Positions 1 to 64,000 of a stretch of 64,000 nucleotides of DNA are shown one piece after another. This DNA comes from a virus: positions 28,948 through 92,947 of the IMG/VR virus record IMGVR_UViG_3300043256_000348, one strand, 5' to 3'. Within the stretch, counting starts at the first letter, position 1, and every line of letters starts with the position of its first letter. A model generated the notes under the pieces. It ran no database searches. It was not told where the DNA came from and saw only the letters and a program-made list of their open reading frames with translations. The position numbers and the translations under genes were made by a program.

Positions 1-2
1 TG

Positions 3-254
3 AGCACCAACGTAGGGATAGTGACAGCGTGGAAGCAGGCCCACGACCTGGAGCTGATCGCCAAGCCGTGCTGGAACGACAAGATGGCGAAGATCACACT
101 AGACGAGCTGGAGGCCAGAATCGTGTGGCTGCGGGACGACCCGGTGCGGCGGGAGAAGGTGAGCAACTGCCTACGAAACTCGGTGATCGAGAAGTACAAC
201 TGGGAGCGTCTTGCAGCCAAGTGGATCGGAGCGATGGTAGGGACGGCTAAATGA
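3..254 (+). CDS. glycosyltransferase, C-terminal fragment (cut by window edge)
   Basis: The frame is open at the left edge, so only the last 83 residues are visible. They read like the C-terminal end of a group-1 (GT-B) glycosyltransferase: an acidic helix with a LDELEARIVWLRDDPVRREK-type segment followed by YNWERLAAKW, matching the usual 'YsWe' ending of that family. The sugar donor and acceptor cannot be deduced. An internal GTG at 21 is unlikely to be the true start, because the frame continues to the edge. The stop overlaps the next start in an ATGA junction. Confidence 0.55.
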   Translation, partial: STNVGIVTAWKQAHDLELIAKPCWNDKMAKITLDELEARIVWLRDDPVRREKVSNCLRNSVIEKYNWERLAAKWIGAMVGTAK

Positions 255-778
255 ACCCGATAACCCAAAAAGCGTGGGATGTATTTCGAGCATCATTTCA
301 GGATGGCGAGAGCGTTGTGGCCGAAGACGATGTGGGCCGGTTCTTCTACGGTAAGTTGCAAGCCGAAGAGGAGGGTATAACGTTGGTACGGCCCAGCAAA
401 TCGACGTTTCTTGAGTGGGATGAAATCGAGTTTATCGCTCACGATGGATTTCCTGTACAGCCAATTATGGGTATGAGTGCTGAAGAGGCAGAACTCCGAG
501 CCAGCATGGAACCCACGGACATTGTAAGGGCAATGCTGGAGCAATCGATTGACAGGCCACGCGAACGGAAAGTAAAGACGAAGGCAGTGCATTTCGGCGG
601 CGGCTGCCCGTGGTTTGCCGGGCCGGTACGACTGTTAGCTATACATAACCGGCGAAACAGTGGCCCGAAGTTCTGGTGTTGGCCTTATGATTCATTAGGT
701 GAGGTGATGGTATTCGGCTCTGGTGATGGCGCGGTGATGCATAGTTACGACTCAGAACACCTTTTCCTGGAAGTATAA
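251..778 (+). CDS. hypothetical protein, 175 aa
   Basis: It starts at an ATG overlapping the upstream stop and ends 3 nt before the methyltransferase gene. The protein is soluble and acidic, with no signal peptide, and has a central GGGCPWF segment. I do not recognise a family. Its position inside the glycosyltransferase/methyltransferase island suggests co-transcription only. Confidence 0.6.
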   Translation: MNPITQKAWDVFRASFQDGESVVAEDDVGRFFYGKLQAEEEGITLVRPSKSTFLEWDEIEFIAHDGFPVQPIMGMSAEEAELRASMEPTDIVRAMLEQSIDRPRERKVKTKAVHFGGGCPWFAGPVRLLAIHNRRNSGPKFWCWPYDSLGEVMVFGSGDGAVMHSYDSEHLFLEV

Positions 779-781
779 CCA

Positions 782-1405
782 ATGAGTCTCGTAATCCCCG
801 ACGAATGCCGAGATTTGATGGCTCGGCAAGTTACACAGTACCCGGACGACCTGGACTCGCCGGAAAAACTGGCGCAGGCCGAGCGGGACCTGTACTATTG
901 CTGGCTGCCGGGGATGCCGAAGGCGGTACTCGACCTAGCGGGCGGACTCGGCCGGACGACGGTGTCGCTGCACAACTGGTACTGTTCGCCGCGAATCCAC
1001 TACCACTTGGTTGACGGCGACAAGGTGTGCGAGAATCTTGTCGGGGGCTGGGAGCCGGAGCAGCAAGAGTGGTGCAACGACTTCGGCCTGACATGGAAGT
1101 TCCTGCGGGCGAACGGCCTGAAGGCCGGGCAAGTGTTCACGCACGACCTGACCGGGCCGCACGACTGCTTTGCAGAGATCCCGCCGGTAGACCTAGTGAT
1201 TAGCACGCTTGCTGTCGGCTTCCACTGGCCGATCGAGCCGTGGCTGGAGCGGCTGCGGCCGGTGTGCCACGAAAACACGCGGCTGATCTTCGGCGTCCGC
1301 CACGGCAAGTACGGGCCTGAGAGCAGGTTCGATGGCTTTGAGTTCATGGGCTTCGCCGAGTCCGGATGGAAACAGGACTTCCTGGCGTTGAAGCTACGGC
1401 AATGA
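782..1405 (+). CDS. SAM-dependent methyltransferase (class I-like)
   Basis: The 207-aa protein has a recognisable motif I, VLDLAGGLGRT at about residues 49-59. It is followed by an acidic strand end (LVDGD, about 76-80) and a later PPVDLVIST strand that fits motif IV. These are features of Rossmann-fold SAM methyltransferases. The substrate is unknown; neighbouring glycosyltransferases suggest sugar or small-molecule tailoring, which is inference. It overlaps the next gene by an ATGA junction. Confidence 0.6.
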   Translation: MSLVIPDECRDLMARQVTQYPDDLDSPEKLAQAERDLYYCWLPGMPKAVLDLAGGLGRTTVSLHNWYCSPRIHYHLVDGDKVCENLVGGWEPEQQEWCNDFGLTWKFLRANGLKAGQVFTHDLTGPHDCFAEIPPVDLVISTLAVGFHWPIEPWLERLRPVCHENTRLIFGVRHGKYGPESRFDGFEFMGFAESGWKQDFLALKLRQ

Positions 1406-1758
1406 TTGCGATCCCAACGCAATTCGACGTGAAGAAAGACGACTGGTACGGGGAAAAACTCTTGCTACCGGATGGATCGCTCGTACTTTTACGTTTCCGC
1501 GGCTGGACTGTCGCAACTTCCTTTCCCGGCTGCCATTCATGCCTCGCATTGCAGTTGACCGGCCGGACCAACGCCTATCGCTACTGCGACGCAGGTGCCG
1601 AACACCTCCTATGTGTCAACGTGGCCCCCGGCGTCTGGCCCGCCCTGAAAATTAAATTCATAGAACGCAGCATGGGCTGGAATGCGTTCTGGACCTACGA
1701 TGGTTCGCCGTTTCGCGCTGAAGTATACGAGCGGATTGACTTCGGCCGCCTGCTATGA
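1402..1758 (+). CDS. hypothetical protein, 118 aa
   Basis: The start at 1402 overlaps the methyltransferase stop, and the stop overlaps the radical-SAM start at 1755. This tight coupling argues for the downstream ATG rather than an earlier in-frame ATG at 1366. The protein has several tryptophans and cysteines but no motif I recognise. Confidence 0.55.
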   Translation: MIAIPTQFDVKKDDWYGEKLLLPDGSLVLLRFRGWTVATSFPGCHSCLALQLTGRTNAYRYCDAGAEHLLCVNVAPGVWPALKIKFIERSMGWNAFWTYDGSPFRAEVYERIDFGRLL

Positions 1759-3002
1759 TATTTTTGTTTCATCCAAAGCCCTATCTGATCCAGCCCAACG
1801 CACAGGTGGGCCTCGGGCTGCTCTGCTTGGCGACCTACGCGAGGGAGCTTGGGGCCGAGGTCCGGGTGGTCAACGCGCAGGCGTGGACGATTGACCGGGC
1901 AGTGGAAGCGGTGCCGTCGGACGTGACTGTGTGCATGGGCGGCTGCCTGGTCGACCGGCCAATCATCGACGATCTCTCAGCGAAGCTGCGGGCGAAGGGA
2001 TGCTACGTCGTGGCCGGCGGGCCGGTGGCAGACGGCGAGGCCCTGGGGCCGAGGTGCGCGAGCCTGATCGTGCGGGGCGCAGGGGAGCCGTTCGTCCACC
2101 GGTACGTGCAGGAGGGCTGGCGGCCGAAGGGGCGGGTCAACTCACCCTACATCGTCGACTACGGGGCGTACCCGATCCCCGATCGTCGGCTGCTCGGCGG
2201 GCAGTTCGGCGGGAACATCTATCACCCGCGGTCGGGCAGGCAGACGCCGGTATCGACCACGCTCCTGACGGCGAGGGGCTGCCGGTACTCGTGCGCCTTC
2301 TGCCGGTCGGGCTCCCGCCGCGAGTTCTACGAGTACCCCCGGTCGCGGATTAGGGCCGAGCTGGAACAGATCGTGGAGCTTGGTATCCGCGACGTGCGGC
2401 TGGCGGACGACAACCTGGCATCCGGCCAGTCGAGATTCGCACGCCTGTGTGAGTTGCTGGGACAGCATGGCATCCACTGGCGGGCGAGCCTACGTACCTA
2501 TCCTAACGATGTGTCTCTGTACCGGACGATGGCCGAGAGCGGCTGCATAGAGGTGAGCCTCGGCGTCGAGAGCGCTGACCCCGCCGTGCTGAGGACGCTC
2601 CGGAAGGGCAGCCGCGTGGAATCGAACGAGCGGGCCGTGGCGAATGCTGTGGCCAGCGGAATCCCGCACGTCCGGGCCCTGATGATGATGAGCACGCCAG
2701 GGGAGACGGCCGAGACCCTCGACCTGAACAAGCGGTGGGCGGAAGCCCATCCCGAGGTGACGATCTGCCTAAGCGCCTTCGTGCCGTTCCCAGGCACGGC
2801 GATATTCCAATCGCCGGAGCGGTTCGGCTGCCGACTGGAAATGGACCTGGACAACCTGAACTTCTTCGCATTCCAGGGCGACGGGGCTTTGCCAGGGGCT
2901 CATGTGGGTATAATAAATGGTATGAGCCGTGATGAGCTGACGCGGCAGTTGCGGGCTTTCCGGGGATTTCTCGAAGAGCGGGGACAGATCAATGAAGGAT
3001 AA
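1755..3002 (+). CDS. B12-binding-type radical SAM protein
   Basis: This 415-aa protein has a cobalamin-binding-like N-terminal Rossmann half (GLGLLCLATYAREL, then CMGG and VAGGP strands). A radical SAM core carries the cluster motif C-x3-C-x2-C (C176, C180, C183), and a later GVESADP-type strand fits the barrel. Members of this family transfer methyl groups or build C-C, C-S or sugar modifications; the substrate here is unknown. Its 3' end overlaps the next gene by 11 nt. It lies among glycosyltransferase genes, so a role in making or modifying a glycan precursor is plausible but inferred. Confidence 0.8.
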   Translation: MIFLFHPKPYLIQPNAQVGLGLLCLATYARELGAEVRVVNAQAWTIDRAVEAVPSDVTVCMGGCLVDRPIIDDLSAKLRAKGCYVVAGGPVADGEALGPRCASLIVRGAGEPFVHRYVQEGWRPKGRVNSPYIVDYGAYPIPDRRLLGGQFGGNIYHPRSGRQTPVSTTLLTARGCRYSCAFCRSGSRREFYEYPRSRIRAELEQIVELGIRDVRLADDNLASGQSRFARLCELLGQHGIHWRASLRTYPNDVSLYRTMAESGCIEVSLGVESADPAVLRTLRKGSRVESNERAVANAVASGIPHVRALMMMSTPGETAETLDLNKRWAEAHPEVTICLSAFVPFPGTAIFQSPERFGCRLEMDLDNLNFFAFQGDGALPGAHVGIINGMSRDELTRQLRAFRGFLEERGQINEG

Positions 3003-3280
3003 CAGCGAGCAGCCGCCAGATCCTCTTGTGGACCGATTGGCTTGTGCCCTGAAACGTGAATTGAATGTGTGGACTGAAACCGACAGCCGTATCCTTGAGG
3101 TGACCAAGGGAACGTGGCTACGGGCTCGCGTCGAATGCCGATTGGCATTGGAAGACTTGCGGACGGCAATTCGCAACGAATATCAACGCACTGCTATCGT
3201 CCTGGGTAAATGGCTTCTGGCTTTGTGGCGACGAAAGAAACCGTGAATCCAGGCGTTCCTTGAAGAGAGAGGACAGATCA
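2967..3280 (+). repeat. duplicated ribosome-binding leader upstream of two adjacent genes
   Basis: The 25 nt before the ATG at 2992 (ending in GGGGACAGATCA) are nearly repeated before the ATG at 3281 (ending in GAGGACAGATCA), with the same CTCGAAGAG/CTTGAAGAG lead-in. The first copy is coding sequence for the end of the radical-SAM protein. This suggests the small gene at 2992 was inserted together with a copied start cassette. Confidence 0.6.
2992..3246 (+). CDS. small conserved protein, paralogue of the gene at 28604
   Basis: The 84-aa helical protein contains ALKRELNVW, VTKGTWLRARVE and LRTAIRNE. These align closely with ALKRELDVW, ATKGTFFRARVE and LCRVLRNE in the 72-aa protein at 28604-28822. 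The C-terminus is basic and tryptophan-rich. No function is known. The two copies lie about 25 kb apart in different operons and differ mainly at both ends. Confidence 0.65.
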   Translation: MKDNSEQPPDPLVDRLACALKRELNVWTETDSRILEVTKGTWLRARVECRLALEDLRTAIRNEYQRTAIVLGKWLLALWRRKKP

Positions 3281-4012
3281 ATGTCGGATAGGGAGCCGAA
3301 GTTTCAGGTTGGGGACCTTGTGCGTCACCGGGCGAGCGGTACGCCGGTCGTGATCAGTCAGGTGCATACCGGATGCAAACTACATGGCTCCGGTACCGCC
3401 TCTTGTAGCGTAAACTGCGGGTCAGGCGCGTTCATTGGCTCCTATACGCTCCATAGGGAATTCGGTGATTCATTTTCGTGTGACGAACTGCTCTTAGAAT
3501 TAGCAGAGATAGACTCGCCGGAACCGTCCCCTAAACCAGAACCACCCAAGATAGAGGTTCTCAGGGAAGACCAGACGAGAGTGGAGGAGGCGGGCCCGCG
3601 TCAACACCTTCTTTCTGCGGACGATTGCCAGAGAATCCTAAATGAAGTCACCTGCACTATCGTGAGGCACGCCATTTCGGTAGAGCAGTTATTGCCATGG
3701 ATAAGACTGGCAGGAAACATGCAGGACAGAGGCATACACGCCCGTACTGCCAGCGGACTGTTAAACAACGTGATTTCCGGAAGCCCACGCCATCGGGCCA
3801 GGGAGATTAAGAGCGAGTATCCTAAACCGGAGCCGCCGGAGAATGATGTTCTCAGAGAGGACCAAACAAAGGTGGCGAAACCGGAACCCCCTCCCAACCG
3901 CGACACGACACAAGGTAAGGTGCCGGAGCCTCCGCCGAACCGCGAAACACGCGAGGGCGATGTGCCGCCACCGGCAGATTTCGACCCTTACAGAATCCCG
4001 AAAGGGAAATGA
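3281..4012 (+). CDS. hypothetical protein with Pro/Glu-rich repeat tail, 243 aa
   Basis: The N-terminal 75 residues look like a small beta-barrel (FQVGDLVRHRASGTPVVI, then paired cysteines), as in KOW/SH3-like 'HTGCKL' modules. The middle is helical. The C-terminal third repeats VLREDQTRV/VLREDQTKV and PEPPPNR elements, a flexible linker. The ATG at 3281 follows the GGACAG leader; an upstream TTG at 3260 is less likely. Function unknown. Confidence 0.6.
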   Translation: MSDREPKFQVGDLVRHRASGTPVVISQVHTGCKLHGSGTASCSVNCGSGAFIGSYTLHREFGDSFSCDELLLELAEIDSPEPSPKPEPPKIEVLREDQTRVEEAGPRQHLLSADDCQRILNEVTCTIVRHAISVEQLLPWIRLAGNMQDRGIHARTASGLLNNVISGSPRHRAREIKSEYPKPEPPENDVLREDQTKVAKPEPPPNRDTTQGKVPEPPPNRETREGDVPPPADFDPYRIPKGK

Positions 4013-4036
4013 TGCACGAGACATAAGGAATCCAAG

Positions 4037-4300
4037 ATGACTCCCAAGCAAGTACACAACGAACTTGAGCTTATGCGCGGCGTTCGCAGTGAAGCCATCA
4101 CAATCTGCGGCGTTGACGCTACCTTATTGCCCAAAGAAACTTTAATCCTGGCCTTGCAGGTCCAGGAAGACTCGCACAGGCAGCGACTTGATATGATGAA
4201 GAAATCGGCCGGGGTAGGCGGCATGTTGCACGCCGCCGCCCAGTTCGCTAAAGACGGGAGGTTGCTTGATGCACGAGAACTGCAAGCTGATCTTCCTTGA
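4037..4300 (+). CDS. hypothetical protein, 87 aa
   Basis: This is a short, mostly helical soluble protein with no recognisable motif. It overlaps the next small gene by 32 nt, consistent with a coupled operon. Confidence 0.5.
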   Translation: MTPKQVHNELELMRGVRSEAITICGVDATLLPKETLILALQVQEDSHRQRLDMMKKSAGVGGMLHAAAQFAKDGRLLDARELQADLP

Positions 4301-4409
4301 CCGCTGCCTCGGCTGTTTCCTGCCGGGGATGTTTATGCTTGCCCCCGGCGACTGGCGGGGACCGGACACGGTGCATGTTGACTCCCTGCTGATTGCGAGG
4401 AAGCCATGA
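4269..4409 (+). CDS. small protein, 46 aa
   Basis: The ATG at 4269 follows GGGAGG at good spacing. The frame (starting MHENCKLIFLDRCLGC) ends in an ATGA overlap with the gene at 4406. A CxxC-like pair and a hydrophobic stretch (FLPGMFMLAP) are visible. The family is unknown; overlap geometry at both ends supports expression. Confidence 0.45.
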   Translation: MHENCKLIFLDRCLGCFLPGMFMLAPGDWRGPDTVHVDSLLIARKP

Positions 4410-4879
4410 GATTCGTCTTCGGTTGGTTGTCATGCCTGCTCGGTCTGCACCGGAAGGTCTACTGGTCGCCGGAAGACTGTGAACGTGAGCGAGCCATGGG
4501 CGGCATGTGTACGCCCTGGTCATGTTCACGTTGCGGCCACCAATCACAGATATTCCGTTATCCTCTGTGCCCGCCTCGGCCTGGACGGGAAGCCATGAGT
4601 GATTCAGTCGGTGACCGGATCGTTGAGGGGCTGCAAGACTTCACCGAAACTCTGAAGTGCTACAGAGGAGAATCGCTGGAGAAATTGTATTCCATTATCG
4701 CCATCCACCCATTGGCCGTCGGCATTCATACATATCCGCATGCCGACAAGAACAACCAACGTATCCACGCAGGTTGCGAAGAGCTTGAGCGGCAGGGCAG
4801 GATCTACCGCAAGACTGACGAGCCGAATCACTGCTTCTGGCTGCCGACAAAACAAGAGGACACTACCGATGGCGACTGA
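4406..4879 (+). CDS. two-part protein: Cys-rich N-half, winged-helix-like C-half
   Basis: The first 63 residues resemble short phage zinc proteins: a hydrophobic start, then CTPWSCSRCGH, then CPP. The remainder (from the Met at 4595, which has its own GGGAAGCC leader) is helical. It ends in a segment, IHAGCEELERQGRIYRK, typical of a recognition helix plus wing. This may be a fusion of two small phage proteins or may have an internal start. Confidence 0.5.
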   Translation: MRFVFGWLSCLLGLHRKVYWSPEDCERERAMGGMCTPWSCSRCGHQSQIFRYPLCPPRPGREAMSDSVGDRIVEGLQDFTETLKCYRGESLEKLYSIIAIHPLAVGIHTYPHADKNNQRIHAGCEELERQGRIYRKTDEPNHCFWLPTKQEDTTDGD

Positions 4880-5831
4880 CATCCGACTCGCCTTCGTGTT
4901 CAACCCCGACAACCCGTACCTCTGCGGCAAGCGATACCAGGTGAACTTCCGCAAGTGGTTCCTGGAGGCGCTGCCACGTGCCGAGGGTCTGCGGGTGGAC
5001 TTCATCACCAACGCCCAGCGGCTGGACTTGCAGCCCGTGTCCAAGCTGTACGACGCCTGGCTCTTCTTCGACGCGATGGAGTGGGGCCTGCCGCCTGTGC
5101 TCACCGGGGTCGATAAGATCAAGGCCGTGAAGGTCTGCCACATCGGGGACGCGCACGGCGTCAACAAGCTATCGAAGGCGTTCGGCGGCACGAAGCTGGA
5201 CTGCTGCCAGCGGTTCGGCTTCGACTACTACTTCTTCCAGCACTCGCCGAGCTACTTTTACCGGCACTACCCGGCCGACTTCCGCTACTGGTGGATTCCG
5301 ATGGGGGTGGACGCGGAGCTGTACCGCGAGGTCAAGCCGTGGAGCGAGCGGCGGTTCGATAAGGTGCTGCTGACCGGCTGCCTTGGGTCGGAGTATTATC
5401 CACTGCGAACGCGGCTCGCCGATCACCCAATGGTCCGCTATGAGAAGCCCGGATCGTACAGCGGGTGGGACAGCTACGCACCGGGCAAGTGGGACGAGGA
5501 TCGGTACAAGCTGCTGCTGGAAGAGTGGGGGGCATCGATCGCGTCCGGCTATTCCGTGGTGAATAAGTATTTCGAGATACCGGCTGCGGGGTGTTTGACG
5601 TTCGCGCACATCGACGGGGACAACGGATGCGGCGTGATAGAATTCGATCCGGACGAAGTGGTGCTGGTCAACAACGCGACGGCCGACGCGAAGATTGCTG
5701 AGTTCTTGGAGAGGCCGGCTGATCCGAAGTGGAACGTCCGGGCCGCCCTCGGCCGAAACTACGTGATGGAAAACTTTTGCCACGACAAGACCGTGCAGAT
5801 GCTTGTCGAGAAACTGAGGGAGGCGTTATGA
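4869..5831 (+). CDS. CgeB-like glycosyltransferase
   Basis: The 320-aa protein ends with the signature of CgeB/GT-B-like glycosyltransferases: VVNKYFEIPAAGCLTFA, then a charged EFDPDEVVLV strand and a terminal helix. An N-terminal HIGDAHG and a central IPMGVD strand fit the family. The start at 4869 overlaps the upstream stop; the reading frame extends further left but without a better start. It is the first of three tandem relatives. Donor and acceptor are unknown; virion, DNA-base or host-glycan glycosylation are all possible. Confidence 0.7.
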   Translation: MATDIRLAFVFNPDNPYLCGKRYQVNFRKWFLEALPRAEGLRVDFITNAQRLDLQPVSKLYDAWLFFDAMEWGLPPVLTGVDKIKAVKVCHIGDAHGVNKLSKAFGGTKLDCCQRFGFDYYFFQHSPSYFYRHYPADFRYWWIPMGVDAELYREVKPWSERRFDKVLLTGCLGSEYYPLRTRLADHPMVRYEKPGSYSGWDSYAPGKWDEDRYKLLLEEWGASIASGYSVVNKYFEIPAAGCLTFAHIDGDNGCGVIEFDPDEVVLVNNATADAKIAEFLERPADPKWNVRAALGRNYVMENFCHDKTVQMLVEKLREAL

Positions 5832-6844
5832 GAATCCTAGTCTTGTGCCCACAACCGCTTTGGGGCAGCCGATTATCCGCCAGTCGCCGGCACGACGTGA
5901 AGGCCCTGGAGCGACGGCCCGACGTGACGCTGAAGATGTCCGGCTACGGCTGGCCGGACTGGCAACAAAACGACACTGCCCTGGCGAACGTGCGGCGGAT
6001 CATGCGCGACGCGGACTGCGTGTACACCTATAAAATCGGAGGCAACCCCCGCAAGGGAGTGCCGGCGGCGAACGATCCCGGCAGTATAGCGGACGGCTAC
6101 CTCGTTGTCCAGAAATGGCAGGAAATGTGGTGGACCGGCACGGGGCCGAACGATCCGGAGCCGGCGTGGAAGCAGGCTGTCGCCGAGCGTGTCGGCTTGG
6201 CGATTCTATCCCACGCGAACGACGTGCCCCGGATGATGGAGGCTGCCAAGCGGGGCGTGCAGGTCGCGGTGATCCCCCACGCCGCCGAGCCCCAGGTGTT
6301 CGCCCAAGCAGCACAGGAATGGCCCGGCCGCAAGATCGACGTGCTGTTGACGGGGAGCATCGGCGAGAACCACTACCCCCTGCGGGGCCGCTGGCAGAAG
6401 CTCATGCAGGACGGCAGGCTGCCGGGGGCGTGCTACCAGCATCCGCACCCGGGCTACTGGTTCAACGGCGAGCAGCAGGCCGAGGCCCGGGTCCGCGACT
6501 ACGCACAGAACCTCGGCAAGTCGAAGATCGTGCTGGGCTGCACGAGCCGCCACAGGTATGAACTGGCCCGCTTCCCGGAGGCCGCGATGGCGGGGGCCAT
6601 CCACGTCTCGGACATGCCGGAGATTCCGCTGAAGGGATACGAGGATTTCATCGTGCCGGTCGAGGCTGACTGGTCGGACGAGCGACTGATCCAGACGGTG
6701 GCCGACCTTCTGGCGGACAAGCAAAAACTGAGCGTGATGAGCGAGCGGGCGCAGGCCACTGCCCGGCAGTCGTTCACTTGGGAAAAGTGGGCTGATCGAT
6801 TCGTGGACGCGGTGAAGCGAACACTAGGAGGACCCAATGGCTAA
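5828..6844 (+). CDS. CgeB-like glycosyltransferase
   Basis: The 338-aa protein starts MRILVLCPQPLWGSR at an ATGA overlap. It shares GYGWPDW, VIPHAAEPQVF, LLTGS..HYPLRGRW and FPEAAMAGAIHVSDMPE with the gene at 7593, so the two are paralogues. The last segment is the nucleotide-sugar-binding half typical of GT-B folds. It ends with the FTWEKWADRF motif common to glycosyltransferase termini. Confidence 0.7.
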   Translation: MRILVLCPQPLWGSRLSASRRHDVKALERRPDVTLKMSGYGWPDWQQNDTALANVRRIMRDADCVYTYKIGGNPRKGVPAANDPGSIADGYLVVQKWQEMWWTGTGPNDPEPAWKQAVAERVGLAILSHANDVPRMMEAAKRGVQVAVIPHAAEPQVFAQAAQEWPGRKIDVLLTGSIGENHYPLRGRWQKLMQDGRLPGACYQHPHPGYWFNGEQQAEARVRDYAQNLGKSKIVLGCTSRHRYELARFPEAAMAGAIHVSDMPEIPLKGYEDFIVPVEADWSDERLIQTVADLLADKQKLSVMSERAQATARQSFTWEKWADRFVDAVKRTLGGPNG

Positions 6845-7196
6845 CCAGCTTAAAGACTGGAAAGACGACTACGATTGGAAGAATGCGTTTTCCATGGCCG
6901 TCGATGGGATAGAGTGCCCTTATGACGTTCGTGGTCCGATCGAAAACGTCCGGCGGGTTATTGCCTGTGATGAGGGGGAAAACGACGGCGCTGAGTGGAT
7001 TGCTGTTGTAGAATGGAGCGATGGCAAATTCGCCGTGATGGCCGCTGGCTGCGACTACACGGGATGGGACTGCCAGGCCGGGGGAACTATCGAGTTCTAC
7101 GATAGCGAGGAAGTCGCGTTGGTCGAACTAACGCCCGAACAAGCTGCTCGCTTAGGCGTGCCCCACGATGCCAATAAAGGAGGACCCGATGCCTGA
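6837..7196 (+). CDS. hypothetical protein, 119 aa
   Basis: The ATG lies after AGGAGGACCCA and overlaps the upstream gene by 8 nt. The sequence is acidic with a compact CDYTGWDCQAGG motif and a WIAVVEWSDGKFAVM strand pair. It looks like a small phage accessory protein; no function can be assigned. Confidence 0.6.
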   Translation: MANQLKDWKDDYDWKNAFSMAVDGIECPYDVRGPIENVRRVIACDEGENDGAEWIAVVEWSDGKFAVMAAGCDYTGWDCQAGGTIEFYDSEEVALVELTPEQAARLGVPHDANKGGPDA

Positions 7197-7596
7197 CCAA
7201 CTGCAAGCCGGCTCGGAGCTTGTGGCGCGCGTCGCGGTAGAGGTCATGGGCTATGAGTGGTGCCCACCTTACACGCCTCGCATCGGCGGGCAGAATCCGC
7301 CGTATCATCCTGGCGGTGCATGGAAGCTACCAGACGGGTCATATCGAATCAGCTTTCGGCCGGACCTGTACTGGTCGGCTGCGGGGGAAGTGCTGGAGAA
7401 ATTACGAGAGATGTGGACCGAGGCGACCAACGGCGCGAGTGGTTTTGATGACGACTTTCCAAAACCCTTCGATGATGGTGCGTTCTTCAATTCGCTGCAT
7501 CGGCACGCGGATCGGCGATGGCCGTGGGCGTTCTTGTACGCGACGCCCCTGGCAATCTGCCGGGCGGCCCTGGCTGCCGTGGAGGCAAAGCAATGA
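7189..7596 (+). CDS. phage ABA-sandwich-like protein, 135 aa
   Basis: An early VMGYEW, a FRPDLYWSAAGEVLEKL block and a closing PLAICRAALAAVEAK resemble the small 'phage ABA sandwich' family (LVMGW ... WEV.E.M ... AICRAAL), whose role is unknown. The strong AAGGAGGACCCG leader decides the start at 7189 over an in-frame ATG at 7168. Confidence 0.5.
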   Translation: MPDQLQAGSELVARVAVEVMGYEWCPPYTPRIGGQNPPYHPGGAWKLPDGSYRISFRPDLYWSAAGEVLEKLREMWTEATNGASGFDDDFPKPFDDGAFFNSLHRHADRRWPWAFLYATPLAICRAALAAVEAKQ

Positions 7597-8543
7597 GAAT
7601 CCTCTACCTCAGCAGCCAGCGATGGTATGAGCAGAAGATGGACCGCACTCGCGTTCTGAATGTCGAGGCCGTACGCAGGCAGCCGAGCGTCAACCTGCAC
7701 ATCTGGGGCAACGGCTGGCCAGATTACGTCGAGGGCGAACTACTGGAGCAAAACATCCGCCGCAGGGGCATTGAGTATCCCGACCTTGTGTGGTGCTTCA
7801 AGGCGAACGAGCACAAAGGCGTGGCTGAGTTCCCACGGCCGAAAGCCATCGAGCTAAACGACTGCTACGACGCCAAGATTGCTGACGAGGTACGGGCTGC
7901 CGCCCCGTCGCTTGTCGTCTACCACCACGAGAACGACTGGCAATCGGAGAACATGAGGGACGGAGCCCGACCGGGGTGTGATTTCATCCACGTTCCGCAC
8001 TGCGCAGACAAGGCCGTTTTCTACCGCGAGGGCGACTGGGACCGGCCGATCGACTGCCTCTTCGCCGGCGCGCTTCACGAGACGATCTACCCGCTCCGCT
8101 CGCGGTACGTGCAGCTCATCAAGGGCGGCGCGATTCCAGGCGAGGTCCGCCGCTTCCCAGGACACCGGACGCGAACTGCCGGTGAGGGGGAGGCCCAGCA
8201 CCACAGTTTCTCGAACCACCTGCGGCGGTCGAAGGTGGCCCTCTGCTGCTCCTCGACTTACAAGTACGCCCTAAGCAAGTACGTCGAGGCCATCGCGGCT
8301 GGATGCGTGGTGGTGGGCGATATGCCAGACGACCAGTTGTTCCGGGACACGCTAGGGCGGGCACTCGTTGAGGTGAACAACAGCATGGCAGACGACCAGA
8401 TCATGCGAATCGTGAAGGAAACACTGGCCGATCCGGCCGAGCTAGAACGGCGACGGGAGTTCGGATACGCCGAGTACCTAGCCGCCTACACTACGGAGCA
8501 CTGGGCTCGCCGGTTTCTGGAGGCTGCCAGTCGAGTCGTTTGA
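7593..8543 (+). CDS. CgeB-like glycosyltransferase
   Basis: The 316-aa paralogue of the gene at 5828 shares GNGWPDY, HVPHCADKAVF, LFAGALHETIYPLRSRY and a late YVEAIAAGCVVVGDMPDD nucleotide-sugar site. It starts at an ATGA overlap. Its 3' end converges on, and overlaps by 53 nt, the leftward gene at 8491-8766, so this is the end of the rightward modification operon. No terminator hairpin is evident at the junction. Confidence 0.7.
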   Translation: MRILYLSSQRWYEQKMDRTRVLNVEAVRRQPSVNLHIWGNGWPDYVEGELLEQNIRRRGIEYPDLVWCFKANEHKGVAEFPRPKAIELNDCYDAKIADEVRAAAPSLVVYHHENDWQSENMRDGARPGCDFIHVPHCADKAVFYREGDWDRPIDCLFAGALHETIYPLRSRYVQLIKGGAIPGEVRRFPGHRTRTAGEGEAQHHSFSNHLRRSKVALCCSSTYKYALSKYVEAIAAGCVVVGDMPDDQLFRDTLGRALVEVNNSMADDQIMRIVKETLADPAELERRREFGYAEYLAAYTTEHWARRFLEAASRVV

Positions 8544-8766
8544 TGTGCTCGACCATCTTCGGCTCCCGCTTTACTATCGCGAGAACCTCCGGCCGGCTGA
8601 AGTGCCGCCCCATGATCCATAGCGGCTCGTCAACCAGCTCCTGCAATTCAGAGTCAGGCATTTCTGTCTTGAGAGTGCCGCACCGGGGGCACCAGAATAC
8701 GCGGCGTGCGTCCCCGGTCGGCACGCCGACGTTCTGTAAAGTATGGTCGCAAATCGAACAGGCCAT
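8491..8766 (-). CDS. zinc-ribbon protein, 91 aa
   Basis: It starts MACSICDHTL after AAGGAG. Two CxxC pairs (CSIC and CPRCG) predict a zinc ribbon, followed by a helical tail. It is the last gene of the leftward operon and overlaps the convergent glycosyltransferase at its 3' end. A transcription- or replication-accessory role is typical of such proteins but cannot be shown. Confidence 0.6.
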   Translation of the reverse strand: MACSICDHTLQNVGVPTGDARRVFWCPRCGTLKTEMPDSELQELVDEPLWIMGRHFSRPEVLAIVKREPKMVEHIKRLDWQPPETGEPSAP

Positions 8767-8767
8767 G

Positions 8768-9007
8768 TCATTTCTCCTTCGCCTTGGTGGCTTGCTGATC
8801 TTTCCACGCGGCGGTCCGCTCAACACACTCGTCGCAGTAGTATCGCTGGAAGCATCCCCGGCTCTGGAGCCAGTGCGCAACGGCGGTCTTGCACCGGCTG
8901 CACATCGCAGTGCGGTGCTCGTAGCCGCGTCCGTAGCCCCCCCTGCTGAATGTCCGCACCAAAGGCCGGGCGAAGCGCTTCACAGGATTTGTTACTACGA
9001 GGGCCAC
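8768..9007 (-). CDS. small zinc-finger protein, 79 aa, GTG start
   Basis: A GTG start preceded by GGAGGAG lies 1 nt after the upstream stop. It has a basic N-terminus, then CSRC and CDEC separated by about 20 residues: a single treble-clef-like zinc site. The C-terminal tail is lysine-rich. DNA binding is likely from charge; the role is unknown. Confidence 0.55.
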   Translation of the reverse strand: MALVVTNPVKRFARPLVRTFSRGGYGRGYEHRTAMCSRCKTAVAHWLQSRGCFQRYYCDECVERTAAWKDQQATKAKEK

Positions 9008-9008
9008 G

Positions 9009-9440
9009 TCACTCCTCCGCCTTGACTGTTTCACTAGCTCGCCAGTCGCCGGGAGGGCGGTAGTCACGGACTTCGTCTGCGGTTAGTCCGCCATCCCTGG
9101 ACAATGCCGCGTCCAGTAGCTTCCACTCGTCATTGCCCATTTCTCCCTTCCATGAGTCCCACCAGCGAAACCACTTCCAGTAGTCCGGGCTCGCTCCACC
9201 CTTGTCGTCAATCGGTTCTTCCACCCCGAACCGCACGCATTGACGTACGGCTTGGTGCTGTTGCTCACGGGCCGTAACGATGGAGCTGTCTATGCCCGCG
9301 TGGTGCTCGGCGGGGATACGACCGTCCCCCATGTCGTGGTTCATTCGCCAGATGAATCCACCGATATAGTCAATCATCATGTAGAGTTCAATCTCCGGTC
9401 CGTTCATGATCTTCTCAGTAAAGTCGGGTTCCTTGAACAT
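9009..9440 (-). CDS. hypothetical protein, 143 aa
   Basis: I chose the ATG at 9440 because AAAGGCGG lies 6 nt upstream. A GTG at 9476 that overlaps the preceding stop is a real alternative. The protein is tryptophan-rich (DYWKWFRWWDSW) and soluble. No family recognised. Confidence 0.55.
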   Translation of the reverse strand: MFKEPDFTEKIMNGPEIELYMMIDYIGGFIWRMNHDMGDGRIPAEHHAGIDSSIVTAREQQHQAVRQCVRFGVEEPIDDKGGASPDYWKWFRWWDSWKGEMGNDEWKLLDAALSRDGGLTADEVRDYRPPGDWRASETVKAEE

Positions 9441-9472
9441 CGCAACCGCCTTTCTGTTTAGTTCAGGCCACT

Positions 9473-9976
9473 TCACTCTTCACTCAGCATGATCGCCCGG
9501 GTGGCCTTCTCGACGGCGCCGGACACCTGCGCCCCTAGTTGCTCCGTTGACACCACGCCTACGCGGAGCATGCCCTTGATCGCCCCCTTGCGGGGCACCG
9601 GCTTGGCGGGGCTTACCGCTGCGATCGCCATCTCGGCCTGGGCGTTGTACTTCTGGTCGACCTCCGGGACCGTGCCCGACGCCGTGTCCGCGCACGCCCG
9701 CAATTTGGCGAGTACCTGGGGCTTCTTCACTTCGTCGATCAGGTCCAGGGACAGCAGCCATGCGAGCAGGGCCTTGGCGGTCGGCGTCTGCCGCCGCGCG
9801 CTCTGGCCGTCTTCGCCGACGTCCACGGTGCCCTGCACCCGCAGCAGCAGGTCCACCGGCTGGCTGCTGCCCGGCTCCAGCCCGTCGCGTGCTAGGTCCG
9901 CGTGCCGCCCCAGCACCTTGACCGCCTGCCACTCGACGGGCGTGAGCTTACACTTGTTCTCTTCAATCACTGGCAT
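9473..9976 (-). CDS. hypothetical protein next to RecT, 167 aa
   Basis: Its start follows GGAGGGTGGTACCG and overlaps the recT 3' end by 14 nt. The sequence is helical, with a middle segment LLAWLLSLDLIDEV and an alanine-rich C-terminus. Its position directly after RecT in a recombination operon suggests a partner or single-strand-binding accessory role. That is inference; no motif proves it. Confidence 0.5.
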   Translation of the reverse strand: MPVIEENKCKLTPVEWQAVKVLGRHADLARDGLEPGSSQPVDLLLRVQGTVDVGEDGQSARRQTPTAKALLAWLLSLDLIDEVKKPQVLAKLRACADTASGTVPEVDQKYNAQAEMAIAAVSPAKPVPRKGAIKGMLRVGVVSTEQLGAQVSGAVEKATRAIMLSEE

Positions 9977-10778
9977 CGGTACCACCCTCCGCTTCTTCGT
10001 CCATCGCCCCCAGGTTGATCGTCTTGTCGCCGGACGGCGGCGGCAACAGGTTCGCCCCCAAGTCCTGCGGCTCGCCAAGTTCCCCCTGCTCGTCTAGCCG
10101 GAGGGCCATGGAAAGCTCGGATGTGAGCCGCCAGTAGTTCGCCGCCGCCCGGACCGGCGTTTTGCGGACCATCGCGGGGTAGAACTCGCCCTTCCAGAGC
10201 GGGCCGCCCCGCTCTTCGATCTGGTTGATCTCCTGCCTCGACTGATACCGGTGGGCCACGCCACCGCTCACCGTCTCGTACAGGCAGTATGCCCCCACGA
10301 GCCGGTCCCTGACGGCCTTCGCCGACAGCACGCGGTCCGGCGGCACCTTGTGCTCGACCACCGGCCGCGACTCCCGTACGCCGACGAAGAACTCCTCGCC
10401 CTGCAACACTAGGTCCGCGTAGACCCACTTCAGGTACTCGTTGCGGGTAGCCAAGTTGATGTAGCCCTGGTACGAAATCTCCAGGTTGCACCGCGCCTTC
10501 GGGTCGGACCGTCGGAGCTTGCGGGGCACGAAGTAGGCCAGCTTCATCATCCGGCCGGGCACGATCCCGACCATCGCCGCGTGGGCGGCCGACACCAGCA
10601 CCGACTCCGGCGTGCACGAGCCTTCCTTCAGCTCGTTGCAGGCGACGATCACGGCGGCCGCGAACTGCTGCCGGTCGAGCGAACCCGTGTTGAGCAGAGG
10701 CACGATCCTGTGGATGTTCCCCGAGACGTACTTCGCCAGCTCGTTTTTCGCGGCCGGCAGTATCAGGTCGGTTCCCAT
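9963..10778 (-). CDS. recT: RecT-family single-strand annealing recombinase
   Basis: The 271-aa protein carries the RecT core: VPGRMMKLAYFVPRKL, then CNLEISYQGYINLATR, a GEEFFV strand and VEHKVPPDR. This matches the family pattern of aYlvPy / e..igY.G / H.p. RecT proteins anneal complementary single strands, usually with a partner 5'-3' exonuclease; the nuclease gene lies immediately upstream. The ATG at 10778 has GAAGGGA upstream; an in-frame ATG at 10793 is less well placed. The C-terminus is acidic. Confidence 0.85.
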   Translation of the reverse strand: MGTDLILPAAKNELAKYVSGNIHRIVPLLNTGSLDRQQFAAAVIVACNELKEGSCTPESVLVSAAHAAMVGIVPGRMMKLAYFVPRKLRRSDPKARCNLEISYQGYINLATRNEYLKWVYADLVLQGEEFFVGVRESRPVVEHKVPPDRVLSAKAVRDRLVGAYCLYETVSGGVAHRYQSRQEINQIEERGGPLWKGEFYPAMVRKTPVRAAANYWRLTSELSMALRLDEQGELGEPQDLGANLLPPPSGDKTINLGAMDEEAEGGTDASD

Positions 10779-10779
10779 A

Positions 10780-11751
10780 TCACGTCCCTTCATGTTCGGC
10801 TTGTTGCTTTGCCCACCAACTCAGCCCCCCGCGATGAATCGTTGGGTACCCTCCAGGCCAGAGGCCCGTGTCCAACGACGCCGCGTAGAGCGACAGCAGC
10901 TTCTGGTATTTCTTCCGGCCCGCCTCGATCGTCTCCACGTCCGCCTGCACGCAGTTCACGTCGAACGGCGGCCCGTCTTCCAGCACGACCCACACGAACT
11001 GCCGGTCGATCCCGTCAACGGTTTTCAGCCCGTCGACGTACAACGCGGCCTGCGTGTCGTAGTGCCACCTCTCGATCGACCGGGCGAACGCCGTGTCGGT
11101 GTGCTGGCCACGCTGCACCTTCTTTAGGTCTACCGCGCAGGGCGGGATCGTCTGCGGGTGCGATATGTCCTTGTCCGTCCGGCCCTTCATGCGGATGACC
11201 GCGTGCCGCTCCTGCCCCTGCACGAAGTACGTCACCGGCTGGTCCCAGACGAACGAGACCTCGACCCCGCCCTGCGCCTTGAGGAGCTTGACCGCCGGGT
11301 GTTGCTGGACCTCGACGACCAGCTCCTCGATCAGGGCGGCCTCCAGCGATGTGATCGTGCCGTCCGGCCGCTCGGCGCCGTCCGGTGCGTGGACGCCGCA
11401 GTACCACTGGCCGTCCCACTTCTCGGAGCCATTGTAGACGCAGACCTGCCCCTTGTTCTCGCCGCTGCTGAGCACCGCCTGGCACTGCCCGGCTACCGGG
11501 TGCCGCTCAGCGTACTTGTCCGGCTCCAGGAGCCGCGTGTGGATCGCCCTGCCGTAGTCCTTATCCTTCGAGGACGTGACCTCGATCTTGCCGTCGAGAA
11601 ACGCCTTGAGGTGTTTCATGCTCACCGTGCCGTCGTCAAGCAACGCCCGTCCGAGCAGGGAGTTGTCGACGTGCGGCCATGCCAGGTACTCGGGCATCGG
11701 CACGCCCGGGTAAATGCCCGGCTGCGGTTCGGCTGTCGGCGGATCAATCAT
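10780..11751 (-). CDS. PDDEXK exonuclease (exodeoxyribonuclease VIII-like)
   Basis: The 323-aa protein has the Exo-VIII/RecE-like N-terminal pattern (GRAIHTRLLEPDKY at about 68-80). The nuclease core includes KGRTD (about 189-193) and VDLKK (about 207-211), followed by a WHYDTQAALYVDGL helix. It precedes recT with a 1-nt gap, so the pair should form a classic exonuclease/annealase module. Unusually, residues about 90-121 contain C90, C104, C118 and H121, a small zinc-binding insertion. The start has AAGGGGACGCG upstream. Confidence 0.8.
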   Translation of the reverse strand: MIDPPTAEPQPGIYPGVPMPEYLAWPHVDNSLLGRALLDDGTVSMKHLKAFLDGKIEVTSSKDKDYGRAIHTRLLEPDKYAERHPVAGQCQAVLSSGENKGQVCVYNGSEKWDGQWYCGVHAPDGAERPDGTITSLEAALIEELVVEVQQHPAVKLLKAQGGVEVSFVWDQPVTYFVQGQERHAVIRMKGRTDKDISHPQTIPPCAVDLKKVQRGQHTDTAFARSIERWHYDTQAALYVDGLKTVDGIDRQFVWVVLEDGPPFDVNCVQADVETIEAGRKKYQKLLSLYAASLDTGLWPGGYPTIHRGGLSWWAKQQAEHEGT

Positions 11752-11832
11752 CGCGTCCCCTTATTCGCCCCCGCCGCGAGCCCCGGAGGGCAGTTCGGGG
11801 CCCTTGTCGTACGGCGGAGGCTTCAGCTTTCT

Positions 11833-11861
11833 ATTATACCCGAATGCCGCTAAAGCAGCCT
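11833..11861 (-). promoter_or_regulatory. candidate leftward promoter (-10 TATAAT)
   Basis: On the minus strand a perfect TATAAT lies about 80 nt upstream of the exonuclease start, after GGG. The -35 region is poor. It would allow the nuclease/recT genes to be read independently of the larger leftward operon. Confidence 0.35.
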
Positions 11862-12320
11862 CTCCCATCGCTGCTTCCGGGACTTGGTCTGTGGCGGGGC
11901 AGTTGCTCGTGTCTTGCGATTTACGTTACTAAACCGCTGGGGCCTTGCGTTGACGATCTCCCCACCGGGTTTCCATCCGGCGGCCTTGTATATCGTGCCT
12001 GAATGTACGTCAACAGCCAAGTAGCTTACCGCCCGATTAAGGAACGGCCATTTCCGCTTAACGAGTTTCGCCATCACGGCAAGCATCCGGGAAGCCGTGT
12101 TCTTCGGGGCATCATCGCAAATCGCCAACCGTCGCAACTCGATAGTCTTCCCATCGCACATCGCCCGGATAATCGGCTGGGACCATATCGCCACCGCGTA
12201 ATAGTTCCCGCCGTGCTCGGCTGCGTACGCCACGCTCGTGTGGCCACAAAGCAGATTGCCAAGATCGGTCTTCGGGAGCATGCTGTGCCACTTCATGTTC
12301 AGCTCGCGTGCCCGGCGCAT
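11850..12320 (-). CDS. Mom-like DNA-modification (GNAT-fold) protein
   Basis: The protein contains ELRRLAICDDAPKNTASR (about 61-78), then a PFLNRAVSYLAVDVHSGTIYKAAGWKPGG-type segment. This is the order seen in phage Mom proteins and their relatives (LNRLALSD..PRN.ES ... S.AD..hG.iYqA.g). Mom of phage Mu modifies adenine and blocks restriction. I place the start at 12320, because an upstream ATG at 12425 would make the first 35 codons overlap the tRNA-like gene. Activity on DNA is inferred from family resemblance. Confidence 0.6.
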   Translation of the reverse strand: MRRARELNMKWHSMLPKTDLGNLLCGHTSVAYAAEHGGNYYAVAIWSQPIIRAMCDGKTIELRRLAICDDAPKNTASRMLAVMAKLVKRKWPFLNRAVSYLAVDVHSGTIYKAAGWKPGGEIVNARPQRFSNVNRKTRATAPPQTKSRKQRWERLL

Positions 12321-12345
12321 ACCGATTTCGACAATGTCAAACTGA

Positions 12346-12418
12346 AGCGGCGAGGTCGGAATCGAACCGCCCGTTTCCGCTTGGAAGAGCGGAAGTGCTG
12401 CCTCTACACTATCGCCGC
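12346..12418 (-). tRNA. tRNA-Gly(TCC)-like gene with 8-nt anticodon loop
   Basis: Read on the minus strand from 12418: acceptor GCGGCGA pairs perfectly with TCGCCGC (12353-12347); D arm GTGT/GCAC; anticodon stem TCCGC/GCGGA; T loop TTCGATT. The discriminator is T, as in bacterial tRNA-Gly, followed by TCA rather than CCA. Two oddities appear: the anticodon loop is TCTTCCAA (8 nt), and the T stem GGCGG/CCGACC needs a bulged A. The anticodon is most simply TCC. It lies just before the Mom-like gene. Confidence 0.65.
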
Positions 12419-12436
12419 GTACCATCGTAGCTCCAA

Positions 12437-13114
12437 TTATCCAATTAAGGACAATGCTTCCTCTACGATCTTCTCAAAGTCAGCCGTAACTTGCCACTCA
12501 ATACGGAAAGCAGCGAACATGACATGTGTTGGATAAAACCATTCCCGTTCGGTGCCATGAACTTTATATCTCGCCCACCTCGCATGTTCCGCCTTTTCTT
12601 CGGTACGTCCACCGCATCGTGTGCCGAATAGAAATGGTTGGTGCGCAATCTCTTTCGATTTAAGATATGTCCGTAAATCCTGTGTAGTATACCCGATCTT
12701 CACCAAACATCTGTGCCGCCGGGCATTGTGTCCCCAATAGGCGTACACCGTAGCCACAGGATTAGTTTCTTCGATGTCTGCGGTTTCTGGGAACAATGAT
12801 AACGTATCGTTGCTGTGCCGAATAGCCTCTCCATCCCGCAACGTCTCAAAGTTTTTTTTGCGAGCCTGTGAATACAAATCAAGAATGACCTCCATGCTAA
12901 GTGAACAGACCTCGCCATATCGCTCCATATATCTACGGGAGAGAAGCATGTGTAATTCATTCCTGCCCTCAGAATGGATCAGCATACGTTCTGAGCCATA
13001 GGTCCATCCGGCAACTGTCGTACGGGACAAGCTAAGATAAGACAACATGTCTTCGCAAACGCGACCCATTTGCCTAACATCAGCCTTACAGCGACTCATT
13101 GATTCGAGCACCAT
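12437..13114 (-). CDS. GIY-YIG / T5orf172-like protein, 225 aa
   Basis: The C-terminal half (from VYAYWG at about residue 122) has LVKIGYTTQDLRTYL, a mid arginine helix and HGTEREWFYPT. This is the arrangement of the T5orf172/MUG113 branch of GIY-YIG-like domains. The N-terminal 120 residues are helical and do not match a family I know. The start follows GGAAGGAA. It may act as a nuclease or DNA-binding regulator. Confidence 0.6.
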   Translation of the reverse strand: MVLESMSRCKADVRQMGRVCEDMLSYLSLSRTTVAGWTYGSERMLIHSEGRNELHMLLSRRYMERYGEVCSLSMEVILDLYSQARKKNFETLRDGEAIRHSNDTLSLFPETADIEETNPVATVYAYWGHNARRHRCLVKIGYTTQDLRTYLKSKEIAHQPFLFGTRCGGRTEEKAEHARWARYKVHGTEREWFYPTHVMFAAFRIEWQVTADFEKIVEEALSLIG

Positions 13115-13277
13115 ATGAATACATTCCTTCCCGGTACATCAACTGAAACCCGCCCGACCAGTGCCAGGAAACCCCCGGCGTGAACATGAGGATCGCTCGT
13201 TGCTTCTCCCAGTTCAGGTGAGTGTTGACCGGCCGGGCGGGCGTGTTCGCGTCAGCCCCCCTCTGTCTCCAGCACAT
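13086..13277 (-). CDS. small protein, 63 aa (uncertain)
   Basis: An ATG at 13277 with AGGCGG upstream opens a frame ending inside the start of the next gene. It overlaps its neighbours by about 26 and 29 nt. The sequence (WHWSGGFQLMYREG) is protein-like but short, and no family is known. Confidence 0.35.
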   Translation of the reverse strand: MCWRQRGADANTPARPVNTHLNWEKQRAILMFTPGVSWHWSGGFQLMYREGMYSYGARINESL

Positions 13278-13431
13278 CCAGTAGCCGCCTCAACTTGTCG
13301 CGATGCTGCCGGTACGGCTTGCCGAGCTTGTCCAGCATCGCCTTTCGCTGAGCATTGTAGCCTTCCTCCAGCTTGAATAGCTCGGCCTTGACCTGGTCGG
13401 CCGTCACGCCAGTTCGCTCTGTCAACGTCAT
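13252..13431 (-). CDS. small helical protein, 59 aa
   Basis: It starts MTLTERTGVTADQV after AGGAGAGAGCT. It is one long charged helix with basic and acidic heptads (KLEEGYNAQRKAMLDKLGKP), likely a coiled coil. Function unknown. Confidence 0.55.
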   Translation of the reverse strand: MTLTERTGVTADQVKAELFKLEEGYNAQRKAMLDKLGKPYRQHRDKLRRLLDVLETEGG

Positions 13432-13496
13432 AGCTCTCTCCTTTCGTTTGCCGCCGCGTCCGGCGCTAACGCCAAAACGCGAACTTAGTACCGCTT

Positions 13497-13757
13497 TCAT
13501 AGAGGCCGCAAGAGTGCCTCTTTTTCAGCATCGGTTAGCTTCGCCAGGGCGGATTCCCTTAGTACGTGTGGGGAAGTCCACTCACTGGCCTTCTCACACA
13601 TTTCGATCTCTTCAAGAGTAACAAGTACGGGGTAAGGTCTGTGGTTACATGCCAGCTTTGCTTCACTGGCTGCTGCCTCAGTCGTGAACCTAGCTGCCAA
13701 ATGGATACTCCCGTCGTTCGTTACCACCTCCAGCCTCCAGCAGTTAATCGTCTGCAT
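13497..13757 (-). CDS. hypothetical protein, 86 aa
   Basis: It starts MQTINCWRLEV with GGAAAGGG upstream. It has a short beta-rich N-terminus and a helical C-terminus ending LAKLTDAEKEALLRPL. An upstream in-frame ATG at 13943 is rejected because it would run deep into the helicase gene. Confidence 0.55.
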   Translation of the reverse strand: MQTINCWRLEVVTNDGSIHLAARFTTEAAASEAKLACNHRPYPVLVTLEEIEMCEKASEWTSPHVLRESALAKLTDAEKEALLRPL

Positions 13758-13809
13758 TTGATTACCCTTTCCGGTAAGCCAGTAATGTGAATTGACACCG
13801 CGTCTGGCC

Positions 13810-15699
13810 CTAACGCCAAGCCAATACTTTGACCGCGTACATCTTACATTGTACCGCGAGATCATATCCGCCTCGCCTGAAAATCGCGCCTTCGTCCGTC
13901 CGCTCGGCCACCTCGTGGAACTTCGACTCGTGCGCCGTCTCATAGGGCAGCCAGTCCTGGCCCTCCCGGCGGATGCGGCATTCGACGCCCTTCGCTACCG
14001 TGTACTCCAGCTCCAGGTCGCCGAACCGGAACAGCCTGCCCCGCCGCTTCGCCATCGCCCGCCGCCTGCCATCCTCCGACTGGAAATTCCAGCCGCCCGG
14101 CCGCGTGGCGATGTGCGTCATCACGTCGGAAGCCTCGGCCAAGGTCATGCTCGGATCGAAGCCTCGCGCCTTCAGCATCCGAGCCTGCTTGTACGTTGAC
14201 AGCTTCCCGCGAGACCGCCTCGCAGCCTCGCCGATCAACTGCCGGGCCTGGTTGTACGTGAGCCCCTTGTCCGGAATGCCGATCTGCTTCAGCCTAGCCT
14301 TCTGCTCGTCGTCGGGCGGCAGGTTCTTCCACCAGCCGGGCGACTCCGACTCGCTGAGCCCCACGGCGTCGCCGAACACGCAGAACGGATCGACGGTCTT
14401 CCGCGTGGCCTTCGCCTCGGCTATGATCCTGGCCCGGTCGGCCGCCCGTATCTCGTCCGCCCTCGCCTGGCAGGCCAGTACCTCCTCCAGCACGTCGGCC
14501 GGCTTGTCCCCGGCGGCCTCGAATACGCGGGCCCGGCACTCGTCTCTCACTACAGAGTCGAGCTTGCCCCCGAGCAGGTCAGCCGTTGATTGCAGCTTGT
14601 GCTTCATCGACGATCCAACGAGGTCGATCACTAGGCAGTCGCTCTTGCCCTCCACCGGGGCGAGCGGCCCGCCGCGGAGGCCGCGACCGATCATCTGGGC
14701 GTGGAGCATCCGGCTGAGCGTCGGCCTCGCGATGACGATGCACGACACGGCCGGGAAGTCGGTGCCCTCAAGGTAGACGCCACAATTCACGGCCACCTGA
14801 AATTCTCGCCGCCGAAACGCCTCCGCGATTGCCCGCCGCTCGTCCTCCGGTGTTTTCGCCGAGACGCACTGCGCGCCGCCCTTGCAGTAGCGGGCCATGA
14901 CCTCGGCCACCATTTCGGCCACGCGAACGGATGGCGTGAAGATCAACGTCTGCCGGTCGCCGATCATCGGCGCGATAGGCGACACGATCTTGTGTATCGC
15001 CTCTTCCTGCCCGATCACCGCGTCCAGGTCCTCGGCCGACAGGTCGCCGCTCCCCGTCTTGCGAACGCTCGACCAGTCGAGATCGTCCACCCTGACGAAC
15101 TGCTGCTTGATGGGGGCAAGCCAGCCGTCCTGAATCGCGTCGATCAACTCGTAGTGGTAGGCCACGTCGTCGAAGAATTTCCCTAGCGGCACCTCGTCCG
15201 CCCTATCCGTGGTGGCGGTGGCGCCTAGAATTTTCGCCGGCTGGAAATAGTCGAGTACGGTCTGCCAGCTCTCGCAGATAACGTGATGCGCCTCGTCGAC
15301 GAAGATCATGCCGAAATCATCCGGTGAAAAGAACTCCCTTCGGTTCGGCCGCAGCATCGTCTGGATCGACGAGACCACTACGGAGCTGCCCATCAGCTTC
15401 GGGGACTTGACGATCGACCGCTCGCCCTTCTCCACCGCCACCGGCTCGCCCATCCAGTCCTCGCACGCCTCGGCGGCCTGGTCGATAAGCTCGTCCCGGT
15501 GTGCCAGCCAGAGCACGCGGGCCGGCAGCTTGTAGTTCGATGCGAGGTCGTGGTTGCACCAGGCGTCGGCAAGGTAGGCCCCGACGGCCGTCTTGCCCGA
15601 GCCGCAGGGCATAGAAATAAGTACGCGCGCGTGGCGGTGCCACTTCTGGCACACCTCGTACACCGCGTCGTTCTGGTACGGCCGGAGTTCAAGCGTCAT
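13810..15699 (-). CDS. SF2 DEAH-box helicase
   Basis: The 629-aa protein has Walker A PCGSGKT (31-37), DEAH (135-138), motif III GATAT (159-163) and motif VI MIGRGLRG. It is preceded by FQVAVNCGVYLEGTDFP, the motif-V region. This is the layout of phage SF2 helicases related to UvsW/RecG-like remodelers. The last 200 residues form an accessory region with repeated helical segments. It lies 9 nt downstream of the ParB-like gene and is probably needed for replication or recombination. Confidence 0.85.
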   Translation of the reverse strand: MTLELRPYQNDAVYEVCQKWHRHARVLISMPCGSGKTAVGAYLADAWCNHDLASNYKLPARVLWLAHRDELIDQAAEACEDWMGEPVAVEKGERSIVKSPKLMGSSVVVSSIQTMLRPNRREFFSPDDFGMIFVDEAHHVICESWQTVLDYFQPAKILGATATTDRADEVPLGKFFDDVAYHYELIDAIQDGWLAPIKQQFVRVDDLDWSSVRKTGSGDLSAEDLDAVIGQEEAIHKIVSPIAPMIGDRQTLIFTPSVRVAEMVAEVMARYCKGGAQCVSAKTPEDERRAIAEAFRRREFQVAVNCGVYLEGTDFPAVSCIVIARPTLSRMLHAQMIGRGLRGGPLAPVEGKSDCLVIDLVGSSMKHKLQSTADLLGGKLDSVVRDECRARVFEAAGDKPADVLEEVLACQARADEIRAADRARIIAEAKATRKTVDPFCVFGDAVGLSESESPGWWKNLPPDDEQKARLKQIGIPDKGLTYNQARQLIGEAARRSRGKLSTYKQARMLKARGFDPSMTLAEASDVMTHIATRPGGWNFQSEDGRRRAMAKRRGRLFRFGDLELEYTVAKGVECRIRREGQDWLPYETAHESKFHEVAERTDEGAIFRRGGYDLAVQCKMYAVKVLAWR

Positions 15700-15708
15700 C
15701 GGAACAGT

Positions 15709-16599
15709 TCATGCCAGGTAGTTCTTTTCATACTGAGGTTTCGTCAGCCAGCCCCCGCCCTTGCAACGGCTGCACGACGGCCGCAGCTTGCCCGCGTCTT
15801 TGCACTCCGGGCAGACGCAGTGAGGCATCTCGTCGCGGACGTGCTTGCGGATCTCGTTCAGCCAGCCGGCAATGGCCTTCGGCTCGATCCGCTTGCCGCC
15901 CTTCAGCTTCGCCAGTCGCTCGGCCGGGGCGATCACGTTAGCCGACAGTCCATTCCAGTAGTTGGCGATTTCCACCCGGTCGACGAACACTTCGCGGCAC
16001 CAGTCCGGCACCTCGTCATTCATGGCGTCAAAGACCGGGGCCCCGGGGGCCGCCTTCTTTTTCTTCTTCGGCCCTTTCTTTTTCTTGCGGCCGCCGCCCA
16101 CCGTGACGACCTTGCCTGATTTCGTGACACGCTCCGTCGGCGCGGGCTCGCCCGTCTCGCCCGCCAGCTTCGCCCGCGTGGTGACCACCAGCGTCGATCC
16201 CACCCCGCACTGCTCGGCGATGGTCGCGTCCACGTTCTTCGCGACCTCCGGATCGGCAAGGCAGTTGAGCACGGCCTGTTTTTTCTCCGCGTTGGTCAGG
16301 CGGACGCCGTGCTCCCGGTTGGCACCGCTGGCGTAGAACACCGCCTCGCTGCGGCTGCCCTTGCGGACATCGCAGACCGGCGAGTCCACGCCGATCCGCC
16401 TGAACGCGGCCAGCCGCCGACAGCCGTCTGCAAGCCAGTTCGCTTTGCTGTCGAAGAATACGACCGGCGGCTCCATGGCCTTCGGGTCCAACCGCAGGAT
16501 CGCCTCGTAGTCGTCAACCACCGAATCATCCTGCTTCACGCGAGGCAGCACGGCAGGGTCGATCTTGATCGACTTGATCGGTAGCGGCAGCTTTGGCAT
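15709..16599 (-). CDS. ParB/Srx-domain protein with C-terminal zinc finger
   Basis: The N-terminal 90 residues carry a ParB-like fold (VVFFDSK..NWLADGCRRLAAFRRIG). An HTH-like region follows, then a Lys-rich linker (about 170-190) and a terminal CVCPEC...CSRCKGGG zinc-binding knuckle. Phage ParB-like proteins include DNA-binding and nuclease members. It is the first gene of the leftward operon, about 30 nt after a candidate -10. Confidence 0.7.
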   Translation of the reverse strand: MPKLPLPIKSIKIDPAVLPRVKQDDSVVDDYEAILRLDPKAMEPPVVFFDSKANWLADGCRRLAAFRRIGVDSPVCDVRKGSRSEAVFYASGANREHGVRLTNAEKKQAVLNCLADPEVAKNVDATIAEQCGVGSTLVVTTRAKLAGETGEPAPTERVTKSGKVVTVGGGRKKKKGPKKKKKAAPGAPVFDAMNDEVPDWCREVFVDRVEIANYWNGLSANVIAPAERLAKLKGGKRIEPKAIAGWLNEIRKHVRDEMPHCVCPECKDAGKLRPSCSRCKGGGWLTKPQYEKNYLA

Positions 16600-16626
16600 G
16601 GCTCACCTCCATGTTGAGTTTCCCTA

Positions 16627-16655
16627 ATTATACCCGGCCGCGGGCCCAATCTAAT
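16627..16655 (-). promoter_or_regulatory. leftward early promoter
   Basis: On the minus strand TATAAT (16632-16627) lies 17 nt from ATTAGA (16655-16650) and about 30 nt upstream of the ParB-like gene. The -10 is perfect and the -35 is moderate. It faces away from rusA across a divergent intergenic region. Confidence 0.55.
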
Positions 16656-16667
16656 AGGCGGATTTTT

Positions 16668-16725
16668 GCGCCGTAACCCTTTGCGGTGCAAACAGTTAAG
16701 TAGGGGGTATTTTAGAAATACCCCC
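16668..16725 (+). repeat. intergenic dyad element, copy 1
   Basis: A perfect dyad, GGGGGTATTT / AAATACCCCC with a TAG loop (16703-16725), is preceded by a conserved stretch containing GCGGTGCAA. The same about 58-nt unit recurs in opposite orientation at 44955-45018. Here it sits between the divergent leftward operon and rusA, where it could be an operator or a transcript hairpin. Confidence 0.65.
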
Positions 16726-16771
16726 GGCCGATCCGGGTTTCCGGCGGTGTTTGCCCATTCGGGAGCTGTGG

Positions 16772-16777
16772 TAGAAT
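16772..16777 (+). promoter_or_regulatory. -10 box for a leaderless rusA transcript
   Basis: TAGAAT lies exactly 6 nt before the rusA ATG, and no Shine-Dalgarno sequence precedes that ATG. The TANNNT-n6-ATG geometry is that of leaderless mRNAs. A TTGCCC at 16751 is a possible but short-spaced -35. Confidence 0.45.
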
Positions 16778-16783
16778 ACTGGT

Positions 16784-17374
16784 ATGGGCCGCGTGGAATT
16801 TACACTGCCGTACCCGCCGTCCGCGAATCGCCAGTGGCGAATGCGCGGGGGCGGCATCAAGTCGTCCACGGCCGTCAAGGTGTACCGGGAGAACGTCTAC
16901 GCGGCCGTGGTAGACCAGGGAATCAAGCCGATCCCCGGGCCCGTGTCAGTATATCTATTGGCGCACCCGCCGGACCAGCGACGGCGGGATCTGGACAACT
17001 GCCTCAAGGTTACGCTTGACTCGCTGCAATCGTCTGGTGTAGTGGAAGACGACTCGCAGGTGGTCGAGATTCACTCGGCTTGGGGTAGGCTCGACAGGCC
17101 CCACGGCCGCCTGACGCTTGCCCTGACGCGATTGGATGAGCAGCACGACAAAGCGTACGCGATGGAGGACCGCCGCCCCCTGGCCCTCCTGCTGCACGCT
17201 GCGGCCCGGCTGCAAGAGTCAGACAACGAACTGGGCCGCCGAACGTGCCCAGCCGAGCGGCGGGCCGAGATCCTGGAGGCCATGGCGACGCACCTGCACG
17301 ACCTGCGGTTCCAGGTCGGGGACCTCGCGGCGGAGGTGGCGACCGGATACCCCGAGCCGCTGGCCGATCCATAA
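16784..17374 (+). CDS. rusA: RusA-like Holliday junction resolvase with extra C-terminal domain
   Basis: The first 120 residues match RusA: FTLPYPPSANRQWR, then RRRDLDNCLKVTLDSLQ and GVVEDDSQV, which provide the catalytic aspartates (DLDN, EDD). RusA cuts four-way junctions as a dimer. About 75 extra helical residues follow (from MEDRRPLALL), longer than typical RusA; this part could be a separate gene at 17162 that became fused. It is divergent from the recombination operon. Confidence 0.8.
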   Translation: MGRVEFTLPYPPSANRQWRMRGGGIKSSTAVKVYRENVYAAVVDQGIKPIPGPVSVYLLAHPPDQRRRDLDNCLKVTLDSLQSSGVVEDDSQVVEIHSAWGRLDRPHGRLTLALTRLDEQHDKAYAMEDRRPLALLLHAAARLQESDNELGRRTCPAERRAEILEAMATHLHDLRFQVGDLAAEVATGYPEPLADP

Positions 17375-17379
17375 TAGTA

Positions 17380-17408
17380 TTGTGGACCGGACGGAATTGC
17401 GGTATAAT
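17380..17408 (+). promoter_or_regulatory. promoter TTGTGG-17-TATAAT
   Basis: TTGTGG (17380-17385) and TATAAT (17403-17408) have the ideal 17-nt spacing and lie just upstream of the leader peptide and the gene at 17465. It probably drives the exported-protein block. Confidence 0.6.
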
Positions 17409-17411
17409 AAA

Positions 17412-17465
17412 ATGACAAGTGCCTTTTCGCAGAAGGCTTTCAGTTTCCCTAAACGGAGGACGTGA
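17412..17465 (+). CDS. possible 17-codon leader peptide
   Basis: An ATG 3 nt after the -10 opens a 17-codon frame. It contains a small hairpin (GCCTT/AAGGC, 17420-17438), and its TGA overlaps the ATG of the next gene (TGATG). Such a frame could couple translation, but it may be chance. Confidence 0.3.
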   Translation: MTSAFSQKAFSFPKRRT

Positions 17466-17914
17466 TGAGCGAACTGTACGAAACGGTCAAGGCGGAGTTC
17501 CAGCAGATTACCGCTGCCCTAAAGTGGCGGCTGGACGACGGGTTCCAATTGAGCGACGTGCTGCCCACGATCCGGGATTTTGTCGGCGCGGCCACGGTGA
17601 TCGCCGAGACGCTGGACGTACCGGGCCCCGAGAAGAAGGCGTTGGTCGTCGAGGCGGCCGTTGCCTGGTGGCAGAAGGGCATGCGGCCGTGGCTGGAGCG
17701 AGTGGACGCAGAAGGGAAGCCAGTATTCAATCTGCCTGGCCCAGACTGGATGTACTGGAACATGGTGGGCATGATCCTGCCCACGCTGGTCGGCTTCATG
17801 GTGGACTGGATCGTCAAGGACCGCAACGGCGTGATCGGCGGCTGGCCGAGCGTCGGAGAGGCCCTGTCCCGTTTGGCTCCGCCAGAGCCCACACCTGGCT
17901 CGGAGACGGCCTAA
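17465..17914 (+). CDS. hypothetical protein with hydrophobic segment, 149 aa
   Basis: It starts after GGAGGACGTG. A soluble N-terminus (with VPGPEKKALVVEA) is followed by a hydrophobic stretch YWNMVGMILPTLVGFMVDWI that could be membrane-associated. The GPEKK motif occurs in some small phage holin-like proteins; this is suggestive only. It is the first gene of the exported block. Confidence 0.5.
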   Translation: MSELYETVKAEFQQITAALKWRLDDGFQLSDVLPTIRDFVGAATVIAETLDVPGPEKKALVVEAAVAWWQKGMRPWLERVDAEGKPVFNLPGPDWMYWNMVGMILPTLVGFMVDWIVKDRNGVIGGWPSVGEALSRLAPPEPTPGSETA

Positions 17915-17977
17915 GCAGAACCGAGCGGCGTCGTGCGATTTCAGTATTGTGCAACCCCATTTCACAGGAGACGTGTT

Positions 17978-18409
17978 ATGAAATTGCTTACTGCGAGACC
18001 TCTTGCCGTATGCCTGGTGTTTACGGTTCTGGTCGGATTGTTGACCAATGCCTTAACGGCCCCCAGTGCCGAACCGGAAAAGACGGCCGGCTGGCTGAGC
18101 CCCGCTGCCGTTGCGGTGTCTGCGCCCGCGGCAGAAGAGGAGAGAGTCGAACGCAGGCTCGGGTACCGCGAGCGCAGGGCCTTGGGCTTGACCTTCCGGA
18201 ACGTCCGCCGCGTATTGGATGAGATGGACCAGGATGGCGAACTGGAAGGCAAGAGCTCGTCGATGCTCGCCGTCGAAGTGTTCGACCATCTGGTGGATGA
18301 AAACCCACAGGAATTCAGCGCGGTGGCAGAGGTGGACTGGGATGCGATCCTGGATTTCCTGACGAAGCTGATCGAATTGATCCTCAAGTTGCTCATTCTA
18401 TTCAGCTAG
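17978..18409 (+). CDS. membrane-anchored or secreted protein, 143 aa
   Basis: The ATG after AGGAGACGTGTT starts with a basic and then hydrophobic signal/TM segment (LAVCLVFTVLVGLLTNAL). It ends with a second hydrophobic helix (FLTKLIELILKLLILFS). The middle is charged. Function unknown; possibly a lysis or envelope protein by its location. Confidence 0.55.
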   Translation: MKLLTARPLAVCLVFTVLVGLLTNALTAPSAEPEKTAGWLSPAAVAVSAPAAEEERVERRLGYRERRALGLTFRNVRRVLDEMDQDGELEGKSSSMLAVEVFDHLVDENPQEFSAVAEVDWDAILDFLTKLIELILKLLILFS

Positions 18410-18442
18410 CCAACCCAACCCCAACCTTCGCGGAGGCGTGAC

Positions 18443-19117
18443 ATGTACAGATTGCTTTTTGCGGCTGTGGCCTGGTTGAGCCTGTCGGGGACGGGCGCGG
18501 TCGCAGGACTGGAGATCAGCCAACCGCCGGACGAGGTGGCACCAGGTGACGATGTTGAACTAATCGTCAGCGGGATCAACTACCAGCAGTTGCCCCAAGC
18601 TACGCTCCGCTACTTTCCACGCAATCAGGTACGAGTACGCGGGACTCTTTCATGGGGCCTTGAACCACGTATCGACTTCCGGGCACGGTTGCCAGGCGAA
18701 TATCTGGTGTTCGTATCGGCCACGATCGACGGCAAGAACGAGTATTCTGAAGTCATTATCGTTGTTGGCGACAAGCCCCCAGATCCACCCCCGCCTCCGC
18801 CTCCTCCGCCACCGTCAGACCTTTCAGCGTTCGTGGCAGACCTCATCGAAGAGCTTGACATCGAGACCGGGACCAGCGAAGTCGCGGGATTCTTTCAAGA
18901 CGCCGTGCCGAAAGTTGACAGTGACGAGCTGCGCGGCTCGAAGGCGATCGTCGAGGCGGTCACGAAACGCATTGCCGCGATGAACTCGACCAAGTGGAAA
19001 GCGTTCTCCAGCCTGCTCTACGGCCATCTGCTCAACGAGCTGCAACTCGTCAGCCAGAGTCAGTGGTCAGACGCCTACAAGGAAGTCGTGCTGGGACTGG
19101 GAGGAGTGAAGCCATGA
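18443..19117 (+). CDS. secreted Ig-like protein with poly-proline linker, 224 aa
   Basis: A clear Sec signal peptide (LLFAAVAWLSLSGTGAVAG) precedes a beta-sandwich-like domain with an LPGEYLVFVSATIDGKN motif. An uninterrupted proline run (about residues 112-123) then leads to a helical C-domain. It overlaps the next gene at ATGA. Probably extracellular or virion-exposed. Confidence 0.55.
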   Translation: MYRLLFAAVAWLSLSGTGAVAGLEISQPPDEVAPGDDVELIVSGINYQQLPQATLRYFPRNQVRVRGTLSWGLEPRIDFRARLPGEYLVFVSATIDGKNEYSEVIIVVGDKPPDPPPPPPPPPPSDLSAFVADLIEELDIETGTSEVAGFFQDAVPKVDSDELRGSKAIVEAVTKRIAAMNSTKWKAFSSLLYGHLLNELQLVSQSQWSDAYKEVVLGLGGVKP

Positions 19118-19296
19118 CGAACCAACGTGACAAACCGACAATTGGGCGGCCCAATCCGTGGCCGGACGAAGACGTGATAACTCACGTTGACGGCGATGTG
19201 GGAGCGCCACTCCCGCCAGATTGCAAGCGGGAGTGGCCCGAGGCGTGCAAAACCGACACCCCGGAGCGAGTGGTAGTAGAGGGGGTAAAGCCATGA
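19114..19296 (+). CDS. hypothetical protein, 60 aa
   Basis: It is coupled on both sides by ATGA overlaps. It is a short acidic, proline-rich sequence (IGRPNPWPDED, DTPERVVVEGVKP) with two cysteines. No family known. Confidence 0.5.
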   Translation: MTNQRDKPTIGRPNPWPDEDVITHVDGDVGAPLPPDCKREWPEACKTDTPERVVVEGVKP

Positions 19297-20207
19297 AGAC
19301 AGATCGAGAAATTATCGAACTGCTTGAGTGGACGGGACACCTACAATACCCGTTTGGGAAATACGTAGGTACCATTACGGCAGATGACATTGGATTGCTT
19401 TCGTTAACCGATCCGGTCGTCAAGGAAGCAATTCGCAGCTACCAGGATCTCCTAGTTGTCAGTCTCGAACCACTCGCACTGCGTCATCACGGGCGGTCCG
19501 TGTGTTGCGACGGCGACTGCGGGATCGCGACCCGGGAGTTGTTTGAGCAACCCCGGTGTGGCTGTCCTGATTACGGCCCGCAGGTACAGCCGGCCGTCGG
19601 GACCGGCAGTTGGAAACGGTGCCACAGCATCGGCGACTTCCACGCGGCGACCGTGTACGTTCACGAATCCGGTATGGCGTCGTGGCTGAAGCCGAAGTTC
19701 GATGAGGTATGGAAGCTCACCGTGGCGGCCTACGAGGCGTTGGGCCTGCGGTGGATTCGGACCGACAACCGGAATGCCAACATCGACTTCTCGTTCGTGA
19801 CCGGATCGCGAGGCTGGATCGGCCTGGCCATCGTCGGCTCCGGGCAATCCTGCGGTAGCCAAATTTGGTGCAAGTACCTGGCGAGCTGGCGGCCGTCAAA
19901 CGTTGTGCGAGAATGGGCCATCCTGGTGATGCACGAGCTGGGCCACAATGCAGGCCTCTACCATACGCGCGGCGGGGTAATGAACGCAGGGATAATCTAC
20001 GGCTTACCCGCTAGTTGGGCGGGGGATCCGGCCGAAAGCATTCTCAAGAGATATTACGGCGGTCAACCGATCGAGCCGGAGCCGCCGGTACCTCCGCCTC
20101 CGCCTCCCCCGCCACCTGGCCCAGAAGACGAAGAGTACGGGAGCCTGAAGATGTTCAGGGAGGGTAAGTGGAAAGATTTTGATGTACTTGAACGGGCGAA
20201 AGTTTGA
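19293..20207 (+). CDS. matrixin-like zinc metalloprotease with cysteine-switch motif
   Basis: The zinc site HELGHNAGLYH (214-224) plus the Met-turn GVM (about 228-230) define a metzincin. Upstream, PRCGCPD (87-93) matches the PRCGxPD cysteine switch that keeps animal matrix metalloproteases latent. The first 65 residues resemble a peptidoglycan-binding module. A poly-proline linker (about 268-277) precedes a short C-tail. No signal peptide is visible. It may degrade cell-surface protein or act in the virion. Confidence 0.8.
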   Translation: MKTDREIIELLEWTGHLQYPFGKYVGTITADDIGLLSLTDPVVKEAIRSYQDLLVVSLEPLALRHHGRSVCCDGDCGIATRELFEQPRCGCPDYGPQVQPAVGTGSWKRCHSIGDFHAATVYVHESGMASWLKPKFDEVWKLTVAAYEALGLRWIRTDNRNANIDFSFVTGSRGWIGLAIVGSGQSCGSQIWCKYLASWRPSNVVREWAILVMHELGHNAGLYHTRGGVMNAGIIYGLPASWAGDPAESILKRYYGGQPIEPEPPVPPPPPPPPPGPEDEEYGSLKMFREGKWKDFDVLERAKV

Positions 20208-20218
20208 AAGGTGGATGA

Positions 20219-20419
20219 ATGAGCGAAGGTATATCGATGTCCGAAGGCCGCGATGATACTAACTTGCATTCTCTTGTCTGTCCACACTGCAAACAGACGA
20301 CTTCGATTCCGGAAGTGCAAGCATTTGAGAAACAGCAGCTAGTTTACGTGCGCTGCGGGCATTGTAATGCAGGTATCACCAAAGAGCAAATCGCCAATAC
20401 CTACCGGGAGTACAAGTAA
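20219..20419 (+). CDS. zinc-ribbon protein, 66 aa
   Basis: CPHC and CGHC pairs about 25 residues apart form a compact zinc ribbon. The start at 20219 follows AAAGGTGG; a second ATG at 20237 is possible. Function unknown. Confidence 0.55.
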   Translation: MSEGISMSEGRDDTNLHSLVCPHCKQTTSIPEVQAFEKQQLVYVRCGHCNAGITKEQIANTYREYK

Positions 20420-20443
20420 CCTTTTTCCAAAAGGAGAGTCATT

Positions 20444-21019
20444 ATGTGGAGTCTAATTCTCACCGCGTTGTTGACGGCGACCCCAGCCCCCGTCGCCGAC
20501 AGTCCAACCGTCTGGACCATCGCGGCGGACGGCTCGATGGTGGAGTTGTGGCCAGGGCCTGTAGAAGTCGTACCGGAAGAGGAAGAGGCGGACAAGAAGG
20601 TGAAGGAATCACCTCAGCAGCAGGACATCCGGGTAGTGGCCTTCACGGCGACATGGTGTGCCGCCTGCTCCGAAGTGAAGTCGATCGTGCGGGAGATGCA
20701 GGAGCGCAGCTACCCTATCGAACTGGCCGACGCGGACGAGCCGAAGAACAGGGCAACGTTGCGGAAGTACCGGATCGAACAGCTACCGGCGTACATCATC
20801 TATTACAGGGACAAGCCGGTGGAGTATTGCGAGGGACCGCGGTCGCGGGCGGCCCTGGTCGATTGGATCAGTGACGAGCAGATCAAGCGGGCCAAGAGTG
20901 GGCCGTTGACCAACCCTGAAGACGCGCGGTTCTTCCGCGAGAAACATTGGGTGTTGTCGCGGGGGACGTGCGGCATGTTGGGTTGTTCGATTCACGGCGG
21001 AGGCTGGGTGCTGCGGTGA
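20444..21019 (+). CDS. exported thioredoxin-like protein
   Basis: A short Sec-type signal (LILTALLTATPA) and an acidic linker lead to a thioredoxin fold: VVAFTATWCAACSEVK with active site W71-C72-A-A-C75, and a cis-proline site QLPAY (P115). The C-terminal about 50 residues have additional cysteines (GTCGMLGCSIHGGG). It likely catalyses disulfide exchange outside the cytoplasm. Confidence 0.75.
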   Translation: MWSLILTALLTATPAPVADSPTVWTIAADGSMVELWPGPVEVVPEEEEADKKVKESPQQQDIRVVAFTATWCAACSEVKSIVREMQERSYPIELADADEPKNRATLRKYRIEQLPAYIIYYRDKPVEYCEGPRSRAALVDWISDEQIKRAKSGPLTNPEDARFFREKHWVLSRGTCGMLGCSIHGGGWVLR

Positions 21020-21279
21020 CACCGAAGCAGGCTGCACATATCGCCGCGGCGATGCTGGAGTGCCAACCCAAGGAGTTGTCCGAGGGACTGATTGCCCACC
21101 TTGAAACGCTCGACCGCTTGATGCGGAAGAGTTGCAGGCCAAACGGTCTAGAAAGCGTGGATCTCATCGCCGAAGCGGTGATCCAGGATCAACTGGGCCT
21201 GGCTGCGGTCGTGACGGACATCAACGACCGGCTAATGGAATTGGAAACACAGATCAGAGATTTACGGGAGAAGGGATGA
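21016..21279 (+). CDS. hypothetical helical protein, 87 aa, GTG start
   Basis: The GTG overlaps the thioredoxin stop (GTGA), with GGAGG upstream. It is all-helical with a charged C-terminal coiled coil (INDRLMELETQIRDLREKG). No function assigned. Confidence 0.55.
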   Translation: MTPKQAAHIAAAMLECQPKELSEGLIAHLETLDRLMRKSCRPNGLESVDLIAEAVIQDQLGLAAVVTDINDRLMELETQIRDLREKG

Positions 21280-21896
21280 TTTGGCTCTACGGAATCCTGA
21301 TCGTATTGGCAGTCCTGTATGTCGTCGGTGCCGTGATCCTTTTCGCGGTGATGGTCCGCCAGCATTGGCACGGCACCGGACGGGAAGCGGTGTTCATCTC
21401 GTTGAGGATGGCCTTGCGGTGGCCAGCCTATATGTGGTTTGCATTAAACCTTATGGGCATCCTGAAGGATTCGTACTTCGTGTTGCTGCTACCGTTCGCA
21501 GCGATGACCGCCGTACTGGCAGCAATGGGCCGGCCGTGGTGGTGCGGCTGTGGAGGCTGGGAGCTGTACATCGTTAGCTCGCCCCACTATAGTCAGCACC
21601 TCTTCGATTCCTGGTCGTTCAGTCACTTCGCCCAGGGCGGAGCCTATTACGCGGCTGTCCGCGGTTTTACGCTACAGCGTTCCCGCCTCTTCGCCTTGGT
21701 GGGTTCGCTAGTGCCGGGCATCGTCTGGGAATTTGCCGAGAACAGCCGTTGGATCATTGGGGCATACCGCGACAGTGGTGCCCGCTGGTACGACGGCGAC
21801 ACGATCGCAAACGCCAACGGCGATCTGCTGTCCTGCCTCCTCGGCGCGCTGGTGATGTGCCTGATCCTGAAGACTGCAAAGGGGAGCCGGGCATGA
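21276..21896 (+). CDS. DUF2585-family membrane protein
   Basis: The 206-aa protein has several hydrophobic segments and the DUF2585 signatures GRPWWCGCGGWELY, SQHLFDSWSFSH, WEFAENSRWIIGAYR and YDGDTIANANGD. These are bacterial inner-membrane proteins of unknown function. Overlaps at both ends tie it to the exported block. Confidence 0.75.
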   Translation: MIWLYGILIVLAVLYVVGAVILFAVMVRQHWHGTGREAVFISLRMALRWPAYMWFALNLMGILKDSYFVLLLPFAAMTAVLAAMGRPWWCGCGGWELYIVSSPHYSQHLFDSWSFSHFAQGGAYYAAVRGFTLQRSRLFALVGSLVPGIVWEFAENSRWIIGAYRDSGARWYDGDTIANANGDLLSCLLGALVMCLILKTAKGSRA

Positions 21897-22162
21897 AGAA
21901 ACTCGGCCGATACGTGGTCAACGTCCTAATCAGCTTAGATCAGTTAGCCAATTCCATACTGCTCGGGGACCCCGACGAAACGATCTCCTCTCGCCTCGGC
22001 AGGATCAAGGTCAAGTGGGGTGGCGAGATTCCCTGGACCCGTCCAGTATCACGAGTTACAGACCGGCTGCTTGATTGGATTGACCCTAATCACAGCAGGG
22101 ATAGTATTGAGCATAACGAAGGAAATAACGGCCTGGTCGATAGGCCGCATAAACCATTCTAG
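21893..22162 (+). CDS. conserved phage/host small protein, 89 aa
   Basis: It starts at ATGA. SLDQLANSILLGDPDETISSRLGR followed by LLDWIDPNHSRDSIEH matches a small family often found with phage lysis or membrane genes. Function unknown. Confidence 0.55.
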   Translation: MKKLGRYVVNVLISLDQLANSILLGDPDETISSRLGRIKVKWGGEIPWTRPVSRVTDRLLDWIDPNHSRDSIEHNEGNNGLVDRPHKPF

Positions 22163-22173
22163 AGGAAAACGAC

Positions 22174-22578
22174 GTGAACGACATTCCGAAAATGCATGCC
22201 GTTCCAAACACCACCATCGGCGTCGGCGGTCCGGCCACGAACAGCCGGCCCATCCTGGTCGGTTGCGTGCGACAGGAGCATCACGGAGAGAGGCATTGCG
22301 AAAAGGGCCTGCTATCGACCTACTCCGTACTGTATGCCGATGGCCTGTTTTTGACGCACCCGATGTTGACGGCGGGGTGGAAGACCAAACACGAGGCGGC
22401 GAGGGGCCAAACGAACGACATTGGTCGCGGTGCGGTCGAGGTCGATGATGAATCGGTCTTGCTCGCGTTGGCGAAGATATACCAGTCAACGCTGAAGCGA
22501 GTTGAAGATGGTTGTTTTGAGGGTGCTGTACATGGGCACCTGGATCTTCATAGTCACGAGACACTTAACAAGGAGTAA
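22174..22578 (+). CDS. hypothetical protein, 134 aa, GTG start
   Basis: A GTG follows AGGAAAACGAC. It is soluble with no recognised motif. The C-half ends in a His-rich stretch (VHGHLDLHSHE) that could bind metal. Confidence 0.45.
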   Translation: MNDIPKMHAVPNTTIGVGGPATNSRPILVGCVRQEHHGERHCEKGLLSTYSVLYADGLFLTHPMLTAGWKTKHEAARGQTNDIGRGAVEVDDESVLLALAKIYQSTLKRVEDGCFEGAVHGHLDLHSHETLNKE

Positions 22579-22581
22579 ACC

Positions 22582-22848
22582 ATGAACGCTTTACTATTCG
22601 CCGTCCTGCTGGGCGGCATCCCCGGATGTGAGAGCTGCACCACGTCCGTCAGCGAGACCGAGGCCCTGGAGGCCCGCGTGTCGTGCCAGGTTACGGTAGG
22701 CCATTCGCACAGTACGGTCGTGGCCCACGCGCCTGCGCTGGTCTATCGTCCGCTGTTCCGGCGTCCGCTGTATCATTTCCAACATCGTCGGTTCGCCCCG
22801 CTGCGAAGGCTGTGGCTGGCTCGGCCGGGGCTGGTTTTCAGGCGATGA
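22582..22848 (+). CDS. small exported protein, 88 aa
   Basis: A short hydrophobic start (LLFAVLLGGIPGC) with cysteines immediately after suggests a signal peptide or lipobox-like site. The rest is Arg/Pro-rich. Function unknown. Confidence 0.4.
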   Translation: MNALLFAVLLGGIPGCESCTTSVSETEALEARVSCQVTVGHSHSTVVAHAPALVYRPLFRRPLYHFQHRRFAPLRRLWLARPGLVFRR

Positions 22849-22854
22849 TGACGA

Positions 22855-23001
22855 ATGAAATACCTATGTGCTTTTGCCCTTAGCTTGCTTTCCATTGGGT
22901 ATATCGGATTCTTGGCTGGCCAGTTGGTTGCTGACCATCAGGCCGATCAGCGAGCTAAGGAATTTTGGCAAAGGCCCGCCACAGAGGTCGCGGAAGAATA
23001 G
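22855..23001 (+). CDS. single-TM protein, 48 aa
   Basis: It starts MKYLCAFALSLLSIGYIGFL with one N-terminal hydrophobic helix, then a charged tail. No good Shine-Dalgarno sequence is visible. It may be an inner-membrane microprotein of the exported block. Confidence 0.45.
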   Translation: MKYLCAFALSLLSIGYIGFLAGQLVADHQADQRAKEFWQRPATEVAEE

Positions 23002-23010
23002 CCGACCGAT

Positions 23011-23214
23011 ATGACTGAAAAAATCTACAGCCCGATTGAAGTTGCCGAACTGCTCGACGTCGGGGAGGTCACGGTTTGGCGATGGTGCCGTCGCCGTGGG
23101 CTCGGCCGGAAGGTACGCGGCCGCTGGGAGATCACGGCCGGCGAGCTGCGGATATTCCGGAAGAACCTGCCGAAACCGGGGAGGCCACCGGGGAAAACCG
23201 GAGGAAATCCCTAG
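23011..23214 (+). CDS. MerR/excisionase-type HTH protein, 67 aa
   Basis: The N-terminal YSPIEVAELLDVGEVTVWRWC is a winged-HTH start with recognition helix, followed by GRWEITAGELRIF, as in excisionase/HTH_17 proteins. A basic Pro/Gly tail follows. It lies just upstream of an intergenic region containing a CCGCTCCAG dyad, which it could bind (inference). Confidence 0.65.
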   Translation: MTEKIYSPIEVAELLDVGEVTVWRWCRRRGLGRKVRGRWEITAGELRIFRKNLPKPGRPPGKTGGNP

Positions 23215-23457
23215 TGGACTGAGGCGAAATGTCATAACTGTAGGCCATGTAAACACTTAGGTACAGGAGGAAATTTCCGGAAATCCGCCCGATTGCTATT
23301 GTAAATCTGTCCGCTCCAGTGTACACTATAGGCTGAATCCTGGAGCGGGACGATGCGACCCACAAACCCAACCCGAACTCGACGAAGCCCCGGCGGCCGG
23401 TCCCGCTCCAGCAGGATACCGGTTGTCGGGGTTTTCGTTGGCTGAAGGGAAAAGGAA
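23215..23457 (+). promoter_or_regulatory. intergenic region with promoter and competing inverted repeats
   Basis: No gene is seen. TTGTAA-17-TACACT (23299-23327) is a promoter candidate. CCGCTCCAG (23311-23319) is the complement of CTGGAGCGG (23340-23348), which also begins a perfect 12-nt complement, CTGGAGCGGGAC with GTCCCGCTCCAG (23400-23411). CGAAGCCCCG (23383-23392) can pair with CGGGGTTTTCG (23427-23437) outside that stem, giving a possible pseudoknot just before the ATG at 23458. Confidence 0.55.
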
Positions 23458-23748
23458 ATGACAAGCCAAACCCAAATGCGAAAAACGGAGAATGGAAAGA
23501 TGAAAGCTGTAATCGAATCACGCTTGATGGATTTCTACGGGCAATTGCCAGCTACAAAACGCCAACCCTACGGCCGCATCATTAACGCCTACCGTGCTGG
23601 TCGTGTGGCCGAGGCCGTAGATGCCGCCCGATGTTGGTGGGACGAAGTTCGGCAGCAGTTCAAAGTTAAGGGAAACGATTTCTGGGCATCGGACTTCGGA
23701 GCTGCTGGATGCTTGTTGAATATCCTAACTGGAATTTCAATCAATTGA
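23458..23748 (+). CDS. hypothetical protein, 96 aa
   Basis: It starts after AGGGAAAAGGAA. It is lower in GC than its neighbours and helical, with RIINAYRAGRVAEAVDAARCWWDEV in the centre. It is the first gene after the structured 23.3-kb leader. Confidence 0.5.
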   Translation: MTSQTQMRKTENGKMKAVIESRLMDFYGQLPATKRQPYGRIINAYRAGRVAEAVDAARCWWDEVRQQFKVKGNDFWASDFGAAGCLLNILTGISIN

Positions 23749-23762
23749 ATCAAGAGAAATCC

Positions 23763-23981
23763 ATGAGTGATCAAAATACAGAAAGACGCGGTCATTTGAT
23801 TGCAACATCTATATGGAATTTTCTGGAAAGGCAGAAGTCGGTCAAGCTGGTCCCTTGGGTAGCCGAGTTAACGTCTCCACGGTATGACCCTGAGAAAGTT
23901 GCTCATATGGCTGGATACAAGCAAGCCCTCGAAGACATCAGGCAGATTGTAATCGAGGAAACCGAACGACTGAAAACCTAA
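23763..23981 (+). CDS. hypothetical protein, 72 aa
   Basis: It starts MSDQNTERRG. A helical C-terminus contains AGYKQALEDIRQIVIEETERL, resembling small phage proteins with a HMAGYKQALEDI block. Function unknown. Confidence 0.5.
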   Translation: MSDQNTERRGHLIATSIWNFLERQKSVKLVPWVAELTSPRYDPEKVAHMAGYKQALEDIRQIVIEETERLKT

Positions 23982-23996
23982 TTGGAGAAGGATACC

Positions 23997-24281
23997 ATGG
24001 CGGACGCGACCCACCGCCGAAACACTGAGGCCCCGGACGCCGCGCCCATCGGGTCGCACTGCGGGCAGGCGTTCGGGGTCGTTTTTGCGGAGGGCGTGAT
24101 GGATCCAACGACACTGGCACGGCTGCTCGATCGGTACGGGCAGCAACTCAGCGGAATCCTGACGGTGCAGGCCGGCTTCGTCGACCTGCTTGACGAGCAG
24201 CGGGCCGAACTGGAGCGGCTCCGCGAGCGAGTCCGCAAGCTAGAAAGGTGGGTAGCCGATGGCGCTAGCAGTAATGACTAG
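23997..24281 (+). CDS. hypothetical coiled-coil protein, 94 aa
   Basis: It starts after GGAGAAGGATACC. The N-terminus is disordered; the C-terminus is a strong coiled coil (LDEQRAELERLRERVRKLE). It overlaps the next gene by 23 nt. Confidence 0.5.
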   Translation: MADATHRRNTEAPDAAPIGSHCGQAFGVVFAEGVMDPTTLARLLDRYGQQLSGILTVQAGFVDLLDEQRAELERLRERVRKLERWVADGASSND

Positions 24282-24753
24282 CCGACAGGTCCGCAACGGG
24301 CAGTTGCGGGCGATGGGCATCCCGGCCGACGCAAGCTACCACCGGCACGTTGGTCCGGGCGACGAGGTCGCGGTGTCCCAGGTACAGGAGCAGCCGTTCC
24401 GGGCCGAGCGGTTCCTGGCCCGGGTCACGAGCGTGGCCGAGCACGGCCACTACACGGTCGTCAGATACGATCGGTGCGAGGGCGACGGCACGGGCGTGGC
24501 CCGGCTGTTCGATTCTGGCCCGCCGGACTGGGGCGTGATCGAGTTCCGCGTGGTACGCAAGGTTCACCGCCCGCCCTCGTCCCGGCAGGAGCGTGGCGGC
24601 GGGATGCTGGCGTCGCCGGAGAACCCCTTGGTGCGGCTGCGCCGGCCGGAGCTGTGCCCGGCGTGCGGTGGGCTCTGCGGCTGGCGGCCGAAGCTCGGCT
24701 GGCCGTGCCTTGCCTGCCGGACGGACAACTCAGACGCCGAAGATGTTGAGTGA
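24259..24753 (+). CDS. hypothetical protein with C-terminal zinc ribbon, 164 aa
   Basis: A beta-rich first two-thirds (GPGDEVAVSQVQ.., VTSVAEHGHYTVVRYD) looks like a small barrel. The tail has CPACGG..C and CLAC cysteine pairs. The AGGTGGGTAGCCG leader supports 24259. Confidence 0.5.
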   Translation: MALAVMTSRQVRNGQLRAMGIPADASYHRHVGPGDEVAVSQVQEQPFRAERFLARVTSVAEHGHYTVVRYDRCEGDGTGVARLFDSGPPDWGVIEFRVVRKVHRPPSSRQERGGGMLASPENPLVRLRRPELCPACGGLCGWRPKLGWPCLACRTDNSDAEDVE

Positions 24754-24804
24754 GTGAGGGGCAAACCAGCCTGGGCGACCGGGCGTAGGAAAAGGGGGAA
24801 AGCG

Positions 24805-24993
24805 ATGCACATTCATTTTGATCATTTCGACTGTCGGTCTTCCGTTACCACGATTCCTGTAGATCAAGAGATCCGCCTGAATGTAGAGGGCGACAGCATT
24901 ATTGGTATTTCAATGAGCGTTGAGGAGGCACAGGAATTAACGGTTGCTTTACAAGGGGCAATCGAAGAAGGTGTAAAGTGGAAAACGACTTGA
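24805..24993 (+). CDS. small protein, 62 aa
   Basis: It starts MHIHFDHFDC after AAAGGGGGAAAGCG. A beta-hairpin-like N-half precedes a helix VEEAQELTVALQGAIEEG. Function unknown. Confidence 0.5.
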   Translation: MHIHFDHFDCRSSVTTIPVDQEIRLNVEGDSIIGISMSVEEAQELTVALQGAIEEGVKWKTT

Positions 24994-25022
24994 ATCGCCG
25001 GCGACGGCGGGGAGGTGAGAGG

Positions 25023-25220
25023 ATGAGCCTGCAAGGCATTAAACAATTTGCCAACCTACTACGTACCATGCAGACCGTGCGTAATGAATTGCTACGAATG
25101 GGATGCGCCGAGAAACGAACGGACAAGCAGGATATTCGGCTTGCCCGCCTGGTGTCCGACGCTGACGAATGCGTCAAGGGGCGATTTACAGCCGAAACGC
25201 TCAAAATCGAACACGACTAA
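25023..25220 (+). CDS. hypothetical protein, 65 aa
   Basis: The GGAGGTGAGAGG leader fixes the start at 25023 rather than an earlier in-frame ATG at 24978. It is basic and helical. Confidence 0.5.
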   Translation: MSLQGIKQFANLLRTMQTVRNELLRMGCAEKRTDKQDIRLARLVSDADECVKGRFTAETLKIEHD

Positions 25221-25251
25221 CCCCAGCCAGCCCAACGGGCAGGAGGATAAG

Positions 25252-25503
25252 GTGAGTGAGCATATGAGCGCGTACGTCGCAGCTACGCACTGCGAGACAC
25301 ACGCCCAGGCAGCCCGAGAGGGTCGCTATCTACAGAATGGCTGTATCATCTGCGAGGCAGCCAAACTGGAGCAGAGCCATGCCGACCTGCTGGCCGCGTG
25401 CGAGGCAACCCTCGCCTGCGTGGGGCCACGCTTCGACACTTACCGACAACTCACTGCCGCCATCGCCAAAGCCAAGAAACCGGAGGGCAAAGATGCTGAT
25501 TGA
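25252..25503 (+). CDS. His/Cys-rich small protein, 83 aa, GTG start
   Basis: The GTG follows AGGAGGATAAG. HCETH and CIIC early in the chain could form a metal site, followed by a helical C-terminus. It overlaps the AAA+ gene by 11 nt. Confidence 0.5.
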   Translation: MSEHMSAYVAATHCETHAQAAREGRYLQNGCIICEAAKLEQSHADLLAACEATLACVGPRFDTYRQLTAAIAKAKKPEGKDAD

Positions 25504-27052
25504 GCAACTCAAACACGCACGCCGGGTGAGCGTGCCGCTCGTGGCGGTGCAGACGCCAGACCCGGCCGCGACGATGCGAGTGATCGCGTCGGGACTGAAC
25601 GGCAAGCCAGCACCTGTGGTGGCCTGGGACATCGTCCGGGGCTGCTGGCCGGTCAACGAGGCAGGCCAAGAGGTCGCGGCCCTCACAGGAAGCGGCGATG
25701 ACGACCAGACCATCAGGCAGCCGGTGGCTTACCTGGAGTACGCGGTCAAGTTCCCGCCACGCACGATAGCATTCGCGTGCAACGCGCAAGAGTATATGGA
25801 CGACCCCGCGTTCCGGCAAGGGATTTGGAACCTCCGGGACGAGTTCAAGCGGGACCGGCGGATGCTGATCCTGCTGGCCCCGTCGATCGACCTGCCCGCG
25901 TCACTGAAGGACGACGTGGTGATGCTCGACGAATCCCTGCCGGACGGCGAGGTGCTACAGAAGATCGTCTGCGAGCAAGACGCGGCTGCCAATGCCTGCC
26001 AGGCGTGTGGCGGGGGCGGCACCGATGCCGGACTGGAGTGCGAGGACTGCCACGGGAGCGGCCAGAGCAATCGGAAGTCCGCCGACGAAGAGACTGTCGA
26101 CCAGGCGGTGGCAGCGACGCAGGGGCTCTCGGCCTTCGCCGCCGAGCAGGCCGTGGCGATGTCGCTGCGTCCCGAGGGGATCGACCTGGACCACCTCTGG
26201 GAGTCGAAGCGGCGGCAGATCGAGCAGACGCCGGGGCTGTCGGTCTGGCGGGGCGGTGAGACATTCGCCAGTGTCGGCGGGTTGGCTCATATCAAGGAAT
26301 TCATCGGGCGGGTGCTGACCGGCAAGCGGAAGCCTACTGCTATCGTGATCGTCGATGAGTTGGAAAAAATGATTGCCGGAGCCGAAGGGCAAATGAGCGA
26401 TTCGTCCGGCGTATCGCAAGGTATCTTGCAGGCGTTACTGACGCACATGCAAGATCACGAATCCCGCGGGCTGATTTTAGTAGGCCCCCCAGGTACAGGG
26501 AAGAGTCTTGTCGCAAAGGCCACCGGCGGAGAAGCGGGCATACCGACGATTTCCTGGGATAGCAACGCGATGAAAGGATCGCTAGTCGGAGAATCGGAGG
26601 GGAATGTTCGGACAGGTCTGAAGGTTATCTCTGCGGTCAGTGGCGACCATACGTTATGGGTTGCAACGTGCAACTCAGTTCGCGGAATCCCAACGGCACT
26701 GCGTCGCAGGTTTTCATATGGGACTTACTACGTCGATCTTCCGGATAGCACAGAGAAGACTGCTATCTGGAAATACTACCTTGCCGACTACGGAATCAAG
26801 TCACGCAAGTGTCCCGATGATGCGGGCTGGACGGGTGCGGAAATCAAAACGTGCTGTGAACTTTCGGATGATCTAGGCTGTACATTAAAAGAGGCGGCTG
26901 GCTACTTCGTCCCCGTGGCGAAGGCCATGCCGGACGAGATCGAGAAGCTACAGGCAGAGGCGGACGGCAAGTACATGTCGGCCAGCCACCCGTCGGTGTA
27001 TCGCCGCGACGTTCGCGACGACGGTGGGCGGGGCCGGAAAATCCAGGTATAA
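25493..27052 (+). CDS. Ycf46-like AAA+ ATPase with permuted Walker motifs
   Basis: The 519-aa protein begins with a Ycf46-like N-domain (residues about 35-160, ending LILLAPSIDLPASLKDDVVMLDESLP). A CxxC zinc knuckle follows (CQACGGGG..CEDCHGSG, 169-190). In the ATPase part the Walker-B-like IVIVDELEKM (about 284-293) comes first, then Walker A GPPGTGKS (331-338), sensor ATCN (391-394) and RRRF (404-407): the reverse of the usual order. The ATPase segment also looks less GC-rich than its flanks. The start follows CCGGAGGGCAAAG. Confidence 0.8.
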   Translation: MLIEQLKHARRVSVPLVAVQTPDPAATMRVIASGLNGKPAPVVAWDIVRGCWPVNEAGQEVAALTGSGDDDQTIRQPVAYLEYAVKFPPRTIAFACNAQEYMDDPAFRQGIWNLRDEFKRDRRMLILLAPSIDLPASLKDDVVMLDESLPDGEVLQKIVCEQDAAANACQACGGGGTDAGLECEDCHGSGQSNRKSADEETVDQAVAATQGLSAFAAEQAVAMSLRPEGIDLDHLWESKRRQIEQTPGLSVWRGGETFASVGGLAHIKEFIGRVLTGKRKPTAIVIVDELEKMIAGAEGQMSDSSGVSQGILQALLTHMQDHESRGLILVGPPGTGKSLVAKATGGEAGIPTISWDSNAMKGSLVGESEGNVRTGLKVISAVSGDHTLWVATCNSVRGIPTALRRRFSYGTYYVDLPDSTEKTAIWKYYLADYGIKSRKCPDDAGWTGAEIKTCCELSDDLGCTLKEAAGYFVPVAKAMPDEIEKLQAEADGKYMSASHPSVYRRDVRDDGGRGRKIQV

Positions 27053-27053
27053 T
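27048..27053 (+). promoter_or_regulatory. possible -10 box TATAAT
   Basis: A perfect TATAAT overlaps the AAA+ stop codon region and lies 14 nt before the ATG at 27068. No clear -35 is seen. It could initiate transcription of the gene at 27068, which has its own AAAGGG. Confidence 0.3.
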
Positions 27054-27067
27054 GAAAGGGATCATCA

Positions 27068-27349
27068 ATGGTCGTCTGGAAGTTTGTAATTCCCATGCGC
27101 GATGTATTGTCTATTCCGATGCCAATCGGTGCGGTAATCCTGCACGTAGACTGCCAGGGAGTGAAGCCGCTGCTTTGGGCACTTGTTGATCCAGAGTCGC
27201 CTGATGAACGTCGCGACTTTTGTTTCGTGAGAACGGGGCATCCTATCGAACCTCCCTCGCCGGGGCGGCAACTGGTGCATAGGGGCAGCATGCTGATGAG
27301 TCAAGGAGCATTGGTTTGCCACTTGTTTGAATATGCGAAAAGAGACTGA
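27068..27349 (+). CDS. conserved phage small protein, 93 aa
   Basis: The pattern FVIPMRDVLSIPMPIGAVILHV, LLWALVDPESPDERRDF, VRTGHPIE and a closing GALVCHLFEYAKRD matches a recurrent family of roughly 95-residue phage proteins (DUF7352-like). Beta-rich; role unknown. Confidence 0.6.
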   Translation: MVVWKFVIPMRDVLSIPMPIGAVILHVDCQGVKPLLWALVDPESPDERRDFCFVRTGHPIEPPSPGRQLVHRGSMLMSQGALVCHLFEYAKRD

Positions 27350-27373
27350 ACCGACAAGGCATGCGGATGCCGT

Positions 27374-27401
27374 TTAACACTTCCTGAAACCGCGTTATAA
27401 T
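27374..27401 (+). promoter_or_regulatory. promoter TTAACA-16-TATAAT
   Basis: TTAACA (27374-27379) and TATAAT (27396-27401) are close to consensus, just after a short hairpin (GGCAT GCGG ATGCC). It probably reads the 26-aa microprotein and the DUF3150-containing genes. Confidence 0.65.
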
Positions 27402-27411
27402 GGAGGGTGCT

Positions 27412-27492
27412 ATGCGACTCACACTAGACATCCTCGTGCTGGCGACGGCGACGCTCGTAGCGACGCTGACGTTGCTGGCCGGACTGCACTAA
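27412..27492 (+). CDS. hydrophobic microprotein, 26 aa
   Basis: The ATG lies 4 nt after GGAGGGTGC. The peptide MRLTLDILVLATATLVATLT is one predicted membrane helix. The -10 box ends only 10 nt before the ATG, so a transcript from that promoter would have almost no leader. Confidence 0.4.
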   Translation: MRLTLDILVLATATLVATLTLLAGLH

Positions 27493-27531
27493 CCAGGGGC
27501 CGCTGTGGCCCCGCAAACCGGAGGGCAAAGG

Positions 27532-27693
27532 ATGAGCGCGTATACTGCAATTTTCTGTTTAATTGGTGCCACCTTATCTGTGGGGTATGGCGTTGCCGGA
27601 ATTCTCGCATTAGCCAGGGCAAAATACGACAAGGCCGCTGCTTTCCTCGCCGCGGCTTGCTTATTCGAGATCATAGTAAGTCGATGGCTTTGA
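27532..27693 (+). CDS. two-helix membrane protein, 53 aa
   Basis: It starts after CCGGAGGGCAAAGG. Two hydrophobic helices (IFCLIGATLSVGYGVAGIL, and an AAFLAAACLFEIIV segment) flank a short basic turn. Function unknown. Confidence 0.5.
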   Translation: MSAYTAIFCLIGATLSVGYGVAGILALARAKYDKAAAFLAAACLFEIIVSRWL

Positions 27694-27710
27694 AAGGAGG
27701 GCAATCGACG

Positions 27711-28604
27711 ATGGCTGACCAAGCACAAGCACTCCAAAACGGAACGCTTATCCTGGAGGTGATCTTCCACAAGCCGGGGATCACGCGTCGCGGCGACCTT
27801 GGCAAGGTCGAGACCGCCGCCGATAAGAAGCAGCTCGGCCTGTCGAAGAAGATCATCGACTCGCCCCAGTACAGGGCGGTGCTGCACGTCGCGAACGCCT
27901 GCCGCGAGTACCTCAAAAGCCTGGAGTTGGAGGCCCCGTTCAAGACCGGGCGGCACCTGCTGCCGCTGAAGCTGCTGGAGCGTGCGTACACCCGCGTGGA
28001 GGAAGCCGAGGTCGCGTACCACGAGGCGGCGGACGCATTCATTGCCGCGTACCCGGCGCAGGTCCAGGCCGCCAGGCAGTCGCTAGCCGACCAGTTCGAC
28101 GACGGCGACTACCCCGGCCTGGAGACTCTGCGAGAGCAATTCTGGGTCGAGCGCCGGGTCACGAGCTGGGACACGCCCGGCGAGGCGAAGATCGGCGAGT
28201 ACCTGTACGAGAAGGAAAAGAGCCGCGTGGCCGAGGAGCTGTCAAGCGTGGCCGAGGACGCGAAGTTGGCCCTCCGCGAGGGACTGCGAATCCTCACCGG
28301 CAAGCTGGCCGAAAGTTTGGGGCCGAAGCCGGACGGCAAGCGGCGGCGGCTGAGCGAGTCCACCGTAAAGAAGGTCACCGACTGGCTGGCATCATTCGAC
28401 GCCCGCAACGTGCTGGGCGACGCGGACCTGGGGGCCGTGGTGACCGACCTCAAGAGCGTGCTGAACAATCGCGGCGTGAAGGAACTCCGGACGAACGAAG
28501 GGATGCGAGCCGCCGTCAAGACCGAGCTGGAGCAGACAGGCAAGGCGCTGGAGGCCCTGCTTGTGGACGTGCCCGCACGGGCGATCAGCTTGGGGGACGA
28601 GTGA
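27711..28604 (+). CDS. DUF3150-like protein, 297 aa
   Basis: The middle segment, EVAYHEAADAFIAAYPAQVQAARQ followed by LADQFDDGDYPGLETLREQF, matches the DUF3150 pattern (FL..YP..v..ar..L...F...dYP...elr..F). The preceding LPLKLLERAYTRVEE and the following helical region with a VLGDADLGAVVTDL segment also fit. DUF3150 genes are commonly found beside AAA+ ATPases, as here. The start follows AAAGGAGGGCAATCGACG. Confidence 0.6.
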   Translation: MADQAQALQNGTLILEVIFHKPGITRRGDLGKVETAADKKQLGLSKKIIDSPQYRAVLHVANACREYLKSLELEAPFKTGRHLLPLKLLERAYTRVEEAEVAYHEAADAFIAAYPAQVQAARQSLADQFDDGDYPGLETLREQFWVERRVTSWDTPGEAKIGEYLYEKEKSRVAEELSSVAEDAKLALREGLRILTGKLAESLGPKPDGKRRRLSESTVKKVTDWLASFDARNVLGDADLGAVVTDLKSVLNNRGVKELRTNEGMRAAVKTELEQTGKALEALLVDVPARAISLGDE

Positions 28605-28822
28605 TGGAGCAGGATGAGATCAACAAAGCCCGGCTGGTACTGGCCCTTAAACGCGAGCTTGACGTGTGGGAGTGTGATGACGAACAGGTGCTCGCAGCTA
28701 CAAAGGGGACGTTTTTTAGGGCGCGAGTAGAGGTGCGGCTAGCTGTAGGCGATCTGTGCCGCGTACTCCGAAACGAGCTTCAGAACATCCTCATTGCAAT
28801 CGGTAAATGGTTTCGGCAATGA
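28604..28822 (+). CDS. small conserved protein, paralogue of the gene at 2992
   Basis: The 72-aa protein shares ALKREL.VW, a TKGT..RARVE.RLA core and LRNE with the 84-aa protein at 2992-3246. It overlaps the DUF3150 stop at TGATG. A single helical domain is likely; role unknown. Confidence 0.6.
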   Translation: MEQDEINKARLVLALKRELDVWECDDEQVLAATKGTFFRARVEVRLAVGDLCRVLRNELQNILIAIGKWFRQ

Positions 28823-29003
28823 CCAGATTCCTATTCAGCCCGATAACCGTAGGCGTCGGCCGTCCTCAGCGGCAATGTCGGGTGGGGCGAGTTGCCCCTG
28901 ACATCGCCGATCAGCCGATGGGTAACGGCCGTGAAATCGACCGTCGGCTCCTTACTTCAACGACACGAGGCTGGGCGACCGGCCGCAACCGGAGGGCGTA
29001 ACC
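28823..29003 (+). other. intergenic stretch with strong hairpin
   Basis: Between the paralogue and the DUF1257 gene there is a long hairpin (28870-28909). Outer arms CGGCAATGTC and GACATCGCCG enclose GGGGC/GCCCC, with no T-run. A frame from the ATG at 28819 (61 codons, overlapping the upstream stop) is open but arginine-rich and unconvincing. CCGGAGGG follows at 28989. Confidence 0.45.
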
Positions 29004-29456
29004 ATCTCGCACGTAGCTCTACTCGACCTGACTATTGACTCGCTCGACACGCTCGCTAAGGCGTGCGAGGCGATGGGCTTCACGTTCGATCGTGAAGGGA
29101 CCAACTGGAAATGGTACGGGCGCTGGGTTGGAGATTACAACGTCAAAGACGCCGCGTACAATCAGGGCATCGCGGTAGAGCGGTACGGCACGTCCGACGC
29201 GGGCGTGATCCGTGTCCCTGGTGCCGCGTATGAAGTCGGCGTCTACAAGTCGCCGAACGAGCCGGGCAAGTACCGGCTGGTCTACGATAACTTCTCGGCG
29301 GGCAAGGGACTGCACGACAGGTGCGGCCCCGGGCTCGGCCTGCTGAAGCAGCGCTATGCCGCCGAGCGAAGCAAGAAAGAAATGAAAAAGGCTGGCTGGC
29401 GTGTCCGCGAACAGAAACAAGACGACGGGCAACTGCGGCTCGTCTGCACAAGGTAA
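29004..29456 (+). CDS. DUF1257/Ycf35-like protein with apparent ATC start
   Basis: The frame begins ATC-TCG-CAC-GTA, giving SHVALLDLTIDSLDTLAKA, which aligns with the conserved family opening MSHv.i....i.dl..L. It continues with YRWYGRWVGDY-like and VIRVPGAAYEVGVYK blocks and a C-terminal RYAAERSKKE helix. GGAGGG lies 7 nt upstream of the ATC. The next in-frame ATG (29073) would remove the conserved N-terminus. Length about 150 aa fits the family. Confidence 0.7.
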   Translation: MSHVALLDLTIDSLDTLAKACEAMGFTFDREGTNWKWYGRWVGDYNVKDAAYNQGIAVERYGTSDAGVIRVPGAAYEVGVYKSPNEPGKYRLVYDNFSAGKGLHDRCGPGLGLLKQRYAAERSKKEMKKAGWRVREQKQDDGQLRLVCTR

Positions 29457-29460
29457 AATC

Positions 29461-29766
29461 ATGGACCGCAACACCTTACGCAGAGCACTGGCCCGCGTGC
29501 CATACTATATGCGGCAAGGCGTGCTGGACTACCTGTATCAGGGCTGCCCGCCCGGCGACTTCCTGCGGGCCGTGTTAGAAAACGATCTTCACTTGGCCGG
29601 CTTGCAGGCGGACAACGAAAACCAAAGGGCTCTCATTGATTGGGTTGCCGTACTGGACGCATTGCCATTGACGATCTGGGGCAGCCGAAAGAAGGTCGAC
29701 GCCCATCTGGCCAGCCACATCCTTCGTAAACAACGAGAGGAGCAAGAAGCGTCATGCAAAAGGTAA
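29461..29766 (+). CDS. conserved phage protein, 101 aa
   Basis: VPYYMRQGVLDYLYQGCPPG followed by DFLRAVLENDLHLAGLQADNEN and a late TIWGSRKKV matches a recurring phage family (PGsFL.AVL.NDL..A..rAD). Helical; role unknown. It sits between the DUF1257- and DUF2997-like genes. Confidence 0.6.
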   Translation: MDRNTLRRALARVPYYMRQGVLDYLYQGCPPGDFLRAVLENDLHLAGLQADNENQRALIDWVAVLDALPLTIWGSRKKVDAHLASHILRKQREEQEASCKR

Positions 29767-29933
29767 CCATCACCATCGACACGTCAGGCAGCCCCAAGAT
29801 CGAGGTCGAGGGCGTCGCCGGGCCGGAGTGCAATACCGCGACCGAGGCCCTGGAGAAGGCCCTTGGCGAGGTCCGCTCGGACAAGTTGACGGCCGACTTC
29901 CATCGACGGGAGCGTGCCCGTGTCAAGCATTGA
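29754..29933 (+). CDS. DUF2997-like protein, 59 aa
   Basis: The sequence opens MQKVTITIDTSGSPKIEVEG and continues GPECNTATEALEKALGEV. This matches DUF2997 (beta strands with G..kIEv.G..G..C...t..lE.alG). DUF2997 often neighbours DUF1257 and an AAA+ ATPase. It overlaps both neighbours. Confidence 0.7.
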   Translation: MQKVTITIDTSGSPKIEVEGVAGPECNTATEALEKALGEVRSDKLTADFHRRERARVKH

Positions 29934-30168
29934 GCTGACGATCGACACGGACGGTCTGGTGTCGGCGATATGGGACGATGCCCTGGCCGATCTGGTACAA
30001 TTAGGCGAGTGCCGCGTCGAGCGGGCTTCATTGGTCGAGTGGGACGGCACGGGCTGGTCAGCAGACCTTTCGCCGGTAGACGGGCCCGTACTTGAAAGTG
30101 TTCCCCGCCGCGAGGATGCTCTGGCGGCCGAGAAGGATTGGCTCAAACGAAACTGGAGGGCGCAATGA
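29920..30168 (+). CDS. conserved phage protein, 82 aa, GTG start
   Basis: CRVERASLVEWDGTGWSADLSPVDGPVL, then LAAEKDWLKRN, matches a common small phage family (RASHVEP...W..DL.PVgGP.lGpF..R.eAL..E..WL). The GTG at 29920 has GGGAG 7 nt upstream. Confidence 0.6.
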   Translation: MSSIELTIDTDGLVSAIWDDALADLVQLGECRVERASLVEWDGTGWSADLSPVDGPVLESVPRREDALAAEKDWLKRNWRAQ

Positions 30169-30620
30169 ACCTGATTCAACAGGCTCGCGAGATAGTCGCG
30201 GGCAAGTCGCTGTACCTGGCAGAGGTCGGTCACCTCCGGGCCCTGCTGGACGAGATCGACAGGCTTTCGAGGCCGGGCGACAAGCGGCTCGTGCGTTGCC
30301 AGGAGTGCGGCAATGAGATCCTCCTGGACAAAGGCGACTCGGAATGCTACTACTGCCACAAGCCGCTGCCAAAGCCGTGCCCCTTGTCGGAGCCGGACCG
30401 CACAAGGTTCGCCGCTTTCGCTGGGGCGGCGGCAGTGAGCATCCAACTGCACCTCGATAGAGGGGTGTCGCCGAACCGAGCCACAATGGAATCACTCGGT
30501 GAAGCGATCTTGCGGATGGCGGAGCTTGTAGGAATTTCAACTTCCGAGGCTGCGGGCTACGGCCGGCAGTTCCACGCATCCCACGACCCAAAGCGATGGC
30601 TGGAAGAAATGACAAACTGA
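30165..30620 (+). CDS. hypothetical protein with zinc site, 151 aa
   Basis: A helical N-terminus is followed by CQECG and CYYCH pairs (a zinc ribbon) and a helical C-domain. It starts at an ATGA overlap after GGAGGGCGCA. Confidence 0.55.
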   Translation: MNLIQQAREIVAGKSLYLAEVGHLRALLDEIDRLSRPGDKRLVRCQECGNEILLDKGDSECYYCHKPLPKPCPLSEPDRTRFAAFAGAAAVSIQLHLDRGVSPNRATMESLGEAILRMAELVGISTSEAAGYGRQFHASHDPKRWLEEMTN

Positions 30621-31015
30621 CGGACGGCCGAGGCGTTCGCTTCTGCGATTACGGGTTGTCGTTGCCTACGCGAACCGCCGACTGGCCGCCGGCCGGGATT
30701 GTGCGGAGCCCGCGAACCGTACAGTCTTGCCGTTTCAACTGGCTCAAGTGTCAGATATGCGGCAGGTCGCTGCCGTTGACAGAAGATGGGCAGGTGCATC
30801 ACATCATCGGAGGCGCTGGCAGGAGCGATGAGGAGACAAATCTGTTGCGCCTCGGGGGACCCTTTGAGTGCGGCTGCCACGACGAGAGCTGGAGCGTGAT
30901 GCTACCGCTGTCGCTGTGGGCGAAGTGGAAGACGGACCGTGAGAACCTTGACTGGGCCCGGCTGGCCGTGCTGCTTGGGCACCACCTGCCGGAGCCGAAA
31001 CCGCCGGGGAGGTGA
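30596..31015 (+). CDS. HNH-like zinc nuclease, 139 aa
   Basis: CQICGRSLPLTEDGQVHHIIGG, then ETNLLRLGGPFECGCHDESW, provides the paired cysteines, the H-H of the HNH motif, an asparagine-containing turn and the final metal histidine. It is probably a DNA nuclease or nuclease-like protein. It overlaps the upstream gene by 25 nt. Confidence 0.6.
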   Translation: MAGRNDKLTDGRGVRFCDYGLSLPTRTADWPPAGIVRSPRTVQSCRFNWLKCQICGRSLPLTEDGQVHHIIGGAGRSDEETNLLRLGGPFECGCHDESWSVMLPLSLWAKWKTDRENLDWARLAVLLGHHLPEPKPPGR

Positions 31016-31018
31016 GCT

Positions 31019-31444
31019 ATGTCGTTGACTAAGATCGCACTCAAGGCAGAACTTGCGTCTTTCAAGGAAGCCTTGCAACGATCTAAGGGCAACGCCGAGC
31101 GGCTGGCACGCGAGGTGGATCGGTTGCAAGGAATGGTGGACGAGGTTCAAAACGAAGCCAGCGCTTGCCGTTCCGAGGCAGTGGACAACAAGCTCAAGCT
31201 ACTTGAACTACAAGCCATCGTGGACAAGCTACCGAAGACGGCGGACGGCGTGCCGGTTGTTCCGGGAATGTCCCTTTACGTTGATGGCCCATGGGAAGTG
31301 CAAACCGCCTTAATGCTGAAGGGCGGAAGTCAACCAAGTCGTGGAGACACATGGTTGCGATTGTCTACGGGAAATTACTACAGCACTCGCGAAGCCGCCG
31401 AAGCAGCAGCCAAGGAACGCGAAGGAAATGCTTTACAATCCTGA
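31019..31444 (+). CDS. coiled-coil phage protein, 141 aa
   Basis: A long coiled coil (about residues 10-70) is followed by TADGVPVVPGMSLYVDGPW and a YYSTREAAEAAAKE ending, a layout seen in many small phage proteins. GGGGAGGTGAGCT precedes the start. Function unknown. Confidence 0.55.
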   Translation: MSLTKIALKAELASFKEALQRSKGNAERLAREVDRLQGMVDEVQNEASACRSEAVDNKLKLLELQAIVDKLPKTADGVPVVPGMSLYVDGPWEVQTALMLKGGSQPSRGDTWLRLSTGNYYSTREAAEAAAKEREGNALQS

Positions 31445-31562
31445 CGATTTACCCGACCAGCGAATCGACCCGCCGCGGGAGGAAGAGCTAACCGATGAGG
31501 AGCGGCAGGACGAACGGGAGACTGCCGGAGACGCGGACTACCATTTCTGGAGGGAGCAATGA
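31428..31562 (+). CDS. acidic small protein, 44 aa
   Basis: It starts MLYNPDDLPDQRIDPPREEE after GCGAAGGAA and is strongly acidic throughout. It overlaps the previous gene by 17 nt and the next microprotein at ATGA. Confidence 0.45.
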   Translation: MLYNPDDLPDQRIDPPREEELTDEERQDERETAGDADYHFWREQ

Positions 31563-31642
31563 TTGGCGTGATAATCTTGACGATGCTGGTGGCTGTAAGC
31601 ATCGAACTAGGCATGCGGCTGGAGGCGATGCGGTGGAGCTGA
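31559..31642 (+). CDS. hydrophobic microprotein, 27 aa
   Basis: An ATGA-coupled frame, MIGVIILTMLVAVSIELGM.., predicts one membrane helix with a positive end. It overlaps the next gene by 10 nt. Short, so moderate to low confidence. Confidence 0.35.
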   Translation: MIGVIILTMLVAVSIELGMRLEAMRWS

Positions 31643-31932
31643 GCCTGACGCCGAAGATCGCCCTGGACTTGGCAACCGGCAAGCCCGCCGGCAACTTCGG
31701 CCCGTTCGCATACTGGGGGACGGCCAGCGCGGCGATCCGCAACGCTGGGGCCCCTCACGACGTGGTCGACCTGGTCGACGGCCGGTACTTTGCTTGGTGG
31801 CGGGGCCGGCTGGTGGCCATGTACGATTCGGCGACGAGCGGGCTGCGGGTGGACTTCCCGGCGGTGGCGTCCAGGGCAGAAGAGCTGTTAGTTCACCATG
31901 AGGTCAAGAATGACGTACAACGATTTCAGTGA
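31633..31932 (+). CDS. hypothetical protein, 99 aa, GTG start
   Basis: A GTG preceded by GGAGGCGATGCG. The compact sequence has VVDLVDGRYFAWWRGRLVAMYDS beta strands. Function unknown. Confidence 0.5.
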   Translation: MELSLTPKIALDLATGKPAGNFGPFAYWGTASAAIRNAGAPHDVVDLVDGRYFAWWRGRLVAMYDSATSGLRVDFPAVASRAEELLVHHEVKNDVQRFQ

Positions 31933-32221
31933 GCGGATCTGCAATGCCGGGCTCCGGGCCCGCCGGTGCAGTGAATTCCACTGGCAGATTTCCGGGGGCG
32001 ACCGGATCGTCAACTGCTGGCCGAACTCAAAGCGGGGCTTCGTGTTCCAGTCGGATCTGGGGGGCAAGGCCAAGCTCGGCAGCCTAGACGAGGCCATACA
32101 GGCTTCCGGTGGGCCCGGGCTGTCGCGAGATGCCCCGTTCGACGCCGACCCTAAGAAACTACCCTCGCCGGAAAGCCGGCCACCGGGCGTAATCAGGCGG
32201 TTCTGGCGGTGGTTCTGGTGA
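31910..32221 (+). CDS. hypothetical protein, 103 aa
   Basis: ATG after GAGGTCAAGA. A beta-rich core (FHWQISGGDRIVNCWPNSKRG) and a Pro-rich, tryptophan-ending tail. It is the last gene before the RNA-rich 32.2-33.2 kb segment. Confidence 0.5.
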   Translation: MTYNDFSERICNAGLRARRCSEFHWQISGGDRIVNCWPNSKRGFVFQSDLGGKAKLGSLDEAIQASGGPGLSRDAPFDADPKKLPSPESRPPGVIRRFWRWFW

Positions 32222-32246
32222 ACATGAGCTGGCCGAGAATCTGCTA

Positions 32247-32275
32247 TTTACGGCTCCCGGGAAAGACGGTATAAT
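32247..32275 (+). promoter_or_regulatory. promoter TTTACG-17-TATAAT
   Basis: TTTACG (32247-32252) and TATAAT (32270-32275) are spaced by 17 nt. The start point would fall near 32282, at the head of the gene-poor segment and its structured sequences. Confidence 0.65.
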
Positions 32276-32281
32276 CGGCAG

Positions 32282-32521
32282 CATGACATCCACATGAGAC
32301 AAAAAGACGGGCCCGACCTGACGGCCGAGCCCTGAGTGGCCGGCGGCGGAACGAACGCCGGGCGGCCAGCCACGAAAGCAGGATGGGTGCAACCGTGACT
32401 CTAACAGTCAGTATACCAGAAATCCCCTTGGCAGCAAGGCCCATTCGGGCGGGTACTTTTCAGACGACTCCCCCGATCTTCGGACCGGGTTGGGCCGGCC
32501 TATATGACCGGCTCTTTTTTT
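32282..32521 (+). ncRNA. candidate non-coding RNA, about 240 nt
   Basis: It is bounded by a good promoter and a strong intrinsic terminator, with no gene-like reading frame. Visible hairpins: GGGCCCGACC/GGCCGAGCCC with two mismatches (32310-32333); GTGGC...GCCAC enclosing GGCGGCGG..CGCCGGGC (32336-32373); TGACT/AGTCA (32397-32411). A frame from 32383 is open but lacks codon structure and crosses the terminator. Confidence 0.5.
32492..32521 (+). terminator. intrinsic terminator
   Basis: The stem GGGCCGG / CCGGCTC with a 9-nt loop is followed by seven T residues. It closes the 32.28-kb transcription unit. Confidence 0.65.
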
Positions 32522-32547
32522 ACTCCACGGATACAGTCGTTCCCGCT

Positions 32548-32582
32548 GGGCCGTCCCCGATCTATTCGGCGGTGGCCCTTTT
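32548..32582 (+). terminator. second terminator-like hairpin
   Basis: GGGCC/GGCCC encloses CCGA/TCGG and is followed by TTTT. It lies 27 nt after the first terminator, as a backup or as the end of another short RNA. Confidence 0.4.
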
Positions 32583-32714
32583 CTATGCGCCCGGGGCCGG
32601 AACAGCGTACACGGGGGGTCGCGTCCCCGCCGGCCCTCTCGGCGGTTGGCAACAGCGGCAAGAGACCCGCCCGCGACGGACGCGGCCAGCCGCCCTGACC
32701 TTCCTGTTGTGGAT

Positions 32715-32865
32715 GTGCGGCGGCGGCGTGGCAGCGCCGGGTAAGGGGTTGTCTTTAGTGACAGCCTGTGGAGGGAAGATTGAAAGCGATACGCCTACTG
32801 CCAAAGTCACTAAGAGTATCGCACCATGGAGCCGGGTGGGGAATCCGGCCCGCCGTGCACTTTTC
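32715..32865 (+). ncRNA. structured element A of the CGGCGG/CCGCCG family
   Basis: CGGCGG (32718-32723) pairs with CCGCCG (32850-32855). Inside are CTTTAGTGAC/GTCACTAAG (32753-32762 with 32806-32814) and GCCGG/CCGGC (32831-32835 with 32845-32849). The ends are nearly identical to element C at 34959. TTTT follows at 32861. No gene is seen here. Confidence 0.5.
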
Positions 32866-33019
32866 ACCCCGCCAGCGTACAGCAGGACTCGCGACCTGCC
32901 GGGGTGCTTGCCGGCTCTGCGTGGAGAACCCACGATCGTTGCCGAAGACATAGCCCCGAATACATGGGCAAGGGAATGGTATCCCGACGCGGCTCACGAC
33001 TCAGTGGCCCGGAAGCATC

Positions 33020-33175
33020 TTAGGTAGGCGTAAGCCAGACGGATGCAATACTGAGACAGTTCGCAGTTTGGCGGCTTCGATCAGGTCGCATCCGCTGCGG
33101 AGGTCGAACGGCAGGCCGCAACGCTGGGACAGCGCAGCGAATCGCCTGGGTCGGCACACTGGAGGTGACCTTGGC
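33020..33175 (+). other. non-coding stretch before the 47-aa gene
   Basis: No gene is supported. CGGATGC (33039-33045) is complementary to GCATCCG near 33088-33094, enclosing about 42 nt, and GGAGGTGA at 33161 is the Shine-Dalgarno sequence of the next gene. It may be part of a longer structured leader. Confidence 0.35.
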
Positions 33176-33319
33176 ATGGAGATTTTCTGCTTTGCCCTGC
33201 CGGAAGACGGAGTAAAATGGATGGCCGGGCGGCACGTCGAAAGGCTAGCGATGGTGCGACGTAAAATCCAGTCCGGCATCGGGGATTCTGTGCGTGCTAC
33301 CGCGTCGCCCGTAGGGTGA
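33176..33319 (+). CDS. small protein, 47 aa
   Basis: The ATG lies 9 nt after GGAGGTGA. MEIFCFALPEDGVKWMAGRH then a basic helix (LAMVRRKIQSGIG) has normal protein composition. The last codons lie inside the long inverted repeat at 33285-33339. Function unknown. Confidence 0.45.
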   Translation: MEIFCFALPEDGVKWMAGRHVERLAMVRRKIQSGIGDSVRATASPVG

Positions 33320-33339
33320 CGCGGTAGCAGGTACAGAAT
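33285..33339 (+). repeat. long inverted repeat / hairpin, 24-bp arms
   Basis: Arms ATTCTGTGC + GCTACCGCGTCGCCC and GGGTGACGCGGTAGC + GTACAGAAT pair almost perfectly around a GTA loop, with a 2-nt internal loop. It overlaps the 3' end of the 47-aa gene. Only a short second hairpin and no T-run follow, so it is more likely an RNA-stability element or protein-binding site than a terminator. Confidence 0.65.
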
Positions 33340-33373
33340 ACAACAGTTCTTCAGTTGTCAGGACGAACGAACC

Positions 33374-33568
33374 ATGAGCGTATCGAAACGGCGATACTAC
33401 GAGTCTACGATCCGCAGCACGGGATTCGTGACTGAGCGGCTGGTGGAAGAGACCGGGATGGCTCCCGAAGCACTTGACGAGGTAATCAGCGGCTACTTCG
33501 CTGAGGTAACTGCCGGGGCGGAGCGTGAACCTGGACTGCCGCCGGCCGCCTTCGGGTCGGACGTGTAG
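33374..33568 (+). CDS. hypothetical protein, 64 aa
   Basis: It starts MSVSKRRYYESTIRSTGFVT with a weak ribosome-binding site. A helical middle (APEALDEVISGYF) and an acidic to proline-rich tail. Function unknown. Confidence 0.45.
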   Translation: MSVSKRRYYESTIRSTGFVTERLVEETGMAPEALDEVISGYFAEVTAGAEREPGLPPAAFGSDV

Positions 33569-33593
33569 CTTGACCTATTCCAAGAGGGCAGCG

Positions 33594-33821
33594 ATGGACG
33601 ATGACCAGCCGGGTGCGCAGGCGACCTTAGAGGAAAAACTGTGCTGGATCGACCGGCACCGGCCACCGCCGTACAAGCCGCCGCACTCCGGATCGTGCGA
33701 CTTGCAGGACGTGGTGATGTCGAGCCGGGAGAAGGGCGGCAAGCCGGACCCGAACGGGAAGTGGATTCGCCGGAGCTGCCGGCTGTGCGGGCGGTTCCAC
33801 AGCTACCGGAGGCGGGCATGA
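33594..33821 (+). CDS. small zinc-binding protein, 75 aa
   Basis: ATG after AGAGGGCAGCG. C39 and H-rich elements plus a terminal CRLCGRFHSYRR knuckle suggest one zinc site. It overlaps the Toprim gene at ATGA. Confidence 0.5.
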   Translation: MDDDQPGAQATLEEKLCWIDRHRPPPYKPPHSGSCDLQDVVMSSREKGGKPDPNGKWIRRSCRLCGRFHSYRRRA

Positions 33822-34732
33822 CGAACACCGCGTGGGTACGGGTATCGAAGGCCGAGCCTTGCGTCATTTGTGAGCGACCAGATTGGTGTCGCGTCTCAGC
33901 TTGTGGAGGGACGGCCCATTGTATGAGGCGGGAAAGTGACAGGAAGTGGCCAGGCCCGGCTGGCGGTTTTCTTCACCGGCTGAATGGTGAGCAGGTAAGG
34001 GCTGTGCAGAGAACGCCAGCGAAGGCGACAAAACCGAAAAAGCCCGTCGCCTACTGGACCGCGGTAGCGAAGCGGTGCTACGAGCACCCTGAGGCGACCG
34101 GCATGCGCGAGTACGTCGCGGAGGTTCTCGGGTTGTCGGTCGACGTGGTGAAGCGGTTCCGTGTCGGCTGGGGCGACGACAGGTACCGCGGCCTGGACTA
34201 CTCGACGTGGCCGTCGCGGGACGCCGCGGGGAGGATCGTCGGGATCACGCGGCGGTACAGGGACGGGGCGAAGCTGACGGCCGAGGGCGGGACACCAGGA
34301 CTGTTCTACTGTTATGGCTGGCACAGGCTGTCCGGGACGATCCTACTGCCGGAGGGGGCTTCTGACACGGCAACCCTGGTACAATTAGGATTGTCGGCGG
34401 TCGGTCGGCCGAGCAACGTGTCGGCGCCGTGGCTACCTGAGTTGCTGGGGCCGTACCGGGAACGGGAGATTATTGTGCTAGGCGAGCACGACAGAAAAGA
34501 ACCGGGCGTGCGACCGGGGTGCCGTGTGGACTGCCGGGGCTGCTCGGCGTGCTGGCCAGGTCGTTTCGGGGCGGAGGCGGTCGCCCGGCTGTTGGCGGAA
34601 CAGTTGAAACGCTCTGTCACTTGGTGGATCCTGTCGGTGAAAGATGTGCGCGTGTGGCTCGCCGAGAACGACGGAGCAGTGGACGTGAGGCTGGAGGACT
34701 TCGAGCCGGCGATGGTCGGTACAGTTCGGTAG
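33818..34732 (+). CDS. primase-like protein with zinc finger and Toprim domain
   Basis: The 304-aa protein has an N-terminal metal knuckle (CVICERPDWCRVSACGG...C, about 15-35) and a helical linker. The Toprim-like core includes TILLPEGASDTATLVQLG (E179, D183) and a second acidic motif EIIVLGEHD (about 217-225). Primase and topoisomerase Toprim domains bind magnesium with such acidic residues. No helicase domain is fused. It probably takes part in phage DNA priming. Confidence 0.65.
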   Translation: MTNTAWVRVSKAEPCVICERPDWCRVSACGGTAHCMRRESDRKWPGPAGGFLHRLNGEQVRAVQRTPAKATKPKKPVAYWTAVAKRCYEHPEATGMREYVAEVLGLSVDVVKRFRVGWGDDRYRGLDYSTWPSRDAAGRIVGITRRYRDGAKLTAEGGTPGLFYCYGWHRLSGTILLPEGASDTATLVQLGLSAVGRPSNVSAPWLPELLGPYREREIIVLGEHDRKEPGVRPGCRVDCRGCSACWPGRFGAEAVARLLAEQLKRSVTWWILSVKDVRVWLAENDGAVDVRLEDFEPAMVGTVR

Positions 34733-34737
34733 ACAAG

Positions 34738-34818
34738 CACGGCGGCGGCCTGGCGAACCAGGACGTTAAATGGCCCCGCGCCATAGAAGCCGGGGGAGAA
34801 CCGGCCCGCCGTGTTTTT
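34738..34818 (+). promoter_or_regulatory. cloverleaf-like leader/attenuator, element B
   Basis: P1 CACGGCGG (34738-34745) pairs with CCGCCGTG (34806-34813). Inside, three hairpins are exact: CCTGG-CGAA-CCAGG, ATGGC-CCCGC-GCCAT and GCCGG-GGGAGAA-CCGGC. T5 follows P1 and then CAGAAAGGA, leading to the tiny gene at 34838. This looks like a transcription attenuator upstream of that gene. Confidence 0.6.
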
Positions 34819-34837
34819 CAGAAAGGAAAACGAGAAG

Positions 34838-34954
34838 GTGTCAAACAGCAAAGGCAGTAAGGAAAGGTGCTCAGTCTGTGGGTTACGCAAGCGCGGGTCG
34901 AATCATAATAACGGGCAACATCACAAAAAGGCCCTAATGAAACAGAAAGGATAG
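34838..34954 (+). CDS. zinc-finger microprotein, 38 aa, GTG start
   Basis: A frame of 38 codons with CSVCG, a basic middle and GQHHKKA gives a C2H2-like metal site. It lies directly between elements B and C. GAGAAG precedes the GTG. Confidence 0.45.
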   Translation: MSNSKGSKERCSVCGLRKRGSNHNNGQHHKKALMKQKG

Positions 34955-34958
34955 ACAG

Positions 34959-35079
34959 CACGGCGGCGGCGTGGCAGCGTCGGGCGACTGGTCACACGTA
35001 TCCGAGAACTGGCTGACCAACAGCGGAGAAGGTGACTTTTAGTGGAGCCGGTGTGGGGAATCCGGCCCGCCGTGTTTTT
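34959..35079 (+). promoter_or_regulatory. leader/attenuator, element C
   Basis: P1 CACGGCGG (34959-34966) pairs with CCGCCGTG (35067-35074), then TTTTT. The last internal hairpin is GCCGG/CCGGC (35047-35051 with 35062-35066). The middle offers CGTG/CACG and TGGTCA/TGACCA pairings. Its ends are almost identical to element A. CAGAAGGAGAG follows and forms the ribosome-binding site of the gene at 35095. Confidence 0.55.
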
Positions 35080-35094
35080 ACAGAAGGAGAGAAC

Positions 35095-35292
35095 ATGCGT
35101 TGCGAGCAACCAGACAAAGATGTGCCCGAGATCGTTTGCGGACATCCATTGCCGTGTCCTTGGCATACAGTGAAGATCGACACCACCTGTTCGCCACCGG
35201 TCATTCATATACCAGTAACAAACCCCCGGGCACTGCGACCGAAGATTCTCGGACCACTCAAAGAAATCGCGGCTTGCATTGAGGAACTATAG
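35095..35292 (+). CDS. Cys/Pro-rich small protein, 65 aa
   Basis: ATG after AGAAGGAGAGAAC. VCGHPLPCPWHTVKIDTTC then a proline-rich half and a short helix. Possibly metal-binding; unknown role. Confidence 0.5.
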   Translation: MRCEQPDKDVPEIVCGHPLPCPWHTVKIDTTCSPPVIHIPVTNPRALRPKILGPLKEIAACIEEL

Positions 35293-35295
35293 CAG

Positions 35296-35342
35296 CACGG
35301 TAGCGGCGTGGTACTGCCCCGCGAGCACGCCCGCCGTGTTTT
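35296..35342 (+). promoter_or_regulatory. leader/attenuator, element D (short form)
   Basis: CACGG/CCGTG (35296-35300 with 35334-35338) encloses GGCGTG/CACGCC (35305-35310 with 35326-35331), followed by TTTT and CAGAAAGG. It has the same outer sequence and downstream motif as B and C but a simpler interior. It precedes the acidic gene at 35358. Confidence 0.5.
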
Positions 35343-35357
35343 CAGAAAGGGAAAGTC

Positions 35358-35459
35358 ATGCCTGACAATGTGTACAAGTACGACGAGGACGATGAAGCTG
35401 CCGACGACTGGGATGATGAAGAAGACGACGGCTGGCCGGACGATGGCGATGATGAATAA
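35358..35459 (+). CDS. extremely acidic microprotein, 33 aa
   Basis: Most residues of MPDNVYKYDEDDEAADDWDD.. are Asp or Glu. The ATG follows AAAGGGAAAGTC. Such sequences can mimic nucleic-acid phosphate backbones, but a role is not shown. Confidence 0.5.
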   Translation: MPDNVYKYDEDDEAADDWDDEEDDGWPDDGDDE

Positions 35460-35490
35460 CTAACTGCCCACGGGGCAAGGGAGGTGAGTG

Positions 35491-36153
35491 ATGAACTTAG
35501 TGAAACCTTCATTTGTGATTTTACAGTGCTCGTCAGCTCCATTGACGTTGATAGAGAGGGCGGGCAGAACGTGCTACAAGTCGGAGGAAAAGATGACTCC
35601 GGCTTCTTCGGAAAAGTTCGTGGAAAGGATAATCGAACGAGGGCACTTGTCAGTCATCGAACACGCATCTGCAACGGTCAAGTTTGTGGTTGATCGTGGA
35701 GTGAGTCACGAGTTAGTCAGGCACAGGCTTTGTTCTTTCAGCCAGGAGTCGACTCGCTATTGTGATTACAGCGGAAGCGTTACGTTCGTGATTCCGCCTT
35801 GGTGCACTTCGCTAACAGAGGGTGAAATAGAAACCAGCAATGTTCTACCTATACGGAGCGCCTTTCTGCATGGTGGAGCGGCCGATCATTGGCTGTTGGC
35901 TATGGCTAAAGCGGAACTATCTTACAGAGAATTGAGGAATCATCAGAACTGGTCGCCACAACAGGCTAGGTCTGTTCTGCCGAACTCCCTCAAGACGGAA
36001 ATAGTTGTGACAGCCAATTTTCGCGAGTGGCTGCATATCTTTCAATTAAGAACCGCCCCTGCTGCCCACCCACAAATGAGAGAGATCATGATTCCCGTTT
36101 GTGAAGAATTCCAGAGGCGCTTTCCCATTGTATTTGACAGGAAAGAAGAGTAA
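35491..36153 (+). CDS. thyX: FAD-dependent thymidylate synthase ThyX
   Basis: The 220-aa protein has the ThyX signature RHRLCSFSQES (77-87), i.e. RHR-x7-S. SVIEHASATVKF (about 54-65) and a late SQQARSVLPN-like segment (PQQARSVLPNSLKTEI) form further substrate and FAD sites. ThyX makes dTMP from dUMP using methylene-tetrahydrofolate, NADPH and FAD. The ATG has GGAGGTGAGTG upstream, favouring 35491 over a GTG at 35488. Confidence 0.9.
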   Translation: MNLVKPSFVILQCSSAPLTLIERAGRTCYKSEEKMTPASSEKFVERIIERGHLSVIEHASATVKFVVDRGVSHELVRHRLCSFSQESTRYCDYSGSVTFVIPPWCTSLTEGEIETSNVLPIRSAFLHGGAADHWLLAMAKAELSYRELRNHQNWSPQQARSVLPNSLKTEIVVTANFREWLHIFQLRTAPAAHPQMREIMIPVCEEFQRRFPIVFDRKEE

Positions 36154-36201
36154 CCCCGCCCCGTCGAGTGCCGGCGGGGGTGAAAGCGAGCGAGGTGAGT
36201 A

Positions 36202-36450
36202 ATGGGTACTGAGAAGGTGGAAGAGAGCAAGAACCGTCCCTTGAGTTGTCCGTGGTGTGGCAGCACAAATACTGAACCTCTCTCTGGTGAGGTAGGTGAA
36301 TGCTACCGTCGCTGCGCCCAATGTAGAAACTTTGTGCCGGTAGATACCCAGAAGCGATTGGAGGCCGAGATCGAGCGGCTACGGAGCAAACTCGCTGCAA
36401 TCGAGGCTGCTAGGATTCGCACAGATAAAGAAGATGCGTTGGAACGATAG
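36202..36450 (+). CDS. zinc-ribbon coiled-coil protein, 82 aa
   Basis: CPWCGS and CAQC form a ribbon, followed by a coiled coil (RLEAEIERLRSKLAAIEAAR). A hairpin CCCCGCC/GGCGGGG lies just upstream. GCGAGGTGAGT sets the start. Lambda-Lar-like small zinc proteins have this layout, though the match is only suggestive. Confidence 0.5.
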   Translation: MGTEKVEESKNRPLSCPWCGSTNTEPLSGEVGECYRRCAQCRNFVPVDTQKRLEAEIERLRSKLAAIEAARIRTDKEDALER

Positions 36451-36472
36451 CCGCCAAGCCGGGAGGTGAGTG

Positions 36473-36913
36473 ATGGCCGAAACTAATGTTCTCAAACCTG
36501 CCCTGTCGTGCCACTACTGCGGACACGTCATCACTGATCCTGATGAGCAGGCCGATCCGTACCGCAACCCTGATACCGATGAGGCGATGTGCAGCGAGTG
36601 CTACCGTGAGCACTTCGAGTTTAGTTGTTGTTGGTGTAAAGAGAGCGACAACGTGGACGTACAGCACAAGATGCTGGTGATTGAGGACGCATACGACGAG
36701 ATGCCGGAGTGGCGGAAGGGCGTGTACCAGATTGGGCGCCGACCGTACTATGCCGATGGCATGATTGAAATGCACTTAATACAATCGGCCCTCACATGGA
36801 TTGGCAGCGTGCCGGAAACACTGCATATCGAGTATTACCCGTGCGGCCACTTATGCAGCGAGTGCCAAAACAAGATCACAGAAACCGCCAAGGCGGGAGG
36901 TGATGATGACTGA
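36473..36913 (+). CDS. multi-zinc-finger protein, 146 aa
   Basis: Four CxxC pairs (CHYC, CSEC, CCWC, CSEC) imply two cross-braced zinc sites, the last in CGHLCSEC. The C-terminus carries the repeated AKAGG tail. Function unknown; RING-like geometry is possible but not established. Confidence 0.5.
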   Translation: MAETNVLKPALSCHYCGHVITDPDEQADPYRNPDTDEAMCSECYREHFEFSCCWCKESDNVDVQHKMLVIEDAYDEMPEWRKGVYQIGRRPYYADGMIEMHLIQSALTWIGSVPETLHIEYYPCGHLCSECQNKITETAKAGGDDD

Positions 36914-37244
36914 AATACCTGAAGATTTACGGACCATAGCGACGTGTGCAGTTACGGATGGGTGCCCAACTGAGGCCGCCATGCTCGAAAGGGCGGCACA
37001 CGAGATCGAGCGGCTGCGGGAAGCTGCCCTGGCTGGCTTGGCTATCGCAACGATTCACGTTCGTGACGAAGACACGTCCGTAGAGCAAATGCAAGCGGCC
37101 TTGGCGTTACTGAACCGGAATTCTTGGTTAGGCCGGGATGAATCTAAGCCACTCCGTTTTATCCTGGACCGCGTTTGGCCTGATTGGTTGAGACAGCAGA
37201 CACAAGCCTCTGACGCCAAGGCGGGAGGGGATGATGAATGTTGA
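36906..37244 (+). CDS. hypothetical helical protein, 112 aa
   Basis: An ATG 5 nt after GGAGG and overlapping the preceding stop. AMLERAAHEIERLREAALAGL is typical of small helical phage proteins. Ends with the AKAGG tail. Confidence 0.5.
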   Translation: MTEIPEDLRTIATCAVTDGCPTEAAMLERAAHEIERLREAALAGLAIATIHVRDEDTSVEQMQAALALLNRNSWLGRDESKPLRFILDRVWPDWLRQQTQASDAKAGGDDEC

Positions 37245-37563
37245 CGAAGCGAAAGCGATAGTCCAGGCGGATATGCCTGATCGTGCTGTAGCTTACAGCG
37301 ATGTTGTTCGGCCTGTAGAAGCTGGTCGTGTACTGATGGCCGAGGTCGAGCGGCTGCGACGGGAACGCGACGTGGCAATTCACGAGGGTGGCCATACGCC
37401 ATCACGAATTGCTTATGGTTATGATGCCGACCGAGACGAAAAGGGATATTTCGTTGATAACGTCTGGGCAGGCAAAGAGTACCTAGACGCGGTTAAGATG
37501 ATTGCCGCCTGTGCGGCGATAGACGCGAAGCCAAGGAAATGGCGACGATGGCCCGCAAAATGA
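37234..37563 (+). CDS. hypothetical protein, 109 aa
   Basis: It starts after GCGGGAGGGGATG. Helical (AEVERLRRERDVAIHEGG) with a C-terminal basic segment. Function unknown. Confidence 0.5.
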   Translation: MNVDEAKAIVQADMPDRAVAYSDVVRPVEAGRVLMAEVERLRRERDVAIHEGGHTPSRIAYGYDADRDEKGYFVDNVWAGKEYLDAVKMIAACAAIDAKPRKWRRWPAK

Positions 37564-37609
37564 AGGCGCGAGGTTATCACAAGACTGCCCAAGAGGCGGG
37601 AGGTGAGTG

Positions 37610-37822
37610 ATGGCAAATAGAAACTTTAATTTCAACCGGAACCAAGATCAAACCCGCCACCAGATCACGCCACTAGGTGCAGCTATCGTGGAGGCCCTAC
37701 CTAACCGGAAGAAAGTTGCGCAGCTCAAACGAGACTTCAAGCGAAGAGGGGTATGTCCAAGTTCGGCCCTTTTTACTGCGGAAGTCGCAGCTACATGGGC
37801 CGCAAAGGCGGGAGGTGAGTGA
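37610..37822 (+). CDS. basic small protein, 70 aa
   Basis: Asn/Arg/Gln-rich N-terminus (NRNFNFNRNQDQTRHQ), then a basic helix KKVAQLKRDFKRRG. Possibly nucleic-acid binding. Ends AKAGGE with the start cassette. Confidence 0.5.
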   Translation: MANRNFNFNRNQDQTRHQITPLGAAIVEALPNRKKVAQLKRDFKRRGVCPSSALFTAEVAATWAAKAGGE

Positions 37823-37824
37823 TT

Positions 37825-38136
37825 ATGTCACAAAAAGAGTTGGAAATAGTCCTTACGGCTACGGGTCCCTTGTTGGCTAAAGGTCCTGTGGAGTGCAGGG
37901 GCTGGGGAGACGGCGGTCAAGATTTGTGTGTCTCAGGCCCCATTGCCAATATCCTGGTTTCACGCAATGGGCAGTCTGAATTCAGCTTGCGTATTCTGGG
38001 CGATGGTCGGTTGATTTTCACGAACTATCGGGGTTTGTACGAGACTACTGTTACACCGAACTTGATGCTGAGGCCAGATCGGCCTTGGGAAACCGCCAAC
38101 GCAGAGGTAAGTGATGTTACGCCGACAGGAGCGTGA
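37825..38136 (+). CDS. hypothetical protein, 103 aa
   Basis: The ATG follows the cassette plus 5 nt. A beta-rich protein with a GWGDGGQDLCVSG turn. No family recognised. Confidence 0.5.
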   Translation: MSQKELEIVLTATGPLLAKGPVECRGWGDGGQDLCVSGPIANILVSRNGQSEFSLRILGDGRLIFTNYRGLYETTVTPNLMLRPDRPWETANAEVSDVTPTGA

Positions 38137-38302
38137 TGAAATCGTGCGGCGATCACCAGGCCAATGTGCTGGCGGACGTGGCTGTACGTGCTGTCAGCCT
38201 GATTGTGACTGCGGCTGCCGTGACGATTGCCAAGTCTTTCGGCTACAGACTCTACGCCGGCCGGAATGGGTCCGCAAGGCTACAGAGGCAAGAGGTGAAT
38301 GA
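38114..38302 (+). CDS. cysteine-rich metal-binding protein, 62 aa
   Basis: Residues about 18-40 hold nine cysteines (CAGGRGCTCCQPDCDCGC then C), as in metallothionein-like or zinc-knuckle proteins. It overlaps its neighbours and ends in ARGE with the next cassette. Confidence 0.5.
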   Translation: MLRRQERDEIVRRSPGQCAGGRGCTCCQPDCDCGCRDDCQVFRLQTLRRPEWVRKATEARGE

Positions 38303-38541
38303 TGAAATGGCAAGAATCGTTGTCGCTCGGTTGTGCTGATTCTACGGAGCAACGGGAGGCATGGGCTGAGATCGAGCAGCTGCAAGGCATCGTGAACGAA
38401 CTGCGAGGCGGCATTGCTGATCTACAGCGACACGTCAAAGCTCGCTCCGAGGATGAGCCCCCGATGTTCATCCCAGCGTCGATGTGTGCCGTCATCGGTG
38501 CCATGCACAAGGTCACTGAAGCCGCCCAGAAAGCTCACTGA
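38302..38541 (+). CDS. hypothetical helical protein, 79 aa
   Basis: A helical sequence (WAEIEQLQGIVNELRGGIADL) with an extended acidic to proline middle. The end (EAAQKAH) sits in the AAGCTCACTGAACGGACGCGAGGG relic boundary. Confidence 0.5.
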   Translation: MKWQESLSLGCADSTEQREAWAEIEQLQGIVNELRGGIADLQRHVKARSEDEPPMFIPASMCAVIGAMHKVTEAAQKAH

Positions 38542-38554
38542 ACGGACGCGAGGG

Positions 38555-38606
38555 ATGCGAAAGCTCACAGTCGGCAGCCTGTTCGCTGGCATCGGTGGAA
38601 TTAGAT
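38555..38606 (+). pseudogene. 5' relic of a cytosine methyltransferase gene
   Basis: These about 50 nt encode [16 protein letters not shown] and are nearly identical to the start of the intact gene at 39296, including the preceding leader. The similarity stops abruptly and a different gene follows. Confidence 0.75.
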
Positions 38607-38618
38607 CAGGGGAAGACA

Positions 38619-38861
38619 ATGAGTAAATATGATGCATCCCGGATGCGGGATTACGAGGCAGAGTCGTTGTTCGCGGACTGCGACATTATGGGGAGGCCGA
38701 CGCAGCTTCGCCGTAAGATCACTTGCCCGTTTTGCGGCACGAAGGTCGTTGCCTACGTTTGGTCGTTGTCGGGCAGCGGGAAAAAGTGCCCCGGTTGCCT
38801 CGCGCTACATTGCAGTTTCACCACAATACCGCTTTGTAAAGATGCCTCGGGAACGCCGTAG
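38619..38861 (+). CDS. zinc-ribbon protein, 80 aa (cargo between relics)
   Basis: CPFCGTKVV then CPGC form a zinc ribbon. ATG after AGGGGAAGACA. It is precisely framed by a methyltransferase 5' relic and 3' relic, as if it replaced the gene body. Confidence 0.55.
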   Translation: MSKYDASRMRDYEAESLFADCDIMGRPTQLRRKITCPFCGTKVVAYVWSLSGSGKKCPGCLALHCSFTTIPLCKDASGTP

Positions 38862-38915
38862 TGCCTGCCGGTGGCCCAGTGGACAGGACAGCGGATTTTG
38901 GAAGCTGAAAAGTGA
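38862..38915 (+). pseudogene. 3' relic of a cytosine methyltransferase gene
   Basis: In frame it reads LPVAQWTGQRILEAEK and a stop, the C-terminal pattern of phage Dcm proteins (VAQ.iG.RIL). A near copy lies at 40665-40718. Confidence 0.65.
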
Positions 38916-38936
38916 ACAGACGCGAGGGACGAAGTG

Positions 38937-39278
38937 ATGGACATCAAGCCAATTAAGACTGACGCCGACTATCGTGCTGCGCTGGGCCGGATACGAGCAC
39001 TGATGGCACTCGACGAGGAACTCGAAGTGCTCTCCGTCTTGGTGCAGGATTACGAGGCCCGACACTGTGCGATTTCCGCTCCTGACCCGATCGCGGCCAT
39101 CAAGTTCCGTATGGAACAGCAAGGGCTCAAGCAGGCGGATTTGGTGCCATATTTTGGCAGTCGCAGCAAGGTTTCAGAAGTGCTCTCCGGCAAGCGGCGA
39201 CTCACACTTTCGGTGATCCGACGCCTCGTTGCTGGCCTGGGAATACCGGCAGCGAGTTTGCTCGGCAAGGAATCTTGA
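38937..39278 (+). CDS. HigA-type antitoxin / Xre regulator, no toxin partner seen
   Basis: MDIKPIKTDADYRAALGRI followed by VLVQDYEARHCAISAPDPIAAI and the HTH core FRMEQQGLKQADLVPYFGSR..VSEVLSGKRRLTL is the HigA antitoxin pattern. No HigB-like toxin of about 100 aa is adjacent. It may neutralise host HigB or act as a regulator. ATG after GGGACGAAGTG. Confidence 0.75.
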   Translation: MDIKPIKTDADYRAALGRIRALMALDEELEVLSVLVQDYEARHCAISAPDPIAAIKFRMEQQGLKQADLVPYFGSRSKVSEVLSGKRRLTLSVIRRLVAGLGIPAASLLGKES

Positions 39279-39295
39279 TTGAACGGACGCGAGGC

Positions 39296-40348
39296 ATGCG
39301 AAAGCTCACAGTCGGCAGTTTGTTCGCCGGGATAGGCGGAATCGAGCTCGGCTTGGAAATGACCGGCGGCTTCGAGACCGTCTGGCAGGTGGAGAATGAT
39401 AGCTACGCGACGAGAGTTCTTGAAAAGCATTGGCCTGCTGTCAGGCGGTGGGGAGACGTTGCCACGTTTCCTCCCGACGCCGACAAGCAAACAGAATCAG
39501 CACTGCCCGAGCATGATGAGTCGAGGATCGGGATGTCGCCACTATCGCAAGGTACTTCTGCATGGCGCGCCGATCTCATCTGCGGTGGCTTCCCCTGCCA
39601 GCCTGTCTCTTCTGCCGGAAAACGACGGGGCGAAGATGATGAGCGTTGGCTGTGGGACGAAATGCGTCGAGTTTGCGCGATACTCCGACCAACATGGGTG
39701 CTGGCTGAAAACGTCCCAGGGCTACTCTCAGCAAGAGATGTTCGCGGGGCCAGAGGAGCCCTCTTCGGAAGAGTGGTGCGAGACTTGGCCTCGCTCGGGT
39801 ATCGTGTCCGATGGGATTGCATACCGGCTGCCGCCCTTGGTGCCCCGCATATCAGGGACAGGGTGTTCATTGTGGCCAACGCCAGTTCACAAGCCGGGAG
39901 GGGGGTCAGTGATGGATGGTGGGAGCAACAGCAGAAAGGCGGCAAAGGCACGCGGGATGTTTCCGACCCCCTACGGTCTGAGTGCGAATCAGGGGCAGGG
40001 GGACGGGGAGTTCGGCAAGGCGATTCGGAGGTGGCCGACGCCCTGCAAGAGCGATGCGATGGGAGGGGCGGCGTATACCAAGCCACCAGGGCGTCAAGGT
40101 GCTTTTCTGCTAAAGGAAGTCATTCGTGGGGCACTCAATGCAGACTGGGTATCCATCCTCATGGGCTTTCCAGCGGATTGGACGGATGTGGAGGATGGGA
40201 GTGTGGAATCCCAAGAACAGTGAAGGGGCAGAAGAATCGGGTGGACAGACTTAGATGCTTAGGTAATGCGGTGGTTCCTTTCGTAGCACAATACATCGGA
40301 GAAAGGATACTGAAATGGCACTTAGCCCACACACACGGACACGATTGA
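39296..40348 (+). CDS. DNA (cytosine-5) methyltransferase
   Basis: The 350-aa protein has motif [13 protein letters not shown] (10-21), motif [14 protein letters not shown] with catalytic C101, ENV (138-140), RDRVFIVA (187-194) and the C-terminal [15 protein letters not shown] full C5-methyltransferase layout. The target-recognition region (about 195-310) is unusually repetitive, and the overlapping +1 frame is also open there. Probably protects phage DNA from restriction. Confidence 0.85.
39396..40223 (+). other. overlapping second reading frame inside the methyltransferase gene
   Basis: A 275-codon frame, shifted relative to the methyltransferase, contains [32 protein letters not shown] and [19 protein letters not shown]. 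These segments are typical of phage Dcm target-recognition regions in other proteins. The intact motifs I-VIII and the end stay in the main frame. Whether this frame is expressed, or reflects an ancestral frameshift, is open. Confidence 0.4.
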
Positions 40349-40665
40349 TACATCGGAACGGGAAAAAGGTGCGTGCCCATCGGTGGATTATGGAGCAACA
40401 TCTCGGCCGCTTGCTCAGATCAGACGAGCATGTTCACCACAAGAACGGAGACCCGCTCGACAATCGTCTGGAGAATCTTGAGGTATTGACATGCAATCGC
40501 CACATGCGGCTGCACAAGCAGGTGTACCCAGATGTCAAGGCATGTGCGAATTGCGGACGGGTATTCACTGTCAACCCGCGAAAGCGCAAGCGACACAAAT
40601 GCTGCTCGCCTAAATGTGCGCTGGCGATGCGAATTGCTGGCCGCCAGCGACAGGCCGCAGCGTAG
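40315..40665 (+). CDS. HNH homing-type endonuclease
   Basis: The 116-aa protein has [21 protein letters not shown] followed by NRHMRLH, the H-N-H core with metal histidines. A tail [14 protein letters not shown] adds a zinc ribbon. It overlaps the methyltransferase 3' end by 34 nt and is directly followed by another methyltransferase 3' relic, the pattern expected of a mobile endonuclease that entered at the gene's end. Confidence 0.8.
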
Positions 40666-40718
40666 TGCCCCAAGTGGCACAGTGGATCGGGCAACGGATA
40701 CTGGAAGCTGAAAAGTGA
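40665..40718 (+). pseudogene. second 3' relic of a cytosine methyltransferase gene
   Basis: In frame: [17 protein letters not shown] then stop, more canonical than the intact gene's own end. It follows the HNH stop immediately and is followed by the ACGGACGCGAGGG leader. Confidence 0.7.
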
Positions 40719-40740
40719 ACGGACGCGAGGGACGAATGTA

Positions 40741-40769
40741 TTGCAGCCACCGGTCACTTCGGCTATACT
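40741..40769 (+). promoter_or_regulatory. late promoter TTGCAG-17-TATACT
   Basis: TTGCAG (40741-40746) and TATACT (40764-40769), 17-nt spacing, about 70 nt before the small terminase gene. It is the only good promoter seen just ahead of the packaging genes. Confidence 0.6.
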
Positions 40770-40838
40770 GGACGCGGGAGGACTGAGCCGTGATACCGCG
40801 GCCGAGGGGGCATCTGGAACACGCATAGGGAATCGGAA

Positions 40839-41483
40839 ATGGCCGACGAGTGGAAGCATAAGCGATCGGTAGCGAGTGCCCAGCGGCAGAAGGACATTGC
40901 CGAGGTGGCGGAGTTGCATCGGCAGGGCCTGACCTTCCGAGAGATAGCTGCCCGACGCGGCCGGGCCGTGCAGTGGGCGTGGCGTCGATACCACGAGGCA
41001 CTCGCGCAGTGGCGGGAGGACTCGACGCAGGCGGTCGCCGACCTGACGGCAGAGATCAACTCGCAGCTCAAGCTGGTGCAGAGGGAAGCGTACGCGGCAT
41101 GGGAGCGGTCGAAGGTGGACCAGGAGCGGAGGCGGGCGAAGAAGCGGGCGGGCCCGCCGACGATCGGCGAGGACGGCAACCCGATCAAGGGCAAGTTGAT
41201 CGACACCGTGGAGGAGACTGAGGTCCGGAAGCGGGACGGCGACCCCCGACACCTTGACGTGGCGCTGAGGGCCGTCGAGAAGCGGATGCGGCTGTTCGGG
41301 CTGGATAAGCAGACGCACGAGGTCGGCGGGAAGGACGGCCAGCCGATCAACCTATTCCAACTGTTGCTGCAAGCCCCATCCGAGCCCGCGACGGTGGTCG
41401 GCGAGGACGGCGAGGAGCACGTGATCGAGGTCAAGTCACTGCCGGCCCCGGGTGGGAACGGCGACGGTTTCGAGGACCTGTAG
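40839..41483 (+). CDS. terminase small subunit-like protein
   Basis: The 214-aa protein has an N-terminal HTH (LHRQGLTFREIAARRGRAVQ) and a long charged coiled coil. It lies immediately upstream of the terminase large gene cluster. The HTH would recognise the packaging site. The assignment rests on position plus HTH/coiled-coil layout. Confidence 0.6.
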   Translation: MADEWKHKRSVASAQRQKDIAEVAELHRQGLTFREIAARRGRAVQWAWRRYHEALAQWREDSTQAVADLTAEINSQLKLVQREAYAAWERSKVDQERRRAKKRAGPPTIGEDGNPIKGKLIDTVEETEVRKRDGDPRHLDVALRAVEKRMRLFGLDKQTHEVGGKDGQPINLFQLLLQAPSEPATVVGEDGEEHVIEVKSLPAPGGNGDGFEDL

Positions 41484-41497
41484 AAAGGGGACGCGAG

Positions 41498-41884
41498 ATG
41501 AACAGACTCTATTTATTACTGGCGGTCGTGTGGGTGGTTGCCATTGCGGGCATCTTCGGGACAGGCTTTGCTGTTGGCAGGGCAACAACGACGCGGCCGT
41601 TCGTCTGGCAGTGGGACTCGCATGGGCCGGGGATCGAGCTGGTGCCGTATTCCGCGGTTGAGCAAGATGAGCGAGGCTGGTCGGCGCAGCCTCCCATCGC
41701 GACCAAGGACATCGAGGACGTGGAACTCATGCTGGTCACTGCTCGCCGCTGGGACATTCGCTGGCGGGACACGGACGAGGGCGAGGGCTTCATGCTGTGG
41801 GATGGCACCACCTTACAGTACGACGGCGATCCCCACGACCTGTGGTTTAGGCTTGTCGAGTACCATCCACCGGAGGTTAAGTGA
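41498..41884 (+). CDS. N-terminally anchored membrane protein, 128 aa
   Basis: The hydrophobic start LYLLLAVVWVVAIAGIFGTGF anchors a soluble acidic domain. Encoded between terminase subunits, an unusual position. Function unknown. Confidence 0.5.
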   Translation: MNRLYLLLAVVWVVAIAGIFGTGFAVGRATTTRPFVWQWDSHGPGIELVPYSAVEQDERGWSAQPPIATKDIEDVELMLVTARRWDIRWRDTDEGEGFMLWDGTTLQYDGDPHDLWFRLVEYHPPEVK

Positions 41885-42261
41885 TGGGTCGCAACGGATG
41901 GGAATGGTATCTGAGACCTGCACTGGGGGCACCTCAGGTTTATACGGCAGAAGTGCCGGCGAGGTTTCAGCCCCCGAAAACATCGCCCCCGCCAGCCCCT
42001 CCGCCACCACCGCCCCCGCCGCCAAAAATGTCTAAGGTCGGTGCAGCGATGGGGAAATTCGCCGGTGCCATGGGGAAGTGCGGCGTTTCCACAGCGGAAG
42101 CGGCGGCACTGTTTCAGCAGATCGCGGCGGCCGCTCCATCATTGGAGTCCATGATGGCCGAACCAGTTGACGAGACACCCGAAGTAGAGCAACCCCAGCC
42201 GGAGAAGCACGCCGACTTCCTGAACACCAAGCGCAGCATCCGGGTGGACGATGGCGACTGA
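41884..42261 (+). CDS. proline-rich protein, 125 aa
   Basis: A run of about 14 prolines (about 36-47) links a short N-terminal part to a helical GAAMGKFAGAMGKCGVS domain and an acidic tail. It starts at TGATG and overlaps terL by 11 nt. Possibly a packaging accessory. Confidence 0.5.
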   Translation: MGRNGWEWYLRPALGAPQVYTAEVPARFQPPKTSPPPAPPPPPPPPPKMSKVGAAMGKFAGAMGKCGVSTAEAAALFQQIAAAAPSLESMMAEPVDETPEVEQPQPEKHADFLNTKRSIRVDDGD

Positions 42262-44062
42262 AGGCGTGCAGCAGCTCGCGGCGGCTCTCTCTTCATTCCG
42301 CGACAAGCCCGTCGAGTTCATGCGGCGGCTCTGGCCCGGGGTCAAGCTCTGGAAGAAGCAGCAGGAGATAGCCGAGTCGGTCGCCGGGAACTACGGGACG
42401 ATCGTGCATTCGGCGATCGAGACGGGCAAGGGCTTCATCGCGGCGCGGCTGATCCTGTGGTTCTACGCCACGCGGTTCCCCTGCAAGGTCGTGGCCACGT
42501 CGATCACGGCCCCGCAGCTACGGGACTCATTGTGGGGTGAGATCGACTCGGCACTTCGGCAACAGGCGGCCGGAGCGGACGGGGAGAAGATCACGCGGCC
42601 GGACGGCGAGCCCGTCACGGTCAAGGAACTGTTGGGCATCGACGTAATTCACATGGAGCTTCGGCGGCTCGACGAGAAGGGGCAGCCCCACGGCAACGAC
42701 TGGGTACGGCTTCGCGTAGCGAAAGACGTAGAGGGGATGCACGGGATACACCTTCCGCCCCTACCGGACGGCGGGCCGACAGTGTTTATCCTACTGGACG
42801 AGTGCTCCGGTATTTCCGACAAGTTCATCGACGCCCTGAAGGGGCAGGCCCACGTGATACTGGTACTCGGCAACCCGTTGAACTTGGCCGGGCAGTTCGC
42901 CCGGATGATCCGGGCGGGCAGTCAGTGCGACCCCTTGCATCCCGGTCGGTGGCGGTGGTACGTGATCCACATCGATGGCATCCGAACGCCGAACGTGGCC
43001 ACAGGGATGAAGTGGGATCGGCTGGGACGGAAGGGCCCGCTGCCGTCGCCGCCGATACCGGGGATCATGTCCTATCCGTCCTGGCTGGCATACAACGACG
43101 AGTGGGACGACTACAACATCACGACGCGGCTGCGGGGGCGGCTGCCGGAGGGTGACGAGACGCGGGTGGTGGTGCCGCGGGTCTGGCTTGACCGGTCGTT
43201 CCTGGCGTGGGACGAGATCGACCCGAAGTGGCGGCGGGAGAACTTGGCCCGGTGGATGGGCGTCGACGCCTCGCACGGCCGCGGCGATCTAGCCGTGTGG
43301 TGGGTGATCGACGCCCTGGGGACGGTGGACGTGCGGGCGATGGACCCGGAGGCTGCCAAGGACAAGGAATACGGCCAGCCGGATACGGTGAAGATGCTGG
43401 AACTGACGCAGGATTTAATGCAGGAGCACGGCATTTCGCCCGGCCGGGTGGCGGTGGACGCGGGCGGGGGCGGGCAGGACGCGATCGGCGACCCGCTGAG
43501 GCGGGAGGGCAAGGTCGTGCAGCTTGTGGACTTCGGGGCGGCCCCGTCGAAGAGCAGGAGGCGGCAGTACACCAAACGCCGATCGGAGCTGTACGGGCTG
43601 CTGGCCGAGGCGTGCAACCCGACGAAGTGGCGGCGGCTTGAAGGCGACGACGGGAAGCCCGGCCGCTGGGAGGTGTGCTTCGCCATGCCGGCGACGGGGC
43701 CGGTGGGGGAGCAGTGCCAGGCTCTGGCCGACGAGCTGCCGATGATCCCCAAGCTGTACGACCGCGAGGGGAAGATGTACCTGCCGCCGAAGTCCAAGCG
43801 GGCGCCGGAGTCGAAGGAGCAGACTTTGCGGGAGATCCTGGGGCACTCGCCGGACCGGTCGGACGCGGCCGCCCTGGCAGTCTGGGCGATGCGCGGCGGT
43901 ACTGGGACGCCCACCGTATCGCGGTCGCTGGTTCTAACAGAGGAGGAGCCCGGCGGCGATGAGCCGGAGCGGTCGGACCTTGTCGAGCGGATATTCGGAC
44001 CGGCGACGGAACCAGGCAGGGGCGACCGGCCGTGGACGCAGGACGACTTCTGGGGCGAGTGA
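42251..44062 (+). CDS. terL: terminase large subunit
   Basis: The 603-aa protein has an atypical Walker A SAIETGKGF (54-62) and Walker B FILLDE (179-184). A C-terminal RNase-H-like nuclease follows: GVDASHGRGDLAVWW (D339), VAVDAGGGGQD (D403) and SPDRSDAAALAVWA. These drive headful or site-specific packaging cleavage. The Walker A lacks the common GxxGxGK(T/S) spacing. Confidence 0.85.
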   Translation: MATEGVQQLAAALSSFRDKPVEFMRRLWPGVKLWKKQQEIAESVAGNYGTIVHSAIETGKGFIAARLILWFYATRFPCKVVATSITAPQLRDSLWGEIDSALRQQAAGADGEKITRPDGEPVTVKELLGIDVIHMELRRLDEKGQPHGNDWVRLRVAKDVEGMHGIHLPPLPDGGPTVFILLDECSGISDKFIDALKGQAHVILVLGNPLNLAGQFARMIRAGSQCDPLHPGRWRWYVIHIDGIRTPNVATGMKWDRLGRKGPLPSPPIPGIMSYPSWLAYNDEWDDYNITTRLRGRLPEGDETRVVVPRVWLDRSFLAWDEIDPKWRRENLARWMGVDASHGRGDLAVWWVIDALGTVDVRAMDPEAAKDKEYGQPDTVKMLELTQDLMQEHGISPGRVAVDAGGGGQDAIGDPLRREGKVVQLVDFGAAPSKSRRRQYTKRRSELYGLLAEACNPTKWRRLEGDDGKPGRWEVCFAMPATGPVGEQCQALADELPMIPKLYDREGKMYLPPKSKRAPESKEQTLREILGHSPDRSDAAALAVWAMRGGTGTPTVSRSLVLTEEEPGGDEPERSDLVERIFGPATEPGRGDRPWTQDDFWGE

Positions 44063-44153
44063 GCACTTAATGAATTATTACGTTGTGTCGGAAGTTATTG
44101 CTGCGGCGGTACTTGCGGCATGGTTTCCCGGGGTGCACGAAAGGAGATTACGA

Positions 44154-44942
44154 ATGTATGAGCGATTTACTGATGAAGCGAGGGCTGTCATGCAGTCAGC
44201 TAAGAAGGAAGCACAGCGGTTCAATCATGAGTTCATCGGGACTGAGCACATCCTGCTGGGACTGATTACGGATAGCGACGGTCAGGCGGGCCAGGTGCTG
44301 AAAACCCTTGGGGTCGATCTACGAACAATCCGGCTGGAGACGGAGAAGCTGATACCGGCAGGCCCCTCTGTGATCCGCCTGCCAGAGCATGTACCGCTCA
44401 CGCCGCGGGCGAAGTCTGTCATCGCTATAGCAGGGGCAGCCTGTGACCATAATCGCCATCGCGTGAAAGCAGGGCATCTCTTAATAGGGCTGCTCGCCGA
44501 AACGGAGGGCGTGGCCGCCCAAGTGCTGATGAACCTGGGGCTGAAGCTCGAAGAGGTCCGCGAGGAAGTTTGGGCGATGGCTGACGTGCACGAAGGTACG
44601 GAGACAAATACATGGAACAAAGCTGAGGCATTAGTCGTTAGCAATTGCCAAGCAGCACGCCAGCGAGCCGAGCTAGGGGTTGTTCTCCACGATCGATGGC
44701 AGACAAGGGCAGGCTGGCCGTATGCGAACGCGGAGTCGAACTGTCTAGGGGCCATCGAACCAGGCGGGGTGGACGGTTTGGACCACTCTGGTTTCGTCGT
44801 GCTCGGCGCACTTCGGGCCCTGACGGTGAGCGAGGGCGGGGCCACGCTGGGTGAGTTGGCCGAGGTATTGGGGTACTTGCCCTTAGCGGTAAGGGGTGAA
44901 CTCCACTGCCTGGAACATCGCGGCTGGGTTGAACGAGCCTGA
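44154..44942 (+). CDS. free-standing ClpC N-domain protein with C-terminal winged-helix-like part
   Basis: YERFTDEARAVMQSAKKEA, FNHEFIGTEHILLGLI and the second copy TPRAKSVIAIAGAACDHNRH, VKAGHLLIGLLAETEG form the double Clp-N repeat of ClpC/ClpA. No ATPase domain follows. The last about 110 residues end in LGELAEVLGYLPLAVRGELHCLEHRG, HTH-like. AAAGGAG precedes 44154. It may bind Clp adaptors or substrates and interfere with host proteolysis (inference). Confidence 0.7.
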   Translation: MYERFTDEARAVMQSAKKEAQRFNHEFIGTEHILLGLITDSDGQAGQVLKTLGVDLRTIRLETEKLIPAGPSVIRLPEHVPLTPRAKSVIAIAGAACDHNRHRVKAGHLLIGLLAETEGVAAQVLMNLGLKLEEVREEVWAMADVHEGTETNTWNKAEALVVSNCQAARQRAELGVVLHDRWQTRAGWPYANAESNCLGAIEPGGVDGLDHSGFVVLGALRALTVSEGGATLGELAEVLGYLPLAVRGELHCLEHRGWVERA

Positions 44943-44954
44943 CTGCGACGCGGA

Positions 44955-45018
44955 GGGGGGGTATTTCTAAAATACCCCCCAGTCAAGTCGTTGCACCGCA
45001 TGGGGTTGCGTCGCTAAA
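44955..45018 (-). repeat. intergenic dyad element, copy 2 (inverted)
   Basis: The dyad GGGGGGTATTT / AAATACCCCCC (44956-44980, CTA loop) plus about 35 nt containing GCGGTGCAA on the minus strand match copy 1 at 16668-16725. It separates the ClpN-like gene from the next genes; the rest of this intergenic gap is featureless apart from a TAATTAAACCC stretch. Confidence 0.65.
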
Positions 45019-45099
45019 TTCCCTCTAATTAAACCCACCTGTTTCGGCCCTCACTGGCCCGCCCGCCCAGTTCGTCTTGCCTCAGCTTGGACGCGGGGC

Positions 45100-45105
45100 T
45101 ACATT
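45100..45105 (+). promoter_or_regulatory. -10 box for a leaderless transcript
   Basis: TACATT lies 7 nt before the ATG at 45113, with no Shine-Dalgarno sequence. The same TANNNT-n6/7-ATG layout as at rusA. Confidence 0.35.
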
Positions 45106-45112
45106 ATATCTT

Positions 45113-45406
45113 ATGTGGCGGGTACTGGAACCGATGCTGCGGTGGCTGAACCGGTACCGGGCCTCGTCCGGGGAGCGGCGTCTGGCCCGGCAGGTTGCCC
45201 GGCTGGAGTCTGCCCTGGACGAGGCGCGGGCCGAGGCGGAGGCACGGGCGAGGGCCGCCGAAGGGAGGGCCACGCTGGCGGAGCAGGCGGCGGACGCCAA
45301 GCAGGAGGAGCTGAAGGTGCTGACGGCCTCGAACGAGCGAATCCGCGCCCTGTACGAAGCAGACACCGCGGAGGCGGCTAGGCGGATCGCCGGGAAAGGG
45401 GACTAA
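45113..45406 (+). CDS. coiled-coil protein, 97 aa
   Basis: It starts MWRVLEPMLRWLNRY. It is an almost continuous coiled coil with an alanine/arginine/glutamate heptad pattern. Possible scaffold or head accessory from position before the portal gene. Confidence 0.5.
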   Translation: MWRVLEPMLRWLNRYRASSGERRLARQVARLESALDEARAEAEARARAAEGRATLAEQAADAKQEELKVLTASNERIRALYEADTAEAARRIAGKGD

Positions 45407-45430
45407 CAACGTACATAGGAGGACGAGGTG

Positions 45431-45625
45431 ATGCTCGAAGAAGTGGTTCCTGAACTGGGGAAGGTTTTGGACAGACTGGCAAACACAGATGAGGGTCTGG
45501 CACTAACAGACGACTTGGCGACCTTGCTCGCGAGACTTTATCAGTCGCTCGTAGGGAAAGGCATTCTTGCCGAACACGCTGCCATGATGGTGTCGGGCTT
45601 CGCACGTAGTACCAGTGGGAAGTGA
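45431..45625 (+). CDS. hypothetical protein, 64 aa
   Basis: ATG after GGAGGACGAGGTG. Helical with GLALTDDLATLLARLYQSLV. Overlaps the portal start region. Confidence 0.5.
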   Translation: MLEEVVPELGKVLDRLANTDEGLALTDDLATLLARLYQSLVGKGILAEHAAMMVSGFARSTSGK

Positions 45626-45629
45626 GCCC

Positions 45630-47903
45630 GTGAGTGCAATAGCCGAGATGGCGATGGCGAGTCGGGAGCGGACCGAGGCGCTGGTCTCCCGGTACCGGGC
45701 GGCCGACCCGTCAAGGCAGTCGATGCTGGCCGGCGGCGGCGTGGTGCTCGGCGAGTCCCAGCTCTCGACTGGGCTGTTCGGCGAGGGGGCTGCCGATCGG
45801 GAGATGTACTCTCACTACCGCGGCTGGACCTACGCGGCGATCCGCCCGATAGCCCAGACGATCGCCGGGCAACCGGTGAGGGTTGGGCGGGAACTGGGCC
45901 CGGCGGAGAAGCCGCGGTCGGGCAGGCTGGCCACGAAGGGGTTGCTGCCGAGCTGGCTGAAGCAGACCGAGGTCGAGCAGTACGAGACGCACCCGCTGCT
46001 TGACGCGATTGCGCGCCCGAACCCGGTGATGACCTCGTGGCACCTGCTGTACATCCTGGCCGCGTCGCTGGAGATTGCCGGCGAGCACTTGTGGTGGGTA
46101 GTGGCCGGAAAAGAGGGTCCGGTGATCTGGCCGGTGCCGTCGCCGTGGTTCGAGCCTATTCACAGGGACGGCCAGCCGTTCGCGGCGTGGTCGATCACTC
46201 CCGGCGGGCAGGGCGAGCCGGAAGAGATTCCGAACAACGAAGTCGTCTACTTCCACTATCCTGACCTTGCGGACCCGCTCGGGTGCACCTCGCCGGCCAT
46301 GACGCAGTCGAGGGCGATGTCGGCGGATGAGGCGATGCAGGACGCGCAGGCCAACACGTTCCGCAACGCGCCGTTCCCGAAGCATGCCCTGGTCGTCGGC
46401 GACGTGACGGAGGACGGCGAGAACATGGGCCGCCCTATGCTGGAGCATTGGCAGCGGCAGCAGCTCTACACCGAATTCAAGAAGATGTATTCCCAGACGG
46501 CCCAGCACGGGCTGCCGCTCATCCTCGACAGGCTGATCCAGAACGTCATCCCGCTGTCGAACAAGCCGAACGAGATGGACTTCACCGGGAGCGGCAAGGT
46601 CACGAAGGCGCGCATCTTCCAGGGGCACGGCACGAACCCGGTGATCGCGGGCGAGGTCGAGGGGGTGAACCGGGCATCGAGCTACGTGGCCCGAAGGCAC
46701 TTCGCGGACCAAACGGTAAATCCGAAGATCGAGCTGATCAGCGAGGTGCTGACCCGGGGACTGGCCCCGATCGTGGCCGGCGAGGGCGAGCGGCTAAAGG
46801 TGTGGATCGAGTCGTACCAGCCTGACGACCGGGACGAGCGGAGGAGGGACCTCGACCTGGCGGCGAAGTACGGCTCGGTGACGAAGGATGAGGTCCGCTC
46901 GACCCTGACACATCTGGGGCTCGATCCGATGAACGGCGGGGATGAGGTGGCTGCCCCGCCTACTCTGATTCCGATGCTGTCGACGGGCCCGGCGGCCAAA
47001 CGGATCGAGGGGCTCCCGGACATCGCCGAAGTTCTCGACCGCGACGAGCGGGTGAAGGCGTGGCTAAAGGCGCACGGCCGGCACGAGGACCGGCTGCTGG
47101 ACGCGGTACATGCACTGTTCTTAGAGCAGCGGGACGCGGTGACGGCGAAGCTATACGAGGTGCTCGGCGAATTGGATAAGGCAGTACGGTCGCCGGAGGG
47201 GCTGAGCGAGCTGATCTTCAACCCGGACGAGTGGGAGGAGAAGTTGATCGACGCGAGCCGGCCGTACCTACAGCGGTCCGCTTACTTCGCCGCCGTGAGA
47301 ACGCTAAACGAGATCAAGAGCCGCAAGCAGGGGCCGGAGGAACTGATAGCACAGTTGACGCCGGCGGTTCGCGGGGCGATCGACGCCGAGTTGAACACGC
47401 TGCTGTCACGGCCCTACTGGCCCGACGTGCAGCAGACGACGCGGGCGGCGTTGTCTTCCACGCTATCGGAGGGCATGGCGAACGGCGAGTCGCTGCACCA
47501 CTTGGCGGCAAGGATAGGCGACGCCCCGACAGTGCCGGTGGTCGACCTGGGGGTGTTCCCGCCGGGCACGAAGTTCGGCAGCAACGCGGTGCTGGGGAGC
47601 GACGCGAGCCGGGCGAGGGCGCTGCTGATCGCAAGAACAGAAACAACTGGTGCCTTCGGGGCGGGTACGCAGGCTCAGTTGGAGGAGTTGCGGGCCGATG
47701 GGGTGGTAGGGGAGAAGGAACTGCTGGTGATAAACGACCAGTACCTCCGCGACACCCACCGAGCCGTGGCAGACGTGGGGCCGATCCCGATCAACGAGGA
47801 TTACGACTTCGGCGGCTACAAGGCACCCTACCCGGGGCACCACTCGCTGCCGGCGAAGGAAAGAGCCCACTGCCGGTGCGATTCGGTCGCCGTAGTGGAG
47901 TAA
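45630..47903 (+). CDS. portal protein fused to Mu-F-like head protein
   Basis: The 757-aa protein starts as an HK97-type portal (SHYRGWTYAAIRPIAQTIAG, later RNAPFPKHALVVGD and GHGTNPVIAGEVEGVN). The C-terminal 180 residues match Mu gpF-like minor head proteins: ARALLIARTETTGAFGAGTQ, a DTHRAVADVGPIPINEDYDFGG block and PAKERAHCRCD. The two are usually separate adjacent genes. The GTG start at 45630 follows GGAAGTGAG; an earlier GTG at 45615 is possible. Confidence 0.8.
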   Translation: MSAIAEMAMASRERTEALVSRYRAADPSRQSMLAGGGVVLGESQLSTGLFGEGAADREMYSHYRGWTYAAIRPIAQTIAGQPVRVGRELGPAEKPRSGRLATKGLLPSWLKQTEVEQYETHPLLDAIARPNPVMTSWHLLYILAASLEIAGEHLWWVVAGKEGPVIWPVPSPWFEPIHRDGQPFAAWSITPGGQGEPEEIPNNEVVYFHYPDLADPLGCTSPAMTQSRAMSADEAMQDAQANTFRNAPFPKHALVVGDVTEDGENMGRPMLEHWQRQQLYTEFKKMYSQTAQHGLPLILDRLIQNVIPLSNKPNEMDFTGSGKVTKARIFQGHGTNPVIAGEVEGVNRASSYVARRHFADQTVNPKIELISEVLTRGLAPIVAGEGERLKVWIESYQPDDRDERRRDLDLAAKYGSVTKDEVRSTLTHLGLDPMNGGDEVAAPPTLIPMLSTGPAAKRIEGLPDIAEVLDRDERVKAWLKAHGRHEDRLLDAVHALFLEQRDAVTAKLYEVLGELDKAVRSPEGLSELIFNPDEWEEKLIDASRPYLQRSAYFAAVRTLNEIKSRKQGPEELIAQLTPAVRGAIDAELNTLLSRPYWPDVQQTTRAALSSTLSEGMANGESLHHLAARIGDAPTVPVVDLGVFPPGTKFGSNAVLGSDASRARALLIARTETTGAFGAGTQAQLEELRADGVVGEKELLVINDQYLRDTHRAVADVGPIPINEDYDFGGYKAPYPGHHSLPAKERAHCRCDSVAVVE

Positions 47904-47905
47904 TT

Positions 47906-48181
47906 ATGGCCAACTGGATGAGAGCGGTGGACGGATCGATCGTGAATCTCGATCAAGCGTCATGGATCGAGGCCACTGGGGAAGCATACAACCGTGAGAC
48001 GGACGAGCCTCAGCCGGGCGTGGTGGCAAAATACATGGGCGGCAACGCCTATTCGTGCACAATGTACCTGTGCGACACGATTGAGGAGGCCCAGCAGATA
48101 CGTGACAAGCACTTCGGGCACTTAGTTGACGAGTCGCGCTGGCCGAAAGTCGCTGTTGACAGCCCCCGCCCGGGGGTGTAG
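47906..48181 (+). CDS. hypothetical protein, 91 aa
   Basis: It starts MANWMRAVDGSIVNLDQASW, beta-rich, with a short helix IEEAQQIRDKHF. No motif recognised. Immediately follows the portal gene. Confidence 0.5.
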   Translation: MANWMRAVDGSIVNLDQASWIEATGEAYNRETDEPQPGVVAKYMGGNAYSCTMYLCDTIEEAQQIRDKHFGHLVDESRWPKVAVDSPRPGV

Positions 48182-48185
48182 ACTA

Positions 48186-48383
48186 ATGATCGACCTGGGG
48201 CCGCCGAAGAACAGGCTGCTTGACGAGACGGAGTTCCGGGCAGGCCGGGCGGTGGCGAACCTGAGGGACCAGATACAGCGGATCGCTGGGCGGGACTTCT
48301 TCGGCCGGTCGGTGGTCGAGGTGCTCTGGGAGGCTGGGCAGATCACACTGGTGAGGGAGAAGGTGGAGAGGACGGAAAGATGA
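48186..48383 (+). CDS. hypothetical protein, 65 aa
   Basis: A compact helical protein (FRAGRAVANLRDQIQRIAGRD). Weak ribosome-binding site; ATGA overlap with the next gene. Confidence 0.45.
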   Translation: MIDLGPPKNRLLDETEFRAGRAVANLRDQIQRIAGRDFFGRSVVEVLWEAGQITLVREKVERTER

Positions 48384-48646
48384 AGCGACGGGGCTTTCTC
48401 CGAACTATGGTCGGCTTGGCGGCTGTGGTATTCTCGCCGTTGCCGCTCGGAATCGCTAGCGGCGGAGGTGCCGGTGGGTACGTGGTGCCCGTCGCGCTTG
48501 ACGAGTTGGTCAACGCACCCATCCTGCACGGCGAGCTGATACCGCTAGTCCGTTTTGTCGGCATGCACTACGGCTGGACACCACAGCAAGTCAGCGAGAT
48601 GACGGTGCAACAACTCCAATTATTAGGAGCACGGGAGCTAAGCTGA
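48380..48646 (+). CDS. exported protein with twin-arginine-type signal, 88 aa
   Basis: It opens MKRRGFLRTMVGLAAVVFSP, fitting the twin-arginine motif RRxFL plus a hydrophobic helix and a Pro-Leu-Gly cleavage region. The rest is helical. It lies in the head-gene block, an odd place for an exported protein. Confidence 0.5.
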   Translation: MKRRGFLRTMVGLAAVVFSPLPLGIASGGGAGGYVVPVALDELVNAPILHGELIPLVRFVGMHYGWTPQQVSEMTVQQLQLLGARELS

Positions 48647-48719
48647 AGCCGGCGGGAAGGCGTAGTCGCCTCCTCAGTTTCATACGCTGGGAATTCAGGT
48701 GCAATTCCTGAGCCGGCCA
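48647..48719 (+). tRNA. tRNA-Met(CAT)-like element
   Basis: Acceptor arms AGCCGGC and GCCGGCC pair except 1-72 (A x C). The anticodon stem TCAGT/GCTGG with loop TTCATAC places CAT, and the T arm TCAGG-TGCAATT-CCTGA is clear. Length is tRNA-like (72 nt between acceptor ends). The D arm is poor: a hairpin GGAAGGCG/CGCCTCC with a 4-nt loop fits better. The 3' end lacks an encoded CCA. Could be a decayed tRNA. Confidence 0.45.
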
Positions 48720-48750
48720 CTTGAATCACAATCGGGTATCGGAACAACCG

Positions 48751-48784
48751 GGCCCGCGACCTTTCGAGGTTGCGGGCCTTTTTC
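48751..48784 (+). terminator. intrinsic terminator before the protease gene
   Basis: An 11-bp stem GGCCCGCGACC / GGTTGCGGGCC with a TTTCGA loop, followed by TTTTT. It ends transcription after the tRNA-like element. The protease start lies 18 nt later, so it must be read through or has its own promoter. Confidence 0.75.
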
Positions 48785-48801
48785 TTTGCCGGGAGCGAGA
48801 C

Positions 48802-51800
48802 ATGGCGACAGTCGAAACGGTGGACGCGGCTGCCCCGATCCTGGACAGCCTACGGAGCCGGAGGCCGGACGGGCGGTGGGGTATCGGCACGGCGAAGAGC
48901 TACCTTGATGCGACGCCACCGAACCTGTTCGACGTTTCACTCGATGAGTGGCAGGCGGTCATGGAGAAGGCCGCCGACACCCTCACTTACTGCGAGCGGG
49001 AAGCGACTATCGAGGCGCTGTCGTGGAGTGTGCTAGGGGAGGAGGGCCGCGACCGGCTCGGCCGGAATATGCCGTTGCTGCCGGTCAAGCGTGCGAAGAA
49101 GCCGGCGAACATCGAGGGGTTCGTCCTCGCGTTCGACTACACGCTGACGACGATTGACGAGGACCGGGACTTCGACGTGCTGGAGCCGAAGGGGGCGACG
49201 GTCGATATGCTCGGGCCGTTGCTGTTCAACCACGTCACGTTGCAGCCGATCGGCAAGCCGCTGAAGATCCTCAAGCAGAACAGCAAGCGGCTCGCAGAGC
49301 AGTCGGCCATTATGGACTTCCCCTTCGGCCGGGACGTGGCCCAGATGATCGAGTTCCAGGTGCTCCGGCGAATGTCGCACGGCTTCCTGCCGACGAAGTA
49401 CGAAGAGCGCACGCCGAAGAAGGCCGACGACGAAGACGAGGCCGTGGGCTGGCACATCATGGAGTACGAGATCATGGAGCGGTCCGTGGTGTCGGTGGCC
49501 AGCAACCGCGGTGCGATCATCGAGGCGTGGAACCTGCTGGGGGAGAAGGGCTTCCACGACGACAGAGTGAAGGGCTGGCTGAAGAGCGTCTATGAGGCGA
49601 GGCCCGTGATCGGCAGAGGCTTCGCACCCGACCGTTGCCTGATCTGTCACAACACTTCGGCCAGGCAGGCTCCGCACCATCAATGCAACTGCTGCGACTC
49701 TCCCGCCCCCGACCCGTCCGATTGCGACCAGACGCCGCCCGCGTTTCGGTGGCCAGCAACCGCGGTGCGATCATCTGATGTGGTTGACCCGGCGAAAGAA
49801 GCAGAGCCTCAGTCACTTCAGTATCCGGCAGGCAAGTCAAGTAAGAGGCTGACTGAAGACGGCGTGGAGACGTGCGAACTGTGCGATGCCCCGGCAGTGA
49901 CAACCACAAACATGCGTCACCAGTGGTGCGAAGACCATACGCCGGAAGTATGCAAAAGAAAAACCGCATTGATCCCCTTCAATAAATCAGCCGGCTCGAC
50001 GTTTGACGTTTGGCGGGAGCACCTGGAGCCGGCCAAGCTGGAGTACGACTGGGCGAGCCGCTACATCGGCTGCCAGGTCAAGCACCTGTTCTGGGTGCAC
50101 ACCAAGGTTCCGAAGGCGCGGATCGGCTCGTGGCTGACGGGGCTGCGTGAGGTGCTGGCCGACTACAGCGTCGAGGACACCCGCCACATTTCAAGCGGCG
50201 GCGAGGAGCTGCCGCCGAAGTATGAGATCATCCAGCTCACCCCAGACAAGGCCGATGACTTCCTGGTTCAAGGCTTGCAGTTCCGCTGCGGGCCGGACCG
50301 CAAGTTCGTACTCGGCTTCGAGCCGTACTACGGCATGCTGGAGGTGATATTCTACACGTCCGACAACGAGGCGGCCAAGCAGTTCGCACGCGAGGTGATC
50401 GGCAAGACGTGGGAGTGGTCGCGGGTGAACAACTTTCTCAAGGGGCAGGCGTTCAGCTTGACAGGTGGCTTCCTACCGAAGACCGGCGAGCGATGGGACG
50501 GGCTGTTCCTTCCCGATCGTAACAAGCGGCCGGTCATGCGCGCCGTGGAGGCGGTCAACGAGAAGCGGGCGGCCGCGTCCAACCGCGGCATGATCCTGAT
50601 GGGCCCGCCGGGAACCGGCAAGACGCTGTCGGCTCGCATCGTCCGGAACCTCGCCGACGCGACGTTCATCTGGGTGGCGGCGAGGGACTTCTGGAACGTT
50701 GGGGCGTTCGGAGCCTTCACTCACTCGTTCGATCTGGCCCGGGAGCTGGCCCCCTCGGTCATCTGCTTCGAGGATGTGGACAACTGGATCAATGGGGGCG
50801 GGACGGAGGAGTTGCTGAAGAGCGAGATGGACGGCATGAACCGGTCATCGGGCGTGCTCACGCTGCTAACGACGAACTACCCGGAGCTGATCCCGGACGC
50901 GCTGATCGACCGCCCCGGGCGGTTCCACGACGTGTTGCTGTTCGACCTGCCGGACGGGAAAGTCAGGGGCGAGATGCTCGCCGCGTGGCTGCCGGAAGCG
51001 CCGGGGAAGGATCGGAAGAGGGCGGTTGGGAAGACGGACGGCTACAGCGGGGCCCACATCTTCGAGCTGGCCGAGTACGCCAAGACGCTGCGAGACGAGG
51101 ACTCGCTTTCGATCGGCGAGGCGTTGCTGAAAGCCATCGACAAGATCGAAGAGCAACGGGAGCTAATCACGGGCGTGCAGCTTGAGGGCAGCCGCTACAA
51201 GCCGAACCGCTCAGGTTTCCCGGGGCAATTCGGCGCGTTGATACCGGCCAAGGTGTTCGCTTTCGGAAACAAGACAGAGAAGACGGTCCCCGGCAACCCG
51301 TCCGGCGGATCGGGCGACGGCACCGAGGGCACGTGGAGCAAGCTGAAGCTGAGCGACTTCACCGACAAAGACTGGGGCGACCTGTCGGCGGCCGAGAAGG
51401 GCAATATTAAGAAATACTTTGCCTGGCACCCGGGCACCGTCGAGACGTTCGCCGACCTGAAGCTGGGGCACCACTTTGCGTCCGGTGACGACGCGGGCAA
51501 GGCGAGCCTGAACGGGGTGCGGAACGCGCTGGCCAGGGCGAACCAGGTGGACGGGATCGGCGACGAACTGGAACGGGTGATGACGCATCTACGGGCACAC
51601 CTGCCGGAGCGGTCGGTCGTTATTGCTCATCTAGCTGTCGGTCTCGACGACGATGCGAAGCGGTGGCTCGCTGCAATAGAAAAGCTCGAAGAGGCGTGGG
51701 CTCAAGCGACGGGTAAGCGAAGCGGGGACGAAAAGGAAACACTATGCAAGCAAACGCTCGCATGGCTGGCGGCTGCGGCGACGGAGGAGGAGTTGAGGCA

Positions 51801-51876
51801 GGCCAAGGCAGTGATCGACGCGAGGTTGCGGGAGAAACGCAACCGGAAGCTGAGGAAGCTGTTTCGCCTGAGATGA
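48802..51876 (+). CDS. prohead protease fused to AAA+ ATPase
   Basis: The 1024-aa protein has a prohead-protease-like N-region: the FNH (142-144) histidine, MSHGF (191-195) with the likely catalytic serine, then a strand ending SVVSVASNRGA (228-238). A Cys-rich linker follows (CLIC, CNCC, CELC, C..H..C, about 279-384). An AAA+ core comes next: GPPGTGKT (601-608), CFEDVD (655-660), TTNYPE (690-695), DRPGRF (703-708). A helical tail ends it. The ATG at 48802 has GGGAGCG upstream; the frame opens further left. Confidence 0.75.
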   Translation: MATVETVDAAAPILDSLRSRRPDGRWGIGTAKSYLDATPPNLFDVSLDEWQAVMEKAADTLTYCEREATIEALSWSVLGEEGRDRLGRNMPLLPVKRAKKPANIEGFVLAFDYTLTTIDEDRDFDVLEPKGATVDMLGPLLFNHVTLQPIGKPLKILKQNSKRLAEQSAIMDFPFGRDVAQMIEFQVLRRMSHGFLPTKYEERTPKKADDEDEAVGWHIMEYEIMERSVVSVASNRGAIIEAWNLLGEKGFHDDRVKGWLKSVYEARPVIGRGFAPDRCLICHNTSARQAPHHQCNCCDSPAPDPSDCDQTPPAFRWPATAVRSSDVVDPAKEAEPQSLQYPAGKSSKRLTEDGVETCELCDAPAVTTTNMRHQWCEDHTPEVCKRKTALIPFNKSAGSTFDVWREHLEPAKLEYDWASRYIGCQVKHLFWVHTKVPKARIGSWLTGLREVLADYSVEDTRHISSGGEELPPKYEIIQLTPDKADDFLVQGLQFRCGPDRKFVLGFEPYYGMLEVIFYTSDNEAAKQFAREVIGKTWEWSRVNNFLKGQAFSLTGGFLPKTGERWDGLFLPDRNKRPVMRAVEAVNEKRAAASNRGMILMGPPGTGKTLSARIVRNLADATFIWVAARDFWNVGAFGAFTHSFDLARELAPSVICFEDVDNWINGGGTEELLKSEMDGMNRSSGVLTLLTTNYPELIPDALIDRPGRFHDVLLFDLPDGKVRGEMLAAWLPEAPGKDRKRAVGKTDGYSGAHIFELAEYAKTLRDEDSLSIGEALLKAIDKIEEQRELITGVQLEGSRYKPNRSGFPGQFGALIPAKVFAFGNKTEKTVPGNPSGGSGDGTEGTWSKLKLSDFTDKDWGDLSAAEKGNIKKYFAWHPGTVETFADLKLGHHFASGDDAGKASLNGVRNALARANQVDGIGDELERVMTHLRAHLPERSVVIAHLAVGLDDDAKRWLAAIEKLEEAWAQATGKRSGDEKETLCKQTLAWLAAAATEEELRQAKAVIDARLREKRNRKLRKLFRLR

Positions 51877-51924
51877 GTCGGAGGCGACTCCGGCAGTGAT
51901 ACTTTTTCACAAAGGAGTTCCGAA

Positions 51925-53640
51925 ATGGAACTGACAGATGCGTTAAAGAAGTGGGCCGTCGAGAACCTCGACATGGCCGCCGACGCCTCCGATGACGAGT
52001 ACAAGGCGGCCATCACTGGGGCGATCTCCGCCGGCACGCTGACGGCCAGGAAGTACGCCGAGCTGATGGCGGAGGACCCGGACGTGAAAGAGGAGCTGGG
52101 CAAGCTGTTGGCTCAGGCCAATGCCCCGGTGATCGCGGGGCTGGGCAAGGTGGCCGACGCGGTCGGCAGCCTGGCTGAGAAGATCCAGGCAGGACCGCCG
52201 AAGACGACCCTGGAATCGACCGTCGAGACGAGTATGGCGAGCGCCGGCGAAGGTGCCGACGACATCGACGGCAAGATCGAGCGGCAAGTCGAGAAGATGC
52301 TTGCCGAGAAAAACCAGAACGGCAACGGCGAGCGGGCCGACTTCGCGGCCGCGTTCATGGCCAAGGCCGCGATGGGCGGAAGCAACCCGCGGGTGAAGGC
52401 CGAGGTCGATAAGTACTCGACCCAGCGCAAGTCGCTGGTCTGCCCGGAGTTCATCGGTGCGGGCAAAAGGCACCCGCTGGCGGGCGAGCCGGCCGTGCGG
52501 TTCAACCACGCGATGGAGGCCCCGAGCGAGGCGGACTTCGCGATCTGCGGGGCGTTCGCCAAGTTCCAGTTGCTGCGCGGCACCGTCGGCCCCACGGCCT
52601 GCGAGGCCCTGCTGACGGAGCACGAGCGGAAGCTGGTCCTCCACGCGCTGCACGAGATGAGGTGGACCGGCGTGGTCGGGGTGATGGGCGGGCAGGAGGC
52701 CCGGATCGACCTGAGCGGTACGGAGGTCGACGACCGGAAGCTGACTCCGCCGGAACGCAAGGCGATCCTCGACGACACGACCAGCGGCGGCACCTACGCG
52801 GTGCCCCGCGTGTTCGACGAGGCGATCTCGGCCGCCCCGATCCTCTTCGGCGAGCTGGCCCCGCTGGTCGACATGCAGAACCTCGTGAGGGGTGCCGTGG
52901 TCGACGGCAGCACGTGGACCGACCCGAGCTTCATCTCCCAGACCGAGGGCTCGGCGTTCAGCCTGGTCAGCACGGCCAGCCTGATCGGAAACCTCGACAC
53001 GTCGATCTTCAACACCGTGGCCGGGATCGAGCTGGGCCTGGACTGGGAGAGCGACACGCCGATCAACTTCGGCACGTACATCGTGCAGAGGCTCGGCATG
53101 AAGCTGAAGGAGTGGCTGGACGAGCAGATCGCCATCGGCGACGGCACGACGGAGCCGACCGGGATCTTCACGGCTTCCGGCGTCAACACGTCCAACTCCA
53201 GCAACAGCACCGGCGGCCCGTTTACGCTCGGCGACTTCGAGAAGCTGGCGTTCGGCCTGACAAAGGCGATGCGTGCCAGCAACCCGAGGTCGAACGTCTA
53301 CGTGACGTCGGACTACATGTACAGGCAGGCCCGAGGCGTGCCTGTACATACGACCGACGCCCGGCGGCTGCTTGGCATGGACCACTCGGCGTACACGATC
53401 CTGGAGCACCCGTGCAAGATCCAGGACTCGATCGCCAATGGGTCCATCGCGTTCGCGAACCTGGCCTACTACCGGATGTACCGCCGGCTGGGCATCCAGA
53501 TCCGCAACGTGATCGAGGGCCAGACCCTCGCGCTGAAAAACACGCGGCTAATCATCGTCCGCGCGCGGTACGGTGGCCAGCCGACGCTGGGAGTCTCGAT
53601 CAACAAAATGACCGACGGCCCGACCAGCTACGGGAATTAG
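51925..53640 (+). CDS. major capsid protein (HK97 fold)
   Basis: The 571-aa protein has an N-terminal helical, scaffold-like delta region (about 1-160). The HK97-type core begins near GGTYAVPRVFDEAISAAPILFGELAPLVDM and includes a DTSIFNTVAGIELGLDW segment and WLDEQIAIGDGTTEPTGIF. It ends VRARYGGQPTLGV. The start has AAAGGAGTTCCGAA. The N-terminal part is probably removed by the upstream protease. Confidence 0.85.
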   Translation: MELTDALKKWAVENLDMAADASDDEYKAAITGAISAGTLTARKYAELMAEDPDVKEELGKLLAQANAPVIAGLGKVADAVGSLAEKIQAGPPKTTLESTVETSMASAGEGADDIDGKIERQVEKMLAEKNQNGNGERADFAAAFMAKAAMGGSNPRVKAEVDKYSTQRKSLVCPEFIGAGKRHPLAGEPAVRFNHAMEAPSEADFAICGAFAKFQLLRGTVGPTACEALLTEHERKLVLHALHEMRWTGVVGVMGGQEARIDLSGTEVDDRKLTPPERKAILDDTTSGGTYAVPRVFDEAISAAPILFGELAPLVDMQNLVRGAVVDGSTWTDPSFISQTEGSAFSLVSTASLIGNLDTSIFNTVAGIELGLDWESDTPINFGTYIVQRLGMKLKEWLDEQIAIGDGTTEPTGIFTASGVNTSNSSNSTGGPFTLGDFEKLAFGLTKAMRASNPRSNVYVTSDYMYRQARGVPVHTTDARRLLGMDHSAYTILEHPCKIQDSIANGSIAFANLAYYRMYRRLGIQIRNVIEGQTLALKNTRLIIVRARYGGQPTLGVSINKMTDGPTSYGN

Positions 53641-53648
53641 CGTCCCCC

Positions 53649-53698
53649 GGCGGTCCGGGTGCCCACACGCTGGGCGCCCGGCCGCCACTTTTCCTTTT
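53649..53698 (+). terminator. strong intrinsic terminator after the capsid gene
   Basis: Stem GGCGG-CCGGG-GCCCA / TGGGC-CCCGG-CCGCC with small bulges, then ACTTTTCCTTTT. It probably isolates the highly expressed capsid transcript. Confidence 0.8.
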
Positions 53699-53740
53699 CC
53701 ACTTTAGGTGCTGCGGCAAGCACGAACGGAGGTAGGAGTC

Positions 53741-54301
53741 ATGTCGAAATCCAAACCGATGTCCGGCGAGATCGTGATCGAGCTGGACGACGGGCACAAC
53801 AGCCGACTGGAGTTCCCGCCGCTGATGGACTGGTTCCGCGGCCGGTGGACGCCGGCCGGCCTGGTGGCGCAGAGCGCCTCGCGCGGGAGCGCGGTCTGCC
53901 AACTGGAGATGCCGGGCCAGTGCATCGCGCTGGACGTGGCGAGGAGGCGTGGCCGCGTGTTCGACCCGCTGGAGGAGCCGGAGAACAAACCGGCCCTGGA
54001 GCAGTTCGACTCGATACTGAGGACCAAGGACGCTCTGCACCGCGGGAGCCGGGCCTGCCCCGAGCAGGTGCACGAAGACTTGTCCGAAGAGCAGGTGGCG
54101 AGCTGGTGGCACTGGATGCGCGAGCTGGCGGAGATACGGAAGACGGCCAAGCTGGTCGCCGGCCAGTTCAGCAAGCAGCCCGAGGGCGACCCGCGGATCG
54201 ACTACTACAGCATGGACCCGCACGTCCCGAGGACGTTGTCTGAGATGAACAGGTGGCGGGCCGGCAAGTGGCGGCCGGGCGCCGAGGAAGACGCCGCGTG
54301 A
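53741..54301 (+). CDS. hypothetical protein, 186 aa
   Basis: It starts MSKSKPMSGEIVIELDDGHN after GGAGGTAGGAGTC. A beta-rich N-half, then helical (EEQVASWWHWMRELAEIRKTAK). Likely a head-completion or tail-connector candidate by position only. Confidence 0.5.
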   Translation: MSKSKPMSGEIVIELDDGHNSRLEFPPLMDWFRGRWTPAGLVAQSASRGSAVCQLEMPGQCIALDVARRRGRVFDPLEEPENKPALEQFDSILRTKDALHRGSRACPEQVHEDLSEEQVASWWHWMRELAEIRKTAKLVAGQFSKQPEGDPRIDYYSMDPHVPRTLSEMNRWRAGKWRPGAEEDAA

Positions 54302-54313
54302 CGGAGGCTCACC

Positions 54314-55324
54314 GTGCGAATAGCGATCGCCTACCCGCCGCGACCGGCGTGGCCGAAGATGGAGTGGGTTTCCAAGGCATTTTCAGCCATCGGGCACGAT
54401 GTCTGCCAGGCCCACAGCATTAACGAGCTGGCCGAGGCAGACGAGGACTGCGATCTGGTTGTCTTCGAGCAGCGGTGCGCTGGGCTGAACTACGCCGACG
54501 TTGCCGAGGTGGCGTCAGGCAGGCGTACGACCTGGGTGCAGTGGGTATTTGATTTGATGGCCACCGAGCCCGGCTTGCAGCTTGGCGAGCAGCCGAACCT
54601 CGGCCACCGGACCACCTCGGCCACCTGGGAGGCGACCGACACGCTCCGGATGATGCGGCTGATGGACCTGGTGTTCGTCAAGGAGCGGGGGCTGCTGGCC
54701 GAGTACGCCAATCTCGGAGTAGAGGCTCGGTGGCTCGATCAGGCTTGTCCCTCGTGGATGGGCGAGTGCCGGCACAGCTCATCGCCCGAGTTCGACGTGT
54801 GCCTCTTCGCCAACTTCACGACAGCGGCCAGGCAGAGGCGGGTGGACGTGCAGAGTCTTCTCCGATGCCGCCGCAGCATCGTGTGGGCCGGGCACCCGGG
54901 CGGCGACGCGCCGCCTGGGGTCCGGGCCATTGGGTTCGTGCCCGTGGAGCGACTGCCGGAGCTGGCGTCCCGGGCGGCGGTGACGCTCTGCGTCGACCAG
55001 CGCCATGATCTCGATGGATATGTGAGCGACCGACTCTGGCTCGCCCTCGGCATGGGGGCGTGCGTGGTTCGCCGGGCGTCGCCCGGGCTGCCGGGTTCCC
55101 CTGGCGAGTATTACGGCGTCTACGATGACGGCGATTGCCTGAGTGACGTAGTCGGTGCCCTCTTGGCCTGTGTAGACCACCGGCAATTGGTTGGGCGAGG
55201 TGCCCGCCAGTACGTTATGGCCAATCACACCTACGAGCACCGCTGCCAAGAGCTACTACGGGAGGTTGAGAAATGCAGACACCAGACAAGCGGAAGTGCC
55301 GCCGCTGCCACGGCAGGGGCATGA
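54314..55324 (+). CDS. CgeB-like glycosyltransferase, GTG start
   Basis: The 336-aa protein has an N-terminal Rossmann half (AFSAIGHDV, DLVVFEQRCAGLNYADV) and a C-terminal half with YVSDRLWLALGMGACVVRR, the CgeB-like acceptor/donor site. It ends YVMANHTYEHRCQELL. A more divergent relative of the three at 4.9-8.5 kb, here between the capsid and tail genes. Confidence 0.65.
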   Translation: MRIAIAYPPRPAWPKMEWVSKAFSAIGHDVCQAHSINELAEADEDCDLVVFEQRCAGLNYADVAEVASGRRTTWVQWVFDLMATEPGLQLGEQPNLGHRTTSATWEATDTLRMMRLMDLVFVKERGLLAEYANLGVEARWLDQACPSWMGECRHSSSPEFDVCLFANFTTAARQRRVDVQSLLRCRRSIVWAGHPGGDAPPGVRAIGFVPVERLPELASRAAVTLCVDQRHDLDGYVSDRLWLALGMGACVVRRASPGLPGSPGEYYGVYDDGDCLSDVVGALLACVDHRQLVGRGARQYVMANHTYEHRCQELLREVEKCRHQTSGSAAAATAGA

Positions 55325-55407
55325 TCAACGTCAAGCGTCGCGGGGGCTTCGTGAAGCGGCCCTGCCCCGCCTGCAATGGAAACGGTTCGGGTTACGCCAC
55401 GAAATAA
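55273..55407 (+). CDS. DnaJ-type zinc-knuckle microprotein, 44 aa
   Basis: Two CxxCxGxG motifs (CRRCHGRG and CPACNGNG) are spaced as in the DnaJ cysteine-rich domain. GGGAGGTTGAGAA precedes the start. It overlaps the glycosyltransferase 3' end by 52 nt. Confidence 0.6.
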   Translation: MQTPDKRKCRRCHGRGMINVKRRGGFVKRPCPACNGNGSGYATK

Positions 55408-55419
55408 AAGGAGACTGCC

Positions 55420-55866
55420 GTGGCGGATGCAGATCAAGGACACGAGAATCCGGACCGAGAGCGCCGGCTATACCACTCCATCGCCAAGATCGAGAGCGAT
55501 GTCGCCGAGATTAAGAGTAACTGCAAACCGTGCCGCGAAGAGGTCGGTAACCACGGCCTGATCCTTTCCGGCCGGCCGGGAAACTCCAGTAGTGTCGGCA
55601 TGGTCACACGGGTGTCCCTGCTAGAGAGCAACCAGAAAGTCTTCTCTGAGATGAGGGAAGAGGCCCGGAAAGACAGTGAGCAAGCCCGGAAGGACAGGGA
55701 GCGAAACATTAAGTGGTTCCGCGTCCAGCTCGCCTCGGTGATAGGGGCATTGGTCCTCATGCTCGGCGTACAGGGATACGACGTCTGCACTCATAAAGAC
55801 TCCAATCCGGGACACAATCCGGGTCACTCGGAGCGGCCCTTGGATGGAGACGGGAAACAGAAGTAA
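55420..55866 (+). CDS. coiled-coil protein with C-terminal TM helix (holin-like), 148 aa
   Basis: GTG start with AGGAGACTGCC. A long coiled coil is followed by VIGALVLMLGVQGYD. The layout resembles XhlA/hemolysin-type lysis accessory proteins (coiled coil plus C-terminal TM). Confidence 0.5.
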   Translation: MADADQGHENPDRERRLYHSIAKIESDVAEIKSNCKPCREEVGNHGLILSGRPGNSSSVGMVTRVSLLESNQKVFSEMREEARKDSEQARKDRERNIKWFRVQLASVIGALVLMLGVQGYDVCTHKDSNPGHNPGHSERPLDGDGKQK

Positions 55867-55891
55867 CCACCGAAGTATAGGAGATGATACG

Positions 55892-56278
55892 ATGAAGCGA
55901 TCACTATGGTCGATGGCCGCCGGTGTCTTGTTCGGGATCGTGCTTGCGGAGATGTTTTCCGCCAGCATTGAACTGCACGGTGCGGCCGACTCGACGAACC
56001 AGCCAGCCCCCCCGTTCCCTCGCGGCTACCAGCAAATCACGTCCCTCTCGGCGGCGACGAGCCTGACGATTCCGGCTAACAGCCACGCGGCGCTAATCCA
56101 GGCGGAGGACCAGAACCTCCGGCTGAGCGACGATCCGGACGGGACGGCCCCGACTGCTACGACCGGCCTTGTGATCGCGGCGGGCGACACGCTGATGTAT
56201 GACGGTGACCTCCGGAAGGTGCAGTTAATCCAGGAGACTGCGACCGCGAAGGCGAATATCCTTTACTACGGCTACTGA
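55892..56278 (+). CDS. secreted/anchored protein, 128 aa
   Basis: The N-terminal hydrophobic SLWSMAAGVLFGIVLAEMF is a signal or anchor, followed by a beta-rich LTIPANSHAALIQAEDQNLRL domain like small phage structural proteins. Function unknown. Confidence 0.5.
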   Translation: MKRSLWSMAAGVLFGIVLAEMFSASIELHGAADSTNQPAPPFPRGYQQITSLSAATSLTIPANSHAALIQAEDQNLRLSDDPDGTAPTATTGLVIAAGDTLMYDGDLRKVQLIQETATAKANILYYGY

Positions 56279-56368
56279 GCGACGGTATCGCACGAACCCG
56301 CTTGGCCGCTGCCTGCCAGCTCACCGCAACTGGTGGCGAAAACATCACAATAGGGAGGGATGGATCGC
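56279..56368 (+). other. short intergenic stretch before the interrupted frame
   Basis: Only a Shine-Dalgarno sequence (TAGGGAGGG, 56351-56359) is evident. It leads into ATG 56369, whose frame stops after four codons. Confidence 0.4.
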
Positions 56369-56422
56369 ATGACGCCCGAATAATCGAAACAGCTCAAGGA
56401 AACCCATGAGGCCGTAATAGAA

Positions 56423-56641
56423 ATGCAGGCTCAGTGGGCACCTCTTCAAGCCGAGGTCCACCGGCACCGCTTGCTGCTAAACGGGTCTGATGACGGTAAG
56501 GGCAAAGGCTTGAGGTCCCGAGTCGAGGTACTTGAAAGCACAACGCCGGGCAATGTATGGATGCGCCGGCAGATGGGCGTGATGATTACGGCATTATTGG
56601 CCTTTCTATCCATGGCCGGGGCATACTTTTTTGCGTCTTGA
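56423..56641 (+). CDS. coiled-coil/TM protein, 72 aa; upstream in-frame stop
   Basis: Downstream ATG, then VHRHRLLLNG, a coiled coil and a C-terminal TM (ITALLAFLSMAGAYFF). The same frame extends upstream to ATG 56369 (MTPE) with a GGGAGG site but meets a TAA at 56381-56383. The unbroken reading MTPE-stop-SKQLKETHEAVIEM suggests a recent nonsense change or readthrough. Confidence 0.45.
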   Translation: MQAQWAPLQAEVHRHRLLLNGSDDGKGKGLRSRVEVLESTTPGNVWMRRQMGVMITALLAFLSMAGAYFFAS

Positions 56642-56655
56642 ACAAGGAGTGACCG

Positions 56656-57933
56656 ATGAAACGTCTAGTTCAAGTCTTGTCCACCATTTTACTGCTGTGC
56701 ACCTGCATGGCACCGGGGCCAATATACGTCTGCCCAGGTGATGACCTCCAGGCTGCGGTTGATGAGGCCGAGTCGCATGGATACTACGCCCCGGAGGTTG
56801 TAGTAAGGACGGGACGGCACAGGATCAGCTCTCCGCTTTTGATTGGCTGGGAAAACGGCAAGCCGCAGGGGAATAATGGCTGCATGATAAGGGGCGAGGG
56901 ACGGGCTGTTATCAGTTGGTCGGGGCCAGCACCAGCCAAACAGGAGTATCTGATACGGCACGAAGTAAATTCGAATGGGTTAATAATGGGAATCGAGAAC
57001 CTGGAGCTGATGGGCATGGGGAAAGTCGGTGGGCTGCTGATTGACTCTCAACGAGGTATTAACGTGCGTGATCTGCTGATTTGGGAAGCTTCGGGAGTCG
57101 GCCTTGATTCTATTGATTGTTATTTTGGGAGATTTAAACGGGTCATGATTCAGGCTGGCACAGGCACGGCAATCCGGGCAATTCGGACTAACGCGGCCTC
57201 GTTTCGCGACATTGCTATTAGTTGGTACAGTAGCGACGGCGGAACTCTTGTCGACATTAACGGTTCAGTCACGCGCATTGAGCAATGGAATATCGAGGAC
57301 AACGCCGGCTATGATGATTTGGTGCGATTGAGTGGCGGGAACATCGTCGCCACTCAATTGAGGTTCGAGGCCAAGAAGAAGTCGTCTGCTCACCGCAAGC
57401 AAGCTAAGACGTATATCAACGTGGATGGCTGCAATGGCGCGGTAATTGAAAACGTGCAGGCCTCTTCAGTGCCTTACCCATGCCGAATGAAATGGTGTAA
57501 GGCAGAAGGGCGAATCGTCACGTTGAGGGCGGAGTTCGAGGACAGACTATTGGTGGGCGATGTGGTCCGAGTCAAAGGCCCTGGCGACTATCTGGGTGGT
57601 GAATATCGCATCGTACAGATTGACGACGACGTGAATCAGATCGAGTTAGACCGGCAACCTGATCCTGGCGTAGGGCTTTGGGTGGAGGCTCCTGATTTGG
57701 CTGATCGGGACGCGCCAACAACGTGCATCCGATTGCGGAACAGCAAAAACGTAACGGTCAGAAACATAGCAACCCTGGGATTCCGCGAGGCGGTGGTCGA
57801 TGTTGGACCGGGGTGCAGTGGATTTCGGCATGAGAATGTCAGGGACACTTCGACGGACGAGGATCTAGACGACAAAGACTGGTTCTGGGTGCCTCATCCG
57901 GAGTTGATTCGGTACTCTACGGAGACAAACTAA
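56656..57933 (+). CDS. secreted beta-helix (pectate-lyase-like) protein
   Basis: The 425-aa protein has a lipoprotein-like signal (STILLLCTCMAPG) and repeated LIDSQRGINVRDLLIWEASG/VENVQAS-type turns of a right-handed beta-helix. Such folds occur in phage tailspikes and polysaccharide lyases. No clear catalytic residues can be picked by eye. Confidence 0.6.
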   Translation: MKRLVQVLSTILLLCTCMAPGPIYVCPGDDLQAAVDEAESHGYYAPEVVVRTGRHRISSPLLIGWENGKPQGNNGCMIRGEGRAVISWSGPAPAKQEYLIRHEVNSNGLIMGIENLELMGMGKVGGLLIDSQRGINVRDLLIWEASGVGLDSIDCYFGRFKRVMIQAGTGTAIRAIRTNAASFRDIAISWYSSDGGTLVDINGSVTRIEQWNIEDNAGYDDLVRLSGGNIVATQLRFEAKKKSSAHRKQAKTYINVDGCNGAVIENVQASSVPYPCRMKWCKAEGRIVTLRAEFEDRLLVGDVVRVKGPGDYLGGEYRIVQIDDDVNQIELDRQPDPGVGLWVEAPDLADRDAPTTCIRLRNSKNVTVRNIATLGFREAVVDVGPGCSGFRHENVRDTSTDEDLDDKDWFWVPHPELIRYSTETN

Positions 57934-59522
57934 TGCGACGTATTATGCTGACCGTGCTGCTCTCTTTGTGGTGCTTCGTCTGCATGGCAGCGAACATCAC
58001 CTGGGAGGGCGATGATTCCGCAGACTGGAACACCGGTACCAACTGGGCTGGCGATGCCAAACCCGGCGGCAGTGATGTTGCAGTGTTCGATGGTGCGACG
58101 GCGAGCACCAACTGCCTGCTGGACAGCGACGAGAGTATCGCGGGCATAAGCGTCGAGGCTGACTATGAAGGTACGATTGATCTCGGCGATACCACGCAGA
58201 CGCTTACGATAGGTTCTAGTGGGGCAGTGATTGCCGGTCATGCAAACAGCACATTCGACTTGGGCGACTCCACGGTTGCGGTCGCGGGCGGTCAATGGAC
58301 TACAGTAAACCATGCTGGGACGTGGACCCGTGACACTTCGACCGTGACGTTCAGCGGCACTAGCACAATCGACACGGGGGTCACCAATAACTTTCAGCAC
58401 CTTTCGGTCACCGGCGGGACGGCGACTTCAACGAACAGTACCGAGACGAATGGCACAGTGACGCTCGACGGCACGCTGCTTGTTGATAGCGACAAGCTGT
58501 TCTTCGTAAGTGGGGTAAGCACTTTGATAATTAACGCTGCCGGCCGGCTGGGCGGCGATGGTATGCTTATTCTCCCTTTCCTCGCAAGCGGCGAAGGCAT
58601 AACGACGTTCCACGGTGATGGCACATTCGACATCGCAATGTGCAGGATACAGAACCCAAGTCCCGGTGCCGTTTTGGCGCCCGGCGATTATCAGTCTGCC
58701 GTTAAGATCGATTCAACCGGGGCAAGCGCTAGGGTCCTGGAACTCTCTTCTGCCGGTGTGTATCAGTTTGCTTCGCTGGAGCTTGAGACGACAGGCGCCG
58801 GTACGCTCACCTTAGCTAACGATGTCAACGGCCCTACCAGCATCACCGTCAACGGGAACTTGGTTTTCGACAAGGACTCGACGGGAGAGATCATAGTCGA
58901 TGGTTCCGGCAAGGGAACGAACTGGGTCATCACCGGCGACGTGGTGGATGAGGGAGCGGCTACTTGGACGAAAGGTACAGGCACGATCACCGCTTCTGGC
59001 GGCGGCGCGCAGAACTGGGACTGGGGTAACGTCACGGGTACGCTGGAGGGCATTGTTGTCAACTCGTCCGGCGGCACCCTCACGCTGGCCGACGACTTTA
59101 CGTGCGAGTCTTGGACTCATTCGGATGGCACGGTCGACTACAACAGCAAGACCCTGACCACCACGGGTGCGTTCACACTCTCTGCTGGCGCCGATGGGCT
59201 GGCTGCCAATCTGCCGAATGCCGAATTTCTAGTCGGCGGTGCGTTTTCTGCCACGGGGACGGATGCCGGAAACAAGCTTGACATGGCTGCGGCGAGTGGC
59301 TGGACGTTGACGGTGACTGGCACCGGCAGCGCGAGCTTCGTGGACGCGGCGTATTCGGATGCGTCTGCCGGATCGGCGATCTGGGCAATAGACTCGACCG
59401 ACTCCGGGAACAATCAGAAGTGGAACTTCCCTGCCGGCAACAACCCGAACGCGGTCAAGGTGGACATGCGACGCAAGAGGCCCGGACCCCGATTCGTGAG
59501 CCCCCTTGGAATGGGCCTCTGA
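57933..59522 (+). CDS. secreted repeat-rich adhesin-like protein
   Basis: A signal peptide (MLTVLLSLWCFVCMAA) is followed by ITWEGDDSADWNTGTNWAGD, a motif common at the start of planctomycete and other secreted beta-helix proteins. A long G/T/S/D-rich beta-solenoid region follows. It starts at TAATG. Possibly a virion fibre acquired from a host-type exoprotein. Confidence 0.55.
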   Translation: MRRIMLTVLLSLWCFVCMAANITWEGDDSADWNTGTNWAGDAKPGGSDVAVFDGATASTNCLLDSDESIAGISVEADYEGTIDLGDTTQTLTIGSSGAVIAGHANSTFDLGDSTVAVAGGQWTTVNHAGTWTRDTSTVTFSGTSTIDTGVTNNFQHLSVTGGTATSTNSTETNGTVTLDGTLLVDSDKLFFVSGVSTLIINAAGRLGGDGMLILPFLASGEGITTFHGDGTFDIAMCRIQNPSPGAVLAPGDYQSAVKIDSTGASARVLELSSAGVYQFASLELETTGAGTLTLANDVNGPTSITVNGNLVFDKDSTGEIIVDGSGKGTNWVITGDVVDEGAATWTKGTGTITASGGGAQNWDWGNVTGTLEGIVVNSSGGTLTLADDFTCESWTHSDGTVDYNSKTLTTTGAFTLSAGADGLAANLPNAEFLVGGAFSATGTDAGNKLDMAAASGWTLTVTGTGSASFVDAAYSDASAGSAIWAIDSTDSGNNQKWNFPAGNNPNAVKVDMRRKRPGPRFVSPLGMGL

Positions 59523-59560
59523 GGAAACCCCATGGCGATTATGGCCCGGGTGAATACTGG

Positions 59561-59659
59561 TTGCAGTTGACAGCCGCTCGAAAGCAAGTGGCTGAGGGGC
59601 TGGAGAAATTGCAGGAGCAGCTTGATGCCAATAGCAACGTCCTACCAACCGTTTATTGA
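59561..59659 (+). CDS. small protein with TTG start (uncertain)
   Basis: Within a gap between larger genes, the frame LQLTAARKQVAEGLEKL..QL is helical and protein-like and opens upstream through GEYW. Only a TTG start is possible; an ATG at 59532 is in another frame. A frameshifted remnant is also possible. Confidence 0.25.
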   Translation: MQLTAARKQVAEGLEKLQEQLDANSNVLPTVY

Positions 59660-61100
59660 GCCCCAAAAGTCGGCCTTCGGTGAAGCCGAGGTTGCCGAGC
59701 CTACGCCGGTTGTACAGCTTCAGTTCCCGTACAACATCAACACCAGGCTGGTCAACACCAACGCCAACGGGGGCTCCGTGACGTTCTCCGCCAACAAGGC
59801 GAGGATCTCGACAGGCTCCGGGACGAACCAGTCGGCGCAGCTCCTGTCGCGGCGGGAGGTCAAGTACAATCCCGGGCAGGGAGCCCTCATCCGCTTCACG
59901 GCTGTCTTCACTGCCGGGGCCGCGAATTCCACGCAGTACGCGGGCATCGGGGACGCGGCGGACGGGTTATTCTTCGGATATAACGGGACCGCCTTCGGGG
60001 TGATGAGACGGCAGGGCGGGTCGGTCGAGATCCAGACGCTCACCATCACCACGGCGTCTTCGACTTCCGAGGACATAACGATCACACTGAACGGAAACGC
60101 CAAGGCCGATGTGACTGTGACGGACAGCGGAGTGAAGGAGACGACGGCCAGGGAGATAGCAGTCGAGGATTATTCGGCCGTAGGTGGCGGATGGAATGCT
60201 GAGGCCGTGGGGGATACGGTCATATTCATCTCATTTGGTTCTGGGGACAAGGCGGGTGCCTTTACCCTGTCAGCGCCGGGCACGGCTGTCGGAGCCTTCG
60301 CGGAAACCGTTGCCGGGGTCTCCCCAACGGAGACTGTGGTCGCTCAGACGAGTTGGAGCGAGGACAAGGCGGCCGGGGCGGAGACGCTGCCGAGCCTGAC
60401 GTTCACCAACGGCAACGTATTTCAGATCCGCTACCAGTGGCTGGGATTCGGGGCCATAGAGTTCTCCATCGAGAACCCCTCGACGGGGAGGTTCGTCCTG
60501 GTCCACAGGATAGAATACGCCAACTCCGCTACTATACCGTCCATTGACAATCCTACGCTTCCCCTGTGCGTTTTCGCGGGGAACACGTCCAACGCGAGCG
60601 ACATCGTGGTGGAGACCTCCTCCATGGCAGGATTCGTGGAGGGCAAGGACGTGGACCTGGGATTCCTCAATTCCGCGGAGGGTGGCATCACGAACCTGGG
60701 GAACACCGAGCTTCCGATATTGAGCATACGCAACAAGCGGGTGTTCCAGGGAAAACTCAACAGGGCGAGGATCGCACCTCTCTTCGTTGCCTTGGCCACG
60801 CTGTCAACGAAGCCTGTTATTTTCAGAGTCCGAGTAGACACCGCATTGACGGGCTCCCCGTCGTTCTCGGACGTGGCCGCGAGTACGTCCATGGTGGCCA
60901 CCGACACCTCTGCGTCAGGCGTGTCGGGCGGGAATGTGATACTCACCACGGTCCTGGGCAAGGAGAACGCAGAGATCGTCGATCTCACCTCCTTGCGGGC
61001 GAGGCTTCTCCCTGGGGAACTTTTCACCGTGACGGGCCAGGCCGCCAGCGGCACGAACCAGGAAGTCAACGTTTCGCTTACGTGGGACGAGTTGTTATAA
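59625..61100 (+). CDS. virion structural protein, 491 aa
   Basis: A beta-rich protein with SRREVKYNPGQGALIRFTAVF, GLFFGYNGTAFGVMRRQGG and ITITLNGNA blocks that recur in large phage structural proteins. The later half is Ig-like and ends in VNVSLTWDELL. Ribosome-binding GGAGCAG. Probable tail or fibre. Confidence 0.5.
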   Translation: MPIATSYQPFIEPQKSAFGEAEVAEPTPVVQLQFPYNINTRLVNTNANGGSVTFSANKARISTGSGTNQSAQLLSRREVKYNPGQGALIRFTAVFTAGAANSTQYAGIGDAADGLFFGYNGTAFGVMRRQGGSVEIQTLTITTASSTSEDITITLNGNAKADVTVTDSGVKETTAREIAVEDYSAVGGGWNAEAVGDTVIFISFGSGDKAGAFTLSAPGTAVGAFAETVAGVSPTETVVAQTSWSEDKAAGAETLPSLTFTNGNVFQIRYQWLGFGAIEFSIENPSTGRFVLVHRIEYANSATIPSIDNPTLPLCVFAGNTSNASDIVVETSSMAGFVEGKDVDLGFLNSAEGGITNLGNTELPILSIRNKRVFQGKLNRARIAPLFVALATLSTKPVIFRVRVDTALTGSPSFSDVAASTSMVATDTSASGVSGGNVILTTVLGKENAEIVDLTSLRARLLPGELFTVTGQAASGTNQEVNVSLTWDELL

Positions 61101-61140
61101 GAGACGACGAATTGCTGGACTAGAGAACTGAACCGGACTA

Positions 61141-63690
61141 ATGGCGAACGAACTCACCTACCACAGCGCAGCGAACAGCGGCGATACGCTCTACGCCCAG
61201 CTTGAAAACACCGTGGGCCAATTGTGGAACGGCTCGGCGTTCGAGGCTCCCGTGTCTGGCAGTTGGACCAACTACGACATCGCCATGACCGAGCAGGCCA
61301 CCTCCACGGGCATCTTCCGGGCCAGTATGCCAGCGGCTGCGGCTGGAGGATACACGTTCGTGGTCCGCAAGCAGGCAGGGGGCAGCCCGGCGGTGGGTGA
61401 CATCGTATTGGGGAGTAGCCAGTTGTTTTATTGGGATGGGTCGGCGGTGGTGAACTTGGACAGCCGGCTGCCCGCCGCTGGAGCCGTGACAAACCTTAAC
61501 ACGCTCTACGACGGCGTGGAGGGATTCGCCCCGGCCTACGCGGGCCCGCGGGGTCCTGGCGTCTATTACAACGACGCAGCGGGGAATACGAACACGGTAG
61601 ACGGCACAGACGGCACCTTGAACAATCCCGTCAGCACCATTGCCGCTGTGAAGACGATTGCGGACAGCTTCAGTTTCGACCGCGTCTACCTAGTCAACAA
61701 TTCGTCTGCGACCCTGGGCGCTGCGATGCCGGACTATGAGTTCGTCGGCATCGGGGAGATGATGGCGAATACAATTGACCTTGGTACGCAAGACGTAGAC
61801 AACAGCCATTTTTACAATGTGTTGATTACGGGTGCCCAAGGCGGTACGGGTAGGTTCCAAGCCGAAGGCTGTGTTCTCTCCGCAATCACCGGAATGGAGA
61901 TAACTGCTTGCAGGTGTCTCCTTGCCGCTGGTACTTTGACACTGCGCAATGATTGTGCATTTGATAACTGGTGGTCTGCGGTTGCCGGCAGCGGCACACC
62001 CATTGTGGACATCAACAGTGTTGCAGACGTAAACTTGTACATGCGGCACGGTTCGGGGGGCATCCAGATCAACAACGCCGTTGCTACGACCGTTATGTCC
62101 CTTGAGACGAATGGCCAGCTCGTCGTGGATGCGTCCTGCACGGGCCTGACCGTAGTTCCGCGGGGGAATCTGTCGTGGACTGATAACGGGACAAGCACGG
62201 ATATTAAACCGGACGCAGCGATCAACCTTGCGAGCATCGCCCAGATTCAGCATGGAACAAAGGGCACAGTATGGTTCGTGGCTACAGATGGCCTTGCGGC
62301 TAACGATGGCCTCTCGCCTAGGGCGGCTAAGCTCTCGCCCAAGACGGTTATCGAGGCGGCCGGCGCAAACGACGTGGTGATCTTGGGACCAGGGACGTTT
62401 GCGTTGGGCGACAATGAGATAGCTGTGCCAGCAGGCGTGATAGTGATTGGTGCTGGGATTGATGTAACTGTAATCACTTCGACAGCTACATCTGGGGGCG
62501 GCAAGGGCGCAATCGTTGCTCCTGGCAGCAACTCATTGGTTGAGGACCTTACGATTAAAGGGATCGCTGCCGCTGGCGAATATCAATTTCCGTACGGCGC
62601 ACACGAAGGGAACGGTGATGCTGCCTTTACGGACGCAGTATTGCGACGGGTTAAGCTGAAGGCCGAAACAGATGGATACTATATTAAGCACGCGAGTGCT
62701 TGTACGGGAATTGCTGAGGACGTCATCATAGAAACCGAGTTTGATTCGGTAGTACTGCAAACAGGTGATCATGTTGTGTGGTTGATTCGACCAAAGCTGT
62801 TGGGCTTGGGGCCGAGTGCCGCTGATGCCCGGTTTGTCAATGGTATAAAGGTGCTTCAAGGTACGGTCTATGCCGTTGAACCGACGATTCATGTTTCTGG
62901 GGCCACTCTTAAGCAACAGGGAATTTACGCTTCTGGTGCCAGTTCGACCTGTATCGCGTGGAATCCATGTATCTATGTAGGAACTGAAGGGACTAATAAC
63001 TATGCACTCGCTCAAGGATCGGGTGGGACAGTGATTGTTTCTGGCGGTGAATACGACCGCAGCAAGACCAGCGGGATAATGACCGAAGTGTCGGGCCTTG
63101 ATTCAGCAATGGCCGCCAGTCCCACAGCCAACAGCCTGATGCAGCGGATCCAGGCCATCGACGTGCTGACCGAAGCAAGCGGCGGCGGGGATCTGGCGGC
63201 GAACCTGACGAACACGAATCGCCTAACGGCCGTGCGGGCAGCAGTGCTCACCGATTGGATTGATGCTGGGCGTCTTGATGCGATCCTGGATACGATCAAC
63301 ACGAACGCAGCCCGGCTTACTGCCGTTCGTGCGGCCATACTGACGGACTGGATTGACGGCGGGCGGTTGGATGCACTGCTGGACGCCGTAAAGGCCAAAA
63401 CGGATAACCTGCCATCTGCCGTAGCGAAGAACGTGGCCCTGGCGAACTTCTCATTATTGATGGTGGACAGCGACGATCACTTTTCGCCGATTACGGGATT
63501 GACCGTAACGGCCCAAATCTCCAAGGATGGCGGGGCGTTTGCGGGTGCTACCAACAGCGTGTCGGAGATAGCCAACGGCGTCTACAAGATTAGCTTCACA
63601 CAGGCGGAGATGAACGCCGACGTGTTGGTTTGGACGTTCACCGCGACGGGAGCTGACCAAAGGACAATAACAGTTCTGACGGATACTTAA
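61141..63690 (+). CDS. tail fibre / tailspike-like beta-helix protein
   Basis: The 849-aa protein starts with an about 130-aa N-terminal domain (TYHSAANSGDTLYAQLEN.., a receptor-binding-fibre-like beta sandwich). A parallel beta-helix follows (NNPVSTIAAVKTIADSF...), and then two near-copies of RLTAVRAAVLTDWIDAGRLD. A closing Ig-like domain ends it. No chaperone domain is apparent. Confidence 0.6.
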   Translation: MANELTYHSAANSGDTLYAQLENTVGQLWNGSAFEAPVSGSWTNYDIAMTEQATSTGIFRASMPAAAAGGYTFVVRKQAGGSPAVGDIVLGSSQLFYWDGSAVVNLDSRLPAAGAVTNLNTLYDGVEGFAPAYAGPRGPGVYYNDAAGNTNTVDGTDGTLNNPVSTIAAVKTIADSFSFDRVYLVNNSSATLGAAMPDYEFVGIGEMMANTIDLGTQDVDNSHFYNVLITGAQGGTGRFQAEGCVLSAITGMEITACRCLLAAGTLTLRNDCAFDNWWSAVAGSGTPIVDINSVADVNLYMRHGSGGIQINNAVATTVMSLETNGQLVVDASCTGLTVVPRGNLSWTDNGTSTDIKPDAAINLASIAQIQHGTKGTVWFVATDGLAANDGLSPRAAKLSPKTVIEAAGANDVVILGPGTFALGDNEIAVPAGVIVIGAGIDVTVITSTATSGGGKGAIVAPGSNSLVEDLTIKGIAAAGEYQFPYGAHEGNGDAAFTDAVLRRVKLKAETDGYYIKHASACTGIAEDVIIETEFDSVVLQTGDHVVWLIRPKLLGLGPSAADARFVNGIKVLQGTVYAVEPTIHVSGATLKQQGIYASGASSTCIAWNPCIYVGTEGTNNYALAQGSGGTVIVSGGEYDRSKTSGIMTEVSGLDSAMAASPTANSLMQRIQAIDVLTEASGGGDLAANLTNTNRLTAVRAAVLTDWIDAGRLDAILDTINTNAARLTAVRAAILTDWIDGGRLDALLDAVKAKTDNLPSAVAKNVALANFSLLMVDSDDHFSPITGLTVTAQISKDGGAFAGATNSVSEIANGVYKISFTQAEMNADVLVWTFTATGADQRTITVLTDT

Positions 63691-63693
63691 TCG

Positions 63694-63990
63694 ATGCTCT
63701 TCGACTGGACGACAAACGTATTCGATGTGATCGGGGCCGACGTGATAGTCGGGCTATCTGGCGAGGCGCCGACAACGGCCGTGCCGAAGTTCCCCGGCGA
63801 CACAGACTGGAGTCAGGCGGGGATCGGTAAGGCAGAAGTAGCTGCGAAGTTGGACGAGCCGGGCGGTAGCAACTGGAGTCAGGCGGGGGTCGGCAACGTG
63901 GCGGTAGCCGCGAAGTCAGGCGAGCCGGGCGAGAGCGAGTGGAGCCAAGCGGGCGTGGGGGCGGTGAGCGTGGCAGCGAGGGAATCTTGA
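63694..63990 (+). CDS. short repeat protein, 98 aa
   Basis: Three near-copies of (D/E)PGxxxWSQAGVGxVxVAAK make up most of it, and the copies are visible in the DNA too. The spacing suggests a trimeric fibre or oligomer. Adjacent to the tail-fibre gene. Confidence 0.5.
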   Translation: MLFDWTTNVFDVIGADVIVGLSGEAPTTAVPKFPGDTDWSQAGIGKAEVAAKLDEPGGSNWSQAGVGNVAVAAKSGEPGESEWSQAGVGAVSVAARES

Positions 63991-63991
63991 A

Positions 63992-64000
63992 ATGAGTTTC
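63992..64000 (+). CDS. start of next gene, truncated by window edge
   Basis: An ATG one nt after the preceding TGA starts MSF before the end of the window. Nothing more can be said. Confidence 0.3.

Follow-up and report, generated by a model that had tools for sequence, protein, structure and literature searches.

Head-maturation proteases of the S78 type act inside the capsid, and prohead maturation is generally held to be ATP-independent until DNA packaging. Bcs1 is an AAA protein that moves its substrate in the folded state, in a concerted cycle without threading (PMC11143374, PMC12219900). We found an S78 protease domain and an AAA module with predicted resemblance to Bcs1 joined in a single gene of an uncultivated tailed phage. 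The gene lies within a window of 64,000 nucleotides (the whole stretch of DNA analyzed here), itself taken from a virus record of 92,947 bases.

The protease-AAA fusion gene (48802..51876; the window features given below in the form start..end are all on the plus strand) comprises 1,024 codons plus a stop codon. The ATG at 48802, with the sequence gggagcgag just ahead, is likely its start; an in-frame TTG at 48721 is also possible. One open frame extends from the stop before 48721 through 51876 with no internal stop, and both Pfam domains score above their curated cut-offs. The preliminary description was thus right in seeing a single polypeptide that combines a prohead protease with a complete AAA core; a stop splitting the frame between the two, which was looked for at the junction, is not there. 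An identical copy of the gene was found on a contig of a second metagenome (L002), and a diverged fusion, with 71% identity to the window in the best tblastn segment, on contigs from two further metagenomes (L003 and its identical counterpart L004). These identical and diverged copies rule out an assembly chimera as the source of the fusion. Purifying selection is apparent on both the protease and the ATPase halves, as judged from dN/dS ratios (Nei-Gojobori, window vs. L003) of 0.17 for the protease, 0.14 for the middle domain and 0.12 for the AAA core; the C-terminal domain gave 0.14 and the variable tail 0.43.

The S78 prohead protease domain occupies aa 101–274 (49102..49623). It matches a head maturation protease PHROG and, at aa 103–241, the Pfam family Peptidase_S78 (PF04586; E = 1.3e-6, 29.1 bits vs. 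a cut-off of 21). The motifs initially singled out as protease-like proved to be conserved: the putative catalytic His144 of FNH (49231..49233), the putative catalytic Ser192 of MSHGF (49375..49377) and Glu226, the E of 'IMERSVVSVASN' and possibly the third catalytic residue (49477..49479), are invariant columns in alignments A5/A9 (nine family sequences). Among 71 aligned S78 rows, histidine occupies its position in 67 (two of the remaining four are contig-edge gaps), serine in 69 (the other two are gaps) and glutamate in 68. In the AlphaFold2 model the protease region is beta-rich with pLDDT mostly 70–92, and the A7 profile found no match to any PDB chain. The gene is located in the head module, with a portal gene upstream and a Phage_capsid gene downstream. 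On the basis of sequence and context, the window protein is an S78-type (HK97 gp4 type) head-maturation serine protease, for which cleavage of head proteins is predicted.

The upstream neighbor encodes a portal protein fused to a MuF-like domain (45615..47903; Pfam Phage_portal 5.5e-35; MuF 1.5e-5, just below the cut-off), and the downstream neighbor the major capsid protein (51925..53640; Pfam Phage_capsid 8e-17). Just upstream of the fusion gene ARAGORN detected a tRNA-Met (CAT; 48647..48720), which L003 and L004 carry at the equivalent place (7847-7920), and between this tRNA and the fusion gene a terminator-like stem with a T run can be read (48753..48790). Other genes of the region were noted in passing. 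An ORF with a ClpC/ClpB-type N domain (43959-44942; Pfam Clp_N 7e-28) is flanked by a terminase-like ORF and the portal gene, and its place in L003 is taken by an unrelated gene. A glycosyltransferase-like gene shortly after the capsid gene (54314-55324; Pfam Glyco_trans_1_2 6e-15) is retained in L003. The portal-MuF gene of L003 (3206-6358, plus strand) contains an intein-like insertion (Intein_splicing 3e-4, below the cut-off) that the window does not have; opposite the intein-like stretch lies a 334-aa ORF (L003:5471-6475, minus strand) which by eye resembles a homing endonuclease and has no Pfam match.

The AAA module consists of a Bcs1/YjoB-like middle domain, N-terminal within the module (aa 399–585, 49996..50556; AlphaFold2 pLDDT mostly above 90), and an AAA ATPase core with lid (aa 586–800, 50557..51201), matched by Pfam PF00004 at aa 597–715 (E = 6.3e-17, 62.7 bits vs. 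a cut-off of 21.2). We aligned 46 such modules, 36–81% identical to that of the window. Invariant in all 46 are the G, K and T of Walker A (GPPGTGKT, 50602..50625), the E, D and D of Walker B (FEDVD, 50767..50781), the sensor Asn, and both arginines of DRPGRF (50908..50925), the arginine-finger region and signature of the family. Walker B is written in ED order, as it presumably also is in Bcs1. The aromatic residue of pore loop 1 is F or Y in 18 of the 46 modules and the position is deleted in four; the window itself has F. The AlphaFold2 model of the module (pLDDT 92.8, pTM 0.88) presents the pore-loop region as one helix. In Foldseek searches, the best PDB match was Bacillus subtilis YjoB (7w42; E = 8.7e-19 over 422 columns) followed by Bcs1 (E = 9.5e-15); both cover the whole module, and both again ranked on top when the full-length model was used. 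Proteasome ATPases and VCP also match (E of about 1e-12 to 1e-14), while i-AAA/FtsH structures align to the AAA core only. Because TM-scores to YjoB and Bcs1 are about 0.5, with an rmsd near 9 Å over the full length, the modeled kinship of the middle domain with these proteins is suggestive only. Plasmids and Planctomycetota harbor standalone bacterial relatives of equal two-domain layout (cellular relatives are 23–25% identical in alignment A6), so the phage AAA module was probably acquired from such a gene.

Protease and AAA module are separated by a variable Cys-rich linker (aa 275–393, 49624..49980) with three CxxC motifs. The preliminary description spoke of a zinc-rich linker: the Cys-rich stretch is present, its cysteines spanning residues 279–384, but AlphaFold2 models aa 269–393 as disordered (pLDDT about 30) and the stretch varies among relatives. 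It is missing in the 71% relative L003 and mostly missing in L007, an equivalent gene without the AAA module, and so is not a constant part of the protein; with L003 lacking the linker, a zinc-rich segment as the key functional part is not supported. As to the helical tail proposed at the other end, a variable helical end does exist (aa 937–1024, 51610..51873; helical in AlphaFold2), but the piece before it, 'DLKLGHH..GVRNALARA..HLRAHLP', belongs to a distinct C-terminal domain (aa 844–936, 51331..51609), found also in the AAA-less L007 and L018. Since the C-terminal domain and the helical end occur in AAA-less relatives, both belong to the protease gene. By inspection, the order of AAA module and C-terminal domain differs: the module comes first in the window, L003 and L032 and second in L052 and L053. 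Among the AAA-less genes, a 'SWEW...' domain of about 80 aa recurs between protease and tail (L016–L018, L034 and L100), and one prohead protease (L040:5947-9573) is interrupted in the corresponding linker region by an intein-like Hint/LAGLIDADG insertion, for which the two Pfam matches are below their cut-offs.

We searched for relatives from both ends of the protein. The AAA-keyed scan, based on the signature and blind to the protease, used the exact string DRPGRFH(D/E)V, then a codon ending in pyrimidine-T start. It returned 70 viral contigs (53 clusters at 90% identity), all with the AAA module, and all 70 pair it with an S78 protease, the assignment being weak or partial in L146 (model E = 0.003), in L151 and L190 (contig edge) and in L175 (end motif only). 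The search for other such fusions that had been proposed at the outset thus revealed recurrence: 58 contigs carry an S78-AAA fusion (including L158, frame-split at the AAA module and tallied as fused) and four an AAA-S78 fusion, while in the remaining eight the two are neighboring genes. All four AAA-S78 genes run on into a Phage_capsid domain, forming an AAA-S78-Phage_capsid polypeptide with each of the three domains above its Pfam cut-off (L136, 4226-7354; L165, 2968-6267, minus strand; L181, 1010-4303; L199, a fuller copy of L153, 1760-5035, minus strand). In the unfused operon of L107, the AAA gene overlaps the beginning of an S78 gene that stands on its own (55.6 bits in Pfam), and head genes follow. 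For ten genes neighboring diverse AAA-bearing members, the PHROG match was in every case a portal or major head protein. Furthermore, S78 and AAA distances are correlated (Mantel r = 0.417, permutation maximum 0.263, p <= 0.0005). In the loci examined, this AAA subfamily is, by sequence assignment, invariably associated with prohead proteases. Separately, we observed that L196 encodes a 1814-aa ORF (361-5802) in which the AAA module is joined to a domain of ATP-dependent DNA ligases (Pfam 1.7e-13), with a separate S78 gene directly after.

The protease-keyed search, which used a nine-sequence S78 alignment, yielded 80 viral loci and one Planctomycetaceae MAG contig. Ten of these 81 loci contain the AAA module (43–100% identity) and 71 do not. 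In the protease tree, genes with and without the AAA module are intermingled, which implies repeated loss or repeated gain. The full-length module was sought in 50 records and was present only where the fusion was present; it was not found elsewhere in the records of AAA-less relatives, including nine of 80–100 kb that are possibly incomplete. AAA-bearing phages do not have a longer capsid protein (median 533 vs. 547 aa). The gene of L007 is instructive here: its protease is 82% identical, and the C-terminal domain and capsid gene are kept, although the contig is only 4 kb long and the AAA module could sit elsewhere in that genome. In both genes L003 and L007 are nearer each other than either is to the window, and therefore the module appears more likely to have been lost or replaced in L007 than to have been gained twice. 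As L007, the sister of L003, has a very similar capsid protein without the module, the latter seems not to be required for this capsid type, and its absence from most protease relatives characterizes it as an accessory aid rather than a universal need.

On balance, we lean towards the view that the AAA module is a dedicated chaperone, driven by ATP and held by a tether to the maturation protease, and that its targets are head proteins in the course of procapsid assembly or maturation. The S78 protease would bear a complete Bcs1/YjoB-type module on a long flexible linker, and these modules could assemble into a ring whose ATP-driven opening and closing chaperones or remodels head proteins, in procapsid assembly or in maturation. 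Candidate substrates are the scaffold part of the capsid protein, the portal, the capsid protein and the protease itself. The ring would handle a folded or partly folded substrate with no threading, and the protease may later release the AAA module by cutting. With YjoB/Bcs1 as the best match and no conserved aromatic pore loop, the module's features argue for a chaperone of folded proteins and against degradation by threading. Such action is likely to take place inside the capsid, since that is where S78 proteases work and since in four relatives AAA-S78 is fused directly to the major capsid protein. A wider proposition, which we put forward tentatively and with some doubt, is that the heads of one family of tailed phages are built or matured with the aid of an ATP-powered ring within the procapsid scaffold-protease machinery, in some lineages made as an AAA-protease-capsid polypeptide.

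The preliminary description likened the fusion to an FtsH/Lon-like architecture. In a machine of that kind, the AAA ring would unfold parts of the scaffold or capsid protein and thread them into the protease to which it is tethered, making their digestion ATP-dependent. AAA and protease do share one chain, the AAA core is near Cdc48/VCP, PAN and FtsH by sequence, and a tether would be feasible in either domain order. Yet the likeness is not supported by the structural comparison, where the best full-length fold match is YjoB/Bcs1 and FtsH matches the core only; moreover, the pore aromatic is not conserved and its region is a single helix in the model, relatives without the AAA module retain an equivalent protease, and versions with split genes occur. 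The fusion protein was also searched for an HExxH motif (the M41 metalloprotease site) and for transmembrane segments, and has neither (highest 19-residue hydropathy 0.97). We therefore regard a threading protease as unlikely. That close relatives may have or lack the AAA module, and that its position in the chain and the linkers vary, would also suit a cargo, loaded into the prohead by the fusion, freed by the protease and ejected to act in the host, for instance against defence. However, the pairing with S78 in 70 of 70 contigs, in separate genes and capsid triple fusions too, is stricter than a cargo predicts, and inspection revealed no other enzyme modules in place of the AAA, inteins and one uncharacterised domain apart, which makes such an effector role improbable.

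The tether and the correlated evolution of the S78 and AAA domains could be accounted for as well if the ring moved no substrate but timed the activation of the protease, as an ATP-dependent switch or an oligomeric platform. A regulator of this sort is quite unlikely in our estimation, as no regulatory contact is predicted and the full-length model joins the domains by a disordered linker. That the fusion is functionless or artefactual, be it an assembly chimera or a hitch-hiking domain, could draw on the lack of the module in L007 but is contradicted by recurrence in about 50 clusters, purifying selection and invariant active sites, and deserves hardly any credence. The tethered chaperone hence remains our preferred reading. 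The recurrent AAA-protease pairing, whether split, fused or capsid-joined, would imply an energy input or a dedicated folding helper in the head maturation of some phages, and the natural set of variants, including the module-free L007 gene, is suited to probing the role of the ATPase. In some phages, ATP may supply the power for building or maturing the head, a possibility undescribed in the open literature as far as titles and abstract openings indicate.

In comparison with known systems, S78 protease and AAA module are each of a known kind, while their pairing is new here: in accordance with the preliminary description, which knew of no precedent, the titles and abstract openings of the open literature offer no evident case of a prohead or head maturation protease fused to an AAA or other ATPase domain. 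Among 50,697 phage records we found no full-length or high-similarity AAA module, and so no cultured phage that carries it, the best matches being other AAA proteins with 24–34% identity, two of which were checked and lie outside annotated head modules. Similarly, 392 Planctomycetota genomes contained no prophage copy over the full AAA module and three partial cellular relatives. With YjoB (7w42) and the standalone bacterial 'ATP-binding protein' AAA proteins the phage module has its two-domain layout in common, but these are standalone host proteins, whose loci, as far as seen here, show no linkage with capsid genes; a tie between virus capsid assembly and an AAA of the Bcs1/YjoB type is not otherwise known, and the present one would be the first. 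Bcs1 carries a membrane helix at its N-terminus and has a Rieske substrate, whereas the window protein has no membrane segment. In FtsH and other AAA proteases, too, a single chain unites protease and AAA core; the window fusion differs in its protease family and in lacking HExxH, a membrane segment and a conserved aromatic pore loop. The S78/HK97 gp4-type proteases (PF04586, TIGR01543) resemble the window protein in the Pfam match, the conserved His/Ser/Glu and the place between portal and capsid genes; the window protein is distinguished by the AAA module and the Cys-rich linker, and scores below the cut-off of the TIGR01543 equivalog (26 vs. 59 bits). Finally, phage protease-capsid fusions (e.g., L103, PHROG 4523) join S78 to Phage_capsid in one chain in the absence of AAA, in comparison with which four of the loci described here carry an extra N-terminal AAA module.
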